Assembly: GCF_030814995.1 (NCBI RefSeq)
Contig: NZ_JAUSVX010000001.1
Span: 1,302,001 to 1,366,000, forward strand
Direction of reading: 5' to 3'
Source of the DNA: Labrys wisconsinensis
GTDB lineage: Bacteria > Pseudomonadota > Alphaproteobacteria > Rhizobiales > Labraceae
Length of the DNA: 64,000 nucleotides
Position 1 is the first letter of the stretch. Each line of letters opens with the position of its first letter. The notes under the pieces are model-generated. The model was not told the origin of the DNA. It searched no databases and saw only the letters and a program-made list of their open reading frames with translations. Both the position numbers and the translations under genes were made by a program. Of this stretch, positions 1 through 64,000 are shown in pieces.

Positions 1-1562
<1,562 letters not shown>

Positions 1563-1566
1563 CGCC

Positions 1567-2130
1567 GTGCCGATCCGGGTTCTGCGTCCCGCCGACTACC
1601 GGTCGATGCCCTGGGCCAATGGCCGGGGCGTCACCGTCGAGCTCCGGCGCGAGGATGCCGATGGCCGCATGCTCTGGCGGCTGTCGCGGGCGGAGGTCAA
1701 TGAGGACGGACCCTTCTCCGCCCTGCCGGGCGTCGACCGCATCCTGACCTTGATCGAAGGCGATGGCTTCGACCTCGATCTCGGCGCCCATGGCGGCGTG
1801 CGCCCGGCCCTCATGCTGGAGCCGGTCGCCTTTTCCGGCGACTGGCCGGTCGCGGCCTGCCGGGTGCGCGGGCCTTCGCGCGACCTCAACCTGATGGTCG
1901 ACCGTGCACGGGCGCGCGGGACAATGACCATCCATCGCGGTCCGTTCGAGATCGCGTCGACCGACCGCATGGCGCTGCTGGCCCTGCAGGGCCGCTGGCG
2001 GCTGGAGGCGGGCGTCGGGGATGCGCTGCTCGGCGAGGGCGAGCTCGGCGTCTTGTCGGACCATCCTGGAGAGCGGGTGCGAGCCGCCGGCGCCGGCATC
2101 CTCGCCGTCGCCGCGGTCACGCTGCGCTGA
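1567..2130 (+). CDS. HutD family protein
   Basis: A 187-residue member of the HutD/Ves cupin family. HutD proteins accompany histidine-utilisation genes and are thought to modulate the pathway, perhaps by sensing urocanate or formylglutamate; no enzymatic role is established. The N-terminal signature PWANGRGVTVEL and a block reading WRLSRAEVNEDGPFS, followed by LPGVDRILTLIEG, are typical of the family. The start is a GTG only 4 bases after the hutU stop, which suggests translational coupling. Its 3' end overlaps the convergent regulator gene by 14 bases. Confidence 0.88.
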   Translation: MPIRVLRPADYRSMPWANGRGVTVELRREDADGRMLWRLSRAEVNEDGPFSALPGVDRILTLIEGDGFDLDLGAHGGVRPALMLEPVAFSGDWPVAACRVRGPSRDLNLMVDRARARGTMTIHRGPFEIASTDRMALLALQGRWRLEAGVGDALLGEGELGVLSDHPGERVRAAGAGILAVAAVTLR

Positions 2131-2971
2131 CGGCGGCCCGCAGCCCTTCCAGGTGGTGCGTCACCTCGTGCGGCTGCACCGCGCTGGTGCGGATGATGTC
2201 GTCGAAGCGGCGGGCGAACATGCGGATGTGCTCGCTGGCGTTCAGCACCATGTAGCTGGGGCCGAGATAGACCGCGACGCGGCTCTGGCCGAACACGGTG
2301 AAGGGCGCCGAATAGGTCTGCCGGAGGTCGTAGAGGAACAGGCGAAAGGCGGGGTAGAAGCCGTCGACGAAGCCGATCGTCTCGGCAAGCTGCTCCCGGC
2401 GCTCCTCGGCGCCGATGCCGGCCCAGGCGCCCTGGCCGTGGGCGAACGCCTCGAGCGCCTGCAATGCCACGCAGGCCTCGATCTCGGTGCCCTGGTCGAG
2501 GGCATCGCGGATCTGCTGCCGCCGCGCCGCGAGATCGGGATAGGGATCGGCCTCGAGCGCCACCGCATATTCGAAGCGCATCACCGCATCGGTCTTCATG
2601 AAGTCGGGGAAGCTCACCGGCACGGTGCGCAGCTTGCGGCCGTCCGCGTCAGTCAGCCAGCGCAGGAAGCGGTGGTCGAAGGGAGCATGGGCCTGCGTCT
2701 CGATGGTCAGCGCCGTCTCCACCAGCGGGGCGCCGACCTCCTCGCGCTGGCTGAGGCCGAGCAGCCAGTCCATCGAGACGCGGCAATGGGTGGCGATCGC
2801 CATCAGGGTCTCGGCCCGCGGCAGCCGGTCGTTGGCCGGCGAGACCAGCTGCGACAGGGTCGAACGGTCGACGCCGACATGGCGCGAGAAGGCGGCATGG
2901 TTGAGGCCGGTGCGACCGATCACCTGCTCCAGCCGGTCCCGAAACCCCTGAGCCGTCGCCGCATGCGCCAT
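2117..2971 (-). CDS. XRE-family transcriptional regulator
   Basis: A 284-residue predicted DNA-binding regulator. Residues about 8-70 form a Cro/CI-type helix-turn-helix (FRDRLEQVIGRTGLNHAAFSR, then VDRSTLSQLVS and AETLMAIATHCRVSMDWLLG). The remaining 210 residues match nothing I recognise and lack the HExxH metallopeptidase motif of IrrE-linked regulators; they probably bind a ligand. ATG at 2969-2971 is preferred; an in-frame GTG lies 9 bases upstream. The gene is divergent from a fatty-acid desaturase across an AT-rich 164-bp gap, so it may control that gene and itself. It converges on the HutD-family gene with a 14-base overlap. Confidence 0.8.
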   Translation of the reverse strand: MAHAATAQGFRDRLEQVIGRTGLNHAAFSRHVGVDRSTLSQLVSPANDRLPRAETLMAIATHCRVSMDWLLGLSQREEVGAPLVETALTIETQAHAPFDHRFLRWLTDADGRKLRTVPVSFPDFMKTDAVMRFEYAVALEADPYPDLAARRQQIRDALDQGTEIEACVALQALEAFAHGQGAWAGIGAEERREQLAETIGFVDGFYPAFRLFLYDLRQTYSAPFTVFGQSRVAVYLGPSYMVLNASEHIRMFARRFDDIIRTSAVQPHEVTHHLEGLRAAVSAA

Positions 2972-3135
2972 GGCTGTCACGCTTGTTGATGGGGCTTGCT
3001 GTTTATGAAAGTCAACAGAAGATATAATTCAAAACATACTGCAACAGAACGCTATAATAGTCAATCAAATGCTACAAGAGCATCCTTGCATCACTCCAGT
3101 GATTCGGTAGACTTTCGCCGACTCACGAGGATCCC
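2972..3135. promoter_or_regulatory. AT-rich divergent promoter region with near-direct repeats
   Basis: The gap between the XRE regulator and the desaturase is strikingly AT-rich against GC-rich surroundings. Two similar segments lie one behind the other: CAACAGAA at 3013-3020 followed by TATAAT at 3023-3028, and CAACAGAA at 3042-3049 followed by TATAAT at 3053-3058. The spacing is 29-30 bases, about three helical turns. Each TATAAT is a perfect -10 hexamer on the + strand. The repeats could be operators for the divergent regulator overlapping the desaturase promoter. This is inference from layout; no binding site for this regulator type is known to me. Confidence 0.5.
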
Positions 3136-4083
3136 ATGCACGGCGTACGCATTCCCCCCCGCAGGCGCACGGTCGAATGGCCGACGGTCGGGCTCGGCAT
3201 CGTCATCTATGCCGGCTGGGGTGGGCTGACCTATTTCCACGACGCCATCCCGCTCTGGCTGCTGATGCCGCTCGGGGGCTGGTTCGTTGCCTGGCACGCG
3301 TCCTTCCAGCACGAGGTCATCCATGGCCACCCCACGCGGAGCCGCGGGCTGAACCGGCTGATCGGCGGCTGGCCGCTGCTGCTGTGGCTGCCCTATGAGA
3401 GGTACCGCATCAGCCATCTCGTGCATCACCGCGACGAGCGCCTGACCGACCCGCTGGACGATCCGGAGTCCTATTACTGGATCCCGGAGGAGTGGGAGCG
3501 GCTCGGCTTCTGGCGCAAGCTGATCATCCGCGTCAACGCCACCTTCCTCGGCCGCGTCACCATCGGCCCCGCCTGGACCATCGGCCGCTTCCTGGCCGGC
3601 GAGATGGTGGCGATGCTGCGCGGCGACCGCCTGGCGCGGCGCATCTGGACCTGGCACCTCGTCGAGGCCGCCGTGGTGCTGGCCTGGATCGTGCTGGTCT
3701 GCGGCATGCACCCGCTGATCTATTTCCTCGCCTTCGTCTATCCCGGCACCGCGCTGATGCTGGTGCGCTCCTTCGCCGAGCACCGGGCCGAGAGCGAGGT
3801 CGACGAACGCACGGCCATCGTCGAGAACGCCCCGCTGATGGGGCTGCTCTTCCTCTACAACAACCTGCATGCCGTCCATCACGAGAACCCGATGATCCCG
3901 TGGTACGAGATTCCGGCCTGGTACCGCGCCAACCGCGAGCGGCTGCTGCGCGAGAACGGCGGCCTGGTCTATGACGGCTATCTCGATGTGGCGCGGCGCT
4001 ATCTCCTGACGGCGCACGACACGCCGGTGCACCCGCACGGACGGGCGCCCGAGGCCGCTGCCGCGCCGCACCGCGCGGCTTGA
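3136..4083 (+). CDS. Membrane fatty-acid desaturase family protein
   Basis: A 315-residue di-iron membrane oxygenase of the fatty-acid desaturase superfamily. The three histidine boxes are intact: HEVIHGH at residues 59-65, HLVHH at 94-98 and HAVHH at about 245-249. They lie between hydrophobic stretches at about 18-52, 76-86 and 175-210. Such enzymes introduce double bonds or hydroxyl groups into acyl chains or carotenoids in the inner membrane; the substrate cannot be read from sequence. The start has GAGGA 5 bases upstream. It stands alone on the + strand, divergent from the XRE regulator that probably controls it. Confidence 0.88.
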   Translation: MHGVRIPPRRRTVEWPTVGLGIVIYAGWGGLTYFHDAIPLWLLMPLGGWFVAWHASFQHEVIHGHPTRSRGLNRLIGGWPLLLWLPYERYRISHLVHHRDERLTDPLDDPESYYWIPEEWERLGFWRKLIIRVNATFLGRVTIGPAWTIGRFLAGEMVAMLRGDRLARRIWTWHLVEAAVVLAWIVLVCGMHPLIYFLAFVYPGTALMLVRSFAEHRAESEVDERTAIVENAPLMGLLFLYNNLHAVHHENPMIPWYEIPAWYRANRERLLRENGGLVYDGYLDVARRYLLTAHDTPVHPHGRAPEAAAAPHRAA

Positions 4084-4126
4084 CGCCGTCAGCGTTCAGG
4101 GCCGGGAGCAGCGCTCCGGCCGCAGC

Positions 4127-4795
4127 CTATCGCGACATGCGGATGATCGCGCCCGAGGTGGTGGCGGCGCCCTCATAGGTGCCGTCCCCCTTCGGGAACA
4201 GCCGCACGGCGGTGCGTCCGCCCGATTCCAGCAGGACGATCTCCTGGCCGCGCTGCTGCCAGGCATTGACCTTGGCGAGCGAGCTCGCCTGGCAGCCCGA
4301 CGGCGAGGCCCGGTAGAGGTCGAGCAGCGTCTGCTGCGTCAGGGCGATGGCGCAGCTGCCGCGCGCCGCGTCCGAGATCTTCCAGGTGCCGACCATGGCG
4401 CGGGCCGAGGGCCGCGTCGGCGTGGGGGCCGGAGCGGGGGACGACGGCGCCCCGGCGGGCGGCGCCGCGGCGTCGGGCAGGGTCGCGACCTGCGAGCCGC
4501 CCGGTGGCGGCGAGCCGGGCAGCGGGGCTCCCGGTGCGTTCGGGTCGACCGAGCCGGTGACGGGCGGCAGGGCCTCGGAGGTGACCGGCGCGGTCGGCGC
4601 GGCAATGGCCGGCTCGGGCTCGATCGGCCGGGCGGCCGCGACCGGAGCCGGGCGGGATCCGAACAGGCCACCATCGAAGCGGCTGGTGGATTCGCAGCCG
4701 GCCAGCGCCAGCGCCGCCGGGACCAGCAGGCAGAGCGCGGCGCCCGGCCTGGGCCGCCGCGCTTGGCGAGAGCCCCCGGCGGGGCGTTGGGTCAT
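4127..4795 (-). CDS. Omp19/AprI-Inh family lipoprotein
   Basis: A 222-residue outer-membrane lipoprotein of the protease-inhibitor Inh/Omp19 family. The signal peptide ends in a lipobox, LALAGC, with the lipidated Cys at residue 34. A long Ala/Pro-rich linker (about 45-130) follows. The C-terminal inhibitor-like domain starts near AMVGTWKISDAARGSCAIAL and ends GAIIRMSR. Brucella Omp19 of this family inhibits host proteases; whether this free-standing homologue does so is unknown. The start at 4795 (MTQRPAGG) is chosen over an upstream in-frame GTG or ATG because it gives a normal-length signal peptide. It has no co-directional close neighbour. Confidence 0.85.
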   Translation of the reverse strand: MTQRPAGGSRQARRPRPGAALCLLVPAALALAGCESTSRFDGGLFGSRPAPVAAARPIEPEPAIAAPTAPVTSEALPPVTGSVDPNAPGAPLPGSPPPGGSQVATLPDAAAPPAGAPSSPAPAPTPTRPSARAMVGTWKISDAARGSCAIALTQQTLLDLYRASPSGCQASSLAKVNAWQQRGQEIVLLESGGRTAVRLFPKGDGTYEGAATTSGAIIRMSR

Positions 4796-5037
4796 CCCAG
4801 GCTGTGCAGCAACTCTCATGAGGTCGATCCGCCGCGATTCTCGTCGGCCATTCTAGGCATTCCCATCCGGTTGTCCCAGCCGGAATGTGCGGCAGCGCCG
4901 CCGGAAGCCCCGGAAATTCCTCTCCTTCGGCGGGCCATCGCAACACCGCAGGCGTCACGAGTTGAAAATGGTCAATGTTAACGCCGGGTTAAGACATGCC
5001 CTGCAAAATCCGCGCAGTCTTCGGAGAGTGACGCGTC

Positions 5038-5265
5038 ATGTCCGATAAGCTGCTTGCCGGTCTGATCCTGGCCCTGATGGCGGTGATCCTCCCGGCCTTC
5101 GCGGCCGTGCTGCCGCGGGACGTCCCGCCGCAGAAGCCGCTTCCCCAGCTCGCCGCCCTGCATCTCAGCGCGCCGCAGACCGTTGCCGCAGCGGCTTCGC
5201 CCCGCCTGTCTGATGACAGCGGGTCCGGCCTGCCGCCGGTGGAGATCACCGGTCCGCTGCGCTGA
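5038..5265 (+). CDS. Small hypothetical exported or membrane-anchored protein
   Basis: A 75-residue protein of unknown function. The N-terminus (LLAGLILALMAVILPAFAAV, about residues 5-24) is one hydrophobic helix that could be a signal anchor or signal peptide ending at AFAA. The rest is polar and proline-rich (QKPLPQL, ending PPVEITGPLR). GGAGAG lies about 8 bases upstream of the ATG, and third codon positions are strongly GC, so this looks like a real gene. It sits alone between the Omp19-like gene and sdhB, tail to tail with sdhB. Confidence 0.6.
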   Translation: MSDKLLAGLILALMAVILPAFAAVLPRDVPPQKPLPQLAALHLSAPQTVAAAASPRLSDDSGSGLPPVEITGPLR

Positions 5266-5277
5266 GGCGGCGGCGCG

Positions 5278-6060
5278 TCAGACCTGCCGCGCCACCATCA
5301 TCTTCTTGACCTCGGCGATCGCCTTGGCCGGGTTCAGTCCCTTCGGGCAGGTCTGCGCACAGTTCATGATGGTGTGGCAGCGATAGAGCCGGAACGGGTC
5401 TTCGAGATTGTCGAGGCGCTCGCCCGTGCCCTCGTCGCGCGAATCGATCAGCCAGCGATAGGCCTGCAGCAGCGCGGCCGGGCCGAGATAGCGGTCGCCG
5501 TTCCACCAGTAGCTCGGGCACGAGGTCGAGCAGCAGGCGCACAGGATGCATTCGTAGAGGCCGTCGAGCTTCTCGCGGTCTTCCCGCGACTGGCGCCATT
5601 CCTTCTCCGGCTTGGCCGTGTCGGTCTTCAGCCAGGGCTCGATCGAGGCGTGCTGGGCGTAGAAGCGCGTGAGGTCGGGCACCAGGTCCTTGACCACGGG
5701 CATATGCGGCAAGGGATAGATCTTGATCACGCCCTTGATGTCGTCGATCGCCTTGGTGCAGGCCAGCGTGTTGCCGCCGTCGATGTTCATGGCGCAGGAG
5801 CCGCAGATGCCCTCGCGGCAGGAGCGGCGCAGCGTCAGGGTCGGGTCGACCTTGTTCTTGATCCACAAGAGGGCGTCGAGCACCATCGGGCCGCAATCGT
5901 CGCGGTCGACGAAATAGGTGTCGACCCGCGGATTGGCGCCGCTGTCGGGGTCGTAGCGGTAGATGCGGAACTCCGTCACCCGCTTGGCGCCGGCCGGCTT
6001 GGGCCACGTCCTGCCGTCGTTGGAGATGCGGGAGTTCTTGGGGAGGGTGAGCTGGACCAT
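5278..6060 (-). CDS. sdhB: Succinate dehydrogenase iron-sulfur subunit
   Basis: The 260-residue SdhB carries electrons from the FAD of SdhA to ubiquinone through three iron-sulfur clusters in respiratory complex II (TCA cycle, inner membrane). The 2Fe-2S ligands are C81, C86 and C89 ([17 protein letters not shown]) plus C101. The motif [16 protein letters not shown] holds the 4Fe-4S ligands, and [17 protein letters not shown] the 3Fe-4S ligands. Length matches the family. It is the last gene of the operon; two non-sdh genes separate it from sdhA. It follows the DUF3052 gene by 9 bases. Confidence 0.98.
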
Positions 6061-6069
6061 GATGCTCTC

Positions 6070-6510
6070 TCAGCGACGTTCCTTGCGGATCACGAGTTTC
6101 AGACCCGACCAGACCGCGTCGACGGCGGCGACCTTCACGTCGACGAGGTCGAGCGACAGGGCTGCGGCCCGCACCACGTCCTCGGTGACGTCGGTGGCGA
6201 GGCGGGCGGCCTTTTTCGGCCAGGATACCCAGATCATGCCGTCCCGGCGGATGGCGGCCTGGAGGCGGGGCAGCTCCGTCTCGATCTCGGCGCGGCGCGT
6301 GGTGAAGGCGTGGATGGCGTCGAAGCCGCCGGGTGCGGCCTCGACCGCGGCCCAGTCCAGCAGGCGCTCGACCCTGGCGAAGCCGGCCGCGTCGGCAAGA
6401 GCTTGCAGCGCCGGCGGCAGCGCGACGAACGCCACCGCCATGCCGGGCTTCAGGCCGAGCTTGTCGGGCAGGGGCTTGCCGGAATAGCCGGCCGGCGCGA
6501 GCGCGGTCAT
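6070..6510 (-). CDS. DUF3052 family protein
   Basis: A 146-residue cytoplasmic protein resembling the DUF3052 family, whose function is unknown. The N-terminus has the family pattern GYSGKPLPDKLGLKPGM. A central block reads GFDAIHAFTTRRAEIETELP, and IWVSWPKKAA lies near residue 97. The compact alternating fold hints at a methyltransferase-like or small-molecule-binding domain, but no catalytic residues can be assigned. It overlaps the preceding alpha/beta hydrolase stop by 4 bases (ATGA) and sits 9 bases before sdhB, so it is almost certainly co-transcribed with the succinate dehydrogenase genes. Confidence 0.72.
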   Translation of the reverse strand: MTALAPAGYSGKPLPDKLGLKPGMAVAFVALPPALQALADAAGFARVERLLDWAAVEAAPGGFDAIHAFTTRRAEIETELPRLQAAIRRDGMIWVSWPKKAARLATDVTEDVVRAAALSLDLVDVKVAAVDAVWSGLKLVIRKERR

Positions 6511-7334
6511 GGGCGCTGACCCAGGAAGCGCAGCAGCGCCGCCGTCAGGGCTTCCGGCGCGTCCTCCTGCACGAGATGGCCGGCCTTCGGCACGATGATC
6601 GGCCCGCCGAGGCCGAGGCGCGCCGCCAGGGCATGGCCCCGCTCCAGCGGGATCCAGGCGTCCTCGGCGCCCCAGAGGAGCTGCACCGGGCAGCGCAGGC
6701 GGCCGAGCAGCGGCTCGATCTCGTCGGTGAAGCGCTGGTCCATCTGCGCGATCTGGCGATAGAACGCCGCCTGGCCGACCTCGCCGAGCCAGGGCGCGGC
6801 ATAGCCCGTCGTCGCCTCGGTCGCCAGCGGCCGGTGCGCGGCACCCTGGACATAGGCCGGCAGGATGGCTTCGTGGATAGTCGCCGGCAGGCCGGCGAAG
6901 GCCGTCTCGTGGGCCCGCACATGCCGCACGAAGGGCGAGCCCCAGGGCGCGATCGCCACCGGATCGATCAGGGTGAGCGAGCGATACTCGGCCTGGTGCA
7001 GGAGATGGGCGCGCAGGCTGGTCGCGCCGCCGAAATCGTGCGCCACAACATCCGGTCGGGCGAGGGCCTGATCGGCGAGGAAGGCGGCGAACATCCGGCC
7101 CTGACGCGCGAGCGACACGTCCTGGCCCTCGCGCATCGCTGATTGGCCGTAGCCCGCGAGGTCGATGAGGACGATCTCGTGATCGACCTCGAACAGCGGC
7201 GCGATCCGCCGCCAGACGAACGAGGAGAACGGCGTGCCGTGCAGGAAGACCAAGGGCTGGCCGTGCCCCCGGCGGTCGAAGGCGATGGCCTCGCCCTCGT
7301 GCTCGAAGCGGTGGGGCAGCGTCAGCGACGACAT
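6507..7334 (-). CDS. Alpha/beta hydrolase, haloalkane-dehalogenase-like
   Basis: A 275-residue alpha/beta-fold hydrolase. The oxyanion motif LHGTPFSSFVW is at residues 31-41. The nucleophile elbow reads VAHDFGG, so the nucleophile is Asp100 rather than Ser, as in haloalkane or haloacetate dehalogenases and epoxide hydrolases. The C-terminal catalytic His is in KAGHLVQEDAPEA near residue 252. The substrate is unknown. It lies between sdhA (64 bases upstream) and the DUF3052 gene (4-base overlap), inside the succinate dehydrogenase transcription unit. Confidence 0.85.
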   Translation of the reverse strand: MSSLTLPHRFEHEGEAIAFDRRGHGQPLVFLHGTPFSSFVWRRIAPLFEVDHEIVLIDLAGYGQSAMREGQDVSLARQGRMFAAFLADQALARPDVVAHDFGGATSLRAHLLHQAEYRSLTLIDPVAIAPWGSPFVRHVRAHETAFAGLPATIHEAILPAYVQGAAHRPLATEATTGYAAPWLGEVGQAAFYRQIAQMDQRFTDEIEPLLGRLRCPVQLLWGAEDAWIPLERGHALAARLGLGGPIIVPKAGHLVQEDAPEALTAALLRFLGQRP

Positions 7335-7398
7335 GGCGCTCCCGCCGGCCTGCCGGTCGGAGGCCGCCCGATCGCTGCGGACCTCCCGCTCCGGCGCA

Positions 7399-9225
7399 TC
7401 AGTACACCCGCGCCTTCGGCTCGATATACTGCACGTCGTTGCTCATGGTGTAGGTGTGCACCGGCCGGTAGTCGATGGTCACCGCCTTGGCCTTGACGTC
7501 GGCCCAGGCCAGCGTGTGCTTCATCCACTCTTTGTCGTCGCGCTGCGGAAAATCCTCGCGCGCATGCGCGCCCCGGCTCTCCGTCCGGTTGACCGCGCCG
7601 TCCATGGTCACCACCGCCTGGGCGATCAGGTTGTCGAACTCCATCGTCTCGATCAGGTCGGTGTTCCAGATCAGCGAGCGGTCGGTGACGCGCACGTCGT
7701 CGGACCCCTTCCACACCGCGTGGATACGCTTCTGACCCTGCTCCAGCGTCTCGCCGGTGCGGTAGACGGCGCAGTCCTCCTGCATCACCCGCTGCATGGC
7801 GAGCCGGAGCTCGGCGGTCGGCGTGCCGCCCTGGGCGTGGCGCAGCCGGTCGAGGCGCGCCAGCGCCAGGTCGGCCGAGCCCTTCGGCAGCTCGGGCTGC
7901 TTCTCGCCCGCCGTCACCGTCTCGGCGCAGCGCAGGCCCGCCGCCCGGCCGAACACGACGAGATCGATCAGCGAGTTGGAGCCGAGGCGGTTGGCCCCGT
8001 GCACGGAGACGCAGGCCGCCTCCCCCAGCGCCATCAGGCCGGGCACGACCACGTCGGGATCGTTGCCCTTCTTGGTCAGCACCTCGCCGTGATAGTTGGT
8101 CGGGATGCCGCCCATGTTGTAGTGCACCGTCGGCAGCACCGGGATCGGCTCCTTGGTGACGTCGACGCCGGCGAAGATGCGGGCGCTCTCGGAGATGCCG
8201 GGCAGGCGCTCGTGCAGGATCTTCGGGTCGAGATGGTCGAGGTGCAGGAAGATGTGGTCCTTGTTCTTGCCCACGCCGCGGCCTTCGCGGATCTCCATGG
8301 TCATGGCGCGCGAGACCATGTCGCGCGGGGCGAGGTCCTTCACCGAGGGGGCGTAGCGCTCCATGAAGCGCTCGCCCTCCGAATTGGTGAGGTAGCCGCC
8401 TTCGCCGCGGGCGCCCTCGGTGATCAGGCAGCCGGCGCCGTAGATGCCGGTCGGGTGGAACTGCACGAATTCCATGTCCTGCAGCGGCAGGCCGGCGCGC
8501 AGCACCATGGCATTGCCGTCGCCGGTGCAGGTATGGGCCGAGGTCGCCGAGAAATAGGCGCGGCCATAGCCGCCGGTCGCCAGGATCGTGCGCTGCGCCC
8601 GGAAGCGGTGGATGGTGCCGTCGTCCATCTTCAGCGCCACCACGCCGCGGCAGCGCCCGTCCTCGTCCATGATCAGGTCGATGGCGAAATATTCGATGAA
8701 GAACTCGGCCGTGTGCTTGAGCGCCGCGCCGTAGAGCGTGTGCAGCATGGCGTGGCCGGTGCGGTCGGCGGCGGCGCAGGTGCGCAGGGCGATGCCCTTG
8801 CCGTAATTCGTGGTCATGCCGCCGAAGGGGCGCTGGTAGATGCGCCCGTCCTCGGTGCGCGAGAACGGCACGCCCCAGTGCTCCAGCTCGTAGACCGCGG
8901 CCGGGGCGCTGCGCACGAGATACTCGATGGCGTCCTGGTCGCCGAGCCAGTCGGAGCCCTTGACGGTGTCGTACATGTGGAAGCGCCAGTCGTCCTCGCT
9001 CATGTTGCCGAGCGAGGCGGCGATGCCGCCCTGGGCCGCCACGGTGTGCGAGCGGGTCGGGAACACCTTGGTGATGCAGGCGGTGCGCAGCCCGGCCTGC
9101 GAGCAGCCGACCACGGCGCGCAGGCCCGCGCCGCCGGCGCCGACGACGATGACGTCGTAGGTGTGGTCGGTGACCGGATAGGCCTGGCCGTTCGCTGCGG
9201 GGGCGTTGATCGATCCGTCGGCCAT
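7399..9225 (-). CDS. sdhA: Succinate dehydrogenase flavoprotein subunit
   Basis: The 608-residue SdhA oxidises succinate to fumarate with covalently bound FAD in complex II. The Rossmann FAD motif [12 protein letters not shown] is at about residues 27-38. The covalent-flavin His lies in [10 protein letters not shown] near residue 58. The substrate-site blocks [21 protein letters not shown] and [15 protein letters not shown] are present. Length is typical (590-610). It begins 2 bases after the sdhD stop, so the two are translationally coupled. Confidence 0.98.
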
Positions 9226-9227
9226 CT

Positions 9228-9614
9228 CTAGACCCCGAAATTGAGTTTCAGCAGGGCATAGGCGCAGAGCACGCCGATGAGCACGCAGAAGAAGGCGTTC
9301 GCCATCACGGCGGCGAGCTTCAGCGTCTCGTCGGTGACGTAGTCCTCGATGATCACCTGCATGCCCAGACGCATATGGTATGCGCCGGCGCCGACGAAAA
9401 GCAGCAGCGGCAGGCCGAGCCAGGGCGAGCGCAGCCGCGCCAGCGCCGTGGCGGCGTCGGCGCGGGCGAGGCCGATCAGGGCCAGGACGAAGATGATGGT
9501 CAGCGGCACCAGGGCGACGCCCGTGAGGCGCTGGCGCCAGAAATGCTCGGTGCCGGACTTGGCGGAGCCGAGGCCCCGCACCTTGCCGAGCGGCGTCTTC
9601 ATGCTGGTGGTCAT
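9228..9614 (-). CDS. sdhD: Succinate dehydrogenase membrane anchor subunit
   Basis: A 128-residue inner-membrane anchor of complex II with three predicted helices (about 31-52, 64-86 and 100-124). The motif [16 protein letters not shown] carries the haem-ligand His and the Asp-Tyr pair typical of the SdhD quinone site. The N-terminus ([21 protein letters not shown]) matches alphaproteobacterial SdhD. It is 4 bases downstream of sdhC and 2 bases upstream of sdhA. Confidence 0.95.
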
Positions 9615-9618
9615 GGCG

Positions 9619-10050
9619 TCAGCCCGCGGTGAGGGAGATCGAGATGCCGACGATCCAGATCAGCACGGTGAGGGCCACCGAGCCGATCACGTTGGCATAG
9701 GCCCAGCGGTCGCGGATCACCGGCCCGAGACCGTAGCCGAGGTCCCAGACGAAGTGGCGGATGCCGCCGAGCATGTGATGCATCAGCGCCAGGGTGTAGC
9801 CGAACAGGATGAGCAGGCCGATCGGCGTGCCCGCGAACCATTGCGCCCAGGCGAAGCTCTCCGGCCCTGCCGCAGCGCACAACAGCCATGCCGCCAGCAG
9901 CACCGTGCCGACATAGAGCGCCCCGCCGGTGATGCGATGCAGGATCGACATCAGCATGGTGATCGGCCAGCGGTAGATCTGCATGTGCGGGGACAGCGGC
10001 CGGGCGGGGGCTCTGGGTTCGGCCATGGGAAGGCTCCAGTTTCGACCCAT
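9619..10050 (-). CDS. sdhC: Succinate dehydrogenase cytochrome b556 subunit
   Basis: A 143-residue cytochrome b556 subunit, first gene of the sdh operon. It has three transmembrane helices after a cytoplasmic stretch RPLSPHMQIYRWPITMLMSI. ILHRITG near residue 40 and the MHHMLGGIRHFVWD block, which supplies the haem-b His, are diagnostic. The start at 10050 is used; an internal ATG further in would lose conserved residues. The upstream 170 bases are shared with a divergent YkvA-like gene and should hold the operon promoter; no convincing -35/-10 pair could be fixed by eye. Confidence 0.95.
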   Translation of the reverse strand: MGRNWSLPMAEPRAPARPLSPHMQIYRWPITMLMSILHRITGGALYVGTVLLAAWLLCAAAGPESFAWAQWFAGTPIGLLILFGYTLALMHHMLGGIRHFVWDLGYGLGPVIRDRWAYANVIGSVALTVLIWIVGISISLTAG

Positions 10051-10220
10051 TCAAACGTATTGCGATGCACTATCGCTTCGCGCGCCCGGACGCAATGCGA
10101 GCGTGGCGGGTCGGCTCTGCATAGCAGGAGTGGAGACCGTTGCGGCCCCCGCACGCCGGCGCCTCTTGAATGTCGCGGCGCGGGGCCCATGTCCTGCGCT
10201 GGAAAGGAGCCGATCGCCCC

Positions 10221-10595
10221 ATGTCCGAGACGACGTCCGAGACCCTGTTCGGCGACGATGCCCGCACGCGGCGGCGCGAGCGCCGCCTGCATGCCCAGTT
10301 CCTGCCGAAGCTGCGGCGGGTGCTGGCGCGCGTCCCCTTCGCCGAGGATCTGCTGGCGGCCTATTACGCCGTGCTCGACCGGCGCACGCCCATGGCCGTC
10401 AGGGTGACGCTGATCGGCGCGCTGGCCTATTTCGTCATGCCCTTCGACGTCGTGCCGGACTTCATCCTCGGCCTCGGCTTCACCGACGATGCGGCCGTGC
10501 TCTACGCCGCGCTGCGCTCGGTCGCCGGGGCCATCGAGGAGCGCCACCGCGAGGCGGCGCGCCGCTGGCTGGACGAGGTCGCGGCCGAGGGCTGA
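10221..10595 (+). CDS. YkvA/DUF1232 family protein
   Basis: A 124-residue small protein with the DUF1232 (YkvA) pattern: RVTLIGALAYFVMPFDVVPD followed by ILGLGFTDDAAVL at about residues 58-90. These are small membrane-associated proteins of unknown function. ATG at 10221 is preferred over an upstream in-frame ATG at 10170 because GGAAAGGAG precedes it by about 11 bases and the extra residues are unlike the family. It is divergent from sdhC and followed after 57 bases by another small membrane-protein gene. Confidence 0.78.
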   Translation: MSETTSETLFGDDARTRRRERRLHAQFLPKLRRVLARVPFAEDLLAAYYAVLDRRTPMAVRVTLIGALAYFVMPFDVVPDFILGLGFTDDAAVLYAALRSVAGAIEERHREAARRWLDEVAAEG

Positions 10596-10652
10596 CGGCC
10601 TCGACGCCGGTGCCGCGCACGGATAGGACGTTGCTCCCCGGCGGAGGCGTCC

Positions 10653-11057
10653 ATGTTCGATTCGGTGTCGCGAACCCTGATCGGCCTCGTCCTGACGCAG
10701 ATCCTGTTCGCGGCGCTGCTGCCGCTGGCGCTGATCCCGCCGCCGGAGGGGCTGGAGTTCCGCATCTATTCCGTGGGCTTTGCCAGCGCCCGCGACCTCG
10801 TGGTCGAGGCCGCCGCCTTCACGGTCGTGCTGTTCACCGCGGCGAACGTGCTGCTGCGCCGGCTCGGGCGCACCGGCCTCCTGCCGACCACCGTGCTGGT
10901 CGGCCTCTCCCTGGTCGCCGCGCCGTTCTGGGCCAACACCGGCAGCCTCGCCGACGTCGCCGGCCGGGCCTGGTCCTTCGATGCCGCCTATGCCGTGCTG
11001 GCGCTCGGCCTCGGCGCGCTGTTCTGGCTGATCGCCATGCGCGCGGAGCGCTCGTGA
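10653..11057 (+). CDS. Hypothetical four-helix membrane protein
   Basis: A 134-residue protein of unknown function with four likely transmembrane helices at about 8-28, 47-66, 76-94 and 109-128. No motif or family was recognised. The ATG follows a GGAGGCGTCC stretch that can serve as ribosome-binding site. It lies between the YkvA-like gene and the LemA gene in the same direction, 57 and 100 bases away, and could belong to either transcription unit. Confidence 0.65.
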   Translation: MFDSVSRTLIGLVLTQILFAALLPLALIPPPEGLEFRIYSVGFASARDLVVEAAAFTVVLFTAANVLLRRLGRTGLLPTTVLVGLSLVAAPFWANTGSLADVAGRAWSFDAAYAVLALGLGALFWLIAMRAERS

Positions 11058-11157
11058 CGGCGGCCGGGCCGCGCGCGGCCGGCGCAAGTCTGCTATGACT
11101 GCAACCCGCGGCGGGAAGGCGCCCGCCGGTCCATTGCGTTGAGGGGAGACCGTTCCC

Positions 11158-11757
11158 ATGATCGCCAGAAGCCTGCGCTCGCTCGCCGCCGTCGTCGCCA
11201 TGGCCTTCGCGCTGGGCGGCTGCGGCATCAACAACGTGCCGACCTACGAGGAGAAGGCCAAGGCCGCCTGGAGCGAGGTGCAGAACCAGTATCAGCGGCG
11301 CGCCGACCTGATCCCCAACCTGGTGGAGACGGTGAAGGGCTACGCCAAGCAGGAGAAGGACGTGCTGGAGGGCGTGGTCGCCGCCCGCGCCAAGGCGACC
11401 CAGATCACGGTCGATGCCTCGATCCTCAACGACCCCGAGAAGTTCAAGCAGTTCCAGGACGCGCAGCAGCAGCTCTCCGGCGCGCTCGGCCGGCTGCTGG
11501 CCATCACCGAGAACTATCCCGACCTCAAGTCCAACCAGAACTTCCTGGCGCTGCAATCGCAGCTCGAAGGCACTGAGAACCGCATCGGCGTCGCCCGGCG
11601 CGACTATATCGAGGCGGTGCGCGTCTACAACACCGAGCTGCGCACCATTCCCGGCCGCTGGATCGCCGCCATCCTCTATCCCGATGCCAAGCCGATGGAG
11701 ACCTTCGCGGCGACGCCCGGCAGCGAGACGCCGCCCAAGGTGAATTTCGGAACGTAA
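11158..11757 (+). CDS. LemA family lipoprotein-like protein
   Basis: A 199-residue LemA-family protein, tethered to the cell envelope by an N-terminal signal with the lipobox-like ALGGCG (Cys at about residue 22). Helical LemA core motifs are clear: YQRRADLIPNLVETVKGYA, DLKSNQNFLALQSQLEGTEN and RRDYIEAVRVYN. The function is poorly defined. LemA genes commonly precede TPM-domain genes, as here. The start has GGGGAGA 8-9 bases upstream. A long inverted repeat separates it from the next gene. Confidence 0.92.
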   Translation: MIARSLRSLAAVVAMAFALGGCGINNVPTYEEKAKAAWSEVQNQYQRRADLIPNLVETVKGYAKQEKDVLEGVVAARAKATQITVDASILNDPEKFKQFQDAQQQLSGALGRLLAITENYPDLKSNQNFLALQSQLEGTENRIGVARRDYIEAVRVYNTELRTIPGRWIAAILYPDAKPMETFAATPGSETPPKVNFGT

Positions 11758-11842
11758 GGGATCCGTCCTCGGATCGGTGGATCGGGTGGGTACGGTGGAG
11801 CGAGGTGCGCGCGTGTCGAACTGGACTCGACGCTGGCGCCTT

Positions 11843-11946
11843 CCCTCCCCCTTGCGGGGAGGGATAAAGGGTGGGGGTCGTGGTCGTCGGGCTCGCCATG
11901 TCCTGATGGACCCCCACCCCTTATCCCTCCCCGCAAGGGGGAGGGG
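11843..11946. repeat. Long imperfect inverted repeat, family B copy 1
   Basis: The arms at 11843-11879 and 11909-11946 are inverted copies of each other. Each contains a GC-clamp hairpin (CCCCCTTGCGGGGAGGG type) followed by ATAAAGGGTGGGGGTC. Transcribed, the element would fold into a long stem with a roughly 29-base loop. It lies in the 214-base gap between the LemA and TPM genes. A second copy lies at 38673-38776 in the rhamnose operon. It could attenuate or stabilise mRNA, or be a non-autonomous mobile repeat. Confidence 0.85.
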
Positions 11947-11971
11947 ATCGGCCAGTGTTGCGCCTGGAACA

Positions 11972-12865
11972 ATGAATGCCCCCGCGCGGCGTCTTGGCCG
12001 CATGTCGAGCCAGGCCTCGCCGCAAGCGGCTGCCGGCCGCTCCTCGCTTGCAACCCTGGGTGCCTGGGCGCCCGGCCGCCTGCGCGCGGCCGTAGTGCTG
12101 CTCGTCGTCCTGCTCGCCGCCCTGGCGAGCCCGGCCTTCGCCGCCGATCCGACCTTCCCGCCGCTCACCGGCCGCGTCGTCGACCAGGCCGGCATCCTCG
12201 ACGCTGCGACGAAGGCGGCGCTCGAGCGCAAGCTCGCGGCGCTGGAGCAGACGTCGAGCGACCAGCTGGTGGTCGCCACCCTCGCCTCGCTGCAGGGCCT
12301 CGACATCGCCGATTATGGCTATCGCCTCGGCCGGGCCTGGGGCATCGGCCAGGGCAAGCTGAACAACGGCGTCCTGCTGATCGTCGCCCCGAGCGAGCAC
12401 AAGCTCAGGATCGAGGTCGGCTACGGCCTGGAGGGCACGCTCACCGACGCGCTGTCGAGCGTGGTCATCCAGCAGGCGATCCTGCCGAAGTTCCGCGCCG
12501 GCGACATGCCCGCCGGCATCAGCGCCGGCGTCGACGCCATCGTCTCGATCCTCACCGGCGACGAGGCCGAGTGGAAGAAACGGGCCGAGGAAGGCGCCCG
12601 CCGGCCCGACACGTTCAGCGCTTCGGATGCCATGGTCCTGATCTTCGTCGTGTTCATCGTCCTGATCTTCCTCGGCAGCGCCTTCCGGCGCGACATGTCC
12701 GCGCCCGGCGCCGGCCTCGGCACCCGTCGGCGCGGCGGCATGCCGCCGATCATCTTTCCGCCCAGCGGTGGCTTCGGGGGCGGCTTTGGCGGTGGCAGCG
12801 GTGGCGGCGGCTTCTCCGGCGGCGGCGGGTCGTTCGGCGGCGGCGGCTCGTCGGGGAGCTGGTGA
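11972..12865 (+). CDS. TPM domain (YgcG-like) protein
   Basis: A 297-residue envelope protein with a signal peptide (hydrophobic about 33-50, cleavage near SPAFAADP) and a TPM phosphatase-like domain: LTGRVVDQAGILD, then SSDQLVVATLASLQG, GIGQGKLNNGVLLIVAP and GYGLEGTLTDALSS. A transmembrane helix (about 223-240) and a Gly/Ser-rich tail (GGFGGGFGGGSGGGGF) follow. TPM proteins are linked to photosystem II repair in plants; the bacterial role is unclear. ATG at 11972 is chosen because the frame upstream runs through inverted repeat B. The gene overlaps the next by TGATG. Confidence 0.88.
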   Translation: MNAPARRLGRMSSQASPQAAAGRSSLATLGAWAPGRLRAAVVLLVVLLAALASPAFAADPTFPPLTGRVVDQAGILDAATKAALERKLAALEQTSSDQLVVATLASLQGLDIADYGYRLGRAWGIGQGKLNNGVLLIVAPSEHKLRIEVGYGLEGTLTDALSSVVIQQAILPKFRAGDMPAGISAGVDAIVSILTGDEAEWKKRAEEGARRPDTFSASDAMVLIFVVFIVLIFLGSAFRRDMSAPGAGLGTRRRGGMPPIIFPPSGGFGGGFGGGSGGGGFSGGGGSFGGGGSSGSW

Positions 12866-13563
12866 TGACGATGCTGCTCAGTGCCGCGGACCATGACCGC
12901 ATCGCCGGGGCCATCGCCGCGGCGGAGGCCCGCACCTCAGGCGAGGTCTATTGCGTGGCCGCGCGCCAGGCCTCGAGCTATCGCCTCGTGCCCCTGGCCT
13001 GGGCCGCGCTCGCCTCGCTCGTCGTCCCGGCTCTGATGGCGCTGTGGGGCTATGCGCCGCATCGCTGGCCGCTGGTCGGCGAGCCCTGGTGGCCGGGCGG
13101 AGCCACCTCCGACGAGGTCGACCTGGCGGTGCGCACCGGCCTCGTCGTGCAGGTCGTCATCCAGGTCGCGGTGTTCGCGCTGGTCTGGCTGGCCACCTGG
13201 CCGATGCGCGTGCGCCTCATCGTGACGCCACGCTCCCTGAAGCGCGAGCATGCGCAGACCATGGCGATGCACCAGTTCCTGACCCGGGGCCTGCAGCGCA
13301 CGCGCGAGCGCACCGGCGTGCTGATCTTCGCGGCCCTGGCCGAGCACGAGGTCGCCGTCGTCGCCGACGAGGGCATCCACGCCAAGGTCGGCCCGGAGGT
13401 CTGGGATCGGGCCGTGGCGGCGCTGGTGGCGGCGGCCCGGGACGGGCGTGTCGGCGACGGCTTCGTCGACGCGGTCACGCTCTGCGGCGCCGTGCTGGCC
13501 GAGCATTTCCCGCCGCGGCCCGACGACGTCAACGAGCTGCCGGACCGGATCGTGGAGCTGTAG
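12865..13563 (+). CDS. TPM domain membrane protein
   Basis: A 232-residue second TPM-family gene. The N-terminal TPM part (AADHDRIAGAIAAAEARTSG) is interrupted by two transmembrane helices (about 38-58 and 90-115). The C-terminal half (ERTGVLIFAALAEHEVAVVA, then EGIHAKVGPEVWDRAVAALV) is typical of TPM proteins of the YgcG type. The ATG overlaps the previous stop (TGATG), so translation is coupled. The gene ends 2 bases from the convergent modC stop. Confidence 0.85.
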   Translation: MTMLLSAADHDRIAGAIAAAEARTSGEVYCVAARQASSYRLVPLAWAALASLVVPALMALWGYAPHRWPLVGEPWWPGGATSDEVDLAVRTGLVVQVVIQVAVFALVWLATWPMRVRLIVTPRSLKREHAQTMAMHQFLTRGLQRTRERTGVLIFAALAEHEVAVVADEGIHAKVGPEVWDRAVAALVAAARDGRVGDGFVDAVTLCGAVLAEHFPPRPDDVNELPDRIVEL

Positions 13564-13565
13564 CC

Positions 13566-14669
13566 TCAGCCTCGCCCGGCGCCTTCTTCGATCGAGGCGG
13601 CCTTGATCATCGCGAACACGGCGCCGCCGGCGCCGAGGCCGAGCTCGTCCACCGATTTGCGGGTGACGAAGGTGGCGAGCGTCTCGCCGCCGGGCAAAGC
13701 GAGGTCGACCCGCGCCACCGGCCCGTCGTCGAGCGTCGTCGCCCGGATCGTGCCCGCCAGCACCGTGCGCACGCTGACGTCCCGCGGCCGCTCGAGCGCC
13801 AGCGTCACGTCGGCGCCGTGCACCAGCACGCGGGTCAGCGCGCCGGGCGGCAGGTCGCGGCCCGGCACGCAGATCTCGCCGGCGGGATGGTCGAGCAGGG
13901 TCAGGCCGTAGCGGGTGTCGTGGCTGCGCACCCGCGCGGTGATCAGCGACACGGTGTTGAAGCGCGTGTCGGAGGGCGAGCCGGCGAGCGGCCCGAGCAC
14001 GGTCTCGGGCGCGCCCACGGCCTGGACCCGCCCGGCCTCGATCAGCACCACCTGGCTCGCCAGCCGCGCCACCTCCTCCATCGCGTGCGAGACGTAAAGG
14101 ATCGGGATGGCGAACTCGTCGCGCAGCCGTTCGATCAGCGGCAGGATCTCCCGCTTGCGCGGCACATCCAGCGCGGCGAGCGGCTCGTCCATCAGGAGGA
14201 TGCGCGGGGCCGACAGCAGCGCCCGGCCGATGGCGACGCGCTGGCGCTCGCCGCCCGACAGCGAGGCCGGCCGGCGCGCCAGCAGCGCGCCGATGCCGAG
14301 CACCTCGACCGCCGCGTCGAAATCGAGCCGCCGGGCATCCCTGGGGGCGAACCAGCGGCCATAGGCGAGGTTCTGCCGCACGCTGAGATGCGGCAGCAGC
14401 TGCGCGTCCTGGAACACCAGGCCGATGCGGCGGCGATGCGGCGGGACGAACAGGCCGGTGGCGGCGTCGAACAGCGTCGTGCCGCCGATGGCGATGCGTC
14501 CGCGCTCCGGCCGCACCAGGCCCGCCACCGCGGCGATGACGGTCGACTTGCCGGCCCCCGAGCGTCCGAACAGGGCGGTCAGGCCGCCATCGGCCTGAAA
14601 GCCGACGTCGAGGGCGAAGCCGCCGCGACGGGCGTGGATGTCGATGTCGATGATGCGCGATGCCAGCAT
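13566..14669 (-). CDS. modC: Molybdate ABC transporter ATP-binding protein
   Basis: A 367-residue ATPase of the molybdate importer. The Walker A motif is GRSGAGKST at about residues 34-42, the ABC signature LSGGERQRVAIGRALL, Walker B ILLMDEPLAALD, and the switch His is in YVSHAMEEV. The C-terminal third is a MOP-type molybdate-binding domain ending GAVFAMIKAASIEEGAG, as in ModC. ATG at 14669 gives the usual length; an upstream in-frame start adds 41 unlike residues. The normal partners modA and modB are absent from the window; the upstream gene is divergent. Confidence 0.92.
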   Translation of the reverse strand: MLASRIIDIDIHARRGGFALDVGFQADGGLTALFGRSGAGKSTVIAAVAGLVRPERGRIAIGGTTLFDAATGLFVPPHRRRIGLVFQDAQLLPHLSVRQNLAYGRWFAPRDARRLDFDAAVEVLGIGALLARRPASLSGGERQRVAIGRALLSAPRILLMDEPLAALDVPRKREILPLIERLRDEFAIPILYVSHAMEEVARLASQVVLIEAGRVQAVGAPETVLGPLAGSPSDTRFNTVSLITARVRSHDTRYGLTLLDHPAGEICVPGRDLPPGALTRVLVHGADVTLALERPRDVSVRTVLAGTIRATTLDDGPVARVDLALPGGETLATFVTRKSVDELGLGAGGAVFAMIKAASIEEGAGRG

Positions 14670-14865
14670 CCCGGCAGCATGGCGCAAAGCGCCCGATGGG
14701 TCCACCTGTGGACCAAAGAGCCGCGCCGTGCGAGGCTCCGCCATTGCCATTCCCCGTGCCGTCACGGGCGCCCGAGCGACGCCCGGCGGCATGGGTCCGG
14801 CCTCCGGACGGTCGTCGGTCCGGGGCGGGCCGGATCGGCAGAATACGGAACCGAACGAGCGAGCC

Positions 14866-16041
14866 TTGATCCCTTCTTCGACTGATATCCTGATCGTCGG
14901 CGGCGCGGCCGTCGGGTGCGCCGCCGCCTATTTCCTCAAGGCCGAGCTGGACTTTCCCGGCAGCGTCACCGTGGTCGAGCGCGACCCGACCTATGCCCGG
15001 GCTTCCACCACGCTTTCGGCCGCCTCGATCCGCCAGCAATTCTCGACGCCGGAAAACATCCGCATGAGCCGGTTCGGCATCGAGATCATCCGGGACCTGG
15101 AGGAGCGCTTCGGACCGGAGGCCAGCGTCGGCTTCCACGAGGGCGGCTATCTCCTGCTCGCCAGCATGGCGGGCGAGGAGGTGCTGCGCGCCAATTGGCG
15201 GGTGCAGCGGGCCGAGGGCGCCGACATCCTGCTGCTCCAGCCGCAGGAGCTGGCGGCCCGCTTCCCCTGGCTGTCCGTCGAGGGCATAGCCGCCGGCGCC
15301 TGGGGCCAGTCGGGCGAGGGCTGGTTCGACGCCCATTCGCTGCTCGACCTGTTCCGCAAGGCGGCGCGCAAGGCCGGCGCGGCCTTCGTCAAGGGCGAGG
15401 TGACCGGCATCGAGCGCAGCGGCGGCCGGGTCACCGGCGTGACGCTGGCCGGCGGCGAGCGCATCGCCTGCGGCACGCTGGTCGATGCCGCCGGTCCCCA
15501 GGCCGGCGACGTCGCCGGCCTCGCCGGCATCCGCCTGCCGGTGGAGCCGCGCAAGCGCTCGGTCTTCGTGGTGCGCTGCCGCACCCCGCTGCCCGGCATG
15601 CCGCTGCTGGTCGATCCCGGCGGCATCTATGTCCGCCCCGAGGGCGACGTCTATATCTGCGGCGGCGCCGAGGACGAGCGCGACGATCCGCGCGCCGACG
15701 GCGACTTCGAGGTCGACTATCGGCTCTATGAGGACGTCGTCTGGCCGGCGCTGGCGACGCAGATCCCGGCCATGGAGGAGCTCAAGCTGGTGCGCGCCTG
15801 GGCCGGACACTACGACTACAACACGCTCGACCAGAATGCGGTGATCGGCCCGCATCCGGAGGTGACCAACTTCCTGTTCGCCAACGGCTTTTCCGGCCAT
15901 GGCCTGCAGCAGGCCCCGGCCGCCGGGCGCGCCGTGGCGGAGCTGATCACCGCCGGGCGCTTCACGACGCTCGACCTGACGATCTTCGGCTACGAGCGGG
16001 TGGCGCAGAACCGGCCGGTGTTCGAGCTCAACGTGATCTGA
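14866..16041 (+). CDS. FAD-dependent oxidoreductase (DAO family, FOXRED1-like)
   Basis: A 391-residue flavoprotein of the D-amino-acid oxidase/sarcosine oxidase family, closest in feel to FOXRED1/dimethylglycine-oxidase-like enzymes. The FAD Rossmann motif ILIVGGAAVGCAAAYFLK opens the protein. STTLSAASIRQQFSTPENI follows, and the C-terminal FAD-closing motif NGFSGHGLQQAPAAGRA is at about 342-358. The substrate is probably an N-methyl or secondary amine, but is unproven. TTG at 14866 starts right at conserved sequence; ATG at 14791 is the alternative. The 3' end overlaps convergent dsbB by 14 bases. Confidence 0.82.
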   Translation: MIPSSTDILIVGGAAVGCAAAYFLKAELDFPGSVTVVERDPTYARASTTLSAASIRQQFSTPENIRMSRFGIEIIRDLEERFGPEASVGFHEGGYLLLASMAGEEVLRANWRVQRAEGADILLLQPQELAARFPWLSVEGIAAGAWGQSGEGWFDAHSLLDLFRKAARKAGAAFVKGEVTGIERSGGRVTGVTLAGGERIACGTLVDAAGPQAGDVAGLAGIRLPVEPRKRSVFVVRCRTPLPGMPLLVDPGGIYVRPEGDVYICGGAEDERDDPRADGDFEVDYRLYEDVVWPALATQIPAMEELKLVRAWAGHYDYNTLDQNAVIGPHPEVTNFLFANGFSGHGLQQAPAAGRAVAELITAGRFTTLDLTIFGYERVAQNRPVFELNVI

Positions 16042-16543
16042 GGCTGCGCCAGGCGCCCCGCAGCGCCACCACGATCAGCCCGGCCATGACGACGGCGTTC
16101 CAGCCGGCCAGGGACAGGCCGAGGATGCGCAGGCGCGGGTCGGTGCAGGAGACCACCGTCGACTGGTTGATGGCGTCGAGAAGGCCGCCGACGCCGGCCG
16201 GGTTGGCGCCGACATTGCCGGCGCTGCAGTCGCGCGGGCCCATCCACCAGCCCCACTCCGCGCCTGCCTGGTAGGCGCCGATCGACAGGCCCCAGGCGAA
16301 CAGGCCGGCGAGGACGAGGAGCCCCAGCGCCAGGACGGCCTTCGGCAGGCGGCCGCCGAAGACGGCCAGCAGCGCCGCCAGCGGCACGCCGAGATAATAG
16401 GGCCAGCGCTGCTCCAGGCAGAGCGGGCAGGGCGCGTAGCCGAAGCCATGCTCCAGCACCAGCGCTGCCGCGATGACGAGGAAGGCGACCACGGCGGCGA
16501 CCGCCGCCGCGATTCGCCCGGGGGAGGAGAGGGTCGTGGACAT
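16028..16543 (-). CDS. dsbB: Disulfide bond formation protein B
   Basis: A 171-residue inner-membrane DsbB that reoxidises DsbA and passes electrons to quinone. It has four transmembrane helices (about 12-32, 46-62, 68-88 and 146-163). The first redox pair is in APCPLCLEQRWPYY. The second pair is the Cys in PRDCSAG and the Cys in VVSCTDP of the second periplasmic loop. Its ATG overlaps the stop of the upstream YqaA-like gene by one base, so the two form one unit. Confidence 0.93.
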   Translation of the reverse strand: MSTTLSSPGRIAAAVAAVVAFLVIAAALVLEHGFGYAPCPLCLEQRWPYYLGVPLAALLAVFGGRLPKAVLALGLLVLAGLFAWGLSIGAYQAGAEWGWWMGPRDCSAGNVGANPAGVGGLLDAINQSTVVSCTDPRLRILGLSLAGWNAVVMAGLIVVALRGAWRSLRSR

Positions 16544-17124
16544 CAGAACATGTACCTCAACACCAGGAAGCCCCCCACCAGCGTGACCACGAAGACGACG
16601 GCGACGGCGGTCAGGTTGCGCTCGATGAAATGGCGCGCGTCGTCACCGAAATAGTTCAGGATGCCGGCCTCGATGAAGAAGCGGGCGCCGCGGGTGATCA
16701 GAGACAGCACCACGAACCAGAAGAAATCGTAGCCGGAGAAGCCGGAGAGGATGGTGACGATCTTGTAGGGGATCGGCGTCAGCCCCTTCACCAGGATCGC
16801 CATCGAGCCCCATTCGGCATAGAAGGCGCGGAACTTCTCGACGCTGTCGCCGCCGCCGAAGGTGACGACGATCCAGTGGCCGATGCTGTCGTAGAACCAC
16901 ATGCCGATGAGGTAGCCGACCATGCCGCCCGTCACCGAGGTGACGGTGCAGACCAGGGCGTAGAGCCAGGCGCGCTTGGGGTGGGCGACCGTCATCGCCA
17001 GCAGCAGCGGGTCGGGCGGCACCGGGAAGATCGAGCTTTCGGCGAAGGACATGGCGCCGAGCACCCACACCGCATAGGGCTTGTCGGAGATGCGGATCAG
17101 CCAGTCATAGAAGCGGCGGAGCAT
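16543..17124 (-). CDS. YqaA/DedA-type (SNARE-associated) membrane protein
   Basis: A 193-residue integral membrane protein of the YqaA branch of the DedA/VTT superfamily. Typical motifs are ESSIFPVPPDPLLLAM near residue 30, the glycine-rich GGMVGYLIGMWFYDSIGHW, and the re-entrant KGLTPIPYKIVTILSG at about 113-128. DedA-type proteins are linked to lipid carrier flipping and envelope homeostasis; the YqaA role is undefined. ATG at 17124 (MLRRFYDW) is used; upstream in-frame sequence has no family resemblance. Coupled to dsbB downstream. Confidence 0.88.
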   Translation of the reverse strand: MLRRFYDWLIRISDKPYAVWVLGAMSFAESSIFPVPPDPLLLAMTVAHPKRAWLYALVCTVTSVTGGMVGYLIGMWFYDSIGHWIVVTFGGGDSVEKFRAFYAEWGSMAILVKGLTPIPYKIVTILSGFSGYDFFWFVVLSLITRGARFFIEAGILNYFGDDARHFIERNLTAVAVVFVVTLVGGFLVLRYMF

Positions 17125-17381
17125 GATGGCCTTTCGCGCGACCAGGAGGGTTCGGCGCGGTCCCGCCGGAGCCCGGTGAAATCCGAAGACTTCGGCGCAA
17201 TTGCGGTCGACCGGCCATCGCGCCGGCCCGAGACAGGCTCTTACGGCAGGCCGAGGGCGGGCGTCCACAGCAAAGGCACCCGTTGCGGCGGCGCGACGGC
17301 GCGCGCCACACAAAAGGCGTCAACGCCGCGCAAGCACGGATGTGACACTTCCTTAAGACGATCGCGTATCAACTTCGCCAC

Positions 17382-18712
17382 ATGGCGCTTCGTGCCCTCG
17401 CAACGCTTTTGACGGCCCCGCGCCTGGCGGCGGCAGGCGCGGTCGTCTGCGCGCTGGCCGGACCCGCTGCGGCCGAGACGCCGGCCCCGCCGCCCGCGCA
17501 GGCCGAGGCGCCGCCCGACGCGGCGCAGAAGCGCAGCGAGCTCGCCCGGCTTCAGGACGAGATCAAGCTCAGCGACGAGACGGTCGGGCGCCTCCAGGAC
17601 CAGATCCGCTCCCTCGACACCGACCGCATGAAGCTGCGCGCCGACCTGCTGGAGACCGGCGCCCGGGCGCGCGACACCGAGGACAAGGTGGTGGAGGCCG
17701 AATCGCGCCTGTCCGCGTTGCGGGCCGACGAGGACACGGTGAAGGCCTCGCTGCTCGCCCGCCGCGGCGTGCTCGTCGAGGTGTTGGCCTCGCTGCAGCG
17801 CATGGGCCATCATCCGCCGCCGGCCCTGCTCGTGCGACCAGAGGACGCACTCGAGGCGGTGCGCAGCGCCATGCTGCTCGGCGCGGTGCTGCCGGAGATG
17901 CGCAAGGAAACCACGGCCCTGGCCGCGGATCTCCAGCGCCTGGCTGAGGTCCGCGCCGGCATCACCGCCGAGCGCGATTCGCTCAAGGCGAGCCTCGCCT
18001 CCCTGGTCGAGGACCGCAAGCGCATCGACCTCCTGGTCGAGGAGCGCGAGAAGGCCCTGGCCCAGCAGCAGCGCTCGCTGGCCACCGAGAAGGAGCATTC
18101 GGAGGCGCTCGCCCACGATGCCTCCAGCCTGAAGGACCTGATCGCCCGCATGGAGCAGGAGGTGGCGGCCTCGCGCGATGCGGCCAAGGCGGCGGACGCC
18201 GCCGCGGCCAAGCCGGCCGCACCCGGCGCGCTCGCCGCCCTGGAGGATGCCAACCGCCTGTCGCCGGCCCGGCCCTTCGAGAAAGCCAAGGGCATGCTGC
18301 CCCTGCCGGCCGCCGGCCAGACCCTGCGCCGGTTCGGCGACGACGACGGCAATGGCGGCGTGGAGAAGGGCATCGCCATCGCGCCGCCGCCCTCGGCCAC
18401 GGTGACGGCGCCCTGCGACGGCTGGGTCGTCTATGCCGGGCCGTTCCGCTCCTACGGCCAACTCTTGATCATCAATGCCGGTGGAGGCTACCATGTCGTT
18501 TTAGCCGGCATGGACAAGATCAACGTCGGTCTCGGGCAGTTCGTCCTGACGGGCGAGCCGGTAGCCGCCATGGGATCGGGGGAGACCCGGGTGGCCTCCA
18601 GCACGACTACCAGCGCGGCACAGCCGACGCTATATGTAGAGTTTCGGAAAGACGGCGTTTCCATTGACCCCACCCCGTGGTGGGCGAAACAAGGTGAAAA
18701 GGCACGCGGATA

Positions 18713-18713
<1 letters not shown>
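17382..18713 (+). CDS. EnvC-like murein hydrolase activator with degenerate LytM domain
   Basis: A 443-residue periplasmic protein: signal peptide (cleavage near AAAETP), a long coiled coil (about 45-265, heptad-rich, e.g. LARLQDEIKLSDETVGRLQ), then an M23/LytM domain from about 300. The zinc-site motif usually HxGxD-like reads EKGIAIA here, and the second site reads GGYHVVLAG, so catalytic ligands are missing. This fits EnvC proteins, which activate amidases instead of cutting peptidoglycan themselves. TAATG overlap with ctpA downstream indicates coupled expression. Confidence 0.88.
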
Positions 18714-20041
<1,328 letters not shown>

Positions 20042-20088
20042 CCGGCGGGGCCCGCTGGGCGGGCCTTCGCCATCCCCCGACGACCAGA

Positions 20089-20120
20089 AGCATGACCCGG
20101 GTCCGGGTCATGCTTTTTTT
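20089..20120 (+). terminator. Rho-independent terminator after ctpA
   Basis: A perfect 12-bp stem: AGCATGACCCGG at 20089-20100 pairs with CCGGGTCATGCT at 20103-20114. The geometric loop is only 2 bases, so the innermost pairs probably open. Seven T residues run to 20120. This is the clearest intrinsic terminator in the window. It separates ctpA from the homocysteine methyltransferase gene. Confidence 0.93.
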
Positions 20121-20186
20121 GATCAGCTCGCGGTCGCGGCCGGCGGTGCCGGCGCGCCGGGAGCATCCAGAGCGGAGACAAGGCCC

Positions 20187-21182
20187 ATGCTCGCAGAGCT
20201 CCTGGCCCAGAAGGGCGTGCTCCTCGCCGACGGCGCCACCGGCACCAACCTGTTCGAGATGGGCCTGATGTCCGGCGACCCGCCGGAGATGTGGAACCTC
20301 GACCATCCCGAGCGGATCCGCGCCCTGCACCAGAGCTTCGTCGACGCCGGCGCCGACATCATCCTGACCAATTCCTTCGGCGGCAACCGCCGGCGCCTCG
20401 CCCTGCACAAGCTCGACGGGCGCGTGCGCGAGCTCAACGCCGTTGCCGCGCAGCTCGCCCGCGCTGTGGCCGCGGGCGCCGGCCGGCCGGTGGTGGTCGC
20501 CGGCTCGATCGGCCCGACGGGCGATCTGTTCCAGCCGCTCGGCCCGCTGACCGAAGACGAGGCGGTCGAGATCTTCGCCGAGCAGATCGAGGGCCTGAAG
20601 CAGGGCGGCGCCGACGTCGCCTGGATCGAGACCATGTCCGCGCCGGAGGAAATGCGGGCCGCCGCCAGGGCCGCGGCCAAGGTCGGCCTGCCCTACACCA
20701 TCACCGGCAGCTTCGACACCGCCGGCAAGACCATGATGGGCCTGCCGCCGGCGGCCATGCCCGGCTTCCTCGGCGAGCTCACCCCCGCCCCGGTCGCGGT
20801 CGGCGCCAATTGCGGCGTCGGCGCCTCCGACCTCCTGGTCTCGGTGCTGTCGATGACCGAGGCGAACCCGGAGGCGATCATCATCGCCAAGGCCAATGCC
20901 GGCATCCCGCAGTTCCACGGCGACCACATCCACTATTCCGGCACGCCGGAGCTGATGGGCCACTATGCCCGGCTGGCGGTGGACGCCGGCGCGCGCATCA
21001 TCGGCGGCTGCTGCGGCACCTCGCCGGCCCACCTCGCGGCCATGCGCCAGGCCATCGACGCCCATGCCCGGGCGGGGCGGCCGGACATGGCGGAGGTCGT
21101 GGCGAAGATCGGGCCGCTGGTGGCGCCGCCGAAGGCCCCGGGATCGGACGAAGGCCGCCGCGCCGGCCGGCGGCGGGGGTGA
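20187..21182 (+). CDS. Homocysteine S-methyltransferase (betaine-homocysteine type)
   Basis: A 331-residue zinc-dependent methyltransferase that makes methionine from homocysteine using a methyl donor such as betaine. The N-terminal barrel motif LLADGATGTNLFEMGL is at about 10-25, followed by TNSFGGNRRRL and GSIGPTGDLF. The zinc ligands are the Cys in GANCGVGA (about 213) and the two Cys in IGGCCGTSPAHL (about 273-274). The C-terminus is slightly extended and basic (GRRAGRRRG). The ATG has GGAGA about 9 bases upstream. It appears monocistronic. Confidence 0.9.
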   Translation: MLAELLAQKGVLLADGATGTNLFEMGLMSGDPPEMWNLDHPERIRALHQSFVDAGADIILTNSFGGNRRRLALHKLDGRVRELNAVAAQLARAVAAGAGRPVVVAGSIGPTGDLFQPLGPLTEDEAVEIFAEQIEGLKQGGADVAWIETMSAPEEMRAAARAAAKVGLPYTITGSFDTAGKTMMGLPPAAMPGFLGELTPAPVAVGANCGVGASDLLVSVLSMTEANPEAIIIAKANAGIPQFHGDHIHYSGTPELMGHYARLAVDAGARIIGGCCGTSPAHLAAMRQAIDAHARAGRPDMAEVVAKIGPLVAPPKAPGSDEGRRAGRRRG

Positions 21183-21302
21183 TCCGGCCCGGGGGCCCCG
21201 GAGCGGGGCACTCTTCAGCGCCGGTCCCTGCGCTCTGAACCGCGGTGAACCGACGGCGGCAGGAGCGCTCGACGGGACTATGCTGTTGCCGAGACCACCT
21301 GT

Positions 21303-21424
21303 GTTCGCGTGGATGGGCGGGTCAAGCCCGCCCATGACGGAACGGTCGCGGGTGGTGGCACCGTCACCGTTCTTGCCGCAACCGTTCCGTCATGGGCGGG
21401 CTTGACCCGCCCATCCACGCGAAC
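21303..21424. repeat. Perfect 44-bp inverted repeat, family A locus 1
   Basis: The arms at 21303-21346 and 21381-21424 are exact reverse complements over 44 bases, separated by 34 bases. Each arm contains a smaller hairpin (GGGCGGGTCAAGCCCGCCC) flanked by GCGTGGAT and ATGACGGAACGGT. The element fills most of the 345-base gap between the methyltransferase and lysA; nothing else was seen there. Related pairs lie at 31180-31317 and 36913-37003. The arm fidelity suggests recent origin or selection for structure. It could act as bidirectional terminator. Confidence 0.92.
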
Positions 21425-21527
21425 GCTGTCGGTACTGAAAGAGCTTGCCTCGGCCGGAACGCCGGCGCTGCGGTCCGCGCCTTGATCCGGGTATCGGGAC
21501 CGTTCGGCTCCTTCGTATCTCCGCCGC

Positions 21528-22796
21528 CTACCCCAGCCAGTCCGGCACCCGGTCGAGCCCCAGGAGCTCGTCATGGCTCGGGCGCGGGCGGATCACGGCG
21601 TAGCGCTCGCCGTCCACCAGCACCTCGGGCACGAGCAGGCGCGAATTGTAGGTGCCGGCCTGGACCGCGCCGTAGGCGCCCGCCGACATGACAGCGATCA
21701 GGTCGCCGGCGGCGACCGCCGGGATGTCGCGGCCGAGCGCGATATAGTCGCCGGTCTCGCACACCGGCCCGACCACGTCGGCCTCGATCATCGCGCCGCC
21801 GGGCGGGCGCTCCTTCACCGGCCAGATTGCGTGATAGGCGTCGTAGAGGGTCGGGCGGATCAGGTCGTTCATCGCCGCGTCGACGATGACGAAGGTGCGC
21901 CCTTCCCCCTGCTTCACATAGATCACCTCGCTGACCAGGATGCCGGCATTGCCGGCGATCAGCCGGCCGGGCTCGAAGATCAGCCTGGCGCCGAGGTCGG
22001 GCGCATAGCGTTTGACCACGGCCGCGTAGTCCTCCGGATGCGGCGGCGGCTCGTTGTCGTCGCGATAGGGGATGCCGAGGCCGCCGCCGAGATCGACATG
22101 CTCGATGACGTGGCCGTCGGCCCTGAGTTCCCGCACCAGCCCGGCGAGGCGCTCGATCGAGGCGTCGTAGGGCTCCAGCGCCGTGATCTGGCTGCCGATA
22201 TGCATGTCGACGCCGGAGACCGCGAGTCCCGGCAGCCTCGCCGCCTTGGCGTAGACGGCGCGGGCCTGCGCGATCGGGATGCCGAACTTGTTCTCGGACT
22301 TGCCGGTCGAGATCTTCTTGTGGGTGCGCGCGTCGACATCCGGGTTGACGCGCAGCGAGACATGGGCGGTGCGGCCCTTGGCGGTCGCGATGGCCGAGAG
22401 GCGCTCCAGCTCGGGCTCGGATTCGACGTTGAAGCACAGGATGCCCTCGTCGAGGGCGTAGGCGAGTTCGCGCGCCGTCTTGCCGACGCCCGAGAACATG
22501 ATCTTGTCGGGCGGCACGCCGGCGGCGCGCGCGCGCCTGAGCTCGCCCTCCGACACCACGTCCATGCCGGCGCCGAGCTTGGCCAGCACCTTGAGCACGG
22601 CGAGGTTGGAATTGGCCTTCATGGCGTAGCACACCAGCGAGGGCACGCCGGCGAAGGCTTCGGAGAACACCCGGTAGTGCCGGCGCAGCGTCGCAGCGGA
22701 ATAGCAGTAGAAGGGCGTGCCGACTTCGGCTGCGATCGTCGGCAGCGGGACATCCTCGGCATGGAGCACGCCGCCCCGATAGGCGAAATGGTGCAT
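21528..22796 (-). CDS. lysA: Diaminopimelate decarboxylase
   Basis: A 422-residue PLP enzyme (alanine-racemase fold) that decarboxylates meso-diaminopimelate to L-lysine, the last step of lysine synthesis. The PLP Lys lies in VCYAMKANSNLAVL near residue 58. HVDLGGGLGIPY at about 237-248 binds the phosphate, and PGRLIAGNAGIL carries the substrate-contact Arg. The C-terminal active-site block PVCETGDYIALGRDIP has the conserved Cys. Directly downstream of lptM in the argH-lptM-lysA unit, with 1 base between them. Confidence 0.97.
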   Translation of the reverse strand: MHHFAYRGGVLHAEDVPLPTIAAEVGTPFYCYSAATLRRHYRVFSEAFAGVPSLVCYAMKANSNLAVLKVLAKLGAGMDVVSEGELRRARAAGVPPDKIMFSGVGKTARELAYALDEGILCFNVESEPELERLSAIATAKGRTAHVSLRVNPDVDARTHKKISTGKSENKFGIPIAQARAVYAKAARLPGLAVSGVDMHIGSQITALEPYDASIERLAGLVRELRADGHVIEHVDLGGGLGIPYRDDNEPPPHPEDYAAVVKRYAPDLGARLIFEPGRLIAGNAGILVSEVIYVKQGEGRTFVIVDAAMNDLIRPTLYDAYHAIWPVKERPPGGAMIEADVVGPVCETGDYIALGRDIPAVAAGDLIAVMSAGAYGAVQAGTYNSRLLVPEVLVDGERYAVIRPRPSHDELLGLDRVPDWLG

Positions 22797-22797
22797 C

Positions 22798-22989
22798 TCA
22801 GTTCAACAGCGGATCGAGGAAGAAGGAGGTCTTGGGCTTTTCCGGGCCGGGATCCTTGGATTTGCCGTCCTGGCCCTGCACCAGCTTCTGCTCGGGCGGC
22901 GGCTCGAGCTTGCCCTGCCGGCCGCAGCCCGAGAGCGCCACGGCGGCGGCGAGGGCGAGAAGGAGGGGAAGGGCAAGGCGCGGCATCAC
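22798..22989 (-). CDS. lptM: LptM-like small lipoprotein
   Basis: A 63-residue lipoprotein of the LptM (YifL) family, which helps assemble the LPS translocon LptDE. A signal peptide with lipobox ALSGCGRQGKLEPPPE is diagnostic; the lipidated Cys is residue 22. The remainder is polar and proline-rich (KDPGPEKPKTSFFLDPLLN). It sits between argH and lysA, a conserved arrangement in many proteobacteria, and ends 1 base before the lysA start. Confidence 0.88.
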   Translation of the reverse strand: MMPRLALPLLLALAAAVALSGCGRQGKLEPPPEQKLVQGQDGKSKDPGPEKPKTSFFLDPLLN

Positions 22990-23058
22990 GGCAACTCCGA
23001 TCGTCGTCCCGTGCTTAGCACGCCTTTCCGGCCGTGGGCGAGCGGCGTGGGGCCGCGC

Positions 23059-24444
23059 TCACGGCCTGGCGAGCAGCCGCGCCCAGCGCCGCGCCTGGGC
23101 GCGGACATTGGCCGGGGCGGTGCCGCCATGGCTGGTGCGGCTGCGCACCGAACGCTCGACGCCGAGCACGGCATAGACGCCGTCATCGATACGCGGCTCC
23201 ACCGCCTGCATCTCGGCCAGGGTCAGCTTCTCCAGCCCGACCTTGCGCGCGGCGGCGGCGGCGACCAGGCGGCCGGTGACGTGATGCGCTTCGCGGAAGG
23301 GCAGGTTCAGCGTGCGCACCAGCCAGTCCGCCAGGTCGGTGGCCGTGGCGTAGCCCGCGCCGGCCGCCGCCTTCATGCGCTTGAGGTCGGGCTGCATGTC
23401 GCGGACCATGCCGGCCATGGCGGCGACGGCGAGCGACAGGGTCTGCAGCGCGTCGAAGGTCTGCTCCTTGTCCTCCTGCATGTCCTTGGCATAGGCCAGC
23501 GGCAGGCCCTTCATCACCACCAGGAGCGCCACCAGCGCGCCGATCACCCGCCCGGCCTTGGCGCGGACCAGCTCAGCCGCGTCGGGATTGCGCTTCTGCG
23601 GCATGATCGAGGAGCCGGTGGTGAACTTGTCGCTCAGCGCCACGAAGGCGAATTGCGGCGTGGTCCAGATCACGATCTCCTCGGCGAAGCGCGAGAGGTG
23701 CATGGCTGAGATCGAGGCGGCCGAGAGCGCCTCCAGGGCGAAGTCGCGGTCGGACACCGAGTCCAGCGAGTTGGCGGTCGGCCGGTCGAAGCCGAGCGCC
23801 CGCGCCGTGGCGAAGCGGTCGATCGGGAAGGAGGTGCCGGCCAGGGCCGCCGCGCCGAGCGGGCATTCGTTGAGGCGCCGGCGCGCGTCGGCGAAACGGC
23901 CACGGTCGCGCGCGAGCATCTCGACATAGGCGAGCAGGTGGTGGCCGAAGGTCACCGGCTGGGCCGACTGCAGGTGGGTGAAGCCCGGCATCACGGCGCC
24001 GGCGAAGGCGAGCGCCTTGTCGGCGAGCGCCGTCATCAGGTCTTTCAGCTGCGCGTCGAGCTCGTCGATCGTGTCGCGCACCCAGAGCCGGAAATCCGTG
24101 GCGACCTGGTCGTTGCGCGAGCGCGCGGTGTGCAGCCGTCCGGCATTGGGGCCGACGATGGCCGCGAGCCGCGACTCCACATTCATATGGATGTCTTCCA
24201 GCGCCCGCGAAAATGTGAACGCGCCGCTCTCGATTTCGCCGCGCACCGCCTCTAAGCCGTCACGGATGGCCGCGGCGTCGGCCGGGCCGAGGATGCCCTG
24301 CGCCTCCAGCATGGTCACATGCGCCAGGGAGCCGCGGATGTCCTGCGCCCACAGGCGCTTGTCGAAGTCGATCGAGGCGTTGATCTCCTCCATGATCGCG
24401 TCCGGCCCCGACTGGAACCGGCCGCCCCACATCTTGTTGCTCAT
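23059..24444 (-). CDS. argH: Argininosuccinate lyase
   Basis: A 461-residue lyase that splits argininosuccinate to arginine and fumarate, the last step of arginine synthesis. N-terminal [11 protein letters not shown], then [13 protein letters not shown] and [17 protein letters not shown], precede the fumarase-superfamily signature [12 protein letters not shown] near residue 285. Typical length. Its start codon is only 14 bases from that of the divergent TlpA-like gene. The 3' neighbours are lptM and lysA in the same direction. Confidence 0.97.
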
Positions 24445-24458
24445 CAGGGTCTGCTCGC

Positions 24459-25115
24459 ATGGAAGACAAGGACATCGCCCCCGGACAATCCCGCCGCGGG
24501 ATGATCGTCGGGCTGGTGGCGCTGGCGGGGGTGGCCGCCGGCGTGGCGGGGGTATACGGGATCGGATCGGGCGCCCGCAACGGCGAAAGCGCGGCCTGTC
24601 CCGGCGCCGCGGCGCTGACGGCCAAGCTGGGGCCGCTCGCCAGGGGGGAGGTGGCGGCGCTGAACGTCGCCGCCACGCCGCAGCCGCTGGTGCCGCTCGC
24701 CTTTGCCCGACCCGACGGGTCGCCGGCGACGCTGGCCGATTTCAAGGGCCGCACCGTGCTCCTGAACCTCTGGGCCACCTGGTGCGTGCCCTGCCGCAAG
24801 GAGATGCCGGCGCTGGACGCCCTGCAGGCCGATCTCGGCGGCCCGGGGTTCGAGGTCGTCTCGGTCAACATCGACACCAACCGTGTCGACCGCGCCGCCA
24901 GCTTCCTCGACGAGATCAAGGTCGACCGGCTGACGCGCTATGCCGACCATTCCGCCAGGATCTTCCAGGATCTCAAGGCGCAGGGGCTCGCCTTCGGCAT
25001 GCCGACCACGCTGGTCGTCGACCGCCAGGGCTGCATGCTCGCCTCGCTTGCCGGCCCGGCCGAATGGGCGAGCGAGGACGCCAAGGCCTTCGTCAGGGCG
25101 GCGATGGGTGGGTGA
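24459..25115 (+). CDS. TlpA-like thiol:disulfide oxidoreductase
   Basis: A 218-residue membrane-anchored periplasmic thioredoxin-fold protein. One N-terminal helix (about 14-32) anchors it. The redox motif is [18 protein letters not shown] with the WCVPC active site at about residues 108-112. The conserved cis-Pro is in [13 protein letters not shown]. TlpA proteins reduce disulfides, typically for cytochrome oxidase maturation. ATG at 24459 is used; ATG at 24501 is possible. It is divergent from argH with a very short gap, so their promoters must overlap coding sequence. Confidence 0.9.
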
Positions 25116-25127
25116 GCGGACACGCCG

Positions 25128-25607
25128 TCAGGCGCGGTGATAGGGGTGGCCGGCGATGATGGTCGCCGCCCGGTAGAGCTGCTCGGCGAGCAGGATGCGC
25201 ACGATCTGGTGCGGCCAGGTCATCCGGCCGAACGAGAGGGTGAGGGCCGCGCGCTCGGCCACCGGCGGGCCATGACCGTCGGCGCCGCCGATCAGGAAAG
25301 CGAGCGAGGCGGTGCCGGCGTCGCGCCAGGCCGCGATCCTGGCGGCGAAGGCTTCGCTCGCCAGCGCCGGTCCGGCCTCGTCGAGCGCCACCACCAGCGC
25401 GCCGCCGGCGGCGGCGAGCAGCTTGTGCGCTTCTTCGGCCTTGCGGTCCTCGGCGCGGCGGGCGCGGCTCTCCTCGATCTCGACGACGTCGAGCGGACCG
25501 AGCGCCAGGCTCCGGCCGGTCGCGGTGAGGCGTTCGGCGTAGCGCGCGGTCAGATCCCGCTCCGGACCGGCTTTCAGCCGGCCCACGGCGCAGATCACCA
25601 GTCGCAT
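25128..25607 (-). CDS. rlmH: 23S rRNA pseudouridine-1915 N3-methyltransferase
   Basis: A 159-residue SPOUT methyltransferase that methylates pseudouridine 1915 in 23S rRNA helix 69. It has the knot motifs LAFLIGGADGHGP and LSFGRMTWPHQIVRILLAEQLYR, and ends IIAGHPYHRA, the expected C-terminal YHR end. Length matches the family. It lies 13 bases downstream of rsfS, with which it normally pairs. Confidence 0.95.
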   Translation of the reverse strand: MRLVICAVGRLKAGPERDLTARYAERLTATGRSLALGPLDVVEIEESRARRAEDRKAEEAHKLLAAAGGALVVALDEAGPALASEAFAARIAAWRDAGTASLAFLIGGADGHGPPVAERAALTLSFGRMTWPHQIVRILLAEQLYRAATIIAGHPYHRA

Positions 25608-25620
25608 CGCCGGACCACCC

Positions 25621-26070
25621 TCAGCTGGGGCGAATCTCGTTCGGGCGGCCGGACGACCACATCTTCTCCAGATTGTAGAAGAGGCGGACTTCCGGGCGGA
25701 AGATGTGGACGATCACGTCGCCCGTGTCGATGAGCACCCAGTCGCAGACGGGGGTGCCCTCGATGCGCACGCCGTGATGGCCGGCATCCCTGAGATCCTT
25801 CGCCAGACGATCGGCGATCGCCGCCACGTGCCGGGCGACCCGGCCGGTGGCGATGAGCATCACGTCGGCGATGGAGCTTTTGCCGCGAATGTCGATTTCG
25901 ACAATCTGCTCGGCCTTCATGTCGTCCAGGCTTGCGAGCAGCATTCGGACCGTTTCCTCGACATCCCTCGGGATCGGTCGGGCTACGGGATGAAGCGGAA
26001 TCACCTCCGCTTCGCGTCGCACCAGGGTGGTCAGGGGTCGTCCCTCTTGGCTTAATCCACGCGCGGACAT
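25621..26070 (-). CDS. rsfS: Ribosomal silencing factor
   Basis: A 149-residue RsfS/Iojap protein that binds ribosomal protein uL14 and blocks subunit joining in starvation. Core motifs: LDDMKAEQIVEIDIRGKSSI at about 48-67, VRIEGTPVCDWVLIDTGDVI and VHIFRPEVRLFYNLEKMW. The N-terminus before about residue 38 is unconserved, so a later start is possible. It forms a unit with rlmH; the usual upstream partner nadD is separated here by a methyltransferase gene. Confidence 0.93.
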   Translation of the reverse strand: MSARGLSQEGRPLTTLVRREAEVIPLHPVARPIPRDVEETVRMLLASLDDMKAEQIVEIDIRGKSSIADVMLIATGRVARHVAAIADRLAKDLRDAGHHGVRIEGTPVCDWVLIDTGDVIVHIFRPEVRLFYNLEKMWSSGRPNEIRPS

Positions 26071-26221
26071 CCGCGAGTTTCATCGGCAACCACAATATTA
26101 GCGAGGAAGGGCGTCGTTTCAATGACGCCTGCCCGACGAAAGCCTAGGAGTCCAGGGTTAACGGGACATAAATATCGGCATTGAGTCGTTCCGAACACAC
26201 CTCTTGCGGCCCGGCCGCTGG

Positions 26222-27031
26222 TCAGCGGGCAGCGGTGACCACCAGGGCCCGGATGGGACCGTCGATCGGTCCGGTGCCGAATCGGGCAGCCAGCGCCGCG
26301 GCGGCGTGACGGGTCGCTGCATCCAGCGAGCCACCGCGCGCTTCGATCTCGCCCCGCAGCGGCGTGCCCTGGCAGAAGGCCGCTGCCGGCTGCTCGGGCG
26401 AAGGCGCGTGGGCGATCGCTTCCACCGCCTCGATCGTGATTGCGCCGAAGCCGGCCGCCCCGAGCTCTGCCCGGATGGTCTCGGCATCATTGTAGCCGTG
26501 CGGCGTGCGGGCGAGAAAGCGCGGCGGATCGTCGGGAAACAGCTCCGCCAACGCATGCGTCACGATGTCGGCGAAGGCGTTCCGCCCGATCTCGTCCCAG
26601 ACGTTGAACAGAAACCGGCCACCCCGCCGCAGCACGCGGCAGGCTTCGCCATAGGCCTTGACCTTGTCGGGAAAGAACATCGCGCCGAACTGGCAGGCCA
26701 CGGCGTCGAAGCGCCCGTCCTCGAAGGGCAGCGCCAGCGCATCCGCCTGCATCCAGGTGATTTGCGTATCGGCGGCCGATCGTGCGCGCGCATGGTCCAG
26801 CATCGGCTGGTTGAGGTCGGTGGCGAGGATGCGTGCCGTTCGCGGAAGCCGCGCCGCCAGCGCTCGCGTGACGACTCCGGTGCCGGCCGCGACCTCCAGC
26901 ACGTCGCGGGGCGCCAGGCCGGCGATTCGCTCCGCCATCTCGCATGCATAGGGCTCGAAGATCAGGGGAACCAGCAGCCGATCGTAGACCTCCGGAATGG
27001 ATCCGGTGAACTGCCTGTCGTTCGTCGCCAT
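26222..27031 (-). CDS. Class I SAM-dependent methyltransferase
   Basis: A 269-residue UbiE/MenG-like methyltransferase. The SAM-binding motif I is VLEVAAGTGVVTRAL at about residues 42-56; ILATDLNQPMLDHA (motif II) and DALALPFEDGRFDAVACQ (motif III region) follow. The substrate is unknown. ATG at 27031 is chosen because GGGAGG lies 8 bases upstream; upstream in-frame starts lack this. The gene sits between nadD and rsfS, with 112 and 151 bases of spacing, so it probably has its own promoter. Confidence 0.85.
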   Translation of the reverse strand: MATNDRQFTGSIPEVYDRLLVPLIFEPYACEMAERIAGLAPRDVLEVAAGTGVVTRALAARLPRTARILATDLNQPMLDHARARSAADTQITWMQADALALPFEDGRFDAVACQFGAMFFPDKVKAYGEACRVLRRGGRFLFNVWDEIGRNAFADIVTHALAELFPDDPPRFLARTPHGYNDAETIRAELGAAGFGAITIEAVEAIAHAPSPEQPAAAFCQGTPLRGEIEARGGSLDAATRHAAAALAARFGTGPIDGPIRALVVTAAR

Positions 27032-27143
27032 GACCCGATCCTCCCTTTCCCGGAGAGAGCCGCCGGCGTGCCGACTCTCGGCTCGCACGCATGATTCCGC
27101 AGGGGAAGGCCGCCCTCAAGCCGTTTCTCAACGAGGCAGGCGA

Positions 27144-27800
27144 TTAGGCCGGCGTGCGGGGATCCGCCTGCGGGCCGGCCAGGCCCTGGCCGCGGGCGCG
27201 CAGGGCGGTCGAGGAGGTGCCGTCGAGCGGCGCATGCAGGAACACCCAGGCGGGCGGGCGGCGGCACTTGAGGTCGCGCGCATCGTTCTCCGGCACCCGG
27301 CTGGCGGCGAGCACCCGCGCCGCCTTGCCCAGCGGGCCCTTGGTCAGCGCGCCGGGCCGGGCGACCACGGCGATCGGCACCAGCGCCGCGATGCCGCGCC
27401 AGTGCTGCCAGCGATGGAAGCCGGCGAGGTTGTCGGCGCCCATGATCCACACAAAGGTCACGCCCGGGCAGTGACGCACCAGCCAGCGGACGGTGTCGTA
27501 GGTGTAGCGCGCGCCGATCGCCGCCTCGATGCCGGTGACGGCGATGCGGGGATGGGCGGCGAGGCGCCGGGCGGCGGCCATGCGCGTTTCCAGCGGGGGC
27601 AGGCCCTGATTGTCCTTGAGCGGGTTGCCCGGCGTCACCAGCCACCAGATCCGGTCGAGGCCGAGCCGGGTGAGGGCGACCAGGCTGGCGTGCCGGTGGC
27701 CTTCGTGCGGCGGGTTGAAGCTGCCGCCGAACAGGCCGATGGTCATGCCCGGCGCGAAGGGCGGGAGGCAGCAGCGGTTCGCGGTCACGGGCGGGCCCAT
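27144..27800 (-). CDS. nadD: Nicotinate-nucleotide adenylyltransferase
   Basis: A 218-residue nucleotidyltransferase that adenylates nicotinate mononucleotide in NAD synthesis. The N-terminal signature IGLFGGSFNPPHEGHR supplies the HxGH-type motif. VTPGNPLKDNQ, WIMGADNLAGFHRW and the C-terminal STALRARG (ISSTxIR-like) also match. ATG at 27800 is kept; the ATG at 27746, next to the conserved sequence, is an alternative. Usually followed directly by rsfS. Confidence 0.92.
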   Translation of the reverse strand: MGPPVTANRCCLPPFAPGMTIGLFGGSFNPPHEGHRHASLVALTRLGLDRIWWLVTPGNPLKDNQGLPPLETRMAAARRLAAHPRIAVTGIEAAIGARYTYDTVRWLVRHCPGVTFVWIMGADNLAGFHRWQHWRGIAALVPIAVVARPGALTKGPLGKAARVLAASRVPENDARDLKCRRPPAWVFLHAPLDGTSSTALRARGQGLAGPQADPRTPA

Positions 27801-27974
27801 GGGCCATCGGCGCGCGTCGCGATCGGCGATGCGCGCTTTGCGGCGTCCTCGTCGGAATGGCTCACGGCACCCCTTCCCCCGCTGCCCCGCGTGGCCTCGA
27901 TCCCTGGCGGGAGCGGCCGCGGTCTTCCCTCGGTCCCGGAAGGCGTGTCCGCGCCGGGCCCGGCCGCCGGCGCC

Positions 27975-29390
27975 TCAGGCCGGCGCCATGTCCCATTCGC
28001 GGATGTCGACGAAGCGTCCGGCGATCGCCGCTGCGGCCGCCATCTGCGGCGAGACCAGGTGGGTGCGGCCCTTGTAGCCCTGCCGGCCCTCGAAGTTGCG
28101 GTTCGAGGTGGAGGCGCAGCGCTCGCCCGGCCGCAGCTTGTCGGCGTTCATGGCCAGGCACATCGAGCAGCCCGGCTCGCGCCAGTCGAAGCCGGCCGCC
28201 TTGAAGACCGCGTCGAGCCCCTCGGCTTCCGCCTGCAGCTTCACCAGGCCCGAGCCCGGCACGATCATGGCGTTGACATTGGGGTTGACGGTCTTGCCCG
28301 CCACCACCAGCGCGGCGGCGCGCAGGTCCTCGATGCGGCCATTGGTGCAGGAGCCGATGAACACCCGGTCGACGGCGATGTCGCGGATGCGCTCGCCGCC
28401 CTGCAGGCCCATATAGGCCAGCGCCCGCTCGATCTTGGCGCGCTGGTGCTCGTTGGCGGCGTCCTCGACGCGCGGCACCGAGCCGGTGACCGAGGCGACG
28501 TCCTCCGGGCTGGTGCCCCAGGTGACGATCGGCGGCAGCCGGGCGGCGTCGAGCTTGATCTCGCGGTCGAAATGCGCGCCTTCGTCGGTGAAGAGCGTGC
28601 GCCAATAGGCCACCGCCAGCTCCCAGGCTTCGCCCTTGGGCGCCTTGGGCCGGCCCTCGAGATAGGCGAAGGTCTTTTCGTCCGGCGCGATCAGGCCGGC
28701 GCGGGCGCCGCCCTCGATCGACATGTTGCAGATGGTCATGCGCCCTTCCATCGACAGGCTGCGCACGGCCTCGCCGGCATATTCGAGCACGTGGCCGGTG
28801 CCGCCGGCCGTGCCGATCTCGCCGATGATCGACAGGATGATGTCCTTGGCGGTCACGCCGTCCGGCAGCTTGCCGTCGACGGTGACGCGCATGTTCCGGG
28901 CCTTCTTCTGGATCAGCGTCTGGGTGGCGAGCACGTGCTCGACCTCCGAGGTGCCGATGCCGTGCGCGAGGGCCCCGAACGCGCCGTGGGTGGAGGTGTG
29001 GCTGTCGCCGCAGACGATCGTGGTGCCGGGCAGGGTGAAGCCCTGCTCGGGGCCGATGATGTGGACGATGCCCTGGCGCTGGTCGCGCTCGGAGAAATAT
29101 TCGACCCCGAAGTCGCGGGCGTTCTGGGCCAGGGTCTCGACCTGGGTGGCGCTCTCGGGATCGTCGATGCCCTTGGAGCGGTCGGAGGTCGGCACGTTGT
29201 GGTCGACCACGGCGAGCGTGCGCTCGGGCGAATGCACCTTGCGGCCGGAGACGCGCAGCCCCTCGAAGGCCTGCGGGCTGGTCACCTCGTGGACCAGGTG
29301 GCGGTCGATATAGAGGAGGCTGGTGCCGTCCGCGGTGGTGTCGACCACGTGGTCGTCCCAGATCTTGTCGTAGAGCGTGCGGGGCGCCAT
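27975..29390 (-). CDS. leuC: 3-isopropylmalate dehydratase large subunit
   Basis: A 471-residue aconitase-family enzyme that with LeuD isomerises 2- to 3-isopropylmalate in leucine synthesis. The 4Fe-4S ligands are the Cys in [17 protein letters not shown] (near 350) and the two in [15 protein letters not shown] (near 410-413). [20 protein letters not shown] is present near residue 130. ATG at 29390 has GGAGA 5 bases upstream and begins [11 protein letters not shown] as in relatives; an in-frame start 48 bases upstream is less likely. leuD is not in this window. Confidence 0.96.
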
Positions 29391-29513
29391 GAGCGTCTCC
29401 TGCCAGAAAAAGCGTTTGCCGGCGTGGTGTTTAGCCAATCTTGCCGCCGGCGAAAAGAGTGGAAAAACTACCAGCCTCGCCGTGGTATATCATGATCGAC
29501 AGGAGAGGCGGCC

Positions 29514-29615
29514 ATGGCGGAAGCCGGACGGGCTGACATGTCGCTCGAGGCGTTCCTCGCCTGGGAAAGCGGGCAGGAACTGCGCGAGATCCATGGCGAG
29601 CTGTTCGAGGCGTGA
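29514..29615 (+). pseudogene. Truncated Uma2-like N-terminal remnant
   Basis: A 33-codon frame with AGGAGAGG just upstream of its ATG and an AT-richer promoter-like stretch before that (GTGGTATATCATGATCGAC region). The segment MSLEAFLAWESGQELREIHG resembles the N-terminus of Uma2-family nuclease-fold proteins, which normally continue for about 150 more residues. Here TGA follows at 29613-29615 and the opposite-strand methyltransferase gene begins within 5 bases. I read it as the left end of a deleted Uma2 gene; a genuine micro-protein cannot be excluded. Confidence 0.45.
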
Positions 29616-29619
29616 GCGA

Positions 29620-30438
29620 TCAGCCAAGCTTCACCGCCGAGAGCGAGAAGGACAGCGGCAACGGTACCGCTCCGTCCGGCAGGCGGTACGTCTGCCGTCC
29701 GACCTCCACCATCGAGGGGAACAACCGGTAAGGCAGGGTCTCGTGCTCGTTGAGGAACGTCAGCGTCAAGCTGGCCTGCGCCAGCCCGCCGAGGATCGCC
29801 GAGAGCGGATGCAGCCACTCGTGGTGCCGGGTGCTGGCGAGCGGGGTGGGATCGCCGGTGTAGGTCGTCGCCGCCTCGAACACCAGCGGCCTGTCCGGGG
29901 GCGAGCGCCAGGGATAGGCGACGACGCGCCGGCCGTCCTCTTCTTCCAGCGCGAAGGCGAAGGGATGGGTCTCGGCGAGATAGAGCCGTCCGCCGGGCTT
30001 GAGCAGCGATCCCACCACCGCGGCCCAGCGCCGGATGTCCGGCAGCCAGTTGATTGCGCCCCAGGTGACGTAGACGAGGTCGAAGGGGCCGGGCAGGGCC
30101 TGCCGCGCCTCGTACACGTCGGCCTCGACGAAGGTCGCGGCGATGCCGGTCTCCTCGGCCAGCCGGCGCGCCCCGGCGATGGCGACAGGCGAGAAGTCGA
30201 GCCCGAAGGCCTCGGCGCCCCGCCGCGCCAGGCTCAGCGTGTCGAGGCCGATATGGCATTGCAGATGGGCGACGCGCAGGCCGGCGACGTCGCCGATCTC
30301 CGCCGCCTCGATCGGCATCAGGCTGTCGGCGCCGGCCCTGAAGCCGTCGATGTCGTAGAAGCCGGTGGCATCGCGCAGGTGGATGGCGGCCCGCTCGTTC
30401 CAGGCCGGCAGGTTGACCCGGTTCGGCGCGGCATCCAT
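29620..30438 (-). CDS. Class I SAM-dependent methyltransferase
   Basis: A 272-residue predicted methyltransferase. Motif I reads VAHLQCHIGLDTLSLARRGA at about 56-75, with the GxGxG loop replaced by QCHIGLDT, a known variant in a family of small-molecule methyltransferases. GLDFSPVAIAGARRLAEETG and YVTWGAINWLPDIRRWA follow. The substrate is unknown. ATG at 30438 is given; a GTG at 30447 overlaps the upstream LysE stop in a GTGA arrangement and may be the real start. Co-transcribed with the LysE exporter. Confidence 0.85.
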   Translation of the reverse strand: MDAAPNRVNLPAWNERAAIHLRDATGFYDIDGFRAGADSLMPIEAAEIGDVAGLRVAHLQCHIGLDTLSLARRGAEAFGLDFSPVAIAGARRLAEETGIAATFVEADVYEARQALPGPFDLVYVTWGAINWLPDIRRWAAVVGSLLKPGGRLYLAETHPFAFALEEEDGRRVVAYPWRSPPDRPLVFEAATTYTGDPTPLASTRHHEWLHPLSAILGGLAQASLTLTFLNEHETLPYRLFPSMVEVGRQTYRLPDGAVPLPLSFSLSAVKLG

Positions 30439-30443
30439 CGCGC

Positions 30444-31085
30444 TCACCGCGCCGACGCCGTCAGGATCTTGAAGGCGAAGAAGCCGAACACGCCGGCAAA
30501 GCTGATGTCGATGCCACGCAGCACCCTGGGCCGGCGCTTCAGCCAGGCGATCACCCGCTCGGCGCCGAGGATCAGGGCGAAGGCGAGCGGCAGATTCACG
30601 GCGATGAAGAACAGGCCGAGGAAGAGCAGCTTGGCCGGGGCGTGGGGGTCGCTGGCCGTGACGAATTGCGGCAGGAAGGTCAGGAAGAACAGCACCACCT
30701 TCGGGTTGGTCAGGTTGATGCCGAGGCCGACCGCGAAGGTCTTCCAGAAGCTCTGCGGCGGCCGATCGTCGCCCTTGACGTTCAGCGCCGAGCCGGAGCG
30801 GATGGCGTCGATGGCGAGCCAGGCGAGATAGAGCGCGCCGACGATCTTCAGCGCTGTGAACGCCGTCGCCGAAGCCGCCAGCAGGGCGGAGAGGCCGACC
30901 GCCGCGAACACGGTGTGGCAGAGGCAGCCCACCTGCGTGCCCAGCATCGCCGCCGTGCCGCCCCGCCGCCCGCCGCTCAGCGTCTTGGCCAGCCACAGGC
31001 TCATGTCGGGGCCGGGCGTGATGAACAGGATCAGGCAGGCGAGGCTGTAGAACAGCAGCGTGTGGATATCGGGCAGGAAGGACAT
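30444..31085 (-). CDS. LysE/RhtB family amino-acid exporter
   Basis: A 213-residue inner-membrane exporter of the LysE superfamily with about six helices. The signature LILFITPGPDMSLWLAKTLS near residues 15-35 (GPD motif) and GLGINLTNPKVVLFFLTFLP near 120 are characteristic. ATG at 31085 (MSFLPDIHT) replaces a longer in-frame extension without family resemblance. The stop overlaps a possible GTG start of the downstream methyltransferase. A family A inverted-repeat pair lies directly upstream. Confidence 0.9.
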   Translation of the reverse strand: MSFLPDIHTLLFYSLACLILFITPGPDMSLWLAKTLSGGRRGGTAAMLGTQVGCLCHTVFAAVGLSALLAASATAFTALKIVGALYLAWLAIDAIRSGSALNVKGDDRPPQSFWKTFAVGLGINLTNPKVVLFFLTFLPQFVTASDPHAPAKLLFLGLFFIAVNLPLAFALILGAERVIAWLKRRPRVLRGIDISFAGVFGFFAFKILTASAR

Positions 31086-31179
31086 GGCAGCTCTCGCAGT
31101 CGGACCGAGCCCATAGCAGAGATCGCGCCGCGCGTCGAAGCGCCGTGGCAGGAATGGCGAATCCGGACGCACCATCCGC

Positions 31180-31317
31180 GACCGTCATGGGCGGACTTGA
31201 TCCGCCCATCCACGCGACCTCCGGCGCGGCAGGAGAGGGCACGGCGGCCGAGCAGCAATACTGGTCCTGCCGTTGCGTTCGCGTGGATGGCCGGGACAAG
31301 CCCGGCCATGACGGCGG
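31180..31317. repeat. Inverted-repeat pair, family A locus 2
   Basis: Two related arms in opposite orientation: 31180-31217 (GACCGTCATGGGCGGACTTG and on to CCATCCACGCGA) and 31275-31317 (GCGTTCGCGTGGATGGCCGG and on to GGCCATGACGGCGG). Each holds an internal hairpin. Unlike locus 1, the arms are similar but not identical. They fill the gap between the LysE gene and the rhaI stop, where a terminator for both could be expected. Confidence 0.82.
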
Positions 31318-31340
31318 AGAGGATGGAGCCCAGATCTCGG

Positions 31341-32633
31341 TTACACGATTCCCGCCGCCGCCACGCCCGTCGAGGGCCGCTCCTTCGCCTTCTCGGTGCG
31401 GTAGCCGGAGGCCCGGTAGACCGCGATCGGGTCCAGGGCGCCGCCGCTGCGCCGCCGCGCCTCGGCCAGGATCGGCGACACGTCGGTAACGAAGGCCTGC
31501 TTGATCAGGCGATGGGCGCCGAGGGCGTCGTTCTCCTCCTGCGCCGCCGCCAGCGCCGCCCGGTCGACCAGCACGGCCTGGGCGTGGGCGCGGCCGATCT
31601 CGATGGCCGAGCCGATCAGGCTCTCGATCGGGTCGGTGACGTTGTGCGACTGGTCGATCATATAGGCCGGCGCGAAATCCCTGGCCTTGCGGTGGGCCGC
31701 ATCCACCAGCTCGTTGAACACCAGGAACAGGCGGAACGGATCGACCGAGCCGGAATCGAGGTCGTCGTCGCCATATTTCGAATCGTTGAAATGGAAGCCC
31801 GCCAGCTTGCCGAAACGCACCAGCCGCGCCACGATCTGCTCGATGTTGACGTTGGGCGCGTGATGCCCGAGGTCCACCAGGCACTTGGCCTTCGGGCCGA
31901 GCTCCAGCGCCGCGGCGAAGTTCGAGCCCCAGTCCGAGATCACCGTGGAGTAGAAGGCCGGCTCGTAGAGCTTGTGCTCGAGGAACACCTGCCAGTCCGC
32001 CGGCAGGGCCATGTAAACCTGGCTCATCGCCTCCAGGTAGTTGTCGAGCGCCCGCGTCAGGTGGGACTGGCCGGGGAAGTTCGAGCCGTCGGCGATCCAC
32101 ACCGTCAGCGCCGTGGAGCCGAGCTTGCGACCGATCTCGATGCATTCGAGATTGTGCGCCACCGCCTGCTGGCGCGTCGCCTCGTCGTTGTTCGAGAGCG
32201 AGCCGAACTTGTAGCTGAGCTTCTGGCCCGGCTGGTCCTGGAAGGTGTTGGAGTTGACGGCGTCGAATCCGAGCCCCTGATGCGCCGCGGCTTCCCGCAG
32301 CTCGCCGTAGTCGGAAACCTTGTCCCAGGGAAAATGCGGCGACACCGTCGGCGTCGCCCGCGTCAGCTGCTGTATGACGCCGCAATCCTCGATCTTGTCG
32401 AAGATATTGCGCGGCTCGCCCGGGCCGGGAAAGCGGGCGAAGCGGGTGCCGCCGGTGCCCACGCCCCAGGTCGGCACCGCCACCGCAAAGGCCTGCGCCT
32501 CGCCCGTGACGGTCTCGATGTCGACGCCGCGCCGCGCCAGAGTGCGTCCGAGGGCGGCATAGTCCTCCTCGTGGCCCGGTGCGGCGGCGGCATTGGCCGA
32601 GGCGATGAGGTCGGCGGAAATCTGGAACGACAT
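31341..32633 (-). CDS. rhaI: L-rhamnose isomerase, rhizobial type
   Basis: A 430-residue TIM-barrel isomerase that converts L-rhamnose to L-rhamnulose. It matches the rhizobial RhaI (rhamnose catabolism isomerase) family, not E. coli RhaA. Metal-site candidates include FLEHKLYEPAFY, CLVDLGHHAPNVNIEQI and FHFNDSKYGDDDLDSG. ATG at 32633 has CGGAGG 6 bases upstream. It follows rhaD by 16 bases in the same operon, opposite to the transport genes. Confidence 0.93.
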   Translation of the reverse strand: MSFQISADLIASANAAAAPGHEEDYAALGRTLARRGVDIETVTGEAQAFAVAVPTWGVGTGGTRFARFPGPGEPRNIFDKIEDCGVIQQLTRATPTVSPHFPWDKVSDYGELREAAAHQGLGFDAVNSNTFQDQPGQKLSYKFGSLSNNDEATRQQAVAHNLECIEIGRKLGSTALTVWIADGSNFPGQSHLTRALDNYLEAMSQVYMALPADWQVFLEHKLYEPAFYSTVISDWGSNFAAALELGPKAKCLVDLGHHAPNVNIEQIVARLVRFGKLAGFHFNDSKYGDDDLDSGSVDPFRLFLVFNELVDAAHRKARDFAPAYMIDQSHNVTDPIESLIGSAIEIGRAHAQAVLVDRAALAAAQEENDALGAHRLIKQAFVTDVSPILAEARRRSGGALDPIAVYRASGYRTEKAKERPSTGVAAAGIV

Positions 32634-32649
32634 GGCGGCCTCCGAGGCG

Positions 32650-34770
32650 TCAGCGCGTGAAGCTGGTGGCGTTGCCGGCATCGACGTTGAGGAAGTTCCC
32701 CGTCGACTTGGCCGAAAGGTCGGAGGCGAAGAAATAGACGGCCTCGGCGATGTCCTCGGGGAAGACCGAGCGCTGCAGCAGCGAGCGCTTGCGGTAGAAT
32801 TCCTCGAGGTCGTCCTCGCCGATCTTGTTGGACTGCGCCCGCTGCTGGCGCCATTCGCCCTGCCAGATCTTCGAGCCGCGCAGCACCGCGTCGGGGTTGA
32901 CCGAGTTGACGCGGATGCCGAACGGCGCGCCCTCGAGCGCCATGCAGCGGGCGAGGTGCAGCTCCGCCGCCTTGGCGGTGCAATAGGCCGAGGCGCCGGC
33001 CGAGGCGGCGACGCCGTTCTTGGAGCCGATGAACACGATCGAGCCGCCGCGGCCCTGCTGCTTCATCAGCCGGTAGCCTTCGCGCGCCACCAGGAAATAG
33101 CCGGTGGCAAGGATCGAGATGTTGCGGTTCCACAACTCCAGCGACGTGTCCTCCACCGGCGCGGCGGAAGAGATGCCGGCATTGTTGACGACGATGTCGA
33201 TGCCGCCGAAGGCGCGGGCGGTCTCGGCGAAGGAGCCGATCACCGCCGCCTCGTCGGTGACGTCGACCCTGACGCCGCGCACCACGTCCTTGCCGAAGGC
33301 CTTGCCGAACTCGGCGACGCTCTCGTCGAGCGCGCCCTGGTCGATGTCGGCCAGGACCACGCAGGCGCCCTCCGCCATCAGGCGGGCGGCGATCGCCCGG
33401 CCGATGCCGCCGGCCCCGCCGGTGACCAGGGCGATGCGCCCGGCCAGGCTCTTGGGCTTGGGCATCCGCTGCAGCTTGGCCTCTTCCAGGAGCCAGTATT
33501 CGATGTCGAACGCCTCCTGCTCGGGCAGGCCGACATAGTCGCTGACGCTGGTCGCCCCGCGCATCACGTTGATGGCGTTGACGTAGAACTCGCCGGCGAT
33601 GCGCGCGGTCGCCTTGTCGGCGGCGAAGGACAGCATGCCGATGCCGGGCACGAGGTAGATCACCGCGTTGGGGTCGCGCATGGCCGGCGAATCCGCATGC
33701 TTGCAGCGCTGGTAATAGGCGGCGTAGTCGGCCCGGTAGGCCTCGATGAGGTCGTCGAGCCCGGCGATGGCTGCTTCGATGCCGCCCGAAGCGGGATCGA
33801 AGGGGATCACCAGCGGCCGGATCTTGGTGCGCAGGAAATGGTCGGGGCAGGAGGTGCCGAGCGGGGCGAGGCGGTCGAGCGCGTTGGAATTGACGAAGTC
33901 CAGCACTTCCGGCGCGTCGTTGAAATGCCCGACCTTGGCCTTGCTCTCCTCCTTGCCGATGCGGCCGCGGATCTCCGGCATCAGGCGCGCGGCGACGGCG
34001 GCGCGCGCTTCGGGCGCCAACGCGGCGACCCGCTCGCCGCCGAAGGCCGGGCGCTGGCCGTTGGCCTTGAGCCAGTCGGCCGCGGTCTGGATGATGCGCA
34101 GCGTCGTCTGGTAGCAGGCCTTGGAGGTCGGGCCCCAGGTGAACAGGCCGTGGCCGCCGAGCACCACGCCGACCAGCTTCGGGTCGCTCTTGGCGACGGC
34201 CTCCAGCTTCAGGCCGAGGTCGAAGCCGGGGCGCTGCCAGGGCAGGAAGCCGATCTCGCCGCCGAACACGGTCTTCGTCAGCTCTTCGGCATTGCGCGAG
34301 GCGGCGAGGGCGATCACCGCGTCGGAATGGACATGGTCGACATGGGCGGCCGGCACGAAGGCATGCAGGGGCGTGTCGATCGAGGCTGCGCGCGGGTTGA
34401 GGTTGAAGGTGCAATGGGGCAGGTAGCCCACCATCTCGTCCTCGTGCGCGATGCCGCGATAGAGCCCTTTGAGCTGCTCCAGCTTGTCGAGATAGAGGGT
34501 GGAGAAGCCGTCGAGCTTCATCGAGCCGATATCGCCGCCCGAGCCCTTGACCCACAGCACCGTGGCCTCGGCCCCGGTGAGCGGGTCGCGGGCCGCAACC
34601 TTGGCCGAGGTGTTGCCGCCGCCGAAATTGGTGATCCGGAGGTCCGAGCCCAGGAGGTTGGAGCGGTAGAGCAGCTGGCCGGGCTCGTCGAGGCCCGCCG
34701 CCTTGGCGTCGTCCCAGAGATCGGGGAGACGGTCGGAGGGCGGCGATCCGGCGGGCGAATGGGCGTTCAT
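32650..34770 (-). CDS. rhaD: Bifunctional rhamnulose-1-phosphate aldolase/lactaldehyde dehydrogenase
   Basis: A 706-residue fusion. The N-terminal part (to about 420) is a class II aldolase that cleaves rhamnulose-1-phosphate to DHAP and lactaldehyde; the zinc/His region is in AHVDHVHSDAVIALA, with GHGLFTWGPT further on. The C-terminal part (from about 435) is a short-chain dehydrogenase with NAD motif TGGAGGIGRAIA and catalytic YCTAK near residue 598. It probably acts on lactaldehyde. ATG has GGGAG 8 bases upstream. It heads the rhaD-rhaI operon, divergent from rhaR. Confidence 0.95.
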   Translation of the reverse strand: MNAHSPAGSPPSDRLPDLWDDAKAAGLDEPGQLLYRSNLLGSDLRITNFGGGNTSAKVAARDPLTGAEATVLWVKGSGGDIGSMKLDGFSTLYLDKLEQLKGLYRGIAHEDEMVGYLPHCTFNLNPRAASIDTPLHAFVPAAHVDHVHSDAVIALAASRNAEELTKTVFGGEIGFLPWQRPGFDLGLKLEAVAKSDPKLVGVVLGGHGLFTWGPTSKACYQTTLRIIQTAADWLKANGQRPAFGGERVAALAPEARAAVAARLMPEIRGRIGKEESKAKVGHFNDAPEVLDFVNSNALDRLAPLGTSCPDHFLRTKIRPLVIPFDPASGGIEAAIAGLDDLIEAYRADYAAYYQRCKHADSPAMRDPNAVIYLVPGIGMLSFAADKATARIAGEFYVNAINVMRGATSVSDYVGLPEQEAFDIEYWLLEEAKLQRMPKPKSLAGRIALVTGGAGGIGRAIAARLMAEGACVVLADIDQGALDESVAEFGKAFGKDVVRGVRVDVTDEAAVIGSFAETARAFGGIDIVVNNAGISSAAPVEDTSLELWNRNISILATGYFLVAREGYRLMKQQGRGGSIVFIGSKNGVAASAGASAYCTAKAAELHLARCMALEGAPFGIRVNSVNPDAVLRGSKIWQGEWRQQRAQSNKIGEDDLEEFYRKRSLLQRSVFPEDIAEAVYFFASDLSAKSTGNFLNVDAGNATSFTR

Positions 34771-34878
34771 GGCGCGGCTCCCAGAGGGCGTGACATCTTT
34801 TGATGATTGATGACCGTTTAGGCCGCCATTCGATCACAGTCAATCACCGGTCCGCAGCGATCTTGCCCATACGAGCGT

Positions 34879-34911
34879 TTTTGCGACGCAAAATGATCGT
34901 TTGCATTGCAA
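34879..34911. promoter_or_regulatory. Candidate RhaR operator palindromes in the rhaD-rhaR gap
   Basis: In the 218-base gap between divergent rhaD and rhaR there is a perfect 15-bp palindrome TTTTGCGACGCAAAA at 34879-34893 and an 11-bp palindrome TTGCATTGCAA at 34901-34911. Their centres are 20 bases apart, about two helical turns. The surrounding DNA is AT-richer than its neighbours. DeoR repressors bind such repeated sites, so these are the best operator candidates for both rha operons. Binding is inferred. Confidence 0.55.
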
Positions 34912-34988
34912 TATTGGTCGAATCTTGCGGATTCCCTTTGACGACCGTGAGCGTTCGTGGCATTTCGTGAGCGAACAGGAGGCGCTCG

Positions 34989-35786
34989 ATGCACGAACGG
35001 GAGCGGTGGCAGGCCATTCTGGAGCAGGTCCGGCAGCGGGCTGTCATGCCCGTGCGCGACCTCGCCGGCCTCCTCGACGCCTCGCCGGCAACCCTGCGCC
35101 GCGACCTGACCAAGCTGGCCGAGATGGGGCTGCTGCGCCGCGTGCACGGGGCGGTGGAAGCGGTGTCGCAGGACGACCGGCCGCAGCTCGCCACCCGCTC
35201 CTTCGACGTCAGCCGCACCCTCAACGGCGCCCGCAAGCGGGTCATCGCCAGGGCCGCGGTGGACCTGTGCCGGGACGGGGAATCGATCATCATCAACGGC
35301 GGCACCACCACCGGCCAGATGATCGAGTTCCTGCGCCCGCGCCGCCTGCACATTCTGACCAATTCCTTCCCCGTGGCCGAGGCCTTGGTGCACGACAGCG
35401 AGAACCGCATCGTCCTGCCGGGCGGCGAGATCTACCGGGAGCAGAACGTCATCGTCTCGCCCTTCGACGACGATTCGATCCAGCACTACACCGCCTCGAA
35501 GATGTTCATGAGCGCGCTGTCGATCGGCCCGCTCGGCGTGATCGAGGGCGACCCGCTGCTCGCCCGGGCCGAGGCCAAGCTGCTGAAGCGCGCCGCCGAC
35601 CTGATCGTGCTGGCCGATTCCTCCAAGTTCGAGCCGCGCGGCAACATGGCCGTGGCGCCGCTCTCGCGCATCCACACCCTGATCACCGACGACGCGGCGC
35701 CGGCCTCGGGGCTCGCCATGCTGCGCGATGCCGGCGTTCGGGTCATCATCGCGCAGGACGAGGAGGCGATGATCCACGCCGCCTGA
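34989..35786 (+). CDS. rhaR: DeoR-family rhamnose operon repressor
   Basis: A 265-residue DeoR-type regulator. An N-terminal winged helix-turn-helix (residues about 18-55, PVRDLAGLLDASPATLRRDL) is followed by a sugar-phosphate sensor domain with the family motifs INGGTTTGQMIEFL, LPGGEIYREQN and LADSSKF. In Rhizobium leguminosarum RhaR represses the rha genes. ATG has AGGAGG 6 bases upstream. It is the first gene of the rhaRSTPQ-M-K run and divergent from rhaD. Confidence 0.93.
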   Translation: MHERERWQAILEQVRQRAVMPVRDLAGLLDASPATLRRDLTKLAEMGLLRRVHGAVEAVSQDDRPQLATRSFDVSRTLNGARKRVIARAAVDLCRDGESIIINGGTTTGQMIEFLRPRRLHILTNSFPVAEALVHDSENRIVLPGGEIYREQNVIVSPFDDDSIQHYTASKMFMSALSIGPLGVIEGDPLLARAEAKLLKRAADLIVLADSSKFEPRGNMAVAPLSRIHTLITDDAAPASGLAMLRDAGVRVIIAQDEEAMIHAA

Positions 35787-35848
35787 GCCGCGCCGACGCC
35801 GACACAACGATCCGATCGAGAACCGACGGACATGGGAGGACCTGAGAG

Positions 35849-36874
35849 ATGAGTCATCAGCAATCGCGCCGCGACGCGCTGAAGCTGCTTGCCGCCACCG
35901 CCCTGGCGGGCGCGGCGCCGCTGCCCTTCGGCCAGGCGCAGGCCGCCGGCAACCTGCGCATCGCCATGGTGGTGAAGGCGCTCGGCATCGGCTTCTTCGA
36001 CGCCTGCCGCGACGGCGGCCAGGAAGCGGTGAAGGAGCTCGGCAATGCCGAGCTGATCTATACCGGCCCGACGGCCACGACAGGCGAGGCGCAGATCCAG
36101 GTCATCGACGGCCTGATCGCCCAGAAGGTCAACGCCATCGCCGTCTCGGCCAACGACCCCGATGCGCTGGTGCCGGTGTGCAAGAAGGCGCTGCAGCGCG
36201 GCATCAAGGTGATCTCCTTCGATTCCGCCGTCGGCCCGGCCGGGCGCATCATGCACCTCAACCCGTCCAACAACGACCTCATCGGCTCCAAATGCGTGCA
36301 GATGATCGCCGGCACCCTGCACAATGAGGGCGAGGTCGCGATCCTCTCGGCCACCACGACCTCGACGAACCAGAACACCTGGATCGAGAAGATGAAGGTG
36401 GAATGGGCCAAACCCGACTATGCCAAGATGAAGCTGGTCGCAACCGTCTACGGCGACGACCTCGCCGACAAGAGCTATCGCGAGACCGTGGCCCTCCTGA
36501 AGGCCCATCCCAACCTCAAGGGCATCATCGCCCCGACCTCGGTCGGCATCGTCGCCGCCGCCAAGGCCGTGGTCGACAACGGGCTGGTCGGCAAGGTCTA
36601 TGTCTCCGGCCTCGGCCTGCCCTCGGAGATGAAGGCGGCCGTGCTCGCCGGCGCCACCGACACCTTCGCCATCTGGAACCCGATCGACCTCGGCTACACC
36701 GCCACCATGATCGCCGCCGCCCTGGTCAAGGGCGAGGCCACCGGCAAGGCCGGCACCGTCGTCAAGGCCGGGCGCATGGGCGACATCAAGATCGGCGAGG
36801 GCAACGAGGCGGCCATGGCCGACCCCTTCACCTTCGACAAGACCAACATCGAGAAGTTCTCGAAGATCTTCTGA
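35849..36874 (+). CDS. rhaS: Rhamnose ABC transporter substrate-binding protein
   Basis: A 341-residue periplasmic binding protein (type I, ribose-binding-like). The N-terminus has a Tat-like signal: QSRRDALKLLAATALAGAAP, cleaved near AQAAGN. The mature part has AVSANDPDALVPVCKKAL and VKVISFDSAVGPAGR-type blocks typical of RhaS. ATG is preceded by GGGAGG and TGAGAG. It delivers rhamnose to the RhaTPQ importer. A family A repeat pair separates it from rhaT. Confidence 0.93.
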   Translation: MSHQQSRRDALKLLAATALAGAAPLPFGQAQAAGNLRIAMVVKALGIGFFDACRDGGQEAVKELGNAELIYTGPTATTGEAQIQVIDGLIAQKVNAIAVSANDPDALVPVCKKALQRGIKVISFDSAVGPAGRIMHLNPSNNDLIGSKCVQMIAGTLHNEGEVAILSATTTSTNQNTWIEKMKVEWAKPDYAKMKLVATVYGDDLADKSYRETVALLKAHPNLKGIIAPTSVGIVAAAKAVVDNGLVGKVYVSGLGLPSEMKAAVLAGATDTFAIWNPIDLGYTATMIAAALVKGEATGKAGTVVKAGRMGDIKIGEGNEAAMADPFTFDKTNIEKFSKIF

Positions 36875-36912
36875 GCCGGGAAGGGATATCCGGCGCAAGG
36901 CCGGCAGGACTT

Positions 36913-37003
36913 CGTCATGGCCGGACTTGATCCGGCCATCCACGCGAACACGGTCGAGGTGGAGATCGCGTGGATGGCCGGGACGAGCCCGGCCATGACG
37001 CCG
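36913..37003. repeat. Inverted-repeat pair, family A locus 3
   Basis: Two arms in opposite orientation: 36913-36949 (CGTCATGGCCGGACTTGATC and on) and 36964-37003 (ATCGCGTGGATGGCCGGGAC and on). Each has an inner CCGG-rich hairpin. It lies in the rhaS-rhaT gap, within a transcribed region. It may protect or trim the upstream mRNA and so set high RhaS relative to the rest of the importer. Confidence 0.82.
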
Positions 37004-37075
37004 CGGTTTTGGCTCTGTCCGCACTCGACATTATTCGAAATCACCAGGCCGGCAATCGTGGATGGCGCATCGAGC

Positions 37076-38623
37076 ATGACATCAGGGTCCACCCTGTCCC
37101 TTCGTCCGGAGGCGGCGGGACCGGCGGCCACGCCGGCCCGGCCGCTGCTGGCGCTCGAGGGCGTTTCCAAGCGCTTTCCCGGCGTGCGCGCCTTGAGCGG
37201 CGTCCACCTCACCCTGCATGCCGGCGAGGTGACGGCGCTGCTCGGCGAGAACGGCGCCGGCAAGTCGACCATCGTCAAGATCCTCACCGGCATCTACCAG
37301 CCGACCGAGGGCACCATCCGCATCGACGGCGAGGTGCGCAGCTTCGCCGGTCCGCGCGATGCCTGGGCCGCCGGCGTCACCGCCATCCACCAGGAGACGG
37401 TGATGTTCGACGAGCTTTCCGTCGCCGAGAACGTGTTCATGGGCCACATGCCCGCGGGCCAGGGCCGCCTGGTCGACTGGGGCGCCATGCGTGCCCGCAC
37501 CCGCGAGCTCCTCACCCGGCTCGACTGCGACATCGACCCGGATACGCCGCTGAAGGCGCTCGGCGTCGCCCAGAAGCACCTGGTCGAGATCGCCCGTGCC
37601 CTGTCGCACGATGCGCGCATCGTCATCATGGACGAGCCGACCGCGGCGCTCTCGGCCCGCGAGATCGACGACCTCTTCCGCATCGTCGACCAGCTCAAGC
37701 GCGAGGGCCGCGCCATCCTGTTCATCTCGCACAAGTTCGAGGAGATCTTCCGCGTCGCCGACCGCTGGACCTGCCTGCGCGACGGCGAGCATGTCGGCGA
37801 GGGCGCCATCGCCGATGCGACGCCCGCCGAGCTGGTGCGCCTGATGGTCGGCCGCTCCATCGACCAGGTCTTCCCCAAGCGGGCGGTGCCGATCGGCGGC
37901 GTGGCGCTGGAGGTCGAGGGCCTCGGCAATGCCACCGAGTTCGCCGACATCTCCTTCTCCCTGCGCCAGGGCGAGATCCTCGGCCTCTACGGCCTGGTCG
38001 GCGCCGGGCGCTCGGAGGTGATGCAGGCGCTGTTCGGCATCACCCGGCCGACGCGCGGGCAGATCCGCGTCAACGGCGAGGCGCTCGCCATCGCGTCGCC
38101 CGCCGACGCCATCCGCGCCGGCATCGCCTATGTGCCGGAGGACCGGCAGGTGCAGGGCGCCGTGCTGCCCTTCGGCGTGCGTGAGAACCTCACCCTGGCG
38201 AGCCTGGCCCGCCATGCCCGCGCCTCCTTCCTGTCGCGCCGCTCCGAGCTCGCCGATACCCGCCGCCTCGGCACCCGCCTCTCCGTCAAGGCCGCCAGCT
38301 GGGACCAGAAGCTCCAGGAGCTCTCCGGCGGCAACCAGCAGAAGGTGGTCATCGCCAAATGGCTGGCGACCAACCCGAGGATCATCATCCTCGACGAGCC
38401 GACCAAGGGCATCGACGTCGGCTCCAAGGCGGCGGTGCACGACTTCATGGTCGAGCTCGCCGGCGAGGGCCTCGCCGTGCTGCTGATCTCGTCCGAGCTG
38501 CCGGAGGTGATGGGCATGGCCGACCGTATCCTGGTCATGCACGAGGGCCGCATCGTCAGGGAGTTCGACCGCGCCGCGATGGACGCCGCCGCCATCGTCA
38601 CCGCGGCGACGGGAGGCCATTGA
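37076..38623 (+). CDS. rhaT: Rhamnose ABC transporter ATP-binding protein
   Basis: A 515-residue double ATPase of the sugar importer (RbsA type). The N-terminal domain has Walker A GENGAGKST near residue 61, signature LGVAQKHLVEIARAL and Walker B IVIMDEPTAALS. The C-terminal domain has a degenerate Walker A, LVGAGRSEVMQALFG, the signature ELSGGNQQKVVIAKWL and Walker B IIILDEPTKGIDVGSK. This asymmetry is normal for the family. ATG at 37076 is used; the frame upstream runs through repeat A. Confidence 0.94.
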   Translation: MTSGSTLSLRPEAAGPAATPARPLLALEGVSKRFPGVRALSGVHLTLHAGEVTALLGENGAGKSTIVKILTGIYQPTEGTIRIDGEVRSFAGPRDAWAAGVTAIHQETVMFDELSVAENVFMGHMPAGQGRLVDWGAMRARTRELLTRLDCDIDPDTPLKALGVAQKHLVEIARALSHDARIVIMDEPTAALSAREIDDLFRIVDQLKREGRAILFISHKFEEIFRVADRWTCLRDGEHVGEGAIADATPAELVRLMVGRSIDQVFPKRAVPIGGVALEVEGLGNATEFADISFSLRQGEILGLYGLVGAGRSEVMQALFGITRPTRGQIRVNGEALAIASPADAIRAGIAYVPEDRQVQGAVLPFGVRENLTLASLARHARASFLSRRSELADTRRLGTRLSVKAASWDQKLQELSGGNQQKVVIAKWLATNPRIIILDEPTKGIDVGSKAAVHDFMVELAGEGLAVLLISSELPEVMGMADRILVMHEGRIVREFDRAAMDAAAIVTAATGGH

Positions 38624-38672
38624 TGCGGGGTTCAACAAAGCCGCTTCTGTGGAAGCCTCGACGCCAGCCAAT

Positions 38673-38776
38673 CCCCTCCCCCCTGCGGGGAGGGATAAAG
38701 GGTGGGGGTCCATCAGGACAGGGCGAGCCCTACGTCACCGACCCCCACCCCTTACCCCTCCCCGCAGGGGAGAGGG
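38673..38776. repeat. Long imperfect inverted repeat, family B copy 2
   Basis: The arms at 38673-38710 and 38740-38776 are inverted copies with inner CCCCTGCGGGG-type hairpins and the GGGTGGGGGTC tail, as in copy 1 at 11843-11946. The arm length and the 29-base gap are nearly the same in both. It lies between rhaT and rhaP inside the rhamnose operon. The flanking sequence of the two copies is unrelated, so the element itself is the repeated unit. Confidence 0.85.
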
Positions 38777-38885
38777 AAGGCCGCAGCGTCGCGCCCGTTC
38801 TGAAACGGAGCCGTCTCGCTCCTCGGACATTCCTTTTCGTCCATAGTTTCGGCGGAGAGTTCGCTGCCTCGCCGGGAGACGCCCG

Positions 38886-39887
38886 ATGACTTCCCTCGTC
38901 CGCCGCTATGCCCGCGAGGCGGCGCTGGCCGCGATCATCGTGGCCATGGTCCTCGCCATCGGCCTGCGCGCGCCGGTGTTCCTGACGCCGGGAAGCCTCG
39001 TCGGCGTCGCCACCGACACCGCCATCCTCGCCATGCTCGCCCTGGCGCAGATGTGCGTCATCCTCACCCGCGGCATCGACCTGTCCGTCGCCGCCAACCT
39101 CGCCCTCACCGGCATGATCGTGGCCCTCCTGCAGAAGGCCATGCCGGAGCTGCCGGTCGCGCCGATCCTCCTCGCCGCCGTCGTCATCGGCACCGTCCTC
39201 GGCTTCGTCAACGGCGCCCTGGTGGCCTTCGTCGGCATCCCGCCGATCGTGGCGACGCTCGGCACGCTCGCCGTCTATCGCGGCCTGGTCTTCGTCGTCG
39301 GCGGCGGCCAATGGGTGATGTCCGACAAGATGAGCCCGGCCTTCCTCGACTTTCCCCGCGGCGCCGTCCTCGGCGTGCCCAACCTGATCTGGACCGCCGG
39401 CCTGGTCGCCGCCGCCTTCGCCCTGTTCCTCGGCCGCACCCGCACCGGCCGCGCGCTCTACGCGGTCGGCGGCAACCCGGTGGCCGCGCGCTATTGCGGC
39501 ATCGATCCGGCGCGCCAGCAGCTGCTGGTCTTCACGCTCTCAGGCGCGGTGGCAGGCCTCTCCGGCTATCTGTGGGTGTCGCGCTTCGGCATCGCCTACA
39601 CCGACGTCGCCGTCGGCTACGAGCTCACCGTCATCGCCGCCTGCGTCATCGGCGGCGTCTCGATCGGCGGCGGCATCGGCTCGGTCACGGGCACGCTGCT
39701 CGGCGCGCTGTTCCTCGGCGTGGTCGTCAACGCCCTGCCCGTCATCAACGTCTCGCCCTTCTGGCAGATGGCGATTTCCGGCGCGGTCATCCTCGCCGCC
39801 GTCGTCGTCAACGCCCGGGCCGAGAAGCGCGGCGGCAAGCTGATCTTGCCCGAGGCCCGCCGCGCCGCCGCCGGAGGCCAGCCATGA
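38886..39887 (+). CDS. rhaP: Rhamnose ABC transporter permease
   Basis: A 333-residue inner-membrane permease (RbsC/BPD_transp_2 type) with about eight to ten helices. Conserved blocks: MCVILTRGIDLSVAANLALT near residue 58, PPIVATLGTLAVYRGL, ALYAVGGNPVAARYCGI and IGGVSIGGGIGSVTGTLLGA near the end. GGGAGA lies 6 bases before the ATG. It pairs with RhaQ to form the channel; its stop overlaps the rhaQ start (ATGA). Confidence 0.93.
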   Translation: MTSLVRRYAREAALAAIIVAMVLAIGLRAPVFLTPGSLVGVATDTAILAMLALAQMCVILTRGIDLSVAANLALTGMIVALLQKAMPELPVAPILLAAVVIGTVLGFVNGALVAFVGIPPIVATLGTLAVYRGLVFVVGGGQWVMSDKMSPAFLDFPRGAVLGVPNLIWTAGLVAAAFALFLGRTRTGRALYAVGGNPVAARYCGIDPARQQLLVFTLSGAVAGLSGYLWVSRFGIAYTDVAVGYELTVIAACVIGGVSIGGGIGSVTGTLLGALFLGVVVNALPVINVSPFWQMAISGAVILAAVVVNARAEKRGGKLILPEARRAAAGGQP

Positions 39888-40897
39888 CCGACGTTCCCGC
39901 CGAGAGCCTGCGCTACCAGGTCCTCGACCGCGCTCCCCTTCGCTGGAGCGACCGGCTGCTGCGCTGGGAGACCATCCTCGTCATCCTGCTCGTCGCCGTG
40001 GTGGTGTTCAACACCATCCTGTCGCCCTACTTCCTCGACCTCTACAACCTCTCCGACACGACGCAGAACTTCTCCGAGAAGGCCATCGTCGCGCTCGGCA
40101 TGGCGCTGCTGATCCTGGTGCGCGAGATCGACCTCTCCGTCGCCGCGATCATGGCGCTCGCCTCGCTCGCCATGGGCCTGGCCATGCAGGCCGGCGCCGG
40201 GCCGGGCACGCTGGTCCTGATCGCGCTTGCCGTCGGCGCGCTCTGCGGTGCCTTCAACGGGCTGCTCGTCACCGCTTTCGGCTTGCCGGCCATCGTCGTC
40301 ACCATCGGCACCATGTCGCTCTATCGCGGCATCGCGCAGGTGGTGCTCGGCGACGGGGCCATCACCACCTATCCGCCCGAATTCACCGAGTGGGCGCAGA
40401 ACTTCATCCTCGATGAGCCGCCGCTCTACCTCGCCTTCAGCCTGTTCCTGGCGCTGGCGGCGGTCTTCGCCGTGGTGCTGCACGGCACGGTCTGGGGCCG
40501 CATGCTCTATGCCATCGGCAACAACCCGGTGGCGGCGCGCTATTCCGGCATTCCCGTCGGGCGCATCCGTTTCATCCTGTTCGTGCTGACCGGGCTGCTC
40601 GCCGGCCTCGCCGCGGCCCTGCTCACCGCCCGCATCGGCTCGACCCGGCCGAATCTGGCGCTCGGCTGGGAGCTCGACATCGTCACCATGGTGGTGCTCG
40701 GCGGCGTTTCCATCGCCGGCGGCTCCGGCACCATCCCGGGCGTGGTCATCGCCGTCTTCGTGCTGGGCCTGGCGACCTTCGGCCTGACCTTGCTCAACGT
40801 GCCCGGCATCGTCATCAATGTGGTGATCGGCCTGTTGCTGGTCGCCTCGATCGCCCTGCCGATCATCGTCCGCCGCCTGATCGCGAGAAGACCCTGA
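39884..40897 (+). CDS. rhaQ: Rhamnose ABC transporter permease
   Basis: A 337-residue second channel subunit, homologous to RhaP. The cytoplasmic N-terminus (about 1-25) precedes the helices. Matching blocks: [57 protein letters not shown] and [19 protein letters not shown] at 39884 overlaps the rhaP stop by 4 bases; the TGATG overlap with rhaM at its end shows tight coupling. Confidence 0.93.
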
Positions 40898-41211
40898 TGC
40901 AGCGCTACGCCTTCAAGATGCAGCTCAACCCCGGCATGGCCGCCGAATACAAGCGCCGGCACGACGCGATCTGGCCGGAGCTCTCGGCCCTGCTCACGGG
41001 GGCCGGCATCCGCAACTATTCCATCCATCTCGACGCCGAGACCGACATCCTCTTCGCCTATCTCGAGCGGCGCGAGGACCACACCATGGACGCCCTGCCG
41101 TCCGAGCCGGTGATGCGGCGCTGGTGGGACCACATGCGCGACATCATGGCCTACAATGCCGACGGCACGCCCGCCGCCGTGCCGCTCGCCGAGATGTTCC
41201 ACATGGACTGA
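40897..41211 (+). CDS. rhaM: L-rhamnose mutarotase
   Basis: A 104-residue RhaM protein (called RhaU in rhizobia) that interconverts alpha- and beta-L-rhamnopyranose, supplying the anomer used by the isomerase. Family motifs: [22 protein letters not shown], split here as an N-terminal block, [18 protein letters not shown], and [19 protein letters not shown]. The catalytic His of the RHDAIWP segment is residue 22. TGATG overlaps the rhaQ stop. A family C inverted repeat follows. Confidence 0.94.
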
Positions 41212-41231
41212 CGGACGGAGAAGGGGCGACG

Positions 41232-41424
41232 AAAGCCTTCCCCACGAAGCTGGGGAAGGTGGCCTTGCGCAGCAAGGCCGGATGGGGTGTGGTCCGCAGG
41301 TCGACACCCCCTGACGGGTTGCACGGCCGTGATGCAAGCCGAACACGGGCACCGACTTGCCCGCCGCACCCCATCCGACCCGACTTCGTCGGGCCACCTT
41401 CCCCAGCTTCGTGGGGAAGGCTTT
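41232..41424. repeat. Long inverted repeat, family C
   Basis: Arms of about 58 bases at 41232-41289 (AAAGCCTTCCCCACGAAGCT and on to GGATGGGGTG) and 41367-41424 (CACCCCATCC and on to CTTCGTGGGGAAGGCTTT) are inverted copies with few mismatches. Each also contains a smaller hairpin (CTTCCCCACGAAGCTGGGGAAG). The 77-base spacer has no clear gene. It fills the rhaM-rhaK gap. No second copy was noticed in the window. Confidence 0.85.
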
Positions 41425-41454
41425 GACCGGAACGCCCGCAACGCAGGTTCCCCC

Positions 41455-42822
41455 ATGCCCGTCACCGCCGTTCTCGATGTCGGCAAGACCAACGTCAAGC
41501 TCGTCATCTTCGCAGGGGCGCGCGTGCTCTGGCAGCGCTCCGTGCCCAACGCGCCGCTGCCCGGCCCGCCCTACCCCCATGCCGATGTCGAGCTGGTCTG
41601 GCGCTTCGCCCTCGAGGCGCTGCGCGAGGCCGCCGCGGCCTGTTCCGTCGACGCCCTGGTGGTGACCACGCACGGGGCGAGCGCCGCGCTGGTCGACGAC
41701 GAGGGCCTGGTCCTGCCGGTCATGGACTATGAGTTCGCCGGCCTCGACGCCATGGAGCCGGACTACGCGCCCTTCCGCCCGCCCTTTGCGCAGACGCTGT
41801 CGCCGCCGATCTCCGGCGGCCTCAACTACGGCAAGCAGGTGTTCTACCAGGAGACCCGCCACCCGCAAGCCTTCGCCCGGGCCCGCCATCTCCTGATGTA
41901 TCCGCAATATTATGCCTGGCGCTTCACCGGCATCGCCCGCAACGAGGTGACCTCGCTCGGCAGCCACGGCGACGCCTGGCTCCCCAGGGAGGGCCGCCCC
42001 TCCTCGCTGGTCGAGCGCCGCGGCTGGCAGCGGCTGCTGCCGCCGGTCGTTCCGGCCTTCTCGGTGATCGGGCCGGTGAAGCCGGAGATCGCGGCCGCCA
42101 CGGGCCTGCGGCCGGACGTCCGGGTCTTCGCCGGCGCCCACGATTCCAACGCCTCGATCCTGCCGCACCTGCTCACCATCGAGCCGCCCTTCACCGTGGT
42201 CTCGACCGGCACCTGGGTGGTGATCATGGCGGTCGGCGCCTCCACGGACGGGCTCGATCCGAAGCGCGATTCCTATTCCAACGTCGACGTGCTCGGCCGC
42301 CCCCTGCCGACCGCCAAGTTCATGGGCGGGCGCGAATTCGCCGTGATCCTCGACGGCGCGCCGCCGCAGGCCGATGCCGAGGATCTCGCCGCCGTGCTGG
42401 CGGCGGGCGCGATGATCCTCCCCGCCTTCGTGCCGAACGGCGGGCCCTTCGAAGGGCGGCACGGCCGCATCGAGGGCACGCTGCCCGACCGGCCTGGGGC
42501 CCGGGCGGCAATCGCCACGCTCTATGCGGCGCTGGTCACCGACTTCCAGCTCGACGTGCTCGGCGCCGCGCGCGGACCGCTGCCGGTCGAGGGCAGCTTT
42601 GCCGCCAACCCGCTCTATTGCGCGGTGCTCGCGGCGCTTCGGCCGGGCCAGCCGGTGCTGCTGGCGCTCGACACCGCCGGCACGGCCTTCGGTGCCTCGC
42701 TGCTCGCCACCTGGCCGCAGGTTCCTGCCCGCCCGCCGCTGGCCGAGGCCGCGCCGCTGGCGGATGCGCAGGCGCTGCTGCGCTACCGCGCGCGCTGGCG
42801 GGCCGCCGTCGCCGGCGCCTGA
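41455..42822 (+). CDS. rhaK: L-rhamnulokinase-type FGGY carbohydrate kinase
   Basis: A 455-residue sugar kinase of the FGGY family. The N-terminal phosphate-binding loop is AVLDVGKTNVKLVIF. GGLNYGKQVFYQ and FAGAHDSNASIL belong to the substrate and catalytic region, and VVSTGTWVVIM to the adenosine region. Last gene of the rhamnose operon; it phosphorylates rhamnulose and in rhizobia RhaK also affects uptake. ATG at 41455 is used because the frame upstream passes through repeat C. Confidence 0.88.
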   Translation: MPVTAVLDVGKTNVKLVIFAGARVLWQRSVPNAPLPGPPYPHADVELVWRFALEALREAAAACSVDALVVTTHGASAALVDDEGLVLPVMDYEFAGLDAMEPDYAPFRPPFAQTLSPPISGGLNYGKQVFYQETRHPQAFARARHLLMYPQYYAWRFTGIARNEVTSLGSHGDAWLPREGRPSSLVERRGWQRLLPPVVPAFSVIGPVKPEIAAATGLRPDVRVFAGAHDSNASILPHLLTIEPPFTVVSTGTWVVIMAVGASTDGLDPKRDSYSNVDVLGRPLPTAKFMGGREFAVILDGAPPQADAEDLAAVLAAGAMILPAFVPNGGPFEGRHGRIEGTLPDRPGARAAIATLYAALVTDFQLDVLGAARGPLPVEGSFAANPLYCAVLAALRPGQPVLLALDTAGTAFGASLLATWPQVPARPPLAEAAPLADAQALLRYRARWRAAVAGA

Positions 42823-43172
42823 GGGCGCAGCCCTCTTGCGCCGTCAGGCGCCACGCCGGTTGTCTTCTTTCCGGTGTGCCGCCTTCCACGCAAGAAAATG
42901 TCGCGGCTGCGCGGAATCGCCGCTTGTGGTCGTGGCGGAAATATGTCATGTCAGCCATCCGCGATAGGACAGGCTTGCTGTCCCATCGCGGATCGCGACC
43001 CTCCGAAGATGGCACCGAGGCCCGGACGGTTGCGCGGAAACTCTGTGCTCGCGTTTCAGCGCGATGCAGTGCAGCATAGAACGGCTTTAAGTGAACCGGC
43101 GTCGTCTGCGCGTCCCCGCTTCCGCGGCGGGATGATGGTGGACGGAGCCTGCTGACGAGAAGGGGTGGATCC
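42823..43172. other. 350-base gap before gltB with one strong hairpin
   Basis: No gene was found here. One feature stands out: at 42959-42991 CCGCGAT and GGACA pair with TGTCC and ATCGCGG around a 7-base loop, with a single A-C mismatch between the two stem segments. No T-run follows, so it is not a typical terminator; a leader-RNA element or protein site for gltB is possible. The gap should also hold the gltB promoter, which I could not fix by eye. Confidence 0.5.
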
Positions 43173-47897
<4,725 letters not shown>

Positions 47898-47902
47898 CCT
47901 GG

Positions 47903-47923
47903 GGTCCCGGCCGTGCCGGGACC
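47903..47923. other. Hairpin between gltB and gltD
   Basis: GGTCCCGGC at 47903-47911 pairs perfectly with GCCGGGACC at 47915-47923 around a 3-base loop. No T-run follows, so read-through to gltD is expected. Such a stem right after the gltB stop could protect the upstream mRNA or dampen gltD expression. Confidence 0.6.
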
Positions 47924-48013
47924 GCACCTCGAACAAGGCGTCGCCGTGCTGCGGCGGTCCCGGACCGGCGGCCAGCGCGGGCTCCGGCCGGGATGACGAG
48001 TGGGATCTGACGA

Positions 48014-49438
<1,425 letters not shown>

Positions 49439-49445
49439 GGCAGAG

Positions 49446-49515
49446 GCCTCGCGCGAACGCGCGAGGTCGGGACCCGAGGCGGGTTGCAGGATCTGCAACC
49501 GCACGAGGATCCCGA
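49446..49515. other. Nested hairpins after gltD
   Basis: CCTCGCGCG at 49447-49455 pairs with CGCGCGAGG at 49458-49466. GGTTGCAG at 49482-49489 pairs with CTGCAACC at 49493-49500. TCGGGA at 49467-49472 pairs with TCCCGA at 49510-49515, enclosing the second stem. The set lies just past the gltD stop and probably ends or protects the gltBD transcript; no poly-T run was seen. Confidence 0.55.
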
Positions 49516-49622
49516 CAAACGCCGACGAAGTCCCGCGTCAGCGCCTTGATCTGTCCTGGAAGTCCGGCGCGTCGCTATCCGCGGCCGGCGCAGCCCATCG
49601 GGCGCGAACGTCTGCGCGGCTC

Positions 49623-49964
49623 TCAATTGGTCGGGCGAACGCATTGGAACGAGCTGATCTGATCGTTCCAGGCATCCCCGGCTTGAAATGTATAGCCGCC
49701 CGGGCCGAGTTCGAGCATCGGCCCCTGGAAGTTCGCATCACGATAGAAGCGCCAGACGCCGGAATGGATCTTGATGGAGGAGATCTGATCGTTCCAGCGC
49801 GGGCCCACGAAGCTGACGTAAGGGGCGAGGCGCAAGGCCGCACCTTCGAAATGCCAGTCCCAGTAGGCGGTGCCGGAACAGCCTCGCGCCTGGGCTTGCC
49901 CACAGGTCAATCCGAGAGCAGCGAAGATCAGCGGCGTCACGCATGAGCGAAGGGCCTTGTGCAT
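49623..49964 (-). CDS. Secreted beta/gamma-crystallin-like protein
   Basis: A 113-residue exported protein: signal peptide (SCVTPLIFAALGLTCGQAQA, residues about 7-26) and one pair of Greek-key-like motifs. The calcium-site pattern [D/N][D/N]xxSS occurs twice as NDQISS, at about residues 57-62 and 101-106, each after an aromatic-rich segment (YWDWHFEGAALRL and FYRDANFQGPMLELG). This is the arrangement of microbial beta/gamma-crystallins, which bind Ca2+ and are often spore, stress or surface proteins. ATG at 49964 is chosen because it starts the signal peptide. No operon partner. Confidence 0.75.
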   Translation of the reverse strand: MHKALRSCVTPLIFAALGLTCGQAQARGCSGTAYWDWHFEGAALRLAPYVSFVGPRWNDQISSIKIHSGVWRFYRDANFQGPMLELGPGGYTFQAGDAWNDQISSFQCVRPTN

Positions 49965-50438
49965 TCGGAGCCTCTCGTATGGCCGGGGGTCAGGAATGGA
50001 CTTCCCCATCGTGCCGCGGATGGACCGGCACGCGGTCGTTCTCGTCGTTCACCTGGAGGCGGTGGTCGGCGCAGAAAAAAAGACCGTGTTGTCGATGACC
50101 GGCGCCAGCCGCCGGGCTGCCACAGCGGGCAGCGCCGGAAGGCACGCAGGGCCGACGATCATCAGGAATGAAGGCAGAGACCAGGCGGCGGATCGTTTGC
50201 GCCCCGCCTCAGGGACGTCTTCATGACGCTACGAAGGCACCGTGGCCAAATCTTGGCTGGTGGCGCCGAGGTGTATCCTCCGGAACACCGGACGGTCGCG
50301 ACCGGGAGCTGGAGTGCCGGCGGGCGTCGTATCGGGACATCTGCCGCCACCTCGACGTCTCGGCAATTCCTGTCACGTCCCGGTTGCGACCGAACGCGAT
50401 ATGACGCAGGGTACGCGGCTTCACGTGATGAGGCGCAA
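49965..50438. other. 474-base gap without a supportable gene
   Basis: Short open frames exist on both strands, but none has a recognisable family, start signal or consistent codon usage. A run of seven A residues lies at about 50073-50079. The composition is mixed, unlike the uniform GC-rich flanks, which suggests old insertion or decay. It should contain promoters for the crystallin-like gene (leftward) and the exported-protein gene (rightward). Confidence 0.5.
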
Positions 50439-50858
50439 ATGAAGACAATCGCAATCATGGCGGCAATTGTTGCATCTTGCGCGATGAGCGCCGAAGCAGC
50501 ACCAAGGAAATACAAGGTTGGGCAGGTCTGGGAATATCGGGCTCGTGATCAAGACAAAGGGTCATTGCTGAAGATCAGGCGAATCGATGCTGATATAGTA
50601 TCAGCGAAGATTGGTTTTATTTATCACATCAGCATTGTCGGCATTACTTGGGCCGATGAACGCATCCCGCCGACCCTCGCGCACGCTCCGCTGTCCGGGC
50701 CGGCACTGGACGCCAGCGTGACCCGCCTCAGCACCCAGTCGCCGGATTTTCCGTCCGCGACCGAAGGCATTGCGGCGTGGAAAAGGGCCAAGGGCGGTGT
50801 CTGGACCGTGCCGGTCGCGGACGTGGTCGACGCCGTCGATCGGACGCAGAAGCCCTGA
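50439..50858 (+). CDS. Hypothetical exported protein
   Basis: A 139-residue protein of unknown function. A signal peptide is clear: KTIAIMAAIVASCAMSAEAA, cleaved near residue 21. The mature part begins KYKVGQVWEYRARDQD and has DADIVSAKIGFIYHIS, a short beta-rich pattern suggesting a small periplasmic domain. The 5' half is AT-richer than neighbouring genes (for example GATGCTGATATAGTATCAGC), a hint of foreign origin. ATG at 50439 is selected because it starts the signal peptide. It converges on the ROK gene, 5 bases apart. Confidence 0.65.
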   Translation: MKTIAIMAAIVASCAMSAEAAPRKYKVGQVWEYRARDQDKGSLLKIRRIDADIVSAKIGFIYHISIVGITWADERIPPTLAHAPLSGPALDASVTRLSTQSPDFPSATEGIAAWKRAKGGVWTVPVADVVDAVDRTQKP

Positions 50859-50863
50859 CGCGC

Positions 50864-52096
50864 CTATAGGTGTGAAGCGAGGACTGCCGGTGATCGGCCT
50901 TCACGCAGCCATCGTGCCATCGATTGTGCATTGAAGATCTGGTCGAGAACCATGTGCGCCGCTCCCACCAGGCCCATCTCGTTCACATCCTGCGTCGCGG
51001 GAACCACGGCGAGGTCGCGGCTGACGAAAGGCAGTGACTGCCGGTAGAGCTCGGTCTTGAGCGCCGCGAGGAAGAGGTTGCTCGTGGCGGCAAGTGACCC
51101 GCCCACCAGAATGGCGCTCGGGTTGAACAGGTTGACCGCCGAAGCGAGCGTCAGGCCGATGCGGCGTCCTGCCTCGGTCAGGAGCGACACCGCGACCGCG
51201 TCGCCCTCGCGTGCCGCCTCGCCGAGATCGGCGACGCACAGCCCGCCATTGTCCCGGATCCTTTCCATCAGCCGCGCGCTCTCGCCGGCTCGGGCGCGCA
51301 TAGTGGCCTTGTGGATCAAAGCCTCGCCGCCGACGGCCGCCTCCAGGCAACCGCGTCGGCCGCAGCGGCAGAGGTCGTCGGCGCCCTCGCTGTGGATATG
51401 GCCGATATTGCCCGCCGCGCCCTGCGCCCCGCGATAGACCTTACCGTCGACGACCGTGGCCGCCCCGAGCACCAGGTCAGCGAACATGTACAGGAAATCG
51501 CCCTTGATGCCGGTCCTGTCGACCCGCAATTCGCCCAGGGCGAGCATGTTGTCGTCCGTATCGACCCAGGTCTGCGCACCGAACGCAGGGCTCAGATCGC
51601 GCCGCGGATGATAGCTGGTCCAGCTCGTCGGCAGAGAGGGCGAGTCGAGCAGCGTCGCTTCATCGAAGCTGATATGGGCGGGCAGGCCGACGCCAATGCC
51701 CCAGATATCTGCTTGTGGCCGCAGACGATTCCAGATCGCCTTGATCTCGCCCATCAGAGCGCTTGGGCCCTCCGCGAACGAGCAGGCCACGCATTCGCTG
51801 GCGAGAACGTGGCCGGAGAGATCCGCGACGCCTGCAACGAAGCCGCCGAGACTGCCATAGGCGACGAGGAGCGCTCCGGCTTCGGCCCGGATCTGCAATT
51901 CCCGGGCGGCACGGCCGCCATTCGCCTGCGCCAGCCTTCCCTCGGCGATAAGTCCGCGATCGAGCAACAGATTCACGCGCTCGGCGACGATGCCGCGGCC
52001 GAGGCCCGAGGCCTGCTGCAGCGCCGGACGTGCGACCGCCTGGCCGGAGCGGATCAGCTCCAGGATCAGGCTCAGCGAATCGAATGCGTCGACCAT
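50864..52096 (-). CDS. ROK-family transcriptional regulator
   Basis: A 410-residue NagC/XylR-type protein. The N-terminal winged helix (about residues 20-60, RPALQQASGLGRGIVAERVN) binds DNA. The ROK domain follows, with the zinc-binding CRCGRRGCLEAAVGG motif near residue 247. The usual ATP-site DxGxT motif reads VADLSGHV with GSLGGFVAG before it, so sugar kinase activity is unlikely and a sensor role is likely. Divergent from the sugar ABC importer and C-glycosidase-like genes, which it probably controls through twin palindromes in the gap. Confidence 0.88.
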   Translation of the reverse strand: MVDAFDSLSLILELIRSGQAVARPALQQASGLGRGIVAERVNLLLDRGLIAEGRLAQANGGRAARELQIRAEAGALLVAYGSLGGFVAGVADLSGHVLASECVACSFAEGPSALMGEIKAIWNRLRPQADIWGIGVGLPAHISFDEATLLDSPSLPTSWTSYHPRRDLSPAFGAQTWVDTDDNMLALGELRVDRTGIKGDFLYMFADLVLGAATVVDGKVYRGAQGAAGNIGHIHSEGADDLCRCGRRGCLEAAVGGEALIHKATMRARAGESARLMERIRDNGGLCVADLGEAAREGDAVAVSLLTEAGRRIGLTLASAVNLFNPSAILVGGSLAATSNLFLAALKTELYRQSLPFVSRDLAVVPATQDVNEMGLVGAAHMVLDQIFNAQSMARWLREGRSPAVLASHL

Positions 52097-52198
52097 CGGA
52101 GTGCTCTTTCAACCCGGGCCAAGTTTGTCGCGGCGAGGGGCCGGGCCGCAATCGGCGAGCGACAGGAACTTGCGCGACATCGCCACTGTTGCACTTCA

Positions 52199-52232
52199 GC
52201 ATTAAATATGCAAAAGTCAGCATAATAAATGC
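52199..52232. promoter_or_regulatory. Twin palindromic operator, probably for the ROK regulator
   Basis: Two copies of GCAT-N5-ATGC lie 21 bases apart: 52199-52211 (GCATTAAATATGC) and 52220-52232 (GCATAATAAATGC). Each sits in a longer shared context, CAGCAT...ATGCA. The spacing is two turns of B-DNA, so two dimers would bind the same face. The region is AT-rich, in the 177-base gap between the divergent ROK gene and the importer. ROK regulators bind such palindromes; the assignment is by position. Confidence 0.7.
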
Positions 52233-52273
52233 AGAACCGAGCAGGGTTGCTCGCAGCTCAAGGGAGGATGCAG

Positions 52274-53281
52274 GTGACGAAGCGATTGGTGAGCGCGGGC
52301 GTGTCGCGCCGGACGGCAATCCTGGGTGTGGGCGCCCTGGCGCTGCCCCTCGCGGGGATCGTGTCGAGGTCGCATGCCCAATCCACGCCGCGGACGATAA
52401 AGATCGCCTTCAGCATCGACGTGCTGGACCAGACGCAGAATGTCGGGCTCGCCGCCATGAAGGCGCGCGTCGACGAGATCAGCAAGAGCGGCAGGGGCAT
52501 TGCCGTCGAGCTCGACGTCTATGACGCGCAGAGCAGCGTCAACAAGCAATTGTCCGACGTGCAGACGGCACTCATCAAGCAGCCCGACGTGCTGATCCTC
52601 AGTGCCGTCGATGCCAAGGGCTCGCTGCCCGCGGCCCGGGCCGCCAAGGACGCAGGCGTCAAGATTATCGACAAGCGTCCCTCCAGTCCGGAGCCCGCGA
52701 TAGCCGACGTCGCTTTCTTTTCCAACGACGAGGCGCGCTATTCGAAGGCCACCACCGACTGGCTGCGCGCCTACTTGCAGAAGAACCCGGGCGCCGTGCT
52801 CAAGGTCGGCCTCATCTATGGCGCACCTGCGCAGACCGCCCAGCTGCTGCGGTGCGATGCCATCAAGGATCTCGCCAAGGAGATGCCCGACCGCATGCGG
52901 ATCGTGGCATCCGGCTACGGCAACTGGCTGACCGCGACGGCGCAGAACCTCACGCAGGACTGGCTGCAGGCGCATCCCGACATGAACCACGTCGCCGCGG
53001 CCAATGACATCATGGCGATGGGCGCCGCCAACGCCTTGGCCGCCGGGGGCAGGAGCAAGGACGTGCAGGTGAGCGGCTATGATCTCACCAGCGAGGGCCT
53101 GCAGCGGATCAGGAATGGCCAGCAGGCGCTCGATGTCGGCGTGACGCTGCAGGGCAACGCCCAGGTGATCGATGTCGCCGTCGGCCTCGTCCTGGGCACG
53201 TTCAAGGACAAGAGCTACTACATCAACCCGGTCTACGCGGTCGACGCCTCGAACGTGAACACTTACGCCGAGAAGGCATGA
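52274..53281 (+). CDS. Sugar ABC transporter substrate-binding protein
   Basis: A 335-residue periplasmic type I binding protein (ribose/galactose-like). A Tat-type signal, SRRTAILGVGALALPLAG, ends near SHAQS. The mature part has PDVLILSAVDAKGSLPAARA and AANDIMAMGAANALAAGG, typical of the family. The GTG at 52274 has AGGGAGG 6 bases upstream; ATG at 52268 abuts that site and ATG at 52229 lies inside the operator, so both are less likely. First gene of the operon downstream of the twin operator. Confidence 0.85.
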   Translation: MTKRLVSAGVSRRTAILGVGALALPLAGIVSRSHAQSTPRTIKIAFSIDVLDQTQNVGLAAMKARVDEISKSGRGIAVELDVYDAQSSVNKQLSDVQTALIKQPDVLILSAVDAKGSLPAARAAKDAGVKIIDKRPSSPEPAIADVAFFSNDEARYSKATTDWLRAYLQKNPGAVLKVGLIYGAPAQTAQLLRCDAIKDLAKEMPDRMRIVASGYGNWLTATAQNLTQDWLQAHPDMNHVAAANDIMAMGAANALAAGGRSKDVQVSGYDLTSEGLQRIRNGQQALDVGVTLQGNAQVIDVAVGLVLGTFKDKSYYINPVYAVDASNVNTYAEKA

Positions 53282-53318
53282 TCCGGCTCGATCCCGCCCC
53301 AATGTCGATGGTTCAGCG

Positions 53319-54341
53319 ATGACTCGATCCACATGGCCACCGGGCGGCATGTCCGCTGCCTGGCGCCGCCTCCTGCTGCTCAACAAGGCCGTGCTGTTCG
53401 CGGTTGTGCTGGCGACCGTGCTGTCCTTCGCCTCTCCGTATTTCTTCACCCGGCCGAATACCCTGGCGCTGCTTGAGCAGAGCGTCGTCATGGCCATCGT
53501 GGCGCTGGGCTACACCCTGATTCTGGCGATGGGCGAGATCGACCTGTCGCTGGGCGGCATCATCGCGCTCGCCGGCTTCGTCATGGCCAAGCTCATGGCC
53601 GAGGCCGGCCTCCCCTATGAGCTCGCCATCCCCGCGGGCCTTGCCATGGGCGCGCTCTGCGGCGGACTCAACGCCACGCTGGTTTCGACATTCGACCTGC
53701 CGCCCTTCATCGTGACGCTGGCAACCGGCGCGCTTTTCACGGGCGTGCTCTACATCATCTCCAATCTCGTGCCGATCTCCGATCTCCCGGCCGATTTCAT
53801 CGCCATCGGCCAGGCGCGATGGGCAGGCGTGCCGCTCCCTGTCGTGATCGTCGTGCCGATCGTCATCGGCTTCTATCTGCTGGCGAGCCAGTCGGTGTTC
53901 GGCCAGCACGTCATCGCCCAGGGCGGCAATCCCGAGGCCGTGCGCGTCGCCGGCATCAACATCAGGCTGCTGCGGCTGAAGGTCTATGCATTGGCAGGCG
54001 CGTGCTACGGGGTCGGCGCCGTCTTGCTGACGGCGCGATCGGCCTCGGCTCAGATTGCCGCAGGATCAGACCTCCTCTTGGTGGTGATCACCGCGGTCGT
54101 CATCGGCGGCACCCCGCTGCTCGGCGGCAAGGCCAACATGGTGGGCACCGTGTTCGGATGCCTGATCATCGGCATGATCAACAACGGCCTCAATCTCCTG
54201 GGCATGAACGCCAACTACCAGATCGTGATGCAGGGATTGCTCATCCTCTTCGCGCTGCTGGTCGATGTGCAGTCGGCTAAGATCCTGCTCGGCCTCGATC
54301 GCCGGCGCCTGCAGCGTCTGCGGCGGGAGGGGCGGCTGTGA
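53319..54341 (+). CDS. Sugar ABC transporter permease
   Basis: A 340-residue RbsC-type permease with about eight to ten helices. Conserved blocks: YTLILAMGEIDLSLGGIIAL near residue 66, PPFIVTLATGALFTGVLYII, QGGNPEAVRVAGINIRLL and VVIGGTPLLGGKANMVG. It ends in a basic tail (DRRRLQRLRREGRL). It follows the binding-protein gene by 37 bases and its stop overlaps the GTG of the ATPase gene (GTGA). Confidence 0.9.
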   Translation: MTRSTWPPGGMSAAWRRLLLLNKAVLFAVVLATVLSFASPYFFTRPNTLALLEQSVVMAIVALGYTLILAMGEIDLSLGGIIALAGFVMAKLMAEAGLPYELAIPAGLAMGALCGGLNATLVSTFDLPPFIVTLATGALFTGVLYIISNLVPISDLPADFIAIGQARWAGVPLPVVIVVPIVIGFYLLASQSVFGQHVIAQGGNPEAVRVAGINIRLLRLKVYALAGACYGVGAVLLTARSASAQIAAGSDLLLVVITAVVIGGTPLLGGKANMVGTVFGCLIIGMINNGLNLLGMNANYQIVMQGLLILFALLVDVQSAKILLGLDRRRLQRLRREGRL

Positions 54342-55096
54342 TCGGCGCAAATCCCCTCATCGAGATGGTCTCGATCAGCAAGTCCTTCGGCGGCGTGCAG
54401 GCGGTCGACGATGTGTCGCTCCAGGTGTTCCCCGGCCAGGTCGTCGGCCTTCTCGGCCATAACGGCGCCGGCAAATCGACCCTCATCAAGATTCTCGCCG
54501 GCGCCTATCGCGCCGACAACGGCATCATCCGCGTCGATGGCCAGCCGATCCGCATCGCCAACCCCAACGACGCGCGGGCGCACGGCATCGAGACCATCTA
54601 CCAGAACCTCGCGCTGGCCGATAATCTCGATGCTGCCGGCAACCTGTTTCTCGGCAGGGAGAAGCGCTGGCTGGGCGTCTTCGCCGATCGCCGCCGGATG
54701 CGGGCAGAGACCGCCCACATCTGCAGCCAGATCAACCCCCGCTTCACCAATTTGACGGTGCCTGTCCGCAACCTTTCGGGCGGGCAGCGCCAGTCGATTG
54801 CCATCGCGCGAGCCCTCTATTTCAACGCCAAGCTGCTGATCATGGACGAGCCGACCGCCGCTCTGGGCCCTGGCGAGACGCGGCAGGTCAAGGAGCTGAT
54901 CCAGACGCTCAAGGCGCGCGGCGTCGGCGTGCTCCTCATCAGCCACGACATCGAAGATGTTTTTGAGGTCGCCGACGAACTGGTGGTCATGGCGGGCGGC
55001 CGCGTGGTCGGCCGGCGCAAGACCCATGAGGCGACGCGCAATGAAATTCTCTCCCTGATCATTCTCGGCAGTCAGGGCGAGGCACCCGTGCCGTAG
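54338..55096 (+). CDS. Sugar ABC transporter ATP-binding protein, single domain
   Basis: A 252-residue ATPase: Walker A GHNGAGKST at about residues 40-48, signature NLSGGQRQSIAIARAL, Walker B LLIMDEPTAALG and switch His in LISHDIEDV. Unlike RhaT it has only one nucleotide-binding domain, as in the fructose-type FrcA importers. The start GTG overlaps the permease stop (GTGA). The C-terminal part is truncated relative to double-domain RbsA proteins but complete for this subtype. Confidence 0.9.
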   Translation: MIGANPLIEMVSISKSFGGVQAVDDVSLQVFPGQVVGLLGHNGAGKSTLIKILAGAYRADNGIIRVDGQPIRIANPNDARAHGIETIYQNLALADNLDAAGNLFLGREKRWLGVFADRRRMRAETAHICSQINPRFTNLTVPVRNLSGGQRQSIAIARALYFNAKLLIMDEPTAALGPGETRQVKELIQTLKARGVGVLLISHDIEDVFEVADELVVMAGGRVVGRRKTHEATRNEILSLIILGSQGEAPVP

Positions 55097-55142
55097 ACGC
55101 GCCGCCGCCACCAGACGCAGCGTTCTAGTATTGGAGTGACCG

Positions 55143-55586
55143 ATGCCCGCCGGCTCGACCTATTGTATTGCCCGAGGAATGCTTCGGGGGCCGATAAGGA
55201 ACGTGCGCTCCGCCGATGCGGAAGGCGGGAACTACGTCGCCTTCGACATCGGCAACCAGTTCCTCCATCCGAACCATCCGCTGGGATGGATCCGCAGGCT
55301 CGAGATCGACATCGACGGGGAAACCGTCCCGGCGGTGGGTTCTTTCTTCGTCCTGCGCCGCCAGTGGTTTCCCCTGACTCATCTGCGCACCATCACCGAC
55401 GTCTGGTGGCATATGGGCGAGACCGCCACCCTCAACCTGAGCCGTCCGCCGATTGCCCCGGGGCGGCGCGTCATTGCCTGCCGGTTCTTCGTTTCGCTCT
55501 TCGTCAACACCCCGAAAATCGACCTCGACGACCTCTGGCCATCGCTGACCCAGAACATTTCCGCCGAACTCATCTGTGAAGGCTAG
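55143..55586 (+). CDS. C-glycoside deglycosidase beta-subunit-like protein (DUF6379 type)
   Basis: A 147-residue all-beta protein resembling the DUF6379 family, now known as the beta subunit of C-glycoside deglycosidases (CarC/DgpC type). Recognisable blocks: GNQFLHPNHPLGWIRRLEI, the GETVPAVGSFFVLRRQW segment and TITDVWWHMGETATLNL. In characterised enzymes this subunit binds the metal-dependent alpha subunit and completes its active site. A TIM-barrel gene follows after 9 bases, as expected for the alpha subunit. GGAG lies 7 bases upstream of ATG. Assigned from memory of the family; a profile search is needed to confirm it. Confidence 0.68.
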   Translation: MPAGSTYCIARGMLRGPIRNVRSADAEGGNYVAFDIGNQFLHPNHPLGWIRRLEIDIDGETVPAVGSFFVLRRQWFPLTHLRTITDVWWHMGETATLNLSRPPIAPGRRVIACRFFVSLFVNTPKIDLDDLWPSLTQNISAELICEG

Positions 55587-55595
55587 AGCGAAGAC

Positions 55596-56528
55596 ATGTT
55601 GGATTCTCTGGCGCTGAGCGTCTGGTCGCTGCAGCAGCTGACCCTTGAGCGCGGCGTTCCGCTCGGCACGCTCCTCGACGTCATCGTCGATCTCGGCGTA
55701 TCGCAGATCGAGCTGAACGAAGACTATGTGCGGCTGCCCGAATATCGGCATCTGGCTGGTATGCGCCGCCTGCGCGCCGAGCTCGAGAGTCGTGGCCTGA
55801 AGCTCCTGTCGACGTGGTTCTACACGGACTTTCTCGGCACGGTACGGATTTCCTCCCGGCCGGCCCTGGTCGAGCAGTTGCGCGAATACCTGCTGACGGC
55901 GGCCGAGCTCGGCGCCGAGCAGCTGACCCTTCCGCTCGGCGACGGGTTCGATGGCATCGATGTGGACAAAGGGCGGGCAACCCTGAACGAGATTCTCGTC
56001 GAGGTGCTGCCGCTGGCCGAGGCCACGGGCGTGCGCATCGGCATCGAGACCGGCCGGTCCGAGGGGACCTTTCATACGCCCGGCGCCGTGCTGCGGCTCG
56101 TCGAGAGCTTTGCTTCACCGAGCCTCAGAATGGTGCCCGACTTCGAGGCCTGGCGGGTCTCGACCTCGGATCTGCCCTTGATGCATGTCGAGACCCAGGC
56201 GGCCTCGTCCGAGCCGGCGCCGGTTTCGCTTTTCCGCGCCTGCCTGCCCTATGCGCCGATTGTCCATGCCAAGCTGCTGCGCCTCGACGAGAACGGCGAT
56301 GAGCCGCACTTCCCGCTGCGCGAGCTGATGGCGGCGATCGTCGAGAGTCCAATCCGGCACATCCTGGAAGTCGAGTACGAAGGCTGGATTCCCGATGTCG
56401 ATCCACATCTGGATTGCATCGAACAGACCCGGCAGTGCTTGTCCTTGCTTCGCCGCATGGCGAGCCATGCCATTCCCGCCACATCGCTCAGCGCAGCAAC
56501 GGGCGAGCGCGGCGTCTTGACCGAATAG
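55596..56528 (+). CDS. TIM-barrel sugar-phosphate isomerase/epimerase, probable C-glycoside deglycosidase alpha subunit
   Basis: A 310-residue AP-endonuclease-2-type TIM barrel. A full E-D-H-E metal set can be traced: E in RIGIETGRSEG (about 152), D in RMVPDFEAW (about 183), H in APIVHAKLLRLDE (about 226) and E in HILEVEYEGW (about 257). In CarB/DgpB-type deglycosidases such a barrel binds Mn2+ and a histidine eliminates the C-C bonded aglycone from a 3-keto sugar. The pairing with a DUF6379-type gene and a sugar importer supports that role; an ordinary sugar isomerase or epimerase is the alternative. The last 35 residues are variable. Confidence 0.68.
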   Translation: MLDSLALSVWSLQQLTLERGVPLGTLLDVIVDLGVSQIELNEDYVRLPEYRHLAGMRRLRAELESRGLKLLSTWFYTDFLGTVRISSRPALVEQLREYLLTAAELGAEQLTLPLGDGFDGIDVDKGRATLNEILVEVLPLAEATGVRIGIETGRSEGTFHTPGAVLRLVESFASPSLRMVPDFEAWRVSTSDLPLMHVETQAASSEPAPVSLFRACLPYAPIVHAKLLRLDENGDEPHFPLRELMAAIVESPIRHILEVEYEGWIPDVDPHLDCIEQTRQCLSLLRRMASHAIPATSLSAATGERGVLTE

Positions 56529-56768
56529 GCCTCCGGGTTCGAGCGCGATGCGCCCGCTCGCGAGCCGCCGGGCGGGGGGCGGACTGTTGCCGGATACCGG
56601 ACCGCGTCGAGCGACGGCGTGCGGCCGAGAGCATCGGCCGCACGCTCGGCAACGAGGCGTGCCAGGACAAGGTGGGTCCGATCACTGGCCGGAGCTTGCG
56701 ATGCGGCAAGTCGCGGCCGGAGGACGACGACGTGACGTAGATCGCGGCGTCATATGCTCAATCTGCCC

Positions 56769-57104
56769 CTATGTGCCGTCACCGGACTTCTTATGCACCT
56801 GGCTCGGCAAGCGGCCTGCTTCAAAATCCCGGATGTAGTGCTCGATTGTCAGCGCCGTGCCCAGAAAATGCACCTCACCGGTGCGACGGTCCACGAGGAT
56901 CGGCGAATTGCCGACCAGTTGATCCTCGAAGCGGCCGCTGCGCAGGTACTTGCTGCTTTGGTAGTTGAAAACGAAGCATGTTGGCTTCTCGATGATTGCA
57001 TCGTCAAATATGACGTAGCTAAACTCGGGATCTTGTGGTGGTCTCTGTAATACCTCGTTTGCCATTTCCAGAGCTTCTGTCAAGCTTAAGTAATTATTGA
57101 CCAT
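56769..57104 (-). CDS. Imm35-like immunity protein (YrhB family)
   Basis: A 111-residue acidic cytoplasmic protein. The C-terminal half (CFVFNYQSSKYLRSGRFEDQ, then LVGNSPILVDRRTGEVHFLG and TALTIEHYIRDFE) closely follows the Imm35/YrhB pattern, in which GNxPIxVD and a tyrosine-rich helix are conserved. Imm35 proteins neutralise polymorphic nuclease toxins. GGGAG lies 6 bases before the ATG. No toxin gene abuts it; the nearest is the large gene at 58715-61906, with two other immunity-like genes between. Confidence 0.75.
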   Translation of the reverse strand: MVNNYLSLTEALEMANEVLQRPPQDPEFSYVIFDDAIIEKPTCFVFNYQSSKYLRSGRFEDQLVGNSPILVDRRTGEVHFLGTALTIEHYIRDFEAGRLPSQVHKKSGDGT

Positions 57105-57415
57105 CAATCGCTCCCGACCCCACTACAGAAGTGCCGCCGCCATAGCCTTTGTCTCCGATCGCCACCCGCAGCCTGCTGGATAGGCGATCGAATGTCGTGG
57201 TCATAAGCCCCTGAGGGAATCAGTCGCGTTCGCTCGTCCGATCTGTAAGGACATGGACACGTCACGCCGGAGGCCGACGGTGCTCGCCGCAAAGGAAAGC
57301 CACTGGCGAACCGCCCGCCCCAGGCATCGCCCAATGCCGCGATCGCGGTCGACTCGAGGATCCCGAGCTCCCCCATCGGCTCTCGCACGAGCAAGTTCGC
57401 GGGATCAACAAGCGC
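57105..57415. other. 311-base gap in the immunity cluster
   Basis: No gene is supportable here. A 96-codon frame on the - strand runs from 57394 and its TGA overlaps the Imm35-like start (TGATG), but its composition (clusters such as CPCPYRSDERTRLIP) resembles no protein family and lacks an SD site. The stretch is GC-richer than the immunity genes beside it. It may be the eroded end of a displaced toxin module. Confidence 0.4.
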
Positions 57416-57790
57416 TCATCGCGGCAACGGTCTCCTGTCAGAGAGGCCGAACCTGGCTCGGAATGCCGCGTCTTCTGTAACATTGACCGGCAGAACGAAG
57501 TCCGGAATTCCGGGGGCATGCACCGCTTCCATCTGCTTCATGGCCTCTGTCGGCGGGGTTGCGCACACCACTTCTGCCGACAATTCGCAATCGGCCACGC
57601 TCGGATAGGCTTTCGCAAACTGACCTGAGACAACGAACAGAAGATAGGCGGACAACTTTCGCCGGAGCGCGCTCTCGCGCTCGGCATCATCGGCGATGTC
57701 CCCATTGTCGTAAATCACCAATCCGACACGTGACGAGACGCCCGGCAACCGTGTAATGAGGTCGATAGAGGTGAAATCGGACAAGCTCAT
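57416..57790 (-). CDS. DUF6572-like small protein
   Basis: A 124-residue protein resembling DUF6572, a small family of unknown function often found near toxin genes. The family-like pattern is SLSDFTSIDLITRLPG, then VGLVIYDNGDI, LRRKLSAYLLFVVSGQF and AEVVCATPPTEAMKQM. A perfect AGGAGG lies 5 bases before the ATG. It is one of three small genes downstream of the toxin-like gene and probably another immunity or accessory protein. Confidence 0.6.
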   Translation of the reverse strand: MSLSDFTSIDLITRLPGVSSRVGLVIYDNGDIADDAERESALRRKLSAYLLFVVSGQFAKAYPSVADCELSAEVVCATPPTEAMKQMEAVHAPGIPDFVLPVNVTEDAAFRARFGLSDRRPLPR

Positions 57791-58176
57791 CGTTACCTCC
57801 TACAATGAACTCATCTGCCCTGTCAGTCCAGATTGTATTCGTTTCTCGATCTCCTCAAGCGGGAATTACGGTGATGCTGCATTTTATTGGCGCAAGCTGG
57901 GACTGGCGGTCTGGGCGATCCGCTGGAGCCGCCCAGGCCGACGACGCGAAACTGCCGGCATAGGGCGAGTCGGGTCCGGCGGCCCGGATGGGCGCGCCGC
58001 GTGCTGGGGCCCGACGGCCTGCGCCGAAGGACGCCGGTGGGTGTTTCACGACATCGGCCGGAGGCGCGCGGCGCCTTCATGCCGATGCGTTCGGGCCTGA
58101 ACCCATTGGGGCGCGGAGCTGTCAGGCGACCGCCCTTTCTGCAGAGGCAAATCTCCTCGCCGGCCGGCCGGACTCC
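57791..58176. other. 386-base gap between two immunity-like genes
   Basis: Nothing recognisable. About 57900-58160 is GC-rich with a sharp boundary to the AT-rich immunity genes on either side, so this may be a remnant of host-like or toxin N-terminal sequence left by recombination. Frames on both strands are short and lack start signals. Confidence 0.4.
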
Positions 58177-58635
58177 CTATTTGCCCTCTTCGTACTTGGG
58201 CAGGTATCGCGCAAAGAAGGGATCTTTCTCCGTCAGCAATGTCTTGCCGACCAACTTGAGAACCGTCACCTCGGCTATGGGGCTCGGCTCCTCGCCGTCG
58301 AACATGGTGCAGAGCCCATAGGAGGCTGGAAATTCCTCGCCGACGAGACGGAAGAAATTTTGCATCTTTTCGAGTATGTTGTCTGGCGTCTTATGGTGCA
58401 TCCAATTGACGAACGAAAGGACATCGTCATCGAGTTCACGAAACGTCAATTTGTCCGACCATCCGCACGTCTTGTCACAGAAATTACTTATTTTCTCCAT
58501 GATAATTCCCATTCTCTCGCCGTTGTGAAAGATTGGATACTTAGAGTCATAGAGATATTCTTCTTCATCGGACATATACTCGTGTCCAAATTTATCTCCG
58601 ACGGTGGCGACGATCCAAAAATTGATGACGCTCAT
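58177..58635 (-). CDS. Probable immunity protein (Imm7-like)
   Basis: A 152-residue AT-rich gene placed 79 bases after the toxin-like gene. The protein is acidic in its first half and includes YMSDEEEYLYDSKYPIF and RLVGEEFPASYGLCTMFDGE; the ASYGL-xx-FDGEE segment recalls the GSYGLLYxxDDED block of Imm7 proteins, but the match is weak. Position directly downstream of the toxin's C-terminus is the strongest argument that it is the cognate immunity protein. The SD site is poor (AGAGATGG). Confidence 0.55.
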   Translation of the reverse strand: MSVINFWIVATVGDKFGHEYMSDEEEYLYDSKYPIFHNGERMGIIMEKISNFCDKTCGWSDKLTFRELDDDVLSFVNWMHHKTPDNILEKMQNFFRLVGEEFPASYGLCTMFDGEEPSPIAEVTVLKLVGKTLLTEKDPFFARYLPKYEEGK

Positions 58636-58714
58636 GGTTCCATCTCTTGATTTGTGGCCGTGTGGTGTAATGACGTGTATCAGAACGATGTATGTTATAT
58701 AGGTCTATTAAACT

Positions 58715-61700
58715 TCAAAATGGAACATCATCTATCTTTGCAGTGATTCCATATTCATTTTCATATTGTCTAATAATCCTCATTGTTTCATCGGAAAATC
58801 CATCATTGCTGTGAAAATAAGGTATTCTACCTGTCGCAAGAGCTACCTCAAATGTTGTTCTCGCTTGCCTTCTCATAGCTTTCTTCAGTTTGAAAGCGAG
58901 CTTAGTTTGAGCGATATATATGTCGCTGATGGTGTCAAGTTCCCTCGGCGAGCCTCCCTTGAGAAGAATGTTATCGAAAGCCGAGTTTGGCACACCACCG
59001 ATTCGCTTTGCGAGCAAAATATCGTTGGGACTGGGGCTCCCCGATTTGACCGGGACAATACGACCGGGATTCCTGACTTCATCCAGGCTGATGAACTTAA
59101 ATTTGTGGACACGATTGTTGAACGCCTCGTCAATTGCTAGGCTGAAAGCGGACTGACGCGAATGACCGGCCTGCTCGAATTTTCGTATTACCTCTTCATT
59201 GGGACGTAACGGTGCTCCCCGTTTGAACTGCGGGTAGCGGACGGGATCTTCGAAATCCGGAATGGGAGAGATTTTGGACGTTATCGGACCATCGACGTCG
59301 TCTTTCGATGGGGGACGGGGAGGCGGCTCCGGGGGGACGGATTCAATTTTGGCGCTGCCGTGCCCCATTGCTTTAGGATTCGGCTCCAGCACGGACTGCA
59401 TCGCCTTCGCGGCACTGCGACCCGATCGAAGCAGCGCCGGAGCCTCGAGGACGATGCCGCCGAGCACCGTGCCGACGAGGTCGTAGTGATAGCGATAGGC
59501 CTTGCTGATGAAGTCGTCCTGGAGGGTCCTGCCGTCCTCCATCAGCTGAATGAAGTCGGCGCCGGAGAGGGGCTGGCCTTTGTTGACCTGCAGGCGGGTC
59601 GCGAGATCGCCGGCGAGAGCCTTGTAGGCCGCGAGGCTGCCCCGCACCGGAATGCGCTTGAGTTCGTTCTGGAGATAGTCGACCGCGTCCAAGCTGCCCG
59701 TGACGGCAGCGAAGGCGATGGCCGCGGCATAGGCGTCCGCAAGGCTCTCCTGGAATTCGGGCGGCTGGCCGAGAGCCCGGCCTCCGCCCTGCCAGAAGGC
59801 GGGCTCGTAATGGGCCCTCATGTCTTCGAGGGAGTGGTCGATCTTGGAGTAAACCTCCCCCGAGAGCTTCCAGCGGGCGGCCTTCAGCTGGCCGGCGAAC
59901 GCGGATGGATCGAACCCGCCGGGCCGGGCGAAGCCGAAGTTGGAGGGAGAGCCTCGGTCGAGCGGCTCGGGGATCGGCCCGGACAGCGGATCTCCATCCG
60001 GCGCCTGGGCGTTGGCCGGAGGCTGGGCGTGCGGCGCCGCGCCCCGAGGGACGGCGGGTGCGACGGGCGCGCGGCTGACGAGGCTGTCCTGAAACCGCTG
60101 CCCCCGGTCGACCAGGTCGGCGAGCTCGCCCTCGGAAAGCGAGGCGCCGGGATTGGCCTGGATCTGTCGGCGGAGCTCACCGTCGAGGCCGCGATAGGCG
60201 GCGAGACCGTTGTTCACGCTCATGCCGGGGAGGCCGGCTTCGAAGCGGTCGAGCGCCTCCGTGGTGCCGGTCAGCGCGCTGCCGATGAGCGCGGCGGCGT
60301 AGCCTGTCGCAGCCGCCTGGTGGAATCCGACGCTCTGGCCTTGCGCAAAAGCGCCACCCTGGTCAGCGGTCGGATCGTAGAGGGAGCGGATCTCGGCCTG
60401 CGCTCGGTCGATGACGGCAAGAATCCTTGCCCTGAACCGCTTCGGGGCGGCGCGCGCTTCGGCGACGAGCGCGGGGAAATCGAGACCGGCCGGCGCGTGG
60501 AAGCCGATTCCGGCAGGCTTGTTTGGGTCGGCCTTCGGTGCGACGGGCGCCGGAGGTGTCTCGCCGGGTTGCCGATAGCTGACGGGCGTCAGCACGGCGT
60601 CCCGATCGAGCGAGGCCGGATCGGCGCCGGCGGCCAATGCGGCCATCCCGCCGCGGGCGAGACCGAGGGGGTCCATACCGCCCGGCGCCGCCTGGGGCGG
60701 GCCGTTGCCCGCGAGGCCTGGAAGTCCGGGCATGCCCGTTGCGGATGTGCCGGCCGGCATGCCCGGCAGCGTCATGGTCGCGGTCGGTTGCCAGGATCCC
60801 GCCGGGACCGGTCCCTCCTGCGCCCGAACGGGCGGGGCGGCGGCTCCGGCCGGCGGCGACGCGAGCGGTCCCGCCGCCGCGCCGGATGGGCCGGCCGCCG
60901 CCGGGTCCGCCGGCCGGCGATCCGCCAGCGGGATCCGGAGCGGCATCCCGCCGGCCGGCGCGGCCCGAAGGCTGGCGACGTAGCGCTCGCCGGCCGTCCG
61001 CTGGCCCTCGAAGACCAGCTTCGCCAGCCCGGGGTCGAGGCTTTTGAGGATGCGGTTGGGGGTGAGGTCTGGGTGCCCCTGGCCGGTGGTGAGGATGGAG
61101 AGATAGTCCGGGGCGACGAGGCCCATGACGGCGTCGCGCTCGGCCGCGGCGCGGTCGCGGTCCTCGCCGTGCCGCTGCACCGCGTTGCGGGCGAACTTGC
61201 GCATCACGGCGTCGGAGGCGTCGGGGTGTCGCGTCCGGAACCAGGCGCCGGCATGGCCGTGCCCGCCATCGGCCAGGGTGGCGGGATCGATGGTCGTCGG
61301 CACGGATGCCGACACCGCATCGGCCGCGCCGTCCGGGCTGCCCGCATCGCCCGGGCCGGCCTCGCCCGGTGCCGGCGGGCGCTGCCAGATCGCCCGGCGT
61401 GCCTCGGGGTCGGCGAGGATGGCGGCGCCCTTGGCCGCCGCGAGCCTGTCGGGCAGGCCTTTGAGGCGGGCGTCCCAGGCCACCTGCGGCAGGTCGGGGT
61501 TGCGGGCGGTGCCGGTGAGCTGCTGCTCGGCGGCATCGCGCATGGCTGCGTCGGGATGCTCGGCGATGGTGCGCAGGAGCTCGGCGTCGAGCCCGTCCTG
61601 GCGCTCGACATGGTAGCGCCGCCGCTCGCCCGCCTCGGCCTCGGCGAGCGGGCCGGTGAGCTCGCTGCCGAGCTCGTCGATTCGCCAGGCCAGGCGCTGG

Positions 61701-61906
61701 CGCACCTCCGGCGACCAGCGGGCGGCCATGGCTTGCGCCTCGTCCCGGAACTGGGAGCGGAAGCGGCTGGTGGCGTCGCCGCCGCCGGGCGGCATGGCGT
61801 CCCGGGTGGCGCGGGCATAGGCGGCCTGGGTGACGGCGAAGCGCTGGAGATCGGCGCGGGCACGCGTCTGCAGCTCCGCCGGCGAGAAGTCGGGGATGCG
61901 GGGCAT
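58715..61906 (-). CDS. Large polymorphic-toxin-like protein with phage-virion-like N-terminus
   Basis: A 1063-residue protein. Residues about 1-320 are helical and charged (DEAQAMAARWSPEVRQRLAW), like internal-virion/ejection proteins of alphaproteobacterial phages. About 321-465 is a Gly/Ala/Pro-rich linker. Two related 140-residue units follow (about 471-612 and 660-805). The tip (about 885-1063) is AT-rich: 58741-58800 has 18 G/C in 60, against 54 in 60 at 60841-60900. Its end (IYIAQTKLAFKLKKAMRRQA, then RIPYFHSNDGFSDETM) recalls restriction-endonuclease-fold toxins. No signal peptide. No RHS, CdiA or LXG features. Three immunity-like genes lie downstream. Confidence 0.65.
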   Translation of the reverse strand: MPRIPDFSPAELQTRARADLQRFAVTQAAYARATRDAMPPGGGDATSRFRSQFRDEAQAMAARWSPEVRQRLAWRIDELGSELTGPLAEAEAGERRRYHVERQDGLDAELLRTIAEHPDAAMRDAAEQQLTGTARNPDLPQVAWDARLKGLPDRLAAAKGAAILADPEARRAIWQRPPAPGEAGPGDAGSPDGAADAVSASVPTTIDPATLADGGHGHAGAWFRTRHPDASDAVMRKFARNAVQRHGEDRDRAAAERDAVMGLVAPDYLSILTTGQGHPDLTPNRILKSLDPGLAKLVFEGQRTAGERYVASLRAAPAGGMPLRIPLADRRPADPAAAGPSGAAAGPLASPPAGAAAPPVRAQEGPVPAGSWQPTATMTLPGMPAGTSATGMPGLPGLAGNGPPQAAPGGMDPLGLARGGMAALAAGADPASLDRDAVLTPVSYRQPGETPPAPVAPKADPNKPAGIGFHAPAGLDFPALVAEARAAPKRFRARILAVIDRAQAEIRSLYDPTADQGGAFAQGQSVGFHQAAATGYAAALIGSALTGTTEALDRFEAGLPGMSVNNGLAAYRGLDGELRRQIQANPGASLSEGELADLVDRGQRFQDSLVSRAPVAPAVPRGAAPHAQPPANAQAPDGDPLSGPIPEPLDRGSPSNFGFARPGGFDPSAFAGQLKAARWKLSGEVYSKIDHSLEDMRAHYEPAFWQGGGRALGQPPEFQESLADAYAAAIAFAAVTGSLDAVDYLQNELKRIPVRGSLAAYKALAGDLATRLQVNKGQPLSGADFIQLMEDGRTLQDDFISKAYRYHYDLVGTVLGGIVLEAPALLRSGRSAAKAMQSVLEPNPKAMGHGSAKIESVPPEPPPRPPSKDDVDGPITSKISPIPDFEDPVRYPQFKRGAPLRPNEEVIRKFEQAGHSRQSAFSLAIDEAFNNRVHKFKFISLDEVRNPGRIVPVKSGSPSPNDILLAKRIGGVPNSAFDNILLKGGSPRELDTISDIYIAQTKLAFKLKKAMRRQARTTFEVALATGRIPYFHSNDGFSDETMRIIRQYENEYGITAKIDDVPF

Positions 61907-62310
61907 GAGGGCTCACGATGGGAGGGGAGCTCCGGCTGGCAGGCGGGCATGCGCGAGCGCCGCCGTCGCGCCGCGGGCAGCGGCGAGGCGTCGGACGTCA
62001 GGACATGCGAAAGCGGCCCCGGGGACGGCATGTCCCAGGCTGTTGTCGGCAGCGTTGGCGAGGGGCCGGAAAGCCGTTCCGGGGCGGATCAGGCGGGCTG
62101 CAGGCGCAGCACCGCACCGCACCGTCAGATTCTGCCATAGCCGCGCCGGAGATCAAGGAGGGGTGGCAATTCGAAAAAGCGCCGGTCGGGCTCTGCGCGG
62201 TATCGACGCGCGGTCGAAGAGCCGTCTCCCGATCGGTTGCGACATAGGGCTAGAAGCGCGCCGGGCTGAGTCCCGCGCCCGCGCGTGCTGCCCCGGCGCC
62301 CCGCCCCCTC
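61907..62310. other. 404-base gap without a supportable gene
   Basis: Between the start of the toxin-like gene and the end of the DUF459 gene I see only short frames in both directions. It should contain the promoter of the toxin-like gene; no clear -10 or -35 was found. The DNA is GC-rich throughout, like the toxin's N-terminal part. Confidence 0.5.
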
Positions 62311-63585
62311 CTACGGCCCGGCGGGCGCTTCCCCACCGGCGGCCGCGTCCGGCGGCGGGCGCGGCCAGCGGAAATCGTCGGCACGGCCTTCCTTCGGCGC
62401 CAGCGCCTCGCCGCGCAGCAGCACCCTGGCGGCGGAAGGGTCGGCGTTCGGCGGGAAGGGCGCGGGCGCGGTGCGGGCCGTGGTGGCGACCTGCGCCGGG
62501 CCGGCGGGCGCACCGCCGAGCAGCCCGCCGCCGGCGGTGGGCTCGACCGGGTCGAGCGGCTGCACCGGGCCGAATTCCGGCTTCTCCGGCTCGGGCGCTT
62601 CCAGGGCGGCGCCGGGGGCGGGCGCCCCGGCTGCCGCCGGCGCCTCCTTGTCGGTGGGGGCGAGCAGGGCGGTCGGCGGCGGGGCCGCCGCCGCCGGCGC
62701 CGCGTTCAGCACGCGGCGCAGCTCGCGCTCGACGTAATGGGCGGCGACCTGCGCGCCGGCTTTGGAGAAATGCACGCCGTCGCCCAGGCGCAGCTTGGTG
62801 ATCTGGCCGTTCAGGTCCGGCCCCGAGACGGCATAGTCGCCGTCGTCGTTGACGAAGCTGTCCCAGATGTCGACATAGGTGCAGCCCGCCGCCTCGCAGC
62901 GCTCGCGATAGATCGCGTTGAACGACACCATGCCGGCGCTGAGGCTTGGGCTGCGCATCGGCGGCAAACCGACCCAGACGGTCTTGATGCCCTTGGCCTT
63001 CAGCTGGGCGAGCATGCCGTCGACCCGCTTGACATAGGCGGCGCGCCAGGCGTCGGTGTCCAGGTCATAGGTGGTGCCGTTGTCGCGCAGGGGCTGCCGG
63101 TCGTTGGATCCGATCAGGATCACCGCGGCGGCGATCGTGTCGCCCGAGGCCAGCACCTTGGCGAGCTCCTTGTCCCAGTCGTAGAAATCGTCGCGCACCA
63201 GGCCGGAGGACGCCTTGGTGCGCGATACCACGGCGATGTCGGGCCGGTCGGCGAACTGGGTCGAGAGGCCCCCGGCCAGGAGATCGGCCAGGGAATCGCC
63301 GATGACGTCGACGAAGATCGAGGGCGCCACCGCCGGCTCCTTGGGCTGCTCCTGCACCTTCTGCGGCGCGGGTGTCGCGAAGGGCGAGGCGCGTGGCTTG
63401 CGACGCGGCTTGACCGGCACGAAGCGCGGGCGCGCCTGCCGGTCCGGCTCGTAGCGCGGGCGCTCGGGCTCTCCGCCGAACAGCCGCTCCAGGAAGCCGG
63501 TGAAGCCGCCCTGCGCCAGCGCCGGAGCCGCGCCGCAGAGCGCCAGCCCGAGGAGACACAGCACGAGGAAGGAGACCCGACGCAT
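62311..63585 (-). CDS. DUF459/SGNH-hydrolase family exported protein
   Basis: A 424-residue periplasmic protein: signal peptide (VLCLLGLALCGAAPALAQ, residues about 8-25), a basic proline-rich segment (about 40-85), then an SGNH/GDSL-like domain. Ser is in VIGDSLADLLAGG (block I, about 95-107), Asn in LIGSNDRQPLRDNG (block III) and Asp/His in LGDGVHFSKAG (block V). A long Ala/Pro-rich tail with low complexity ends the protein. DUF459 proteins are thought to modify envelope polysaccharides or peptidoglycan. It lies directly upstream of the lytic transglycosylase stop, 77 bases away. Confidence 0.88.
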   Translation of the reverse strand: MRRVSFLVLCLLGLALCGAAPALAQGGFTGFLERLFGGEPERPRYEPDRQARPRFVPVKPRRKPRASPFATPAPQKVQEQPKEPAVAPSIFVDVIGDSLADLLAGGLSTQFADRPDIAVVSRTKASSGLVRDDFYDWDKELAKVLASGDTIAAAVILIGSNDRQPLRDNGTTYDLDTDAWRAAYVKRVDGMLAQLKAKGIKTVWVGLPPMRSPSLSAGMVSFNAIYRERCEAAGCTYVDIWDSFVNDDGDYAVSGPDLNGQITKLRLGDGVHFSKAGAQVAAHYVERELRRVLNAAPAAAAPPPTALLAPTDKEAPAAAGAPAPGAALEAPEPEKPEFGPVQPLDPVEPTAGGGLLGGAPAGPAQVATTARTAPAPFPPNADPSAARVLLRGEALAPKEGRADDFRWPRPPPDAAAGGEAPAGP

Positions 63586-63662
63586 GGCCCGCCAATATCA
63601 CGATGATCGCGGCGCGGCGATGGCGCGCGCCGCCCGGTGCGCCGCCATGCGGCCGGGCCGCC

Positions 63663-64000
63663 TCACGGCACCGCGCCCATGCGCTGCAGCAGCGCCGATG
63701 TGGCATAGCCGTCGGCGGTGAGGCCGACCGAGGCCTGCCAGGCGCGCACCGCCGCCCGCGTCCCGGGCCCGACCTTGCCGTCGATGGTGTCGACGGAAAA
63801 GCCGAGCGCCACCAGCCGGCGCTGCATCGCCTCGAGCTGGACGCGCGTCAGCGCCTTGTCGTCCGCCGGCCAGGTGCCGGCGACCGGCCCGCCGCCGCGG
63901 ATGCGGTCGGCCAGCAGTCCGACCGACAGGGTGTAGCTGTCGGAGATGTTGTAGCTCTTGATCGCCCAGTAGTTCTCCAGGGTCAGGAAGGCCGGGCCGC
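63663..64000 (-). CDS. Lytic murein transglycosylase, C-terminal part
   Basis: The last 112 codons of a membrane-bound or secreted lytic transglycosylase (MltB/SltB type), truncated by the window edge. The visible part starts in the transglycosylase domain (FLTLENYWAIKSYNISDSYT, then LADRIRGGGP) and ends in a peptidoglycan-binding domain (VQLEAMQRRLVALGFSVDTI, then GTRAAVRAWQASVGL). The stop is TGA at 63663-63665. It probably forms a unit with the DUF459 gene downstream, both acting on peptidoglycan. Confidence 0.9.
   Translation of the reverse strand, partial: GPAFLTLENYWAIKSYNISDSYTLSVGLLADRIRGGGPVAGTWPADDKALTRVQLEAMQRRLVALGFSVDTIDGKVGPGTRAAVRAWQASVGLTADGYATSALLQRMGAVP

Follow-up and report, generated by a model that had tools for sequence, protein, structure and literature searches.

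A sugar importer and a two-subunit relative of the C-glycoside deglycosidases form a conserved, ROK-linked operon in Labrys wisconsinensis and two other genera

Within the 64-kb stretch of Labrys wisconsinensis DNA analyzed here (the window), a sugar ABC importer, a C-glycoside deglycosidase (CGD)-type beta subunit and a TIM barrel related to CGD alpha subunits form a single unit that is conserved, with a ROK-linked operator, in three genera (Table 1). The chances are about even that the enzyme pair is a metalloenzyme of two subunits that forms a third lineage within the CGD superfamily and acts on an imported monosaccharide-sized substrate as a putative isomerase or epimerase. A bolder and more tentative version is that the CGD fold has given rise here to a heteromeric metalloenzyme isomerizing or epimerizing a free imported sugar, with glycoside cleavage lost, the beta subunit repurposed from aglycone binding, and the operon encoding an undescribed alphaproteobacterial rare-sugar pathway.

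Table 1. Features of the operon and its control region, in window coordinates.
Feature	Position	Strand	Basis or remark
ROK-family transcriptional regulator	50864..52096	-	PF00480, 127 bits; divergent from operon
Conserved operator/promoter block, TTGCACTTCAGCATTAAATATGCAAAAG	52189..52216	+	Counterparts in same intergenic gap of relatives
Second, weaker operator copy, TCAGCATAATAAATGCAGAA	52217..52236	+	80% identity, repeat search (family D1)
Periplasmic sugar-binding protein, CUT2 type	52274..53281	+	PF13407 (Peripla_BP_4), 122 bits
ABC permease, RbsC/AraH-like	53319..54341	+	PF02653 (BPD_transp_2), 129 bits
ABC ATPase, single-domain form of RbsA/XylG-like ATPase	54338..55096	+	PF00005 (ABC_tran)
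CGD-type beta subunit (DUF6379/PF19906), 147 aa	55143..55586	+	Pfam, PDB profile search, Foldseek
Xylose-isomerase-like TIM barrel, CGD-alpha-related, 310 aa	55596..56528	+	PF01261, 50.7 bits

The six-gene module (ROK regulator, sugar-binding protein, permease, ATPase, beta and alpha) is syntenic in Agrobacterium plasmids and in Pleomorphomonas. The beta and alpha genes are adjacent in all three genera, each protein is 47-50% identical between them, and the beta subunit retains long invariant stretches. The module is missing from four genomes of the same genus and from almost all of the approximately 1,300 genomes searched. A contig scan with strict degenerate patterns found Pleomorphomonas alone, and because those patterns were strict, the rarity of the module is judged from the genome search and the plasmid set.

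The ROK regulator is 46% identical to the ROK protein at the equivalent position of the Agrobacterium operon and 49% identical to that of Pleomorphomonas. The operator block has counterparts in TTGCACTTTTGCATTAATAATGCAAAAG (locus L007, in which the core is a perfect palindrome) and TTGCACTTTAGCAAATAATATGCAGAAG (locus L004), and the whole genome holds no other exact match to it. The second copy lies 21 bp downstream of the first, placing the motif GCAT-N5-ATGC at both 52199 and 52220, and the first copy is kept across the three genera. Both the divergent ROK regulator and this operator had been proposed in an earlier note on this DNA, and the PF00480 match and conservation in three genera bear them out. 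Taken as a whole, the analysis supports the view that the importer and the two-subunit enzyme are one co-regulated unit under the ROK regulator.

The sugar-type ABC importer recognized earlier is likewise confirmed by matches to Peripla_BP_4, BPD_transp_2 and ABC_tran. Like CUT2 monosaccharide importers, it comprises a Peripla_BP_4/RbsB-type binding protein, one permease and one ATPase gene; however, the CUT2 ATPase is usually a fused double domain, whereas here it is a single domain that aligns only to the first half of the RbsA/XylG/YtfR models (approximately 500 residues). The cargo of CUT2 transporters consists almost exclusively of monosaccharides (PMC11212667). The closest solved chains to the sugar-binding protein are D-ribose- and monosaccharide-binding proteins, and its counterparts in the two other genera are 62% and 67% identical. 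The top NCBIfam models for the permease are ribose, arabinose and allose permeases, every one scoring below its cut-off. Translation of the sugar-binding protein probably starts at GTG 52274 (AAGGGAGGATGCAG-GTG), since the ATG at 52229 that opens its longest reading frame overlaps with the second copy of the operator. A Tat-like signal, SRRTAIL, was noted by eye in this protein.

Characterized CGDs (PuCGD/DgpB-DgpC, EuCGD, MiCGD and AgCGD1/2) consist of a PF19906 beta and a PF01261 alpha subunit, and the window pair is also an adjacent beta and alpha. The beta subunit scores 29.1 bits against PF19906 (CGDB), barely above the curated cut-off of 27.6, with higher scores for the orthologues from Agrobacterium (48.4) and Pleomorphomonas (41.9). 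All six PDB matches of a three-member beta profile are CGD beta chains (best E 2e-7), and CGD beta chains and fused CGDs account for every one of the top 17 Foldseek matches of a moderate-confidence beta model. Because the orthologue scores, the PDB profile and Foldseek agree, the match to the CGD family exceeds chance, and the earlier assignment of this protein to the DUF6379/CGD beta family passes the profile test proposed with it. An NCBIfam search assigned no family to either enzyme subunit.

The alpha subunit carries the metal ligands E151, D182, H224 and E260, as the earlier note had stated, along with K226 and E262, the equivalents of Lys271 and Glu307 of AgCGD2. The pair thus shares with CGDs the beta fold, the Glu, Asp, His, Lys and Glu metal-site residues of the alpha subunit and an E-x-E-G motif. 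The same E-D-H-E set is found in most of 33 other aligned barrels and is generic for PF01261; it is therefore no pointer to C-glycosides, the significance once attached to it. On trees the barrel groups with CGD alphas and barrels of the 4ovx type (support 99/93 and 100/99, against 28-33 other barrels), and not among ordinary isomerases, the outcome that had been named as counting against CGD kinship. Canonical CGD alphas form a clade of their own (100/99 and 100/100), with the window group outside and adjoining it; AU tests (p 0.37 and 0.26) did not discriminate between branching orders of the window group, 4ovx-type barrels and canonical alphas. Foldseek places CGDs nearest to the barrel model, with epimerase structures close behind. 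Since the structure models were built from two-row alignments (pLDDT 72 and 66), the fold alone was used and active-site geometry was not.

The window system departs from the CGDs at positions tied to cleavage. Besides a metal site of Glu, Asp, His, Lys and Glu, CGDs have a catalytic His (His149 in AgCGD2, His143 in PuCGD); H143A PuCGD retains 10.4% activity and the corresponding MiCGD mutant 1.8% (PMC8563793). This His is kept in 11 of 11 canonical alphas, whereas all three members of the window group have Gly153 (ungapped alignment) or Arg154 (gapped alignment) there; Arg154 is invariant and lies at or adjoining the catalytic position. In the beta subunit, Tyr39 is needed for C-glycosides, and Tyr39Phe causes an approximately 1.2 x 10^4-fold loss on C-glucosides (PMC10628242). 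All 11 canonical betas have Tyr followed by Arg at this position, where the three members have His42 (in L-H-P). The spacing from the metal-binding Asp to His is 42-43 residues in the window group, which lacks a lid domain, as opposed to 84-125 in CGDs, but loss of the lid is not diagnostic because EuCGD is also without one.

Equally unlike the CGDs, the system is served by a CUT2 importer and has no GMC or Gfo/Idh/MocA oxidase. Canonical CGD loci encode such an oxidase within approximately 5 kb in 11 of 11 cases; no relatives of the CGD-linked oxidoreductases are detectable in the 64-kb window, as the earlier note had said of the 3''-oxidase, and none occur in the flanks of loci L004, L005 and L007. 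An oxidoreductase controlled elsewhere by the same operator had been suggested, but the genome holds three further operator-like sites, all weaker with three mismatches each (ATTTTGCAT-N5-ATGCAAAAT), and the reading frames beside them show no evident oxidoreductase. A regulon with a distant oxidase is thus unsupported.

Other sugar-acting systems offer partial parallels. The top PDB profile match of the alpha subunit (E 1e-8) is the 4ovx-type barrel, a xylose-isomerase-domain protein of Planctopirus limnophila; barrels of this type read E-N-H where the window alpha has E-T-G-R, and two plasmid homologues, unlike the window alpha, have no annotated DUF6379 neighbor. The D-tagatose 3-epimerases have the E-D-H-E metal site in common with the window barrel and carry a D185-x-x-H188 feature, a substrate motif. 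This motif is absent from the window barrel, which reads D182-F-E-A, and together with the position of the barrel apart from all sampled isomerase-like barrels on the tree this rules out a D-tagatose 3-epimerase. The Rbl operon of Citrobacter rodentium, used for D-ribulose, combines an ABC importer with an FGGY D-ribulokinase (PMC12307932). It resembles the Agrobacterium homologue in joining an ABC monosaccharide importer to an FGGY kinase; however, it has no CGD-type beta/alpha pair, and the window operon has no kinase. The kinase in Agrobacterium is the last gene of the operon and matches the pentulose kinase model TIGR01315 with 687 bits against a cut-off of 409. Pleomorphomonas has a TIGR01315 kinase that is unlinked to the module; the window's genome, though it encodes many other FGGY kinases, lacks a TIGR01315 kinase that exceeds the cut-off, and the 64-kb window contains no FGGY pentulose/D-ribulose kinase. 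A pentulose kinase as a fixed part of the module is therefore ruled out.

In the preferred reading, the operon would direct ROK-controlled catabolism of a monosaccharide-sized sugar or sugar derivative, which would enter through the ABC system and lift ROK repression. Alpha and beta would form a heterodimer in which a metal ion at E151, D182, H224 and E260 polarizes a carbonyl/hydroxyl pair of the substrate. The substrate would then probably be isomerized or epimerized to a ketose by proton transfer, in which the Glu residues at the metal would serve as acid and base, the mechanism of D-tagatose 3-epimerases. The loss of both the catalytic His of CGDs and beta-subunit Tyr39 is what makes this chemistry probable. 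The beta subunit may shape the sugar pocket instead of binding a flavonoid aglycone. In Agrobacterium, the pentulose kinase of the operon would phosphorylate the ketose, with D-ribulose 5-phosphate a plausible product; for the window's genome, this step would call for a kinase encoded outside the operon, unless the substrate is a different one. Against an isomerase stand the presence of a beta subunit, which a simple isomerase is not expected to need and which binds the aglycone in CGDs, the confinement of kinase linkage to Agrobacterium, and the missing D185-x-x-H188 feature.

Some of the same evidence suits a beta-eliminase, in which the alpha/beta pair would eliminate a small group from an imported substrate, either a small 3-keto glycoside or another sugar derivative activated by a carbonyl; Arg154 might be the base. 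The beta subunit, Lys226 and Glu262 are retained as in CGDs, the alpha subunit adjoins CGD alphas on the tree, and an invariant Arg154 occupies or borders the catalytic position. This reading is nevertheless unlikely, though the nearest contender. The Agrobacterium O-glycoside beta-eliminase AtOGE is, like the window protein, a TIM barrel; it has a Mn site and acts on sugars. Encoded by a single gene of a plant-associated alphaproteobacterium, in a pathway that includes a glycoside dehydrogenase, AtOGE is described as sequence-unrelated to CGDs and yet keeps the catalytic His, and its H134A mutant is dead (PMC10628242). Moreover, an oxidase is missing from all three loci, the importer is a monosaccharide-type system, and the pentulose kinase would be left unexplained.

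Import and C-C cleavage of plant C-glycosides of the puerarin, orientin or carminic acid type, the function first proposed, would require a 3-oxidase encoded elsewhere and is improbable. It draws on the homology of both subunits to CGDs and on the position of the barrel outside the ordinary isomerases. However, the catalytic His and Tyr39 are absent from all three members, no oxidase is linked where 11 of 11 canonical loci have one, no oxidoreductase is evident beside the three weaker operator-like sites, and the importer is of the CUT2 type, with a pentulose kinase added in the Agrobacterium homologue. Because the residues for C-glycoside cleavage and the partner oxidase are missing, a different sugar conversion is probable. 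Least credible of all is an ordinary sugar isomerase that merely neighbors an unrelated CGD-beta-like protein, the two having no common function; the generic metal set and the closeness of epimerase structures in Foldseek would fit, but conserved adjacency and sequence in three genera, including the invariant beta stretches, and the place of the alpha subunit within the CGD-related clade speak against it.

A protein that matches DUF6379/CGDB is prone to being labeled a C-glycoside deglycosidase subunit. Annotation from the beta subunit alone can mislead, because in this group the pair occurs although the catalytic His, the Tyr specific for C-glycosides and the partner oxidase are all missing. 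The compact operon and its defined operator offer a direct route to finding the substrate. Should free sugars prove to be its substrates, the enzyme would reveal how a glycoside-cleaving enzyme of two subunits can turn into a sugar isomerase and vice versa.

The five plus-strand genes of the operon (see table) are separated, in gene order, by 37, -4, 46 and 9 bp, and because these gaps are short, the genes are likely to form a single transcript. The sugar-binding protein probably starts at GTG 52274, which is preceded by a good ribosome-binding site; the alternative ATG 52229 overlaps the operator. 3ʹ of the operon lies a probable interbacterial-type polymorphic toxin-immunity cluster: a gene for a 1063-aa protein with a C-terminal Tox-REase-3 domain and, close to it, genes for a DUF6572 protein, an Imm35 protein and a protein that matches Imm7 weakly.

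Positions of the features discussed (window unless stated; G000 is the whole L. wisconsinensis genome)
Feature	Position	Strand
Six-gene set	50864-56528	
ROK regulator	within 50864-56528	minus
Sugar-binding protein, permease, ATPase, 147-aa protein, 310-aa TIM barrel (in this order)		plus
Probable toxin-immunity cluster	56769-61906	minus
ATTTTGCATKRAAAATGCAAAAT-type palindrome	G000:C2:144195-144217	
ATTTTGCATKRAAAATGCAAAAT-type palindrome	G000:C3:281007-281029	
ATTTTGCATKRAAAATGCAAAAT-type palindrome	G000:C30:73485-73507	
Remnant, Rhizobium anhuiense plasmid pRA_T24_1	around 11900-14410	
Alpha/DUF6379 pairs, Novosphingobium aromaticivorans pNL2	5989-12772	

The 147-aa protein is firmly a relative of the C-glycoside deglycosidase (CGD) beta subunit. 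It passes the Pfam model only narrowly (29.1 bits, cut-off 27.6), but its orthologues score 48.4 and 41.9 bits, the PDB matches of a three-row profile were all CGD beta chains, and Foldseek with the structure model returned CGD beta chains in places 1-17. The gene set and beta relationship described in the earlier note are confirmed. The 310-aa barrel belongs to PF01261, with CGD alpha chains as top Foldseek hits and 4ovx and D-tagatose 3-epimerases close behind.

The complete module, with order and orientation kept, also occurs on Agrobacterium plasmids and in Pleomorphomonas carboxyditropha. Identity to the window is 46-49% for the ROK regulator, 62-67% for the binding protein, 70-73% for permease and ATPase, 48-50% for beta and 49-50% for alpha. 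On R. anhuiense pRA_T24_1, a decayed remnant of an Agrobacterium-type operon, only a frameshifted alpha and the pentulose kinase are left, the latter still 98.5% identical to that of Agrobacterium; importer and beta genes were not found. Searches of four same-genus genomes, 318 genomes from the family of genome G072 and 19 others from the Pleomorphomonas family did not find the module. The class, order and phylum samples yielded it in no further genome, and the two additional matches there were canonical CGDs. It is a patchily distributed accessory element. Elsewhere, N. aromaticivorans pNL2 has two separate alpha/DUF6379 pairs inside 6 kb, together with DUF1080, another TIM barrel and a GMC oxidoreductase, a candidate glycoside elimination locus.

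In a tree of the window group (window, Agrobacterium and Pleomorphomonas), the canonical alphas and 33 other barrels (30 from the L. wisconsinensis genome, three from canonical CGD loci), the window group and the canonical alphas come together with 99/93 support, and the latter form their own clade (100/99). With 4ovx-type barrels added and long branches taken out, these three groups stand together apart from all others (100/99), with no supported branching order among them. Because of both placements, the window barrel is by descent neither an ordinary isomerase nor a canonical CGD. The genome itself has a large sugar-catabolism repertoire, given its roughly 40 PF01261 matches and its dozen or more FGGY kinases.

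AgCGD2 requires the metal bound by Glu147, Asp179, His269, Lys271 and Glu305, as well as the base His149 (PMC8563793); even AtOGE, which is unrelated to CGDs in sequence, retains the equivalent histidine, and beta Tyr39, conserved in known enzymes, is specifically required for C-glycosides (PMC10628242). In an alignment of 11 canonical alpha/beta pairs with the window group (n=3), the metal residues, lysine and second glutamate are all retained. The E-D-H-E set that the earlier note singled out is generic to the fold. The base histidine occurs in 11/11 canonical alphas but in none of the three window-group alphas; there, T/S/V and Gly come after E151, and then an invariant Arg. At the Tyr39 position, located by alignment with DgpB, all 11 canonical betas have Tyr whereas all three window-group betas have His beside a one-residue insertion. 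D-to-H spacing is 42-43 residues versus 84-125 in canonical CGDs, so the lid domain is missing, although EuCGD has no lid either. Moreover, a GMC or Gfo/Idh/MocA oxidoreductase lies within about 5 kb of 11/11 canonical pairs and near 0/3 window-type loci. The interpretation in the earlier note is thus partly supported: it names the right superfamily, but C-glycoside cleavage, judged by base histidine, Tyr39 and linked oxidase, is at least unsupported, if not wrong.

A block, TTGCACTT-N2-GCA...ATGCA-R-AAG, is common to the intergenic regions of all three genera; its core is a perfect palindrome in Pleomorphomonas, and in the window the first copy is followed, 21 bp downstream, by a weaker second one. 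The only exact match in the 8.9-Mb genome is the operon site. Three other sites, with three mismatches each, make up their own subtype of near-identical 23-bp palindromes, like the operon operator yet distinct; a reversed control pattern gave zero matches. Reading frames beside these sites included no evident oxidoreductase, a weak negative in high-GC DNA with a simple ORF caller.

The importer is of CUT2 type: ribose, xylose and arabinose systems are the closest to its components, and its ATPase is a single-domain version; CUT2 cargo is almost exclusively monosaccharides (PMC11212667). The last gene of the Agrobacterium operon encodes an FGGY kinase (687 bits against a pentulose-kinase model), and this importer and kinase resemble the Citrobacter rodentium D-ribulose operon (PMC12307932). 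Taken together, importer and kinase make it more likely that a free substrate of monosaccharide size is converted to a ketose. Against this, the kinase is unlinked to the operon in the other two genera, and no pentulose kinase of that subfamily scored over the cut-off in the L. wisconsinensis genome. The conserved beta in turn suggests either an unusual pocket or something beyond a bare sugar. For both reasons the main rival to ketose formation is still a beta-elimination, which would act on a small sugar derivative that bears a carbonyl. With the window group, C-glycoside cleavage and the CGD fold come apart, and this is readily testable.
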